In this document: one piece after another, positions 1-26,242 of the stretch
How positions within the stretch are numbered: the first letter of the stretch is position 1
Layout of the letters: each line of letters starts with the position of its first letter
Source of the DNA: a virus
Length of the DNA: 26,242 nt
Virus record (IMG/VR): IMGVR_UViG_3300046698_000263
Location: 1 to 26,242 of that record
Reading direction: 5' to 3' (one strand)
The notes under the pieces: model-generated
Databases searched by the model: none
What the model was told of the DNA's origin: nothing
The model's input: only the letters and a program-made list of their open reading frames with translations
Program-made: the position numbers and the translations under genes

Positions 1-3000
1 GACGAAAAATCAGGTTTAGGGTTAGAAGTCGAAAGGGCCGATGGAACAAAAGGCGTTAACGTAGGAGATTGGTCATCCTTCCGCGGGGCCAAAAAGATTT
101 CTGGGGCAGAGCCGCCTGCAGCGGCGCCTGAAGCGGCTCCCAAGCCTCCGCCCGCTCCAAAGCCCGCACCGGCTGCGGAAGCCAAGGCCGCCCCCATCGT
201 CACGCCACCGCCCGCCGAGCCCGCCGCGGCCCCGAAGCCGCAGAAGACCGAGATGGGCGACAAGACCGTCGACTTCATCGGCAATAAACACCTGATGCTC
301 GATGCCGAAGGAAAGGGCATGGGCAAACCCGTTTCACAGTGGCAGATCAAGGACACGGGATCGCCAACCGGCAGCCGAACGACCCACGATGTCGGCGAGG
401 TGATGGACGCCTTCAGCCGCATGAGCGCGGAGGATTTCAAGAAGCAGGATGCCGCTGATCGACCAAACAAACGAGCAGGTTCAGACCATGCGCGAGAAAT
501 GGGCGCTGCGGCCAAGGGTAACAATGATCTCATCGACCGGCTGGATAGCCATGCGAAGCTGGCGCGCGATGCTTCCCATAAGGCGATGGATTCTGGCGAT
601 TTTGACCGTGCTCAAATCGAGCAGTCTAAAGCCCAGATGTTCCGAGAAGCCCATGAGTTTGCGACCGATACGGGTTACTATTCCAAGGAATCAATCGCCG
701 CCCGCGCGGCAGAGACCGAGCGCGTGGCCCAAGAGAAAGCAAAAGCCAATGCCCCTCAAACCGGGAAAGAGTCAAGCCGTGATCAGCAACAACATCCGAG
801 AATTCCACCAGGGACCAACCTTCCAGCGAACGGCGGCGAAGTTCGGAAAGAAGCGAGCGCAGGCCCAGGCGGTGGCGGTGGCGCTGTCCAACGCCCGCCA
901 GAAGCCAAAGCACAAAGTCCGGAATCTATTCGGGCGGCCATAGAAGAAGGGAATAAATCGCCAGAAGAAGATGCGAGGATTGATGCGGAGCTTGCTGCAA
1001 AGAAGGTTGCCGCTGCCGAGCCTCCCGGGCCGGCTCTGGAACTCGAATCCCAGACTCCGGAGCAAAGCGCAGCGGAGGCCAAAAAGACTCGAGAAGCCGC
1101 CGCCAAAAAAGCCGAGAGTAAGCCGCAGAAACGCACGTCCGACAAGGTGATCGACGCTCTGAAAAAGGCGAAGATGATGCCACCGGGAGCGACCCTGGGT
1201 GCCTCTCCGTTCTCGGTCGCCTATGACGGAGCGATCGATCTGGCCATCGGCGCCATCAAAGCCGGGCGGGCGGTTGCCGACGTGGTGAAGATGGCGCAGG
1301 AACACTTCAAGGCGAAGTACCCGAACGCCAGCGCCGAGGCTCTGGAGGATTTGGCCAACGACATCAAGATGGCGCACAGCGGAGTTGCCGCATCCGGCGC
1401 CGCTGCCGCCGGGCGCATGCAGAAGGTTCGCGATCGTATCGCAAATGTCGCCTTCAACATGGGGCTCGGGGAGAAGGGTAAGATCTACGATGAGATGGCG
1501 AAGAGCCGGGACGCCGCCGACAATCAAGCCAACCTCTTCGGCCGCCAGAACGCCCGCGCCATTGAGAACGACATCGTACACGCCTTCGGGCAAAAGACAG
1601 ACCAGAAGGCCGCCCGTGACGCCCTGACGTTCGCCGTTGAGGCCGGCGGAGACAGCAAGGCGCTCGACGCGATGGCCGCCAAGATTGGCGCGAGCAAGAA
1701 GGCGCCGGAGAAGTGGAAGCAGCGCGCTCTCGATTCGATTGCCTTTGCTCAGGCCCACATGGCGGAGATGAAGCCGATGGTGGACCGCTATCACCGCATG
1801 ACGCGGGATCAGGTGACCGCCGAGAACGCCGCCGGCATCGACACGATCTATCGATCGAACTACGTCATGCACGCCCAGGACATCGACAATTCCTTGGGTC
1901 ACTGGTTCACCGGGGAAGGAAGCCGTGGCGACTTCAGCAGTTTCGAGAAGAACCGCACGCATGAGACTTTTGCCGACTCGCTCGCCGCCGGCGTCAACCC
2001 GAAGAGCCTGGACGCGCTCGACCTCCTGCAATCCCGGCTGATGCACGGCCAGCGCATGATCAACAAGGGCGCCTGGATGGAAGGGCTGAAGGGGATTACC
2101 GACCCGCTGACCAAGAGCCCGATCGCCGCCGAACCGACCCTAAAGGAACGTGCGAACGGATCGAAGTATTTCGACGCTCCGAAGGGTTACACCGTCGAGC
2201 ACGTCGGCCGCACAGCCATCGCCGTGATGAATGGATACGAGGGAATCTTTCACGCGCTGACCGATCCAAGCCGCCTTGGCGATGATGGGTTCATGAAGGT
2301 TGTCCAGCAGGCCAACGCCGGAGGGAAGTCGTCGAACCTGCTCTTCGACAGTTTCCACTTCGGCCGGCTGGCGGGCTGGAACGCCGCCATCCGTGCAAAC
2401 GCGGGCGGAGTGATGGGCGGAGGCGCTGAAATGCCCAACCCGTTTTCCTATAAGCGCGGCCTCAATCTACTCGATAACACCCCGGGCGAGATCGTCAAAC
2501 AGGCCCGGCTCGACGGCCGCTCGCCGGAGCAAATCAAGCAGCTCATCCAGACCAAGGTGAAGCTCGACATGCTCACGAAGGAAGGGATGAACGTCGGGCA
2601 GATCGCCGACAATCTCCACCAAGAAGTCTTGCGGCGACTCCCGGTGATCGGGCGGTTCAATAAATTCCTCTTCGACTCCTTCCAGCGCGGCATCATGTCC
2701 GAGATCGGAACGATGGAATATGACCGGCAGCGCGGGATGAAGGGCAACGCCGGACTCAGTGACCAAGAGGTTGCCAGAAAGGTTGCCCAGGAGATCAACA
2801 CCCGATTCGGCAACTTTGGCCGGCAAGGGCAATTCAAGAGCAAGTCCGCCCAGGATGTCATGCGGCTGCTCGTGCTGGCTCCGCAGTGGAACGAGGGACT
2901 ACTCAAGTCGGAAGGCGGCGCCGTCGTCAACGCCGGCAAGTCGGCCGCCAACCTCGCCATGGGCAAAGGGCTCGCCACCTCAATGCTGACGCGCTCCGTG

Positions 3001-3909
3001 GCGACCATGGTGCTCGCAACCTTTGTCGGGAATCAACTACTCAACCAGTACACCCGTGGCAAGTGGACATGGGAGAATCCTGAAGAGGGGATCGGGGCCA
3101 AGCTCTCCGCCTGGATTCCTGACGTCATCGGAAAAGGCCCCGGATTCTTTCTGAACCCAATGGGCATCGGCGCTGAGGTCACCCACCTGATCATGTCGAA
3201 GTACGAGAAGACCGATAGCATGAGGCGATCAGTCGGAGGGTTTATTCGATCCCGTGCTTCCGCAATCGGTCGGCCGGTGGCGACAATGCTTTTCGGAACA
3301 AACGCCATGGGGCAGAAGATCCGGCCGGAGAATCTGGTAAAGGAGACCGTCAAGGCGGCAGTTCCGCTGCCTATCCCGGCCGCTCCGCTCTACGGATCAG
3401 CCAAACAGGCGATCACCGGAGAGCCTGGACAGTCGTTCGCCGGCCAGTTCCAGAAGCAGCTCATGTCTTCGGGCGGCGTAAAGCTCGACCAAGCCCCCTC
3501 GCAGATCCAGCGCATTCAGAACCTAGCCACGCAGTTCAACCGGGCGCACAAGGTTGAGGAAGAAGGCGAGTTTTACGTCGGGCATTTGCACGATTTGGAG
3601 CACGCCATCGAGATGAAGCAGCCCAGCGAAGCCCAAAGCGCGATCGAAGATTTGCTGAAGAAGAGCACGCCTAAGGCGGTCGTGGCCGACTTCCTGAAAT
3701 ACGCCAAGTCTCCGTTCACCCGGAGTAAGAAGCGGGAGGAAGAATTCATTAAGAGCCTCAACCCGGAACAGAAACAGACGATGCTCGCGGCCCGGCGCAG
3801 TCGAGTCCAGATCCGCGATAGCGCACTCAACCTTCTCAGGCTCTATTTCAAAACCCATCCCGTCGCTGGCCGCCAGGAAGCTCTCGATCTGATGAGCAAG
3901 AACCGTTAA
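1..3909 (+). CDS. Very large phage protein, C-terminal 1302 residues (5' end outside window)
   Basis: The frame is open from the first base, so this is the 3' part of a longer gene; the ATG at 253 is probably internal. Two Pro/Ala/Lys-rich linkers (about residues 35-85 and 230-390 of the visible part) separate what look like globular domains. The rest is mostly helical. Near the end are a segment containing LLVLAPQWNEGLLKSEGG and a single hydrophobic stretch (MVLATFVGNQLLNQY). From memory, similar 'LLLAPDW' segments occur in giant virion-associated or polyvalent proteins of podophage-like viruses, which are thought to be injected with the DNA. It lies 12 bp upstream of the portal gene, which fits a structural or ejected protein. 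I see no catalytic motif in the visible part. The coding call is firm; the function is inference. Confidence 0.85.
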   Translation, partial: DEKSGLGLEVERADGTKGVNVGDWSSFRGAKKISGAEPPAAAPEAAPKPPPAPKPAPAAEAKAAPIVTPPPAEPAAAPKPQKTEMGDKTVDFIGNKHLMLDAEGKGMGKPVSQWQIKDTGSPTGSRTTHDVGEVMDAFSRMSAEDFKKQDAADRPNKRAGSDHAREMGAAAKGNNDLIDRLDSHAKLARDASHKAMDSGDFDRAQIEQSKAQMFREAHEFATDTGYYSKESIAARAAETERVAQEKAKANAPQTGKESSRDQQQHPRIPPGTNLPANGGEVRKEASAGPGGGGGAVQRPPEAKAQSPESIRAAIEEGNKSPEEDARIDAELAAKKVAAAEPPGPALELESQTPEQSAAEAKKTREAAAKKAESKPQKRTSDKVIDALKKAKMMPPGATLGASPFSVAYDGAIDLAIGAIKAGRAVADVVKMAQEHFKAKYPNASAEALEDLANDIKMAHSGVAASGAAAAGRMQKVRDRIANVAFNMGLGEKGKIYDEMAKSRDAADNQANLFGRQNARAIENDIVHAFGQKTDQKAARDALTFAVEAGGDSKALDAMAAKIGASKKAPEKWKQRALDSIAFAQAHMAEMKPMVDRYHRMTRDQVTAENAAGIDTIYRSNYVMHAQDIDNSLGHWFTGEGSRGDFSSFEKNRTHETFADSLAAGVNPKSLDALDLLQSRLMHGQRMINKGAWMEGLKGITDPLTKSPIAAEPTLKERANGSKYFDAPKGYTVEHVGRTAIAVMNGYEGIFHALTDPSRLGDDGFMKVVQQANAGGKSSNLLFDSFHFGRLAGWNAAIRANAGGVMGGGAEMPNPFSYKRGLNLLDNTPGEIVKQARLDGRSPEQIKQLIQTKVKLDMLTKEGMNVGQIADNLHQEVLRRLPVIGRFNKFLFDSFQRGIMSEIGTMEYDRQRGMKGNAGLSDQEVARKVAQEINTRFGNFGRQGQFKSKSAQDVMRLLVLAPQWNEGLLKSEGGAVVNAGKSAANLAMGKGLATSMLTRSVATMVLATFVGNQLLNQYTRGKWTWENPEEGIGAKLSAWIPDVIGKGPGFFLNPMGIGAEVTHLIMSKYEKTDSMRRSVGGFIRSRASAIGRPVATMLFGTNAMGQKIRPENLVKETVKAAVPLPIPAAPLYGSAKQAITGEPGQSFAGQFQKQLMSSGGVKLDQAPSQIQRIQNLATQFNRAHKVEEEGEFYVGHLHDLEHAIEMKQPSEAQSAIEDLLKKSTPKAVVADFLKYAKSPFTRSKKREEEFIKSLNPEQKQTMLAARRSRVQIRDSALNLLRLYFKTHPVAGRQEALDLMSKNR

Positions 3910-3921
3910 CCCTCGCCTTCC

Positions 3922-6219
3922 ATGTCTGACCAAATTCGCGAATTCCTAGACAAAGCCCACGACGTAGCCAGTCCGACAGAGTTGGATGCGGACAGCACGG
4001 AGAGCGAGCCCAAGGTTCCATTCCAGACCCAGCTCAAACTGACGGGCGAGCAGGAGAAGAAAATGATGGATCATGCCTTTCGGCGCTACAACGACCTGCA
4101 GCGCATCAGCGGCCGCGATCAGGTGATCTCCCCGACGTGGTGGATGAACACGGCACCGGCGGCCAATCTGTTGCTCGCCAGTCAGGGATTGCACGCCGCC
4201 GACACTTGGATGGGCAAGCGCGCCCGCTACGACGCCATTTTCTACAATGACGTTTCATGGCGCCCATGGACGATGGGACCAGACAACATTTTTCTCTCCA
4301 GCAACATCGCCATTCCAGTCACCCGCCGCATTGCGCGGCAGATGATCGCCCGCGCCCAGAACAGCTTCTTCGGTTCGGATCCGTGGTTCTCTGTCGATCC
4401 GGCCCCGGTCGTCGAGCGCAACGAAGACCCGATGATTCCAGCCGACGAGCAGAACAACACCGGGATGGCTGACAAAATTGAGCGGTTCTGCCGGTTCAAG
4501 GCGATGGAGTCCGATTCAAAGGAGGATAAAAAGCGGATCATCGCCCGGGCGCTCATCCTTGGCGAATGCGCCGTCAAGACCACCTATGTCGTGCGGGATC
4601 AGATCTTCGATGTCGAAGCTCAGGTTTTGGTCGACGTCCAAGGCGAGCCGATCCGCGGCGCCGATGGCAACCATATCACGCCCAATGACACTTGGGAGGA
4701 TAAGCAAGACGGGATGGGCACTCAGGTTCTAGCACGCGACAAACAGACCCCGCAGCCGGATTCCCCGATCTACCTTAAAAAGGATCTAACCCGGCGCCAG
4801 GTGCTTTTCGAAGGGGCGAAGTCGGAGCCGATCTATTACAAGGATTTCCTCTGCCCGATGACAGCGACGGACGTTCAGACGGCCGATTGCGTCATTCACA
4901 TTTACGACAAGCCGGTGATGGAATTCATCGATCTGATCGTGAAGCGAGGGATGATCGACGATTCGACCAAAGGCCGGCTCGATGCCGCAAAAAAGATGGT
5001 CGCGCTGGTGCAGACCTTGGCCGAAAGCAACAGCAAGCCGAAGGCCGCTCTCACCCAAGAGCTGAAGCCAAACGAAAACTTCATGCCAATCCCGGCCGAT
5101 GACTACGGTTCTCCAGTGGCGGAGTTCCTCGAGTTTTATCTCTGGTTCGACGCGAACGGCGACGGGGTGGCAGAAAATATCATGGTGGTTGCCGACCGGC
5201 AGAGCCAAGCGCCGGTCTTCTACGATTATGTCGCCAACGTCACGACCGACGGCTTGCGGCCGATTGAGATCGTCCGGATCAATCCCATGGAGGGCCGCTG
5301 GTACGGACTGGGCATCGTCGAGCTTTTCGAAAGCTACCAGACGGCGATCGATCTGATCTTCAACCGCTGGAACTTCAGCCAAAGCCGGTCCGGCCGGATC
5401 GATCTTTGGAAGCCGACCAACACCCAGGAGGGCGACCGCGATCCGCATTTGAAGCTCAACTGGGGATCGACCTACACCCTCAAGCCCGGTTGCACGCCGG
5501 AGGATACGCTCAAGCCGATCTACCTTAACGACGTGAAATTCGAGCAGCTCAAGCTGCAGCTCGACACGCTTATGCAACTCCTGATGAATGAGTCAGGTGT
5601 TTCGAACGCCAACGACGCCAAGGCGGCCGGTCTGAATTCGAGCGATCTGGCGACAGGAGTGATCAACATCCAGCAATCCGGCGACGAGCTTTTCCAGCCG
5701 ATCATCGACGATCTGAAGGGTCCGCTCACGCGGCTGCTGAAGCGCGAGATCGACGTAACGCTGGCCAACATGAACCCGGACGAGGCGTTCACCTACCTCG
5801 AAGGCGATACGCTCAAGCTAGGTCACCTCTCTTCCGCCGACGTCCGGGACATCAAATATCACTGCACCTTCGAACTGACGGCGCACAAGAACCAGCAGAT
5901 TCTTCAGCTCTCCGCCCAGGCGGCGGCTCTGGTTAAGGATTTCTACATGAGCATCCCTCCGGAGGTGCAGCCGAAGGTCATGGGGTTCTACCGCCGTCAA
6001 CTGCGCATCTTGGATCCGAAGGCCGACGCCGACACGATCATTCAGCCGATTGCGCTGCCGGCGCCGGGCCAACCCGGTCAACCGCCGGGCGGCGCGCCGG
6101 GCGGCGCTCCCAAAGGACCGGCCACGGGCGGCAATGCGGTGGCCCAGACCCAGCTCGGCCAGAAAGCCAGTCAGATGCCTGGAGTCTCAGCGGCCGGAGG
6201 AACACCAGCGAAAGGATAG
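3922..6219 (+). CDS. Portal protein (head-tail connector)
   Basis: A 765-residue protein of the size and texture of podophage portal proteins, which form the dodecameric ring through which DNA is packaged and ejected. The most telling segment is about residues 455-500, with NPMEGRWYGLGIVELFESYQ followed by a helix containing DLIFNRWNFSQSR. This resembles the conserved portal region around the stem and clip. The C-terminus (about residue 713 on) is a Pro/Gly-rich tail, common as a disordered extension. The ATG follows the preceding stop by 12 bp without a clear Shine-Dalgarno sequence. It ends with TAG just before the next ATG (ggatagaccATG), so TAG is used as a normal stop here. Position upstream of scaffold and capsid genes supports the call. 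Confidence 0.78.
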   Translation: MSDQIREFLDKAHDVASPTELDADSTESEPKVPFQTQLKLTGEQEKKMMDHAFRRYNDLQRISGRDQVISPTWWMNTAPAANLLLASQGLHAADTWMGKRARYDAIFYNDVSWRPWTMGPDNIFLSSNIAIPVTRRIARQMIARAQNSFFGSDPWFSVDPAPVVERNEDPMIPADEQNNTGMADKIERFCRFKAMESDSKEDKKRIIARALILGECAVKTTYVVRDQIFDVEAQVLVDVQGEPIRGADGNHITPNDTWEDKQDGMGTQVLARDKQTPQPDSPIYLKKDLTRRQVLFEGAKSEPIYYKDFLCPMTATDVQTADCVIHIYDKPVMEFIDLIVKRGMIDDSTKGRLDAAKKMVALVQTLAESNSKPKAALTQELKPNENFMPIPADDYGSPVAEFLEFYLWFDANGDGVAENIMVVADRQSQAPVFYDYVANVTTDGLRPIEIVRINPMEGRWYGLGIVELFESYQTAIDLIFNRWNFSQSRSGRIDLWKPTNTQEGDRDPHLKLNWGSTYTLKPGCTPEDTLKPIYLNDVKFEQLKLQLDTLMQLLMNESGVSNANDAKAAGLNSSDLATGVINIQQSGDELFQPIIDDLKGPLTRLLKREIDVTLANMNPDEAFTYLEGDTLKLGHLSSADVRDIKYHCTFELTAHKNQQILQLSAQAAALVKDFYMSIPPEVQPKVMGFYRRQLRILDPKADADTIIQPIALPAPGQPGQPPGGAPGGAPKGPATGGNAVAQTQLGQKASQMPGVSAAGGTPAKG

Positions 6220-6222
6220 ACC

Positions 6223-8049
6223 ATGGCATTTTGTGATCTCCAAAATCGGGCGCCAAAAACCATTTTACTTCCGGATGGTCGATTGCGCGTCACCTACGTC
6301 TTCGACGTGCTCAACTTCACGGCGAAGACGCGAGAGGGATTGGAAGCCGAAGTCTTCATCGACCGCGGTTCTCCCGACGTCAAATTCCCTGATTGCTACC
6401 TCATCCAGCAGACGGTTACCGGGCAGATCGAAAACCCGTTCGACAAACCCGTCGACCGGCCGCCGCAGCTCGTGCGGGAGTACGAGCAACTCAATGGGCT
6501 ATTTGAGACTCCAATCGGTAATGCCGACATCGTAGTTGGGCAGGATGACCTCTACACGGTTCGGCAAGAGCTGTGGCAGTTGAATGCAGGGACGAGCATA
6601 TACGCCATCCCTGGCGTGAGTGTCGGGCCGACAATACCCGGAGTCCCGACAACGATCCTGAAGACCGAAGAGCGAACCGATGACGGTACGCTTAAGAAGA
6701 TCAAGCGCACCTACATCTCCTCCGGCGAGATTTCGCAAGAGACCCAGACCAAATTCGACGGCGCTCTCACGATCGAGACGCTGACCTATGTGAACGAAGT
6801 GCCGCCGACTCCATCCGGATTCATCTTGGTGAATGCCAAGATCGATTACCCTATGGGATTGCCGGTCTACACCTATTCCTTTGCCAAGGGTGTTGGGGAG
6901 ATCTCTCGCACGACCGAGTACCTGGTGAGCGCCGACGAGGGCGTGAACGGCATCACCGAGACCACGGTTAAATATCTCACCGATCCATCGGTCTCAACTA
7001 GCCCGATCGCCCAGCCGGCGGGCAGCGTGGTGATGAGCATGGAGCACACCGACAGCGACGGCTATCGGATCTGGACGGCCACCTTTGCCCATGGTCAGGG
7101 CATCATCCATCGCGAGACTGAAATCCGAAACAACGGACTGCTCTACATCTACAAGATCATTTCTCTGAACGTGGCTCCAGATGCTCCTTCTCCCACCATC
7201 GGCGGAACGGTCACGCTGATCGCCACAGAGCAGCGAAACGGATCTCGCTTCGACCCCGGGTGCATCATCTACACTTATTCATGGGCGGAAGGCAAAGGGC
7301 TGATCGAACAAAACATCATCGTTCACGGTGAAGGCGAGCTTTCCGGCCTGCAGGATGAAACATGGGTCAGTCTGGGCACGAAGCTCACCCCTCCCAACGG
7401 ACCAATCATTCGTGACGAGTTTGTTCAGGAGAATGGCGTCACAAAATACACTGTGACCGTGCGACAGGCAGCCGGCGGAGCTGGCGATCCGTCGACGGTC
7501 ACCAAGGTTTCAACGCGGTATCAGAATTTCCGCCACCCCGGTCGGGCGGCTCCATACAAGCATTCGGTCGGAACCTGGGGCGGGGCGCTGGACGTCTTCC
7601 TTTCGCCTCCCATCGACGTGCTCATTCCGCACACCACGACGATCACCTACCAAACAAGTTCGTCCATCGGAAGCGTCGGCACGGTATGGAATCCTCTTTC
7701 TTGGGCGACATCAGTGGCGAGCTGGGCTGGACTTGGCGATTATCCTCAATCGAAGATCACCGGCTATCGCGATTACCGGGCATATCCGGCTCCCGGCACG
7801 TCAGTCTCGATGACAGCCGGATCGCTCGACACAAACGGAGGGACCTGCTTGGGGCAGGCGGTCTATGGCGGAAGCGCGGCGAATATCACGGTCTACGGAG
7901 GCCCGGTAGATCCCGCCGGAGCACTTTGGACGGTTGACGCTGAATTGAAGCCGGTCTTTCAGGATAGCGCCGGAGTCCAGTGGTATCGGAAAACCGTGGT
8001 GACTTGCACGCCGCCGGCGCTGGATGACATTAGCTCCTTCCTCGTGTGA
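6223..8049 (+). CDS. Repeat-containing tail/fibre-like structural protein
   Basis: A 608-residue protein with an N-terminal region (1-150) and about four degenerate repeats of 55-65 residues. They begin near residues 160 (IKRTYISSGEISQET), 215 (YTYSFAKGVGEISRTTEY), 284 (WTATFAHGQGIIHRETE) and 349 (YTYSWAEGKGLIEQNI). Each repeat has an aromatic-T strand, a G-rich turn and a charged strand, as in repeated beta domains of virion surface proteins. A Gly/Ser/Thr-rich C-terminal domain follows. An AAGGA motif lies about 8 bases before the ATG. The stop overlaps the next start (GTGA), so the two genes are translationally coupled. No enzyme motif is visible. Tail, appendage or capsid-surface roles are all possible. 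Confidence 0.72.
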   Translation: MAFCDLQNRAPKTILLPDGRLRVTYVFDVLNFTAKTREGLEAEVFIDRGSPDVKFPDCYLIQQTVTGQIENPFDKPVDRPPQLVREYEQLNGLFETPIGNADIVVGQDDLYTVRQELWQLNAGTSIYAIPGVSVGPTIPGVPTTILKTEERTDDGTLKKIKRTYISSGEISQETQTKFDGALTIETLTYVNEVPPTPSGFILVNAKIDYPMGLPVYTYSFAKGVGEISRTTEYLVSADEGVNGITETTVKYLTDPSVSTSPIAQPAGSVVMSMEHTDSDGYRIWTATFAHGQGIIHRETEIRNNGLLYIYKIISLNVAPDAPSPTIGGTVTLIATEQRNGSRFDPGCIIYTYSWAEGKGLIEQNIIVHGEGELSGLQDETWVSLGTKLTPPNGPIIRDEFVQENGVTKYTVTVRQAAGGAGDPSTVTKVSTRYQNFRHPGRAAPYKHSVGTWGGALDVFLSPPIDVLIPHTTTITYQTSSSIGSVGTVWNPLSWATSVASWAGLGDYPQSKITGYRDYRAYPAPGTSVSMTAGSLDTNGGTCLGQAVYGGSAANITVYGGPVDPAGALWTVDAELKPVFQDSAGVQWYRKTVVTCTPPALDDISSFLV

Positions 8050-9194
8050 GCACGAAGATCCCTGATCCGTTCGACTCTGCGATGGACCGCATTGCGGAGC
8101 GCAATCGCAGCAGTGGCGAGCTCGCTTCGGGTTTCATCACGGAGTATCTCGTCGAAGGGCGCGACGTTTCGACTTTCAACCCTACGAGCCTTATCGGAGG
8201 TGGGGTCAGCGCCGGAGAGCCAAGGGACCAAAGCGATCCTCGCGGCTTTCTTGATCCAACGGGATTTTTCTCCGGTCGGGATACGGTCGATATGCCGCTG
8301 GATCTGATCTCGCCCAAAAAGCCGTTGCCGCCGCTGATCCCATCGCTCTTCTGCCGCAAGCGCGGAGGCACGGCGTTTCTTTTTGGTTTTGATGAAACTC
8401 CCGGCTACGCTTCCAGCCCGCCCAAAAAATTCCTCACCATGAGTTTAGGCGGAACGATCACGTTGGTCGGATATTACGGAGGCACTCCTGATCCCTGCAC
8501 GTCACCCAACGGGCAAGAGGCGTCATTCAGTCTCGCGGGCAGCTGCAGTTACGACGCGCTCACCGGAGTCTACACGGCCGACGCAACCTGGAGCCGCCCC
8601 GGCCCGGGAACATTGCTAGGCCCTATCGGAAGCGGATCGCAATCCTGCGCAAGCAGGCCATCTGTGCCCTATTCTTTTTGGGGAACGACATTGGTTTACA
8701 CCGCCACCACCGCAGTCCTAACCGGCCTAGGCACCTGCGTCCCGCACGATGACATGGGAGAAATCATCGGAGGGTCCAACACCTGCACTCTGTCGAACGA
8801 GGACACCGAGGGGAATGCCCTCACTCGACTCTGGGCAACAAGCGCCGGGGTCTGGGGGTCATGGTGCCAGATTGCTCCAACTGATTCCATCAACTGCGAT
8901 CCCACACTGCCCGAAAACCCCGCGCAAATTTGCTGTCTCGCAAGCTACCAGCAACGGACTGGCTTTTCTTTCGCCTACGTTGAGGCGCAATACAAGATCA
9001 CGGCGACCGGACTGCTACCGGGCGTATCGTATACAGTGAATCTCAAAGTCTGGCGCAGCCTCTACGGAGTCGACAGTTATTCCCTCTTCGAGACGCTTCC
9101 GGTCAGCGGATTCGCTGATAGCGGGGGAAACCTCGACATCGAGGGGGACGTTCCAACGCAGGTCGGGTATGACACCTACGTTACCCTCGCATGA
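8046..9194 (+). CDS. Hypothetical structural protein, coupled to the upstream fibre-like gene
   Basis: A 382-residue protein starting with GTG inside the stop of the previous gene (GTGA overlap). The N-terminal 115 residues are polar and Asp/Pro-rich. The rest is rich in Gly, Ser, Thr and Cys with alternating hydrophobic residues (for example ADATWSRPGPGTLLGPIG and TATGLLPGVSYTVNLKVW), suggesting an all-beta extracellular or virion domain; the last 90 residues look fibronectin- or Ig-like. About a dozen cysteines are unusual for a cytoplasmic phage protein and could form disulfides in the virion. It ends in an ATGA overlap with the next gene. I do not recognise a family. Confidence 0.7.
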   Translation: MSTKIPDPFDSAMDRIAERNRSSGELASGFITEYLVEGRDVSTFNPTSLIGGGVSAGEPRDQSDPRGFLDPTGFFSGRDTVDMPLDLISPKKPLPPLIPSLFCRKRGGTAFLFGFDETPGYASSPPKKFLTMSLGGTITLVGYYGGTPDPCTSPNGQEASFSLAGSCSYDALTGVYTADATWSRPGPGTLLGPIGSGSQSCASRPSVPYSFWGTTLVYTATTAVLTGLGTCVPHDDMGEIIGGSNTCTLSNEDTEGNALTRLWATSAGVWGSWCQIAPTDSINCDPTLPENPAQICCLASYQQRTGFSFAYVEAQYKITATGLLPGVSYTVNLKVWRSLYGVDSYSLFETLPVSGFADSGGNLDIEGDVPTQVGYDTYVTLA

Positions 9195-9571
9195 GAGCGA
9201 TCGTTGGCACCCCGATCGTTCATCGGCCGGACCTTGATATTCCTCCGCCGCGGCCGCCGCAGGCTACAAATATTTCCCCGCCGCCTTTGCCGCCGGAGCC
9301 GCCCACCCTGATTGAAATGGCGGCCAACTTCTCCGGCGCCATGGCTCGATGGGCAGCGGCAGGCTTCCCGACAGTGGATGCGGCAGAACTTGAACAGCGA
9401 CTCAACACCTGCCGAGCCTGCGAAAACTGGGGAATGGTTCTCGGCTTCGGCCGCTGCAAGGTCTGCGGCTGCTTCGGGCTGAAGCTGTGGCTGAAGACGG
9501 AACGCTGCCGACATCCCAAAGGCTCGCGCTGGCCGCAGAATGAATTTGTAAAATCACCATCCAAGGAGTAA
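9191..9571 (+). CDS. Small cysteine-rich (zinc-ribbon-like) phage protein
   Basis: A 126-residue protein whose ATG overlaps the preceding stop (ATGA). The N-terminal third is Pro-rich. The C-terminal half carries CRACENW, then CKVCGC, then KTERCRHPKGSRW, which is a CxxC...CxxCxC...C pattern expected to bind one zinc. From general knowledge, small phage proteins with a 'CxxC...CGCF..K..L..E.CP.G.W' signature are frequent near virion genes and unassigned. It probably belongs to that type. Coupling to the two preceding genes suggests it is made with them and may assist their folding or assembly. The function is unknown. Confidence 0.68.
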   Translation: MRAIVGTPIVHRPDLDIPPPRPPQATNISPPPLPPEPPTLIEMAANFSGAMARWAAAGFPTVDAAELEQRLNTCRACENWGMVLGFGRCKVCGCFGLKLWLKTERCRHPKGSRWPQNEFVKSPSKE

Positions 9572-9581
9572 CGCCAATCCC

Positions 9582-10439
9582 ATGATCTCGACCCGTCGCT
9601 CGCAACCCTCCCGAACAGGCCGACCGTTATTCCCTCGGTTTCCAGGCCGCAACGGCGGAGGGCGATCGGGAGAGCAAGCGCCACTTCAACCGAAGACAGG
9701 CACGACCGGCGGGATCAATCCATTGGCCCAGCTCCAAGAAGGCGAATGGTGGAACAAACCTGCCGGCGCAGTAACGCAGGCCCAGCCGGAGCCGGCCGGC
9801 AGTCAATATGCGCCGGAGGCCGCTGCACCGGTTGGAACCGCGGCCAATCCTTCTCCTTCAACCGTCAATCCAGCGCGACCGAATTCCGGCGGCACAATCT
9901 CGACTGGGCTAAAGGCCGGTCCGTCTCCATGGGGAAAGCCGGAGGATCGAGCTTCCGATGCGATGACCTCGACCGGGCTGACGCGAACGATTGCCCCGGA
10001 GGCCGCGCAAAGCCAGCCGGTTAACCCCAACGTCGGAACAGAGAAAGCCAACCCGATGACCGGCGCACCGGCCGCCGCACCAGCGGCCGCCAATCAGCCT
10101 CGCGCCAATTCAGGCGGAACGATCACCACTTCGATGAAAACACCGGCCGGGCCTTGGGGCAAAGCCGAGGATCGAGCTTCGGACACGATGGGGAAAACCG
10201 GGCTCACCCGCACGATCGCACCTGAAGAACCAAACCACGCTCAGGATCTTGGCATCAGCCAGCGCGGATCAAGTGTACCCGGCGGTGCCGATACGCTTCC
10301 CGGCAGCGGCGACGTCGGCAGCTCGGGGTTGTTCAATCGGTCGTTCACCAATCCCAAGGCCGGAAATATTTATGCCTCTTATGTCCGTGGGCTGTTCGCT
10401 GACGGAGGGATTGGAAGCCAGAGTAGCGAGGGCGCCTGA
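9582..10439 (+). CDS. Pro/Ala/Gly-rich protein with a duplicated 42-residue block
   Basis: A 285-residue, low-complexity, probably disordered protein. A 42-residue unit occurs twice, at about residues 99-140 and 174-215. Both copies share an NSGGTI start, PWGK.EDRASD in the middle and TGLTRTIAPE at the end. The N-terminus is basic and the C-terminal 50 residues (RSFTNPKAGNIYASYVRGLF) look more ordered. AAGGAG overlaps the previous stop and lies about 12 bases before the ATG. The last 171 bp overlap a leftward gene tail to tail, so one of the two C-termini may be less constrained. It is probably virion-associated by position; no family is recognised. Confidence 0.62.
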   Translation: MISTRRSQPSRTGRPLFPRFPGRNGGGRSGEQAPLQPKTGTTGGINPLAQLQEGEWWNKPAGAVTQAQPEPAGSQYAPEAAAPVGTAANPSPSTVNPARPNSGGTISTGLKAGPSPWGKPEDRASDAMTSTGLTRTIAPEAAQSQPVNPNVGTEKANPMTGAPAAAPAAANQPRANSGGTITTSMKTPAGPWGKAEDRASDTMGKTGLTRTIAPEEPNHAQDLGISQRGSSVPGGADTLPGSGDVGSSGLFNRSFTNPKAGNIYASYVRGLFADGGIGSQSSEGA

Positions 10440-10682
10440 TTCGTCCGTATCGAGCAGCGTGCGAAGCTCCTTGTAGGCTTGCAGCTTGATTCGATACTCC
10501 TCGCGCTGATCCTTCGTACACACCGAGGGGAGATCATTCTCGAAATGATCGCGTGTCTCCTCCTCCTTCTGCTTCAGCCGGCGCATGAAATACCGGTTGA
10601 AGGAATCGGAGTTTCGCAGAACTCCGATGTCCATCAGATCCCGGCGTAACAACTCCGCCGCTACTCGTTCAGGAATGCTCAT
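10269..10682 (-). CDS. Hypothetical protein downstream of the glycosyltransferase
   Basis: The likely start is MSIPERVAAELLRRD (ATG at 10682). An ATG six codons upstream (10700) is possible but lies deeper in the upstream gene. This gives 137 residues. The N-terminal 90 are charged and helical (SFNRYFMRRLKQKEEETRDH, then KLQAYKELRTLLDTDESGA), consistent with a small coiled-coil protein. The Ala/Gly-rich tail lies opposite the end of the rightward gene that finishes at 10439. Its start overlaps the glycosyltransferase stop by 14 bases, so the two form a leftward operon. The charged helical composition supports a real gene; the function is unknown. Confidence 0.6.
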   Translation of the reverse strand: MSIPERVAAELLRRDLMDIGVLRNSDSFNRYFMRRLKQKEEETRDHFENDLPSVCTKDQREEYRIKLQAYKELRTLLDTDESGALATLASNPSVSEQPTDIRGINISGLGIGERPIEQPRAADVAAAGKRIGTAGYT

Positions 10683-11838
10683 CGGCGGTGGCCGTTTCAA
10701 ACTTCACCACCTTGGCTTCGCCATCGACCGGCTCCGCAAGCACGGCTTTCGCCCCGCGCGCGATCTTCTCGACCTTGTGCACGATCTTGTCGGGCGTAAT
10801 GCCGGCCAGCACCTCGCAGAAACCCATGTGCGCTGACGGACAGTTGACCGGGAAATCGTTGCGGCGATTGGCGATCGCATGATGGAAGCACGGCGCGCAC
10901 GGTCCGGTGCCCTGGAGCGCAACGGTGGTCGGACAGTAGGCGGTTCGGAGCTGCCATGGGAACGGGCCATAGAGACCGACCGCAGGAACGCCCAGCGCCC
11001 CGGCGACATGGATGAACGCGGAATCAGATCCAATAAAGGCGTCGCACTTATCGACAACCGCCGCGCTCTGGCGAAAGGAAAGATCGGCGAGACAGAGATT
11101 CTTGAGCCCGGGAAGGAACGGCACTTCCACCTCCGGAGATCCGTCTGGCTTCCGACCGCCAATCAGGTAGATTTCCCATCCCTTGTTGAGTAGCTGCTTC
11201 ACCACCATGCCCATCGCATTCCGGTGATAGGTTCGAGCAACGGAGCTGGTTCCGACCTGAATTGCCACGCGCGGAAGGCCGGGCGTGCGAGGATACGCTT
11301 CCTTGCTCCAAATCTCTTCGTTCCCGCTGACCCGATAGTCCGGCAGCTTGTTGTCGAAATCTTCGGGCAGGCCGGCGATCGACGCATAGAGGTCGGTCAT
11401 GTGCTTGGTCCTCGCCGCGGGATTGCGCTCGATGGCATTTTCCAGCCACACCCAGGCGTCGAAGGTCTCAGCAATTTGCTTCGAACAGGGATAGCGCACG
11501 ATCTGGCTGACGTAGGGCAGACCGTGCAACGCGACGGCGTAATGGCCCATCGTGCAAACGGCGATCTTCAGGTTCGGCCAGCGCCGATTCAGTTCGCGCA
11601 ATACCGGCGTGAGCAGAATCAGATCGCCGAAGCCTCCGAGCCGCATGAAGAGGATTGATTTTCCATTCCAATTCTTTTCCGAATCGAATGGCCTTTTCTC
11701 GACGAGCGGCGTCATTTGGCCGCTTCCGCTGAAGGCAATCAGGTGGCCGCCCGTCACGTCGTCGAGGTAGTATTCGCCCGGGACAATGCAGTCACGCGGC
11801 CCAAGATCGACCTGTTCCAAGAGGGTTAAATGGTGCAC
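10669..11838 (-). CDS. Glycosyltransferase family 9 (heptosyltransferase-like)
   Basis: A 389-residue protein with the GT-B heptosyltransferase signature. The N-terminal Rossmann start is ILFMRLGGFGDLILLTPVL (residues 62-80). The C-terminal donor-binding segment is IGSDSAFIHVAGALGVPA (269-286), followed by LYGPFPW. GT9 enzymes transfer ADP-heptose or related sugars to lipopolysaccharide cores. A phage copy could modify host LPS or glycosylate virion proteins. About 60 residues precede the GT domain, and a Cys-rich tail (CAPC...CPS...GFC, about 314-341) may bind metal. The start is GTG at 11838. It is transcribed against the flanking structural genes with one small partner gene, as a moron-like insertion would be. 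The family call is strong; the acceptor is unknown. Confidence 0.88.
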   Translation of the reverse strand: MHHLTLLEQVDLGPRDCIVPGEYYLDDVTGGHLIAFSGSGQMTPLVEKRPFDSEKNWNGKSILFMRLGGFGDLILLTPVLRELNRRWPNLKIAVCTMGHYAVALHGLPYVSQIVRYPCSKQIAETFDAWVWLENAIERNPAARTKHMTDLYASIAGLPEDFDNKLPDYRVSGNEEIWSKEAYPRTPGLPRVAIQVGTSSVARTYHRNAMGMVVKQLLNKGWEIYLIGGRKPDGSPEVEVPFLPGLKNLCLADLSFRQSAAVVDKCDAFIGSDSAFIHVAGALGVPAVGLYGPFPWQLRTAYCPTTVALQGTGPCAPCFHHAIANRRNDFPVNCPSAHMGFCEVLAGITPDKIVHKVEKIARGAKAVLAEPVDGEAKVVKFETATADEHS

Positions 11839-11936
11839 GGAGGGATCGAACGGTTCCGGCGTTATCCCGTCAAGCGGGAATTATGAAACGGAAGATTACA
11901 TTGACTGTTCGAGAGTAACGGGAGTAGTGCGAAAAT
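11839..11936. promoter_or_regulatory. Divergent intergenic region with possible promoters for both directions
   Basis: This 98-bp gap lies between the leftward glycosyltransferase and the rightward scaffold gene, so both transcripts could start here. A TTGACT at 11901-11906 is a candidate rightward -35, but the matching -10 is poor. On the minus strand a TTGACG overlaps a small perfect inverted repeat, TCCCG-TCAAG-CGGGA at 11865-11879, which could be an operator or part of the leftward promoter. A GGGAG lies about 13 bases before the scaffold ATG. The arrangement is clear, but the promoter elements are weak. Confidence 0.35.
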
Positions 11937-13082
11937 ATGAGCGAAAATGGCGGGGAAGTTCCCCATTCAGCCCAAGAGGCAACAGCAGTTAATTCCGGAG
12001 CGGCGCCCGCGGCTGCTTCCAGTTCTTCGACAAAGCAGGACACATCAATCGCGGAACGCATCCAAAATGCGAGAACGCCGGCCGACTTAGCCGCCCTTGT
12101 GGCGGGACTCAATCAGCCGGTCGAAGCCGCTCCAGCCGCCAAGGAAGCCAATTCGGAACCGCCAGCAGAGGGCTCAACCCCTGCCACGGAACCGGCGCCG
12201 GCAAGCGAGGGGGAAACTCCCGCCGAAGGCACAACTCCCGAACCCGCCACGGAACCAGCTCCCGAACCCGCCGCCGAACCAGCCGCCGAGCCCGAAGCGA
12301 CCGATGAGACCGCTCCCATCGAGTCCGTCAAGGCCCGGCTCAAACTGAGGGAGGATGACGAAGTCGGCCGTCTCGCAATTGCTTTCCAGAAGCGCGATCC
12401 AAATCTGACGCTGCAGCAGGCAGTCGCCAAGGCCCAGGACCAGCTCGGGGAAACCCAGCCGGCCGAAGCCGAAGCGGAGACTGCTCCAGGCATGCCGGCA
12501 ACTATAGAGGAAACCGACGCCGCAATCGCCGCGGCAAGGACCGAGCGCAAGAAAGCCAGCACCGCAATGGATTTCGAGGTCGCTGATGCGAAAAGCGTGG
12601 AGGTTGAAAACCTTATCCAACACCGCTTCAACCTTCAGCGCCAAGCCGAAACCGCAGCCGCCAATCAGGAAGCGACTTACGATCGCACCTTCTCGGTGGC
12701 GGAACGCCGGGCAACGGATCTATATCCGGCTGCCGGCGATCCCAACAGCGCATTCGGCAAGGAGATGCTGCGAATCGAGGCGGACATGAAGGCCAATCGG
12801 GATCCCACCTACCGGGATCCGGAAAAGCCCCTCATCATCGCCCAGATGGCAGCACGCAACCTCAGAATCGCCCCGCGAAGCAAGACCGCCCCAGCCGCAG
12901 CGAAGGCCGCAGCGCCCGCTCCGGTTGCACCCGGCCCCAAGAAAAATGTGATCCCGTCAGGCTCGAGTGTGACTGCCAAAGCCCAGCCCGGTCAGTTAAA
13001 CCCGATCGATACCGCCATTCGCAGCATCAAAGGGCCAGCGGATCTCACTAAAGTTCTCAAGGAACTTGGGCTCCCGACCTGA
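11937..13082 (+). CDS. Scaffold-like protein upstream of the capsid gene
   Basis: A 381-residue acidic protein. Residues 1-125 are Ala/Pro/Glu repeats and look disordered. The centre (about 125-250) is charged helix, with RLKLREDDEVGRLAIAFQKR and a long Ala/Glu/Arg segment likely to be coiled coil. The C-terminus is basic (about residues 300-381, APRSKTAPAAAKAAAPAP then IDTAIRSIKGPADLTKVLK). An acidic, helical protein with a basic end immediately before the major capsid gene is the usual layout of a phage scaffolding protein, which guides procapsid assembly. I infer the role from composition and position; there is no diagnostic motif. Confidence 0.65.
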   Translation: MSENGGEVPHSAQEATAVNSGAAPAAASSSSTKQDTSIAERIQNARTPADLAALVAGLNQPVEAAPAAKEANSEPPAEGSTPATEPAPASEGETPAEGTTPEPATEPAPEPAAEPAAEPEATDETAPIESVKARLKLREDDEVGRLAIAFQKRDPNLTLQQAVAKAQDQLGETQPAEAEAETAPGMPATIEETDAAIAAARTERKKASTAMDFEVADAKSVEVENLIQHRFNLQRQAETAAANQEATYDRTFSVAERRATDLYPAAGDPNSAFGKEMLRIEADMKANRDPTYRDPEKPLIIAQMAARNLRIAPRSKTAPAAAKAAAPAPVAPGPKKNVIPSGSSVTAKAQPGQLNPIDTAIRSIKGPADLTKVLKELGLPT

Positions 13083-13115
13083 TGGAACAGCGAAGCGCGG
13101 AGGATGATTGGCCTC

Positions 13116-13132
13116 GCCCGCAGGCCGCGGGC
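13116..13132 (+). promoter_or_regulatory. GC-only hairpin in the capsid leader
   Basis: GCCCGC-AGGCC-GCGGGC forms a perfect 6-bp GC stem with a 5-base loop between the scaffold stop and the capsid ATG at 13159. It is followed by a T-rich stretch (cagtttgcaatcattttc) but not a classic U-tract. It could be a weak terminator, a processing site or a stabilising 5' structure for capsid mRNA. A capsid start at TTG 13108 would place it inside coding sequence. Confidence 0.4.
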
Positions 13133-13158
13133 AACAGTTTGCAATCATTTTCACAGCG

Positions 13159-14631
13159 ATGAGCTGGGACATCAATACACCCAATACAGGGACAGCCCTG
13201 GCCAACATGAGCCCGGATTCGGTCCGGATCCTGTGGCAAAAAATGGTCGACGTGTTCGACCAATCGGAAGACTTCTTCGCCCCCTTCGAGGGCGACAACA
13301 AGAAATCCCCCGTCCGCGTCATCAATGACACGGCGGTCGGCAAAGGTCTCAAATTCCGTATCACCTCCCGCGCCGGATACTTCGGCAAGGGCAAGAGCGG
13401 AGACGACCTGTTTGAAAACTCCACGGATTACGAGCCGGACCTGATTTCGTCGAACGAAGTGGATGCGGACTTCCTCCGCAATGCCACGTCGATCACGCAA
13501 CGGACTGACGAGTTCCTGGGCACCCAGAACGAGATCCGGAACGGGCAGGCTGAAGAGCTTGGCAAGTGGATGGGCCGCGAGAAATCCGCCCGCCTTGGCA
13601 TGCTGTACCGCCTGCGCGGCGGTTCGCAAAACCTGCTTATCGGCGGCGGCAAGTCCAATCAGGATCTCCTGAAGACGGCCGACGGTCTGGTCTACGCCGA
13701 CTTGCTTTACATGGGGCAAGCTCTCAAGCCGCTCGGCGGAACCCCCGCCGAAGTCGGAACGATCCGCGGCGTCAAGATCTACAAGTATCTGATGCTCGGA
13801 ACCACCCCCGGGTTGTTCAGCCTCAAGGCCGATTCGGATTATCAGGCCAAACTCAGGGACGCGATGCCGCGTGAGAAGTGGGACGAGAATCCGCTGTGGG
13901 CCGGCGGCTATGCGGAGATCGACGGGCACACGATTCGGGAGTTCAACCCGATCGACAACGACGGCGACGCTTGGGTCGGTTCCTTCTGGAACCCCAAGGC
14001 GTATCTGGGCGCTGCGATCAACGCCGGGACGGCGGTATTCAATGTCACCGGCGGCGGCGTCAATTCTGGAACCCGGGTCGATTATTTCCGGTTCTTCGAG
14101 AACTTCGCCTTCGAGTTCCTGCCGGCGGACATCTTCACGCCGACTTACGCCACGGCGTACTTCCTGATCGTCAACCCGAAGAACGCGGCAGTTGACCCGG
14201 GCAAGTTCGGCATGTACTCGTACACGACCGGCAACCAGGGCAATTACATCACGGTGCTGAATCGGCTGGGACCGAGCAACGCCGGCGGGATGGTCAGCAC
14301 GCTGGGCAGCGTGATCTGGAACAGCGGCGTGTGGGCGGGCCTGCACACGGATGTGCATCCGGTTGGTTCGACGATCATCCAATGCAACGCTTTCGGCGTT
14401 CCGTTCGGAGACACGATCATGACCGGATCCAATTCCGCGTTGCGCGGCTACGGGTCCATGCGGAACAAGCGTTCGGAGTGGTTGATTGAAGGCGGCTTCC
14501 AGATGCGGACGTTCATCACGTCGGTCTTCGGGCAAGCTCTCCGGAAGAACGTGAACGGCGTAATCCCGGGCTACGTCCGGCTGCGCCACGCGCTCAACTA
14601 TCCGGAGCTGGGTTTGCCTGTGGTCGTCTAG
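13159..14631 (+). CDS. Major capsid protein, N4-gp56-like
   Basis: From the ATG at 13159 this is a 490-residue protein. An early segment, GLKFRITSRAGYFGKGKSGD, then LFENSTDYEPD and NATSITQRTDEFLGTQNEIR, matches the pattern of N4-gp56-family (DUF4043-type) capsid proteins of podophages, where a 'GK.I.F....G..G.G..GD..LE' region begins the HK97-like core. Size and position after a scaffold gene agree. A TTG at 13108, four bases after GGAGG, could add 17 residues. I prefer the ATG because that extension is not capsid-like and contains the GC hairpin. Two hairpins bracket the gene, suggesting a stable, abundant message. The gene ends with TAG. Confidence 0.8.
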   Translation: MSWDINTPNTGTALANMSPDSVRILWQKMVDVFDQSEDFFAPFEGDNKKSPVRVINDTAVGKGLKFRITSRAGYFGKGKSGDDLFENSTDYEPDLISSNEVDADFLRNATSITQRTDEFLGTQNEIRNGQAEELGKWMGREKSARLGMLYRLRGGSQNLLIGGGKSNQDLLKTADGLVYADLLYMGQALKPLGGTPAEVGTIRGVKIYKYLMLGTTPGLFSLKADSDYQAKLRDAMPREKWDENPLWAGGYAEIDGHTIREFNPIDNDGDAWVGSFWNPKAYLGAAINAGTAVFNVTGGGVNSGTRVDYFRFFENFAFEFLPADIFTPTYATAYFLIVNPKNAAVDPGKFGMYSYTTGNQGNYITVLNRLGPSNAGGMVSTLGSVIWNSGVWAGLHTDVHPVGSTIIQCNAFGVPFGDTIMTGSNSALRGYGSMRNKRSEWLIEGGFQMRTFITSVFGQALRKNVNGVIPGYVRLRHALNYPELGLPVVV

Positions 14632-14654
14632 CAGGCATTCATGGGATGGAAAAC

Positions 14655-14682
14655 GGGGCGGCCGGTTTCGGCCGGTCGCCCC
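14655..14682 (+). terminator. Strong hairpin after the capsid gene
   Basis: An 11-bp stem (GGGGCGGCCGG pairing with CCGGTCGCCCC, one G-U pair) with a 6-base TTTCGG loop lies 23 bp after the capsid stop and 7 bp before the next ATG. The sequence that follows (TCACTTTA) is only a partial U-tract, so it may act as a leaky terminator or 3' stabiliser. Either would raise capsid expression over downstream genes. Confidence 0.65.
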
Positions 14683-14689
14683 TCACTTT

Positions 14690-15010
14690 ATGACACGGTT
14701 AATTATCTGGGTCGGCGGCCGCACCATCGTGCACGGCTTCAAGCGCCGGGGATTCCTCTGGTCACAATCCCACGGCTGTTTCATCTACCTGGGTCGCGAG
14801 TTGACGGATCGAGAATTCAACGGCGTCATCGACAAGGCGCTGCGGGAGGGAGAAGGCATGTTCCCGTCGGTGAAAGTCGTGGCTTTCTCGTCAGAGGCAG
14901 CCGCAGCCCCATCGATTACCGCCCAGCAAGCCGAAGAGATTCTGCAACGGTTCGCCCCAGAACGGCTAAAGAAGAAGCCGGGCCCCAAGCAGCTCGTCGA
15001 AGTCGACTAA
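14690..15010 (+). CDS. Small hypothetical protein after the capsid
   Basis: A 106-residue protein. It begins with a short beta-rich region (TRLIIWVGGRTIVHGFKRRG, SQSHGCFIYLG). A helical middle (LTDREFNGVIDKALREGEG) and a basic, Pro-containing tail (APERLKKKPGPKQLVEVD) follow. It sits between the post-capsid hairpin and the connector-like genes, 6 bp before the next ATG. It could be a minor head protein or a head-completion accessory. I recognise no family. A longer overlapping frame from 14641 has low-complexity Arg/Pro composition and is a shadow. Confidence 0.6.
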   Translation: MTRLIIWVGGRTIVHGFKRRGFLWSQSHGCFIYLGRELTDREFNGVIDKALREGEGMFPSVKVVAFSSEAAAAPSITAQQAEEILQRFAPERLKKKPGPKQLVEVD

Positions 15011-15016
15011 CTCCCA

Positions 15017-15742
15017 ATGCCACTTACCCTCGCAGCAGCCCAGAGCGATCTCCTCAGCAAGCTCGGCATTGAGGATGTCAGCGTTGCCACGGATCTGATG
15101 CAGCAGGACGTCATCATTGCCATCAACGGGGCGATGCAAACCCTGCAGAGCGCCGGCGAGGATTATTTCACCCGGCAAAAGCTCCTGCTCACTCTCGGGG
15201 TTGGAACGAGCGTTTATTCGATCGCTGGAGTTCAGGCTGTACTCGGCCCGGTCCGGCTGAACGATTCGATCCCGCTTCGCGCGCTCGAGTCCCGCGGTGA
15301 AATCGATCAGTTCGATAGGATTTTCCTTGGCGGAACAGACTATGGTTCGATCGCCGGCACGCCGATGGCGTACTGGGTCGAGTATCTGCGCCAAGGATCG
15401 GCCGGCAACATCCAGCAGGTCAACATCTGGCTGGCCCCTCCGACGGCAGCTTCCGTTTTGCCAGCCACGCTCGCAGTCGAGGTGGTCGACGCAGCCACTT
15501 CTTACTCGGCGGCGGATCTGGCGACCAATGCGTTGTTGCCAATCTCGCAAAACTACGGCGAATCGATCTTCCTACCGATCGCCCGCTATCTGATTACGAG
15601 GTCGAGCCAGTTTAGCCGGCCGGATATTCTGGCCGGACTGACGGCTGACTATCAATCCGCCATGCAACGGCTCGGGCTCTTTGGTGGATTCCCCAACGTC
15701 GACCAGAGCGGCACCAAGCCACCACGAAAGGTCCAGGCATGA
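15017..15742 (+). CDS. Head-tail adaptor/connector-like protein 1
   Basis: A 241-residue protein. The N-terminus (QQDVIIAINGAMQTLQSAGE, then YFTRQKLLLTLGVGTSVYSI) has the 'helix - aromatic - beta' layout of phage head-tail adaptor (gp4/gp6-like) proteins. These form a ring under the portal and bridge to the tail. The C-terminus returns to helix (LPIARYLITRSSQF ... LTADYQSAMQRLGLF). The following gene has the same architecture and appears paralogous. Its stop overlaps the next start (ATGA), so the two are coupled. The role is inferred from fold-like pattern and position after the capsid. Confidence 0.6.
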   Translation: MPLTLAAAQSDLLSKLGIEDVSVATDLMQQDVIIAINGAMQTLQSAGEDYFTRQKLLLTLGVGTSVYSIAGVQAVLGPVRLNDSIPLRALESRGEIDQFDRIFLGGTDYGSIAGTPMAYWVEYLRQGSAGNIQQVNIWLAPPTAASVLPATLAVEVVDAATSYSAADLATNALLPISQNYGESIFLPIARYLITRSSQFSRPDILAGLTADYQSAMQRLGLFGGFPNVDQSGTKPPRKVQA

Positions 15743-16647
15743 GTATTTCGACAGTCCAGCTTGCCGCTCGCGTTGCCCGCCGATCCCGCACCGGAGACGT
15801 CACCCGACTTTCTATGTCGGAGCAGGAGGATGTTATCGCTGCCTGCAATGGCGCGCTCCAGCGGCTCTTCAATGCGCTGCCGGCCTACTTCAAGGAACAG
15901 ACGCAGGGCTTCCTTCTGCCGGCGCCGCAGATCATCCAAGGCATCGGAGCCATCCAGTATGGCGTGACGCTCACCGGAATCGTCTTGGCCGCCAACCAGA
16001 TCGGCCAAACCATCGTGCTCGATGGCGATCAGGGGTGGAATCAGATCATGGCGATCGATCCGATTGCCCAGACAGTATCGCTGCTCAATCCCTTCATGGG
16101 CCCGACCGGGACAACCTCGGCCACGATCTACGGCAACGCGCTTTACTCGACCGATTACCCCTTCGACCGGATTATCGGCAATCCGATCTTCGCCAACGCC
16201 GCCCTCACGCCGCTCATGCGGACCGACATGATTCGGGCGAACGGCAACGATGCCAGTTGGATCTTCCAGCAGAGCGTCGGCCAGCCGCAAGCGTGGTGGA
16301 CCCAGGTATTCGGAGAGTCGCAGGGCAAGACTCCGCTCGTTGTCCTGCGCTTCGCGCCGGCGCCGGACCAAGCGTATGCCGTCAATGTCCGCCTCGCCTT
16401 CTGGCCGCGGCTTCTGACGCTCACTGATCTCCAGTCGGCGCGCCCGGTCTTCGTCCCCGATCAATTCATTCACCCATCCCTGATCCCGATGGCGATTCAG
16501 GAATTCATGCAATATCCCTCATTTCTCTCACGCAAGGATGAGAAACAGGTCGACCAAAAGGGCAAAGAGGGAGAGAAGTGGGCAAAGGATCAGCTCGGCC
16601 AAATCGGAGTTCCCAACAACCGCATCTACACACCAGTCGGATACTAA
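15739..16647 (+). CDS. Head-tail adaptor/connector-like protein 2 (paralogue of the preceding gene)
   Basis: A 302-residue protein starting in an ATGA overlap. Its N-terminus, EQEDVIAACNGALQRLFNAL then AYFKEQTQGFLLPAPQ, aligns with the upstream gene (DVIIAINGAMQTLQ ... YFTRQKLLL). Both end in a helix after a stretch of hydrophobic beta. It has about 60 more residues than its neighbour in the middle (Gly/Asn/Ile-rich). The tail is highly charged (KDEKQVDQKGKEGEKWAKDQ). Two adjacent related rings would suit a connector stack between portal and tail. The assignment is inferred; a tail-tube or nozzle subunit is the alternative. Confidence 0.6.
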   Translation: MSISTVQLAARVARRSRTGDVTRLSMSEQEDVIAACNGALQRLFNALPAYFKEQTQGFLLPAPQIIQGIGAIQYGVTLTGIVLAANQIGQTIVLDGDQGWNQIMAIDPIAQTVSLLNPFMGPTGTTSATIYGNALYSTDYPFDRIIGNPIFANAALTPLMRTDMIRANGNDASWIFQQSVGQPQAWWTQVFGESQGKTPLVVLRFAPAPDQAYAVNVRLAFWPRLLTLTDLQSARPVFVPDQFIHPSLIPMAIQEFMQYPSFLSRKDEKQVDQKGKEGEKWAKDQLGQIGVPNNRIYTPVGY

Positions 16648-16660
16648 CCATCATTTCACC

Positions 16661-16993
16661 ATGTCCACACGCCTCCTTGGAGTTGCACCAGAAGACAGAG
16701 CCCAGATCGTAGCGATCGGGAAAACCCCGTCCGGCAAAGTTGTCCTGCTCGCCGTCGACGAGTCGGGCGGTCTGATGGGCGGCGGCCACAGCGCCGGCCT
16801 GTTCATCAACGACACAGGGGCCCACACGGGCGCTTGGACTTCGTTCCAGGCCACCACCGCCACGGTCGGCACCTTTGTCGCGAGCAACATCACCGGGGCG
16901 ATGACAGGCATCACGGTGCCCGCCGGCGGAACCGTCTACGGCAATTTCACTTCGATCACGCTGGCAAGCGGAAGCGGCATTGCCTATGCCTGA
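16661..16993 (+). CDS. Small beta-rich virion protein (decoration-like)
   Basis: A 110-residue protein starting at ATG 16661, 13 bp after the previous stop. A hydrophilic N-terminus is followed by NDTGAHTGAWTSFQATTATV, then SNITGAM, PAGGTVYGNFTSITLASGSG and a terminal IAYA. From general knowledge, small phage proteins with 'G.HTG.W..IQ....A' and 'PAGT.I.G.FT.ITL.SG...AY' are common next to capsid or tail genes and are thought to be virion surface proteins. The match is by pattern only. The whole protein looks like a compact beta fold. Confidence 0.65.
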   Translation: MSTRLLGVAPEDRAQIVAIGKTPSGKVVLLAVDESGGLMGGGHSAGLFINDTGAHTGAWTSFQATTATVGTFVASNITGAMTGITVPAGGTVYGNFTSITLASGSGIAYA

Positions 16994-17118
16994 TGACCTC
17001 GCCCGACCTCAACCTCCTGCGCCAAAAGATTGGCATTGAATCAGGAGAGGACTTCAGGTGGGTGCACGAAATCCGTTTCTATCTAAATTCCGGAGGCTGT
17101 TATACGATCACCCTTGGA

Positions 17119-17143
17119 GGACGGAAAAACTTTGTTTCCGTCC
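17119..17143 (+). terminator. Hairpin between the structural and envelope modules
   Basis: GGACGGAAA and TTTCCGTCC are perfect 9-bp inverted arms with a 7-base loop, placed in a 220-bp gap (16994-17213) that I see no gene in. No U-tract follows, so termination would be inefficient; it may instead protect an mRNA end. A TACAAT at 17184-17189 upstream of the next gene could be a -10 box, but its -35 is weak. The gap is therefore a plausible transcriptional boundary. Confidence 0.5.
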
Positions 17144-17213
17144 GCTGGCTCCGGTCTCTACTTCATCTCTCTCGCTTAGACCGTACAATAGATCAACGAA
17201 AGAAATCCATCCC

Positions 17214-17633
17214 ATGAAAACCGCCAAACTGTCCTTCCTCGCGCTCATCTTCGTGGCGCTCGCCGTCTTAGCTCCTTCCGCCTGCGCCAGCACTGGGACG
17301 GCCGTTGTTGGGCATTCGGTGACGTTTTACCTGATAGCGATCAGCGGTACTACGCCTATAACCTACCAATGGCAGAAGAACGGGACGAACATCTCTGGAG
17401 CTACCGGAATTGCCCTGCCTGCTGGTGTGACCGGGATTGCCAACTCCGCTTACACCATCGCCAGCGTCTCGGCTGGTGACGCCGGCGTCTACACCGTTGT
17501 CGCCACCAATAACGCCGGATCGGCCACCTCTGACACGGCTACCTTGACTATCAACTCAGCCCCCAACGGTGCGGTCACTGGAGTCCAAGTGACGCAAAAC
17601 GGAGTCACCACACCCTACAACTTCAGCTCGTAG
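17214..17633 (+). CDS. Secreted immunoglobulin-like domain protein
   Basis: A 139-residue protein starting at ATG 17214. Residues 1-26 are a signal peptide (MKTAKLSFLALIFVALAVLA, then SACA before STG; signal peptidase I-type A-x-A site). A single Ig-like domain follows: YQWQKNGTNISGATG gives strand C with its Trp, and ASVSAGDAGVYTVVATNNAG gives the D-x-G-x-Y motif of strand F. Such domains are abundant in secreted Verrucomicrobiota proteins and also occur on phage virions. A cleavable signal peptide makes a virion role unusual and suggests export during infection. The second Ig cysteine is replaced, which is normal for bacterial Ig folds. It probably opens the envelope/lysis gene cluster. Confidence 0.75.
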   Translation: MKTAKLSFLALIFVALAVLAPSACASTGTAVVGHSVTFYLIAISGTTPITYQWQKNGTNISGATGIALPAGVTGIANSAYTIASVSAGDAGVYTVVATNNAGSATSDTATLTINSAPNGAVTGVQVTQNGVTTPYNFSS

Positions 17634-17637
17634 CGCC

Positions 17638-18156
17638 ATGCAAAAACAATCTTCAGTCCGCCGTTGGATTTTCTGGCTTTTTTGCGCGGTCTTCGCTGCC
17701 ACCGCCTATGGACAAGCAGTAGCAACGACAACGGGCGCCGCAGCCGCGACGACGCCGGCCTCAGCGCCCCCCCTGCCCTGGCAGCTCTCCCTAATTCCGA
17801 TCTTCACCCCCTTGATCATTCAGGCGGTGAAGATGTTCGTGCCTAAGATCCCGACGCTTTGGCTGCCGGTTATGGCTCCCTTCCTGGGCGCCTTGCTGGA
17901 CGTGATCAGCCACTACTCGACCGGCTCGAATATCTCGATCGGCACCGCGGCCGCGCTGGGCCTTGCCGGCGTTGGCGTGCGCGAAGTCGTTGACCAGATC
18001 CAGAAGGTCTCTCCTGCCGGACCCTCTGTTCCAACCGTTGCCACCGTCCCCATTCAGACATCCCCGCCGGCCACGGCTGTCAAAATCGTCCCTCTCGCCA
18101 CGGTCGTTGAAACGCCTGCCGTTACAACCCCTGGCCCAACGGTGACGCCTGCTTAG
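17638..18156 (+). CDS. Holin-like membrane protein
   Basis: A 172-residue protein beginning 4 bp after the Ig-like gene. An N-terminal hydrophobic segment, RRWIFWLFCAVFAATAYG, could be a signal peptide (site near AYG-QA) or a membrane anchor. Two more hydrophobic segments follow (about residues 50-70, LSLIPIFTPLIIQAVKMFV, and 78-92, LWLPVMAPFLGALLDVI), with a third, Gly/Ala-rich one at 100-115. The tail (from about 125) is Pro/Val/Thr-rich and disordered. Small multi-span proteins in this position are commonly holins, which permeabilise the inner membrane at lysis. The membrane call is firm; holin is inference from size and neighbours. Confidence 0.62.
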   Translation: MQKQSSVRRWIFWLFCAVFAATAYGQAVATTTGAAAATTPASAPPLPWQLSLIPIFTPLIIQAVKMFVPKIPTLWLPVMAPFLGALLDVISHYSTGSNISIGTAAALGLAGVGVREVVDQIQKVSPAGPSVPTVATVPIQTSPPATAVKIVPLATVVETPAVTTPGPTVTPA

Positions 18157-18193
18157 CTTCCCTTCTGCAGCTCCAACGTTAATCCATCAACCC

Positions 18194-18652
18194 ATGAGAA
18201 ATTCCAATCGCTACATCCCAGTTCTGCTCCTCGCGGCTTTCGCCTTCGCGCTCGCCGGCTGCCCAGCCACGTCCAAGGTCACGCTCGCTCCGGGCGGTGC
18301 TTACACCGACCCCGTGATCTTCCAAGCCGACAAGTCCATCGACCAAGCCATCGTCGCCATGGACGGATTTGTCGCGTGGCAAAGCGCCAATGCCACCTTC
18401 CTCGCCCAATGGCCGGAGATCGCCGTGCTGGCGAAAAGCATATCCACCAACGAGGGTCAGTGGGTGCGCGATGCCTACGCCGCCCGCGATGCTTATATTG
18501 CTGCTGCCGACGCCTACAAGGCGGCCGGGGCCAACGCTGACGGCACCGCTAAGACCGCAGCTCAAACTAAGCTGGATGGGCTTGTCGCGGCCCTCGTCAG
18601 CGTCACTACCAACGTCGCTGCCTTCCGAACTGCCCACGCCGGGGCGCAGTAA
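18194..18652 (+). CDS. Phage-encoded lipoprotein
   Basis: A 152-residue protein with a good lipoprotein signal. A basic start (MRNSNR) and a hydrophobic core lead to the lipobox LAGC (about residues 20-23). The mature part is helical and Ala/Asp-rich (IDQAIVAMDGFVAWQSANAT, DAYAARDAYIAAADAYKAAG), consistent with a periplasmic helical rod. In a lysis setting it could be an outer-membrane spanin (Rz1 type), but it is longer than typical Rz1 and is not Pro-rich. Superinfection exclusion is another known role of phage lipoproteins. It lies 37 bp after the holin-like gene. Confidence 0.7.
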   Translation: MRNSNRYIPVLLLAAFAFALAGCPATSKVTLAPGGAYTDPVIFQADKSIDQAIVAMDGFVAWQSANATFLAQWPEIAVLAKSISTNEGQWVRDAYAARDAYIAAADAYKAAGANADGTAKTAAQTKLDGLVAALVSVTTNVAAFRTAHAGAQ

Positions 18653-18688
18653 CGCCGGTCAACCGCAACCTAGCCAATATCTCACGTC

Positions 18689-18940
18689 ATGAATATCACT
18701 GCTGAACAGATCACCGAGATCGCCAACGCGCTCGGAGCCGCCGCCGCCCTCTTCGTTCCCGGTTCCGCCGCTGTCATCGCGGCTGCCGAGGGTATTATTT
18801 CCCTGGTCGACAACACCCTGCTGCCGATCATCCAGAGCTTCGAAGGGGAAGAGGCATCCGTCGCCGAACAGGCTTTGGTCGCCGCCCGGACGGTTGCAAA
18901 CGAGAAGCGGTTCGGCGCTCCGCCCGCTCCGCATAACTGA
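18689..18940 (+). CDS. Small hydrophobic/amphipathic protein
   Basis: An 83-residue protein. The first half is strongly hydrophobic (IANALGAAAALFVPGSAAVI, then AAAEGIISLVDNTLLPII) and could be one long or two short membrane helices. The second half is charged helix ending APPAPHN. This resembles small class II-like holins or antiholins in size and layout, but I cannot separate that from an amphipathic helical protein. It sits 36 bp after the lipoprotein and 6 bp before the next small membrane gene, within the same rightward cluster. Confidence 0.55.
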   Translation: MNITAEQITEIANALGAAAALFVPGSAAVIAAAEGIISLVDNTLLPIIQSFEGEEASVAEQALVAARTVANEKRFGAPPAPHN

Positions 18941-18946
18941 TCTCCG

Positions 18947-19093
18947 ATGATCATCCTGCTCGCCCTGTCCACCGGGTTTGTCGTAGGCGCCGGGGCGAGT
19001 TTTTTGTGCCTCAAGTGGAGGATTCAGAATCTTGCCTTTGATCTGATGCGTGCCAAAGCTGACCTTGCCGCCGAGAAATCCCGACGCCCATGA
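18947..19093 (+). CDS. 48-residue single-span membrane protein
   Basis: A short frame from ATG 18947 to TGA 19093. The N-terminal 22 residues are hydrophobic (IILLALSTGFVVGAGASFL). A basic junction (CLKWR) and a charged helix (DLMRAKADLAAEKSRRP) follow. It has one N-terminal membrane anchor with a short soluble tail. The stop overlaps the next start as ATGA, and its own start is 6 bp after the previous stop, which supports translation. Neighbours are all membrane proteins. It could be a lysis regulator or an inner-membrane spanin-like anchor, but it is too short to span the periplasm alone. Confidence 0.6.
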   Translation: MIILLALSTGFVVGAGASFLCLKWRIQNLAFDLMRAKADLAAEKSRRP

Positions 19094-19662
19094 GCCCAGA
19101 AGAGAAACAAGTGATAGAAGATCTGCGCGACTACTTCACCAAGCAGATCGACGGCGTGCGCGAGTTGATTGGCGAGCGTGACCGGCTTTACACTGATCGG
19201 TTCAATGCGCAGGAGAAGGCAGTACTGGCCGCGCTGGCCAGCGCGAAGGAAGCAACCATGAAGGAGGAGGCTTCCTCAGATGCAAAGTTCAAAAGCGTCA
19301 ACGAGCTGCGGGCATTGGCCAACGACATCCTGAACAAGGCCATGACCCGGCTGGAGGCGGAGAGTCGGTTTGCCGCGCTGGCGGAAAAGATGGAGGCGGC
19401 GGCGAAATCCAATCAGGAGAAGATAGAGTCCGCAATTTCTGTCTGGGATAAGCGCCATAATGAAGTGGTGGACCGACAGAGTGCTACGGATAAGACTCTT
19501 GTAGCGATGAGCAGCGAAAAGGCCGGGGCGAAAACTCAGGCGGTTGAAACCAAGGACAACACGGCGCGCATCATGTCCATCGTCGTCGGCGTGATCGTGA
19601 TTGCCCAGTCCTTCTGGAATTTGCTCAGCCCGGTCATCATCAAAGGGCTCCTGTCCAAATGA
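19090..19662 (+). CDS. Coiled-coil protein with a C-terminal membrane anchor
   Basis: A 190-residue protein starting in an ATGA overlap. Residues 1-155 are almost entirely charged helix (ERDRLYTDRFNAQEKAVLAA, EAESRFAALAEKMEAAAKSN) and predict a long coiled coil. A single hydrophobic segment (about 160-182, MSIVVGVIVIAQSFWNLL) ends the chain, giving a tail-anchored topology. Small phage proteins with an 'ERDRLY..RF..Q..AV..AL..A' helix are common and uncharacterised. Its stop overlaps the next gene (ATGA), which has the mirror-image layout with an N-terminal anchor, so the pair may interact through their coiled coils. Confidence 0.65.
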   Translation: MSPEEKQVIEDLRDYFTKQIDGVRELIGERDRLYTDRFNAQEKAVLAALASAKEATMKEEASSDAKFKSVNELRALANDILNKAMTRLEAESRFAALAEKMEAAAKSNQEKIESAISVWDKRHNEVVDRQSATDKTLVAMSSEKAGAKTQAVETKDNTARIMSIVVGVIVIAQSFWNLLSPVIIKGLLSK

Positions 19663-20111
19663 GACCCCCTTTCTTCCCAAAGACCATGGGCGAGTGGGCC
19701 TACCTCGTGGCCCTGATCGGCGGAGCCATCTGGTGCTGGAGCAACTTCTACCTCACCAAGACCTACGCCACGCCGATGTACGTGGACACGGAGATCGTCA
19801 AGCAGAGCACAGCGATGTCGGCCCAGCACGTTGACATGATGGCGCAGTTCACCCGCGCCATGGAGCCGCTGAAGGATCTGCCGGCGCACGTCACTCAATT
19901 GGAGAGCTACGTGGCCGAGCACCGGACGTTCACAGAGGAGGAAAAGCGAACGCTGAAAGAGATAAACGAGTCGATGGCGTCCGTTCGTATCAATGAAGCC
20001 GTGCTGATCGCCAAGCTCGACACCTTCCGCGACGACGAAAAGCTCATCATCGACCGGCTCAACAGATTGATCGGTAAACAGAAGCCGGAGGGACTGAGCG
20101 CCAACCCGTGA
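19659..20111 (+). CDS. N-terminally anchored coiled-coil protein
   Basis: A 150-residue protein. The ATG overlaps the preceding stop. One hydrophobic segment near the start (about residues 12-32, EWAYLVALIGGAIWCWSNFY) is followed by a long charged helical region (EHRTFTEEEKRTLKEINESM, LIAKLDTFRDDEKLIIDRLN). A type II membrane protein with a coiled-coil body is the layout of inner-membrane spanins (Rz), but no sequence signature confirms that. A role in virion or membrane assembly is the alternative. It is the last large gene of the rightward membrane cluster. Confidence 0.62.
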   Translation: MRPPFFPKTMGEWAYLVALIGGAIWCWSNFYLTKTYATPMYVDTEIVKQSTAMSAQHVDMMAQFTRAMEPLKDLPAHVTQLESYVAEHRTFTEEEKRTLKEINESMASVRINEAVLIAKLDTFRDDEKLIIDRLNRLIGKQKPEGLSANP

Positions 20112-20303
20112 GTGAAACCGACGCGAGGGGAGAACAGCCGGTTTACCGAGATCGAGCGATTGCGCAAGGCCCTCCCGACCACGCCCTACGCCTTCGCCAC
20201 GCCGAAGGAGCGCAAGCTTTACGAGGCGTATCGGGAGGCGCTGAGGGCCGGACGCAAAAAGCCCCCGCCGGCCGAGCCGACAGGGGCGGAGAAGAAACCG
20301 TGA
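20112..20303 (+). CDS. Small basic protein at the end of the rightward cluster
   Basis: A 63-residue protein starting with GTG at the base directly after the previous TGA. The sequence is basic and helical (SRFTEIERLRKALPTTPYAF, ATPKERKLYEAYREALRAG) with a Lys/Pro-rich tail. A second frame from GTG 20108 (GTGA overlap) is longer but lower in protein-like character and runs into the oppositely oriented gene, so I prefer this one. No family is recognised. It ends 4 bp before the stop of the leftward gene that begins the opposite-strand block. Confidence 0.55.
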   Translation: MKPTRGENSRFTEIERLRKALPTTPYAFATPKERKLYEAYREALRAGRKKPPPAEPTGAEKKP

Positions 20304-20307
20304 AGCC

Positions 20308-20571
20308 TTACGCTTTCGCGGCGGCAGCGGACGCGGCCACCTGGGGCGCCGTCACCTTGATCGCGGCGGACTGCGTGACGAGACCCTTCACGGAAGCCTG
20401 GATGCCATCGAGCGCGGCTTGATCGGTCGCGTTGAGGGTGCCCGGGGAGTTCTGGAAGTCGGTAATCTGCTTGTCGAGGGCGGCGATGCCCGTGACGAGA
20501 CCGTTGAGGGTGGCGGAGACAGTGGACAGGTCAACCTGTTCAGCATCGGCCCAATCAGTGATTTGACTCAT
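20308..20571 (-). CDS. Small helical phage protein
   Basis: From ATG 20571 this encodes 87 residues: MSQITDWADAEQVDLSTVS, then LNGLVTGIAALDKQITDFQN, ATDQAALDGIQASVKGLV and an Ala-rich end. The pattern (regular hydrophobic heptads, few aromatics) predicts a short helical bundle or coiled coil. Small proteins of this pattern are frequent in phages and unassigned. The frame stays open upstream to a GTG at 20718 with a His/Asp-rich stretch (MDHHHDHDRHD) and a basic helix, so a 136-residue form is possible. I prefer the shorter start. It is convergent with the rightward cluster, with a 4-bp gap. Confidence 0.55.
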   Translation of the reverse strand: MSQITDWADAEQVDLSTVSATLNGLVTGIAALDKQITDFQNSPGTLNATDQAALDGIQASVKGLVTQSAAIKVTAPQVAASAAAAKA

Positions 20572-20718
20572 GTTGTTTTTTAGGTTTCGAGACAGTTGTT
20601 CAAGCTTTCCCAGCAAAAGCCGACGCTTACGAATCGGATCGTGCCGGTCATGGTCGTGATGATGATCCATGGCCGGGATCATACGTCCTGAACCCAACCC
20701 CGACCATGGGGTGAACAC

Positions 20719-20916
20719 CTAGTGCAGGCGCGGCACTCGGACGGCGTTGGCATCACCCAAGATGCCGAAAGCCGAAAGCAGCCAGAGAACGACGGCGATG
20801 ATCACCACGACGTTGATGATCGTTTTGATCGGCTGGGCCATGGGGATGTAGGTGTTCACAAGCCACAGCAAAACGCCCACGACGATCAGGACAACAACCA
20901 GCGAGATAAGGCTCAT
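20719..20916 (-). CDS. Two-span small membrane protein (Thivi_2564-like)
   Basis: From ATG 20916 this is a 65-residue protein with two hydrophobic segments separated by a short Pro-containing loop: SLISLVVVLIVVGVLLWLV, then NTYIPMAQPIKTIIN, then VVVIIAVVLWLLSAFGIL. This fits the small membrane family often named Thivi_2564 after its first member ('LIVVGL.LWLIN.YIPM...IK.ILN.VV.I.V..WLL..FG'). I make that match by memory of the pattern. The family's function is unknown; in a lysis region a holin role is plausible. An alternative ATG at 20955 would add 13 residues. Confidence 0.68.
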   Translation of the reverse strand: MSLISLVVVLIVVGVLLWLVNTYIPMAQPIKTIINVVVIIAVVLWLLSAFGILGDANAVRVPRLH

Positions 20917-21054
20917 AGTGCCCGCAGGGTATCCCAGCCGCTCGCCGAATGACATGGGGTATGCGCCTACTAGGTGACGGTGCATCGCATCTGATCGGCA
21001 GCGCCCCACACGACAAGGGCTTCTACAACCAGCAATCAAGCTGGACCTACCTTA

Positions 21055-21429
21055 TTAATCACCGTCACCCAGAGATTTTGTATATGCGGCTCTGACACGG
21101 CGCGCATACCTGACGGCGCTGTCTGGGATCTCGCGCCGGGCGAGCTTCGTGATTCCTAGCTTCCAGCACAGCGCCTCAGTCCAAATGCTGTCCGGCATCC
21201 CGATGGCCGCCAGCCGCTTCCTGTTGTCGGCCAGCAGCCAGAACGGATCGCCGTGGCAGGCCGCGCGCATGGCCGGCGTGAGCTGCACCGGGCCGGTCTC
21301 CCCGCACGAGCCCACGGCTTCCGGATGGGCACCCGTCTCGACGGAGGCAATCGCACGCATCAACCGCGCCTCATCGATCTGAGCGCGGCAGGAGACGGCG
21401 AGAAGTAGAAGTATGGCTAGGCGGATCAT
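21055..21429 (-). CDS. Secreted lytic-transglycosylase-like protein (candidate endolysin)
   Basis: From ATG 21429 this is a 124-residue protein. A signal peptide (MIRLAILLLLAVSCRA, then QID) leads to a short domain with ARLMRAIASVETGAHPEAVG and CGETGPVQLTPAM. That resembles the SLT/lysozyme-like pattern 'I...ES..NP.A.G..GA.G..Q.TP.M', with Glu31 (VETG) in the catalytic position. It would cleave peptidoglycan glycan strands in the periplasm after Sec export. The domain is short relative to typical SLT domains, so activity is uncertain. The start overlaps the stop of a zinc-ribbon reading frame (ATGA). It faces the holin-like cluster from the other strand. Confidence 0.62.
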   Translation of the reverse strand: MIRLAILLLLAVSCRAQIDEARLMRAIASVETGAHPEAVGSCGETGPVQLTPAMRAACHGDPFWLLADNRKRLAAIGMPDSIWTEALCWKLGITKLARREIPDSAVRYARRVRAAYTKSLGDGD

Positions 21430-21536
21430 TCCATGAAGCTGATGCAGTTGGGAGTCTGGCAATGCGCGTGGACGTGACCGTTGTAGCTCGCCTGAGACAG
21501 GTGGAGTTTGCCGCCGCACACCGGGCAAGCAACAAT
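21426..21536 (-). CDS. Zinc-ribbon cistron directly after an in-frame TAG (ATT start or readthrough)
   Basis: This 36-codon frame encodes IVACPVCGGKLHLSQASYNG then HVHAHCQTPNCISFME. That is a clear CxxC...Cx4C zinc ribbon of a type common in small phage proteins. There is no ATG, GTG or TTG before the first cysteine. The codon after the upstream gene's TAG is ATT, in the same frame. Either ATT is the start, the TAG is sometimes read through (giving a 145-residue fusion), or a frame has decayed. The stop overlaps the ATG of the next gene as ATGA, which argues that ribosomes translate it. The domain call is solid; the initiation mechanism is open. Confidence 0.55.
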   Translation of the reverse strand: MVACPVCGGKLHLSQASYNGHVHAHCQTPNCISFME

Positions 21537-21863
21537 CTAAGCCTTTCCGATTGGCAGCTTTTCGCGCCATGCCTTGATGAACGGGCTCGCCTTTGTGATC
21601 ATGGCAATGGACCGCTCAACCGAGTCCGCACGGGCCTCTGCGTGTTCCCGTGTGTTCCGTATCCACTTCGGGCAATACTTCAGTGGGTCGTCAAGCAGAT
21701 GCCCTTCGATGCACGGCGCCCACTTCATCCTTTGGCCGGGCACAGGCACGCATTGAATCTTGTCAATCGGCATTCCAGCTTTGCAGCCTTTACCTCGCGG
21801 GCGTGGGTCGTAGTGCTGGCAATACTGCATGTCGAAGGCTATGGTTTCTTCTCGGTCTTTCAT
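21537..21863 (-). CDS. Cysteine-rich phage protein with a C-H-Y motif
   Basis: A 108-residue protein. The N-terminal half has YCQHYDPRPRGKGCKAGM, then IQCVPVPGQRM, PCIEGH and YCPKW: six spaced cysteines typical of a small zinc-binding phage protein ('C.HY......C.AG.......P C.......C...'). The C-terminal half is charged helix (REHAEARADSVERSIAMITK). The ATG overlaps the stop of the short ORF 21860-21928 (ATGA). The gene ends with TAG immediately followed, in frame, by a zinc ribbon. A second in-frame Met 11 codons in (MQYCQHY) is an alternative start. Confidence 0.66.
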   Translation of the reverse strand: MKDREETIAFDMQYCQHYDPRPRGKGCKAGMPIDKIQCVPVPGQRMKWAPCIEGHLLDDPLKYCPKWIRNTREHAEARADSVERSIAMITKASPFIKAWREKLPIGKA

Positions 21864-21928
21864 AGGAATTGGTGGTCAATCTGGGCGCAGGCCGGCAGGG
21901 CGGTCAGGAGGAGGATGGCGAGTCGCAT
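21860..21928 (-). CDS. 22-residue signal-peptide-like ORF
   Basis: The ORF encodes MRLAILLLTALPACAQID plus four residues, then TGA overlapping the next ATG. It is almost entirely a signal peptide with an ACA-Q cleavage site. It closely matches the signal peptide of the transglycosylase-like gene 430 bp downstream (MIRLAILLLLAVSCRAQID), including the QID after the predicted cut. It is probably a duplicated start of that gene that lost its domain, kept as a coupling leader for the Cys-rich gene; a tiny secreted peptide or a chance frame is also possible. Confidence 0.45.
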   Translation of the reverse strand: MRLAILLLTALPACAQIDHQFL

Positions 21929-21938
21929 AGAAAGGGTC

Positions 21939-21970
21939 GATCTAGCGCAGGCTTTGAGCCCAGCTAGATC
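21939..21970 (-). terminator. Hairpin at the end of the poly(Gly-Leu) gene
   Basis: GATCTAGC (21939-21946) and GCTAGATC (21963-21970) are perfect 8-base inverted arms. Inside them GGCT-TTG-AGCC adds a second short stem. On the minus strand the structure covers the stop codon of the poly(Gly-Leu) gene and is followed by CGACCCTTTCTAT. It could terminate or attenuate the leftward transcript before the endolysin-type genes. The U-tract is poor. Confidence 0.45.
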
Positions 21971-22200
21971 GCGTCGAATTTACCGAGACCCAGACCAAGA
22001 CCGAGACCCAGACCAAGACCCAGACCGAGACCCAGACCAAGACCGAGACCCAGACCAAGACCGAGACCCAGACCGAGACCGAGACCCAGACCCAGACCCA
22101 GACCAAGACCCAGACCAAGACCAAGACCGAGACCGAGACCCAGACCCAGACCGAGACCCAGACCGAGACCGAGACCAAGACCGAGACCAAGAACGATCAA
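21964..22200 (-). CDS. Poly(Gly-Leu) repeat protein
   Basis: A 78-residue frame starting at TTG 22200 (IVL), then about 35 Gly-Leu dipeptides, ending GKFDAI. In this frame each repeat is GGT-CTN. Across the 34 perfect hexamers the only variable base is the third base of the Leu codon, where every change is silent, and the rare CTA codon never appears. The other five frames would give mixed residues, so this frame is the one preserved. Low-complexity Gly-rich proteins are known beside small phage genes, but I know none that is pure Gly-Leu. A hydrophobic repeat of this length might insert in membranes or self-assemble. The start codon and function are uncertain. Confidence 0.55.
   Translation of the reverse strand: MIVLGLGLGLGLGLGLGLGLGLGLGLGLGLGLGLGLGLGLGLGLGLGLGLGLGLGLGLGLGLGLGLGLGLGLGKFDAI
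21985..22188. repeat. Hexamer array, 34 perfect NAGACC units
   Basis: Thirty-four consecutive units of NAGACC (204 bp) with no interruption. Only the first base varies: G 13 times, C 13, A 8, T never. A degenerate unit (AAGAAC) follows at the right end. There is no longer-period copy of blocks obvious by eye. The array probably expands and contracts by slippage. On the minus strand it codes for (Gly-Leu)n. Confidence 0.95.
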
Positions 22201-22224
22201 AGCCGGATCGTAGAATAGATGCTG

Positions 22225-22590
22225 TCATTTTTGACTGGCCGGAAGTTCGGCGTTGAGGATCACAGCATCCACAATGCTGCCGCGCCCGATGATGACATTC
22301 GCATCGGAAGGGAACGGCTCGATTTCATTGAACTTGCCGGTTTTGAGCGCATCGGAAAATCGCCCATCGTCGGCGATCCAGCAGCATTTCTCCAATACCA
22401 GTTCGCCGGGGTGAACCGCAATCAACAGGCCGGTGTAATGGTGCGTCACCGTGCGAATGAAGTAGGGTTTGCCGACTTCGTAGGGTGCAGTGGCGTTGGT
22501 CGGCAGCGCGGAGAGCGCGGGCGATTGGGAGAAAAGAGCGGCGAGTTGTTTCGCCTCTCCGATAGTGAGATCATCTAGGTTGATTTTCAT
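22225..22590 (-). CDS. Conserved small phage protein (DUF6948-like pattern)
   Basis: A 121-residue protein: MKINLDDLTIGEAKQLAALF, then YEVGKPYFIRTVTHHYTGLL, LVLEKCCWIADDGRFSDALK and NVIIGRGSIVDAVIL. The order (helix, a 'YFIRTVT.HYTG' strand, a 'W.AD.GRF.DAL' segment, a C-terminal strand) matches a small phage family I know from many siphophage and podophage genomes, near DUF6948. The exact family is from memory and uncertain. It is likely a beta-barrel nucleic-acid or protein-binding module. The poly(Gly-Leu) frame follows 24 bp after its TGA and in the same frame. Confidence 0.68.
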   Translation of the reverse strand: MKINLDDLTIGEAKQLAALFSQSPALSALPTNATAPYEVGKPYFIRTVTHHYTGLLIAVHPGELVLEKCCWIADDGRFSDALKTGKFNEIEPFPSDANVIIGRGSIVDAVILNAELPASQK

Positions 22591-22632
22591 GGGAGGAAAT
22601 TGGTTGTCACAGCGCAGAGCAGGGGGAGCGGG

Positions 22633-22857
22633 TCATTTCCGTTTATCGTCATCTTGAATTACGGTCGCCGTCTCACATCGGATGGCTCGGGTGTTCCAGT
22701 AGCGGATTGCTCCGCTGCGCGTCCGATGGGATTTGGTTTCCGCTTCGCAGTATTCGTTTGCGCACGCGACCCAACAGGCGTCGGGGTTGGTGCGGCAGAT
22801 TTCGACTTCAAGGCTGCCGCAGAACGGGCAGCTCAGGATTGTTTCCGGTATTTTCAT
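22633..22857 (-). CDS. Lar-like zinc-finger protein (restriction alleviation family)
   Basis: A 74-residue protein with SCPFCGSLEVEIC, then ACWVACANEYCEAE and SGAIRYWNTRA. The layout CPFCGS - about 15 residues - W-V-x-C-x4-C - AI-x-x-WN-x-R is the Lar family signature. Lar of the Rac prophage modulates the host EcoKI restriction-modification system. Most phage homologues are untested, so an anti-restriction role is a family-based guess. The start lies 3 bp after the stop of a 21-residue ORF, within a leftward coupled chain. Confidence 0.72.
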   Translation of the reverse strand: MKIPETILSCPFCGSLEVEICRTNPDACWVACANEYCEAETKSHRTRSGAIRYWNTRAIRCETATVIQDDDKRK

Positions 22858-22860
22858 AAG

Positions 22861-22926
22861 TCATTTCCGTTTCAGGCTGGGGTGGATCGATGCGACGCAG
22901 GCGAGGGCGAGGAGGGCGAACTTCAT
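22861..22926 (-). CDS. 21-residue hydrophobic ORF
   Basis: The ORF encodes MKFALLALACVASIHPSL plus three basic residues. The hydrophobic core resembles a signal peptide or a tiny membrane peptide. Its ATG overlaps the stop of the ImmA/IrrE-like gene (ATGA), and its TGA is 3 bp before the Lar-like start. The spacing suggests translational coupling between the two genes. It could equally be a chance frame, since 21 codons is short. Confidence 0.38.
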   Translation of the reverse strand: MKFALLALACVASIHPSLKRK

Positions 22927-23123
22927 TGGAGGGAGAGTTGACCGAGGCGGAAAGCGAGGACGGCCGGGTCGACGCCGAACTTGCGCGCGAGCTTCGCGAC
23001 GGCCTCCCGGTCGAAGAGATCGACGCCGCCGACCTTGACGAGCTCGGCCCGGACGAACTTCTCCGGGAGGAGGAGCTCCATGGCAAAGGCGTTCGCTTCC
23101 GCTTCGATCGAGGGCTCGTTCAT
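22923..23123 (-). CDS. ImmA/IrrE-like protein lacking the catalytic motif
   Basis: From ATG 23123 this is a 66-residue protein: EAEANAFAMELLLPEKFVRA, then GVDLFDREAVAKLARKFGVD and VLAFRLGQL. This is the C-terminal part of ImmA/IrrE metallopeptidases (the 'E..AN.FA..LLMP' helix and the 'LA..F.VS..A...RL..L' end). The HExxH zinc site, normally 30-40 residues before this segment, is absent, so it should not be a peptidase. The frame is open upstream but the residues are Arg/His/Asn-rich and not ImmA-like. The start overlaps the preceding gene's stop (ATGA). It may be a regulatory or decoy remnant. Confidence 0.7.
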   Translation of the reverse strand: MNEPSIEAEANAFAMELLLPEKFVRAELVKVGGVDLFDREAVAKLARKFGVDPAVLAFRLGQLSLQ

Positions 23124-23320
23124 GGTGATTGCTCCGATTGGTCGAGATAGGTCCGTATTTCGTCGGTTTGGTTTGGTGTGATTTCGTGAGTGAGTAGACG
23201 CTTCGATCTTCCGTTGTACTTCGGGCCAGCCAGCCGAAACCCGCTGCCGCCTTCGTGCTCGATGCATATTTGCAGCGCGCCGGTCCATCCGTCCTTATCG
23301 ACGCAGAGGAAAGTTTTCAT
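23120..23320 (-). CDS. Small hypothetical protein
   Basis: A 66-residue protein: MKTFLCVDKDGWTGALQICI, then EHEGGSGFRLAGPKYNG and THEITPNQTDEIRTYLDQSE. It has a beta-rich first two-thirds and a helical end, consistent with a compact alpha/beta fold. It starts 2 bp after the previous stop and ends in an ATGA overlap with the ImmA/IrrE-like gene. The residue pattern is protein-like but I recognise no family. Confidence 0.6.
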   Translation of the reverse strand: MKTFLCVDKDGWTGALQICIEHEGGSGFRLAGPKYNGRSKRLLTHEITPNQTDEIRTYLDQSEQSP

Positions 23321-23322
23321 GC

Positions 23323-23553
23323 TCAGTCTTTCCCCGTCTCCTTACCCGGCTGCGCGGCGCGATAGGCAATTAGCACTTCTCGCAGTTTAAGGTGAAGCGG
23401 ACTTCCGCTTGCCACGTCGCTGACATTCAGGGCCGTAAGAGTGCATTGCGCCCAATTGTAAACTTCGGTTAGCGCAGCCACCTCGGAGCGGAGTCGGATT
23501 AGTTCTGCGGTCAGGTCCACCCACTGATTTGTGCTTTCGTCGTAGATTTTCAT
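23323..23553 (-). CDS. Small hypothetical helical protein
   Basis: A 76-residue protein: MKIYDESTNQWVDLTAELIR, then LRSEVAALTEVYNWAQCTLT and HLKLREVLIAYRAAQPG. After a short beta-like start (NQWVDLT) it is helical with regular heptads, so a small coiled-coil dimer is likely. An AAGGAG motif lies about 11 bases before the ATG, one of the better ribosome sites in this block. It ends 2 bp before the next start. Confidence 0.6.
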   Translation of the reverse strand: MKIYDESTNQWVDLTAELIRLRSEVAALTEVYNWAQCTLTALNVSDVASGSPLHLKLREVLIAYRAAQPGKETGKD

Positions 23554-23559
23554 GATTGT

Positions 23560-23745
23560 TTAGTCTCCTTCCCCGCCTGCGCGGTGGTCGCGCTTGGCCT
23601 CACGATCTGCTGATTTGATTGCCCTAACGTTCTTATCGTACTGTTTGCGGCAATCGGGTCCGCAGAAAAGATGATAGGCATTCCTGCCGAGAAACTTCTT
23701 CCGGCATTCGAGACAGAAGCAGACCGTAGCGTTGGTGCGTTTCAT
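23560..23745 (-). CDS. Small zinc-finger protein, copy 1
   Basis: A 61-residue protein: NATVCFCLECRKKFLGRNAY, then FCGPDCRKQYDKN and a basic helical tail. The CxxC ... CxxxC arrangement (Cys11, 14, 28, 32) with a following Arg/Lys helix is a treble-clef or zinc-ribbon-like finger, as in small MYM/FCS-type or ribosomal-S14-like folds. A second copy lies at 25456-25701, nearly identical over the first 45 residues. The start overlaps the previous gene's stop (ATGA). It is likely a nucleic-acid-binding or protein-binding accessory factor. Confidence 0.66.
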   Translation of the reverse strand: MKRTNATVCFCLECRKKFLGRNAYHLFCGPDCRKQYDKNVRAIKSADREAKRDHRAGGEGD

Positions 23746-23812
23746 GTCAGTCTTTCAGCCGCGCTAACGAACGCCGCGGTGGTTGGGCAGTTCTCGTTGT
23801 GCGTGGTCACGG
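23585..23812. repeat. Direct repeat, copy 1 (228 bp)
   Basis: This segment recurs at 25541-25762 in the same orientation. I count about seven substitutions and one 6-bp indel across the alignment. It covers most of the zinc-finger gene and the C-terminal end of the gene before it, including the ATGA junction between them. The flanking DNA on both sides is unrelated, so this is a segmental duplication. Confidence 0.93.
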
Positions 23813-23939
23813 CTTCGGCAAGTTGCGATTGAAGCTGCTCGAAATCGGCGTCGGTGTGCGTGCTTTGCTTAAGCTCGGTGTCGGTGTCGGTGTCGATTGC
23901 GATCTGGACACAGCCAGTTGGTTCTTGTTTTGTCGTCAT
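23742..23939 (-). CDS. Small acidic Thr/Asp-rich protein
   Basis: From ATG 23939 this is a 65-residue protein: MTTKQEPTGCVQIAIDTDTD, then TELKQSTHTDADFEQLQSQL and THNENCPTTAAFVSAAERLT. An acidic Asp/Thr repeat (DTDTDTE) precedes a helical C-terminus. The last 20 residues are shared with the 20-residue ORF at 25698-25760 through the segmental duplication. It starts 5 bp after the PAPS-reductase-like gene and ends in an ATGA overlap with the zinc-finger gene. Function is unknown. Confidence 0.55.
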   Translation of the reverse strand: MTTKQEPTGCVQIAIDTDTDTELKQSTHTDADFEQLQSQLAEAVTTHNENCPTTAAFVSAAERLT

Positions 23940-23943
23940 AAAA

Positions 23944-24729
23944 TCACTCCACGGAGCAGCCGCAGCCGCCCCAATCGTCCCTGTCGAAGCTTTCGCCGGC
24001 CTCGATCCGACTGCGAAGCATCCCAAGCGTCAGGGTCTTCTTCTTACCGTCGCCTCGCCTGTCGTTCATCACGCTGTAGTTCCCGACGATGGCCCGGATC
24101 TTCTCCTCCTCGGCCTCATGGAAGGCGTAGAGGTCCGGCATCATCTTGAGCAGGTGGGCGAAATGCGCCTGTCCTGCCTTGATGCAGAACCCGCCGCAGT
24201 TGTTGTGCGGGAAGCCCATGGCGTAGAGCCGAGGTAGCCTAAAGCCCAGCGCCACCCACTCGCGCTGCATCCTGCATTTGTCCCAGATTGGCTCCTCCAT
24301 CATGGGCGCTTTAACCGTCCACGGCGCGAACACCTTGACCATCCCCCTGCGTTGGGAATTGCCGGTCATCCGGTGCTCCTCAGTCCAATCCAAGCCGAGG
24401 TAGAAGGTGTGGGTTTCCGGCGTGGTGTGCTCGAAGCGCCAGGCGTCCATCAGCGCCCTCTTGAGGATGCGAGAGCACACATCCAACCCCGAGCGCCCCA
24501 TCACTTCCTCGTCTCTCATAACCTGCCAGGGAGTGCGCCCATCCGATAGACGGGTTATCGGCACTCCGAGGGTATCGCACGCCTCCTGATTGAAGCGATA
24601 TAGGTCCTCGTCCTCCATGTTGGTATCGGCAAATAGGAGAGTCACGTTCTCCCTCCCGTGCTGAGCAATGACCCGGTGCGCTGCCCAGAAAGAGCAGAGG
24701 CCACCTGAGAACTGGACTACGTGCTTCAT
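23944..24729 (-). CDS. PAPS-reductase/ATP-pyrophosphatase family protein
   Basis: A 261-residue protein. The N-terminal PP-loop motif is FSGGLCSFW (residues 7-15), followed by TLLFADTNMEDEDLYRF (30-46), the pattern of PAPS reductases and related alpha-hydrolases that adenylate a substrate. Cys85 (VCSRILKR), Cys178 and Cys182 (NNCGGFCIKAG) and Cys256/258 (GGCGC) could bind an iron-sulfur cluster or carry sulfur. Phage members of this group are common; proposed roles include sulfur assimilation and nucleic-acid modification (DndC-like phosphorothioation), neither shown here. No dnd or other cysteine genes are in the window. Its start overlaps the stop of a 15-residue ORF. Confidence 0.8.
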   Translation of the reverse strand: MKHVVQFSGGLCSFWAAHRVIAQHGRENVTLLFADTNMEDEDLYRFNQEACDTLGVPITRLSDGRTPWQVMRDEEVMGRSGLDVCSRILKRALMDAWRFEHTTPETHTFYLGLDWTEEHRMTGNSQRRGMVKVFAPWTVKAPMMEEPIWDKCRMQREWVALGFRLPRLYAMGFPHNNCGGFCIKAGQAHFAHLLKMMPDLYAFHEAEEEKIRAIVGNYSVMNDRRGDGKKKTLTLGMLRSRIEAGESFDRDDWGGCGCSVE

Positions 24730-24773
24730 AGGTGCGTGCCGCGCAATGGCGGGCTGTTGGCGGGTGGGGTCAT
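24726..24773 (-). CDS. 15-residue linker ORF with 4-bp overlaps at both ends
   Basis: The ORF encodes MTPPANSPPLRGTHL. Its ATG overlaps the stop of the upstream gene and its TGA overlaps the start of the PAPS-reductase-like gene, both as ATGA. The peptide has no obvious structure. It most likely carries ribosomes from one gene to the next. A chance frame cannot be excluded, but a double ATGA fit is uncommon. Confidence 0.4.
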   Translation of the reverse strand: MTPPANSPPLRGTHL

Positions 24774-25075
24774 GGTATTAATGCGGAGTCAGGGGGCGTA
24801 AACGGGACATAGGTCAAAGCGTTGGCAAGCTCTCGCTTTAGGCGTTCGTTCTCTGCGCGGAGTGCATCGAGGTCTGCGGGTGAATACCCCGGTTTCCAAT
24901 CGAGATAATCCTTCGCTGGGTCGGTGCAGTTGTCTTTGAGCACTTGATAGCCAAATACAACACGGGCATAAGCCGGTGGCCGGAGTTCAGGGTGGAGAAA
25001 CTTCTCCTCATCCTGCTTTTGCAGCCAACGCATGAGGTCCTCAACTTCTTGGTCAGATGCTTTTGCTTGTTTCAT
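24770..25075 (-). CDS. Small hypothetical protein with a coiled-coil tail
   Basis: A 101-residue protein: KASDQEVEDLMRWLQKQDEE, then AYARVVFGYQVLKDNCTDPA, SPADLDALRAENERLKREL and a Pro-containing end. The C-terminal third is a good short coiled coil. It starts and ends in ATGA overlaps with a 24-residue and a 15-residue ORF respectively. Function is unknown; the DLDALRAENERLKRE heptads suggest a dimeric accessory protein. Confidence 0.58.
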   Translation of the reverse strand: MKQAKASDQEVEDLMRWLQKQDEEKFLHPELRPPAYARVVFGYQVLKDNCTDPAKDYLDWKPGYSPADLDALRAENERLKRELANALTYVPFTPPDSALIP

Positions 25076-25146
25076 GGCAAAATCTTACCTTTCAGGCTGG
25101 GCGACCGGCGCGGTTTGGTAACGCGGGCTTTGGGGGTCTTGGTCAT
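25072..25146 (-). CDS. 24-residue very basic ORF
   Basis: The ORF encodes MTKTPKARVTKPRRSPSLKG plus four residues, with nine Lys/Arg in 24. The stop overlaps the ATG of the next gene (ATGA). GGGAGGAAAG lies about 20 bases upstream. The 52 bp between it and the next gene upstream (25147-25198) hold no other frame I can support. It may be a nucleic-acid-binding micropeptide or a coupling leader. Confidence 0.4.
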   Translation of the reverse strand: MTKTPKARVTKPRRSPSLKGKILP

Positions 25147-25198
25147 GGTGAAAGGTTTGGGAGTCTTTCCTCCCTGTCAGCCGGTTAAGGCAGCCGGG

Positions 25199-25447
25199 TC
25201 ATTTGCCGGCGGGTCGCTTATCCAATCCCTTTTCGGCGAGGATAGCGGCGACATCATCGACGTGGAGACAATCGCACATGCAAGCGCCTTGGGCGGCGCT
25301 TTGAATCACTGCGATTTGTCCGTTGCAATAATCGTTGCCGGGAGTCGCGCTGTGCAGGACTCCGAAGGCGTTGATCATTCCGGTGGTCAGATCCAAGGAG
25401 ACGATCTTGTCTCCGTTCTTTGCTTCTCTTCCGTTTCTGTAGTGCAT
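25199..25447 (-). CDS. Small hypothetical protein
   Basis: From ATG 25447 this is an 82-residue protein: MHYRNGREAKNGDKIVSLDL, then MINAFGVLHSATPGNDYCNG and QIAVIQSAAQGACMCDCLHV. The 'YRNGREAKNGDKI' start and 'GNDYCNGQIAVI' strand resemble a small beta-barrel protein found in phages, recognised by pattern only. The CMCDC cluster is unusual. It starts 8 bp after the upstream stop. Confidence 0.58.
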   Translation of the reverse strand: MHYRNGREAKNGDKIVSLDLTTGMINAFGVLHSATPGNDYCNGQIAVIQSAAQGACMCDCLHVDDVAAILAEKGLDKRPAGK

Positions 25448-25455
25448 GGCAAAAT

Positions 25456-25701
25456 TCACTGATCTTCTTCCAACCCGCAGTCCACCGACTGGCGACCTCC
25501 GCGCAGATAATGAACGGGGCCGCCGATCGTTTTTGCGCATTGGTCGCGCTTGGCCTCACGCTCTGCTGAGTTGCTTGCCCTAACGTTCTTATCGTACTGT
25601 TTGCGGCAATCGGTTCCGCAGAAAAGCTGATAGGCATTCCTGCCGAGAAACTTCTTCCGGCATTCGAGACAGAAGCAGACCGTAGCGTTGGTGCGTTTCA
25701 T
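25456..25701 (-). CDS. Small zinc-finger protein, copy 2 (with a different tail)
   Basis: An 81-residue protein. The first 45 residues match copy 1 at 23560-23745 with three differences (H25Q, P30T, then IK to SN), and the CxxC...CxxxC finger is intact in both. The tail differs and is longer (CAKTIGGPVHYLRGGRQSVD, then CGLEEDQ) because the duplication ends inside the gene. The start overlaps the stop of the 20-residue ORF (ATGA). Two co-expressed copies suggest a dosage effect or divergence of function. Confidence 0.64.
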   Translation of the reverse strand: MKRTNATVCFCLECRKKFLGRNAYQLFCGTDCRKQYDKNVRASNSAEREAKRDQCAKTIGGPVHYLRGGRQSVDCGLEEDQ

Positions 25702-25762
25702 GTCAGTCTTTCAGCCGCGCTCACGAACGCCGCGGCGCAGTTCTCGTTGTGCGTGGTCACGG
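25541..25762. repeat. Direct repeat, copy 2 (222 bp)
   Basis: Same orientation as 23585-23812, about 1.95 kb away, with about seven substitutions and a 6-bp deletion near 25735. The copied part of the 65-residue gene is cut to its last 20 codons here. That fragment is now joined to an unrelated upstream gene through a new GTGA overlap. Confidence 0.93.
25698..25760 (-). CDS. 20-residue ORF left by the segmental duplication
   Basis: The ORF encodes MTTHNENCAAAFVSAAERLT from a GTG that overlaps the upstream stop (GTGA). Its TGA overlaps the ATG of zinc-finger copy 2. It equals the C-terminus of the 65-residue protein at 23742-23939, minus two residues. It is most simply a duplication remnant kept because it links two genes translationally, but a short functional peptide is possible. 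Confidence 0.45.
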   Translation of the reverse strand: MTTHNENCAAAFVSAAERLT

Positions 25763-26107
25763 TTTCCTCTCCCCTCCCGCCGAGCCGATGGCGGCGTCGA
25801 TAGCGGCATTGAACGTCGTGCCCTCGCCTTCTGGGCGTGACCAGTCCTTGTCGTAGCAAATCCAGTGGTTTGGGTGCCCGTTTGCCCCGAATTCGCACGA
25901 CAGTCTCCATCCGTTTGCGGCGACCGCTTCCAACCGCTCCCGGTCGCGCCGCAGGTCGATGTTCTCGGCGACCGATGCCGAGAGAGCGTCCTCCAAGTCT
26001 AGATGCTGCAATTCGTAGGTTGCCATCATGCAGTCAACAGACGTGTCGTTGAGTTCGGCGATTTGACGCCGTAACATGTCTTTCTTCTGTTCTCGCGTGA
26101 TGCTCAC
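25757..26107 (-). CDS. Hypothetical protein with helical N-terminus and C-terminal domain
   Basis: A 116-residue protein from GTG 26107: TREQKKDMLRRQIAELNDTS and ELQHLDLEDALSASVAENID form a helical first half. A second half with WRLSCEFGANGHPNHWICYD and EGEGTTFNAAIDAAIGSAGG follows. The end resembles a small phage domain of the 'W.....A.IDAA' kind seen in many short phage proteins, matched by pattern only. The GTG overlaps the stop of the partial gene at the window edge (GTGA). Confidence 0.58.
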   Translation of the reverse strand: MSITREQKKDMLRRQIAELNDTSVDCMMATYELQHLDLEDALSASVAENIDLRRDRERLEAVAANGWRLSCEFGANGHPNHWICYDKDWSRPEGEGTTFNAAIDAAIGSAGGERKP

Positions 26108-26241
26108 GTTGCACGCTCCTTCCCCGCCTGCGCGGCGGTCGCGGTTGTGGCGAGCAATTGGCGAACTTCGGCGTGCAACTTGTCGAGATCGACGAAACCG
26201 CAGTCAGTAACATAGCCGGTTTCATCTGCGTTTTCTGCTAC
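26104..26241 (-). CDS. C-terminal part of a gene entering at the right edge
   Basis: A minus-strand frame open from the window end to TGA at 26104 encodes 45 residues: ENADETGYVTDCGFVDLDK, then LHAEVRQLLATTATAAQAG and a basic end. It is helical and protein-like, and its stop overlaps the GTG of the next gene. The start lies outside the window. A competing Arg/Ser-rich frame here looks like a shadow. Confidence 0.5.
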   Translation of the reverse strand, partial: VAENADETGYVTDCGFVDLDKLHAEVRQLLATTATAAQAGKERAT

Positions 26242-26242
26242 G

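Follow-up and report, generated by a model that had tools for sequence, protein, structure and literature searches.

An in-frame amber codon, probably derived, interrupts the gene of a double-zinc protein in an IMG/VR phage record

The 26,242 nucleotides of IMG/VR virus record IMGVR_UViG_3300046698_000263 (positions 1 to 26,242; this whole stretch is called the window) contain an accessory gene for a two-zinc protein in which codon 109 is an amber codon, probably derived, that cuts the frame and is present either in the phage DNA or as a consensus error. The simplest and most likely account of this codon is a recent nonsense mutation or an error in the consensus, rather than a new mode of reading the gene. 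In an ordinary host, translation would be expected to stop at the TAG, and the product would lack the C-terminal zinc ribbon. The change would be recent, since the ribbon is still largely intact.

The features of the locus are collected in Table 1. After the TAG, the same frame reads ATT GTT GCT TGC and continues for 36 codons in all to a TGA; on inspection of the frame, ATG, GTG and TTG were absent ahead of the first ribbon cysteine. An earlier note made from the sequence had described the gene ending in TAG (21537-21863), the 36-codon ribbon continuing its frame, the ATGA overlap and the ATT as next codon, and all of these were confirmed. An open run of 36 codons is by itself not rare. The ribbon residues match phrog_31210 (E 1.2e-6; 8.6e-8 in a search made on this record), and a single 148-residue protein of another record (IMGVR_UViG_3300049573_000185, L002) holds both halves, with a Glu codon at the TAG position; the ribbon is therefore regarded as more than a chance frame.

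Table 1. Positions of the interrupted zinc gene and adjoining features in the window.
Feature	Position	Strand	Remarks
Secreted lysozyme/transglycosylase-like gene, 124 aa	21055..21429	(-)	weak profile matches only
Stretch replacing 228 bases of L106 (3861-4088)	21148..21874	(-)	zinc gene and most of a different lysozyme-like allele
ATGA overlap	21426..21429	(-)	ribbon-frame TGA (21428-21426) and ATG of downstream gene
C-terminal zinc ribbon, 36 codons	21429..21536	(-)	phrog_31210; C113, C116, C135, C140
In-frame TAG, codon 109	21537..21539	(-)	Glu/Gly/Asp column in 33/33 aligned relatives
N-terminal part, 108 codons	21540..21863	(-)	CxH...C...C...C zinc domain and long helix; ATG at 21863
22-codon frame, relic 5' end (signal peptide) of resident lysozyme-like gene	21860..21928	(-)	

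Relatives were collected with a degenerate ribbon-core pattern (36 loci) and by an alignment search (A1; 44 loci), the two sets overlapping. An upstream stop is visible in 30 of the pattern-found loci, and all 30 are open through the junction; in the remaining six the frame extends to the edge of the locus. All 44 IMG/VR loci (40 distinct) have 63 or more open codons ahead of the first ribbon cysteine, and none of them has a stop at the junction. In an alignment of the window sequence with 33 full-length double-zinc relatives, 23 of these have Glu, nine Gly and one Asp at the position of the TAG. The window protein clusters with L045 (support 98) and next with L044 (96), both of which have Glu there; L045 also gives the best match to each half (51.4% for the first half, 69.4% for the ribbon), and the read-through sequence is 55% and 48% identical to its two nearest relatives. 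The open frame in the relatives and the sense codon in the TAG column argue for a single inherited unit and not for two cistrons. The homologue comparison proposed in the earlier note thus gave a frame open across the junction in 44 of 44 viral loci and in three of three bacterial contigs, in which the ribbon likewise extends an upstream open frame; it bore out the view that the two halves form a single double-zinc protein, some 145 residues long, and the description of the ribbon as a cistron apart from its upstream gene was not upheld, the relatives being single genes.

Two kinds of variant were found among the relatives. In L046 (3951-4288) the first zinc domain is lost and helix and ribbon are kept (ATG at 4103, 60 aa), and in L074-L077 and L080 the same ribbon is joined to a different, shorter first half; the ribbon is therefore seen as a recombinable module. 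No gene context common to the two nearest relatives was found: L045 is adjoined by a DNA methyltransferase-like frame, and L044 has a small terminase subunit in its vicinity.

All 34 sequences have eight cysteines in common, four in the first half (C15, C27, C51, C64) and four in the ribbon (C113, C116, C135, C140), which are predicted to bind zinc. The read-through sequence was modelled with confidence (pLDDT 91.6, pTM 0.74), and in the model the first domain is followed by a helix (72-100) and then by the ribbon strands (108-112, 119-124, 131-135, 142-144). Codon 109 would accordingly fall within the first ribbon strand and not between domains. A natural division into two proteins should run between the helix and the ribbon rather than through a strand. 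From the alignment and the fold model, the zinc gene is read as a single ancestral gene that has acquired an amber codon.

How such a codon might arise was considered by comparison with a near-identical record (G001). Over window 3108-19156, eight isolated SNPs were found, seven of them nonsynonymous, which indicates that unpurged or erroneous changes are present. Stops were computed to arise from 3.3% of random single substitutions, and 0.15 to 0.35 nonsense changes are estimated to be expected from substitutions of this kind in 20 kb of genes; with the G001 SNPs and this stop fraction, one nonsense change is unsurprising. The zinc site itself is missed by G001, the alignment of which extends only to window 19156 with no match to 20900-26242, and the zinc gene was unmatched in 13 of 13 searched records of capsid relatives. 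A separate cluster of changes relative to G001 lies at window 8655-8741, within the gene at 8046-9194, and includes two compensating single-base gaps; it represents a short frame-shifted stretch in either G001 or the window record.

The ribbon retains all four cysteines and 15 of the 18 columns with conservation of 90% or more. Changes affect three conserved ribbon residues, as many as in L072; of the 34 sequences, L079 alone has more. The ratio of ribbon to body branch length (1.27) ranks 28 of 34 and is not an outlier. This pattern shows no clear decay and no clear constraint either, which is what a recent change would leave; to judge from the sequences, the intact cysteines, the 15 of 18 columns and the unexceptional branch would be compatible, too, with continued synthesis of the ribbon. 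The intact ATGA overlap with the downstream gene likewise counts against the preferred reading.

Record IMGVR_UViG_3300037184_000086 (L106) is 95 to 97% identical to the window on its right side as far as position 21875, and identity returns at window 21101-21147 (91%); between these flanks, L106 has 228 bases and the window 727. At this site, L106 has one intact lysozyme-like gene and no zinc gene. The window keeps the first 18 codons of the L106-type lysozyme-like gene, now within the 22-codon frame, the TGA of which overlaps the zinc-gene ATG (ATGA, 21863-21860); its own lysozyme-like allele differs from that of L106, and the last part of this allele matches L106 again. The zinc gene would either have arrived by allele exchange together with a lysozyme-like allele or have been lost by exchange from L106. 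Since L106 is without it, the gene is considered accessory or dispensable for such phages. ATGA overlaps at both joints suggest coupled translation; the downstream lysozyme-like gene may then receive less translation, so that the TAG would also lower the lysozyme-like product.

Three other features were observed near this locus. Just upstream, at window 21982-22192, about 35 hexamers (ACCCAG/ACCGAG/ACCAAG type) form an array that differs in length in L106 and is thus variable between near relatives. A Lar-like restriction alleviation gene is located at window 22633-22857 (PF14354, E 7.1e-9, above the cut-off), and L106 has a copy of equal length. A phosphoadenosine phosphosulfate reductase-like gene is located at window 23944-24729 (phrog_424, E 6.1e-39).

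The preferred reading of a derived amber codon includes a base error in the metagenome consensus, with the phage itself encoding an intact 145-residue protein; this sub-case is possible, if on the unlikely side. A single record spans the site, one base explains the whole effect, and the isolated SNPs relative to G001 are mostly nonsynonymous, as errors would be; the frames of the long neighbouring genes, however, are intact. The earlier note had mentioned a sequence error only as a ground for rejecting its own reading, and the reading that now fits best is such an error or a derived nonsense change.

The use of TAG elsewhere in the window was examined next to that of relatives. The major capsid gene ends in TAG, and 15 of 17 relatives examined have TAA at the same place, the other two, with TAG, being the near-identical G001 and a distant one; the statement of the earlier note that TAG is a normal stop in this gene is supported by the 15 TAA relatives. 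For the portal gene, the sole relative found was G001. On the phage side, the search for an amber suppressor proposed in the earlier note revealed no tRNA gene, either in the window or in the scanned 30 kb of G001 (two stretches, L105 and L086); these sequences may not cover the genome fully. Some phages with recoded stops carry no suppressor tRNAs of their own, according to the part of PMC10607447 consulted. For these two reasons, the capsid stop is given more weight than the absence of tRNA genes. Inspection of 39 frames, most of which had no relative to test with, revealed no further recognisable split gene.

Amber readthrough or host suppression, by which most chains would end at 108 residues and a fraction would be extended to the 145-residue double-zinc protein, is possible, without specific support, and is judged distinctly unlikely. 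The ribbon cysteines and core motif are intact, the ancestral form is the long form, and the lack of suppressor tRNAs in some recoding phages is compatible with this mode; it is opposed by the sense codons of all 44 relatives, the lack of a tRNA gene in the stretches scanned, the working TAG stop of the capsid gene, and the alteration of the three conserved ribbon residues, more than in 31 of 33 other members. As the working mode put forward in the earlier note, readthrough or suppression was not sustained: the stop is absent from all relatives, the scan gave no suppressor tRNA, and only one gene is recognisably split. That the amber codon is a true switch kept by the phage, with partial readthrough in the host giving both the short ribbon-less and the full form and setting the level of the lysozyme-like product through the ATGA, is very improbable.

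Reinitiation at the ATT after the TAG, which would make the ribbon alone as the second of two cistrons, was also proposed in the earlier note and has hardly any likelihood. A weak purine stretch is located upstream (duplex energy -4.1; random window 20-mers: median -2.9, 25th percentile -4.8), but it encodes Gly-Lys, a pair of residues that near relatives have as well. The helix-and-ribbon form of L046 indicates that the ribbon can manage without the first half, yet the ATG of L046 precedes the helix. None of the relatives begins at or near the ATT, which in the model lies within the first ribbon strand, and initiation there was ruled out on the relatives and the fold model. Recoding of TAG as an amino acid throughout the phage, already thought unlikely in the earlier note and suggested by the one conserved gene that is TAG-interrupted, is of negligible probability and was ruled out by the capsid stop and the lack of a second recognised split gene.

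Searches for the function of the zinc protein gave few leads. Profile searches against solved structures gave no match, and a Foldseek search of the PDB gave nothing (best E 1.4); against viral models, one 101-residue protein of similar fold was found (F8TVB0, E 2.5e-3, probability 1.00, TM 0.67 by target). The ribbon had no match in named phage genomes. A single weak hit of the fused L002 protein, under capsid and decoration genes of an Aeromonas phage (E 0.3), was taken as chance. A role of the family as an adaptor on nucleic acid or protein is a guess.

Among known systems, phAss-1 (PMC10607447) likewise has TAG within a conserved phage gene; in the part of that work consulted, 41 ORFs are TAG-interrupted and suppressor tRNA genes are present, whereas here one gene is interrupted and none was found. 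In-frame stops in bacterial genes are described in the consulted part of PMC7918605 as widespread, usually short-lived and in many cases artefacts, and as over-represented in the phage/transposon class. The stops considered there resemble the present one, a lone in-frame stop that is a single substitution away from a sense codon in a gene intact apart from it; that survey, in the same part, counted stops common to two or more species, whereas the present stop is known from one record. Trm112-, Top1- and Lar-like zinc ribbons (PF03966, PF01396, PF14354) have CxxC-type knuckles in common with the window zinc protein, but the matches are weak and all below curated cut-offs, as was every profile match of this protein. 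The closest likeness is to phrog_31210 (PHROGs v4) and the fused IMG/VR family (L002/L040, L044, L045 and others), which share with the window protein the ribbon core (CPxC, LHLSQ, YNGHVH, C, C, ME) and, where they are full-length, also the N-terminal zinc domain and the helix. The window sequence has the family ribbon (four invariant cysteines and the NGH core) and the in-frame N-terminal domain and helix, and its frame is interrupted; it differs from the fused relatives, which have a sense codon at the TAG site, and in the three changed ribbon residues. One base can thus mimic a two-cistron or readthrough system, which the relatives and the fold model resolve. Were readthrough true, it would provide a compact link of a zinc protein to a lysis-type gene; the relatives found here indicate that double-zinc phage proteins form an unnamed family that is widespread.
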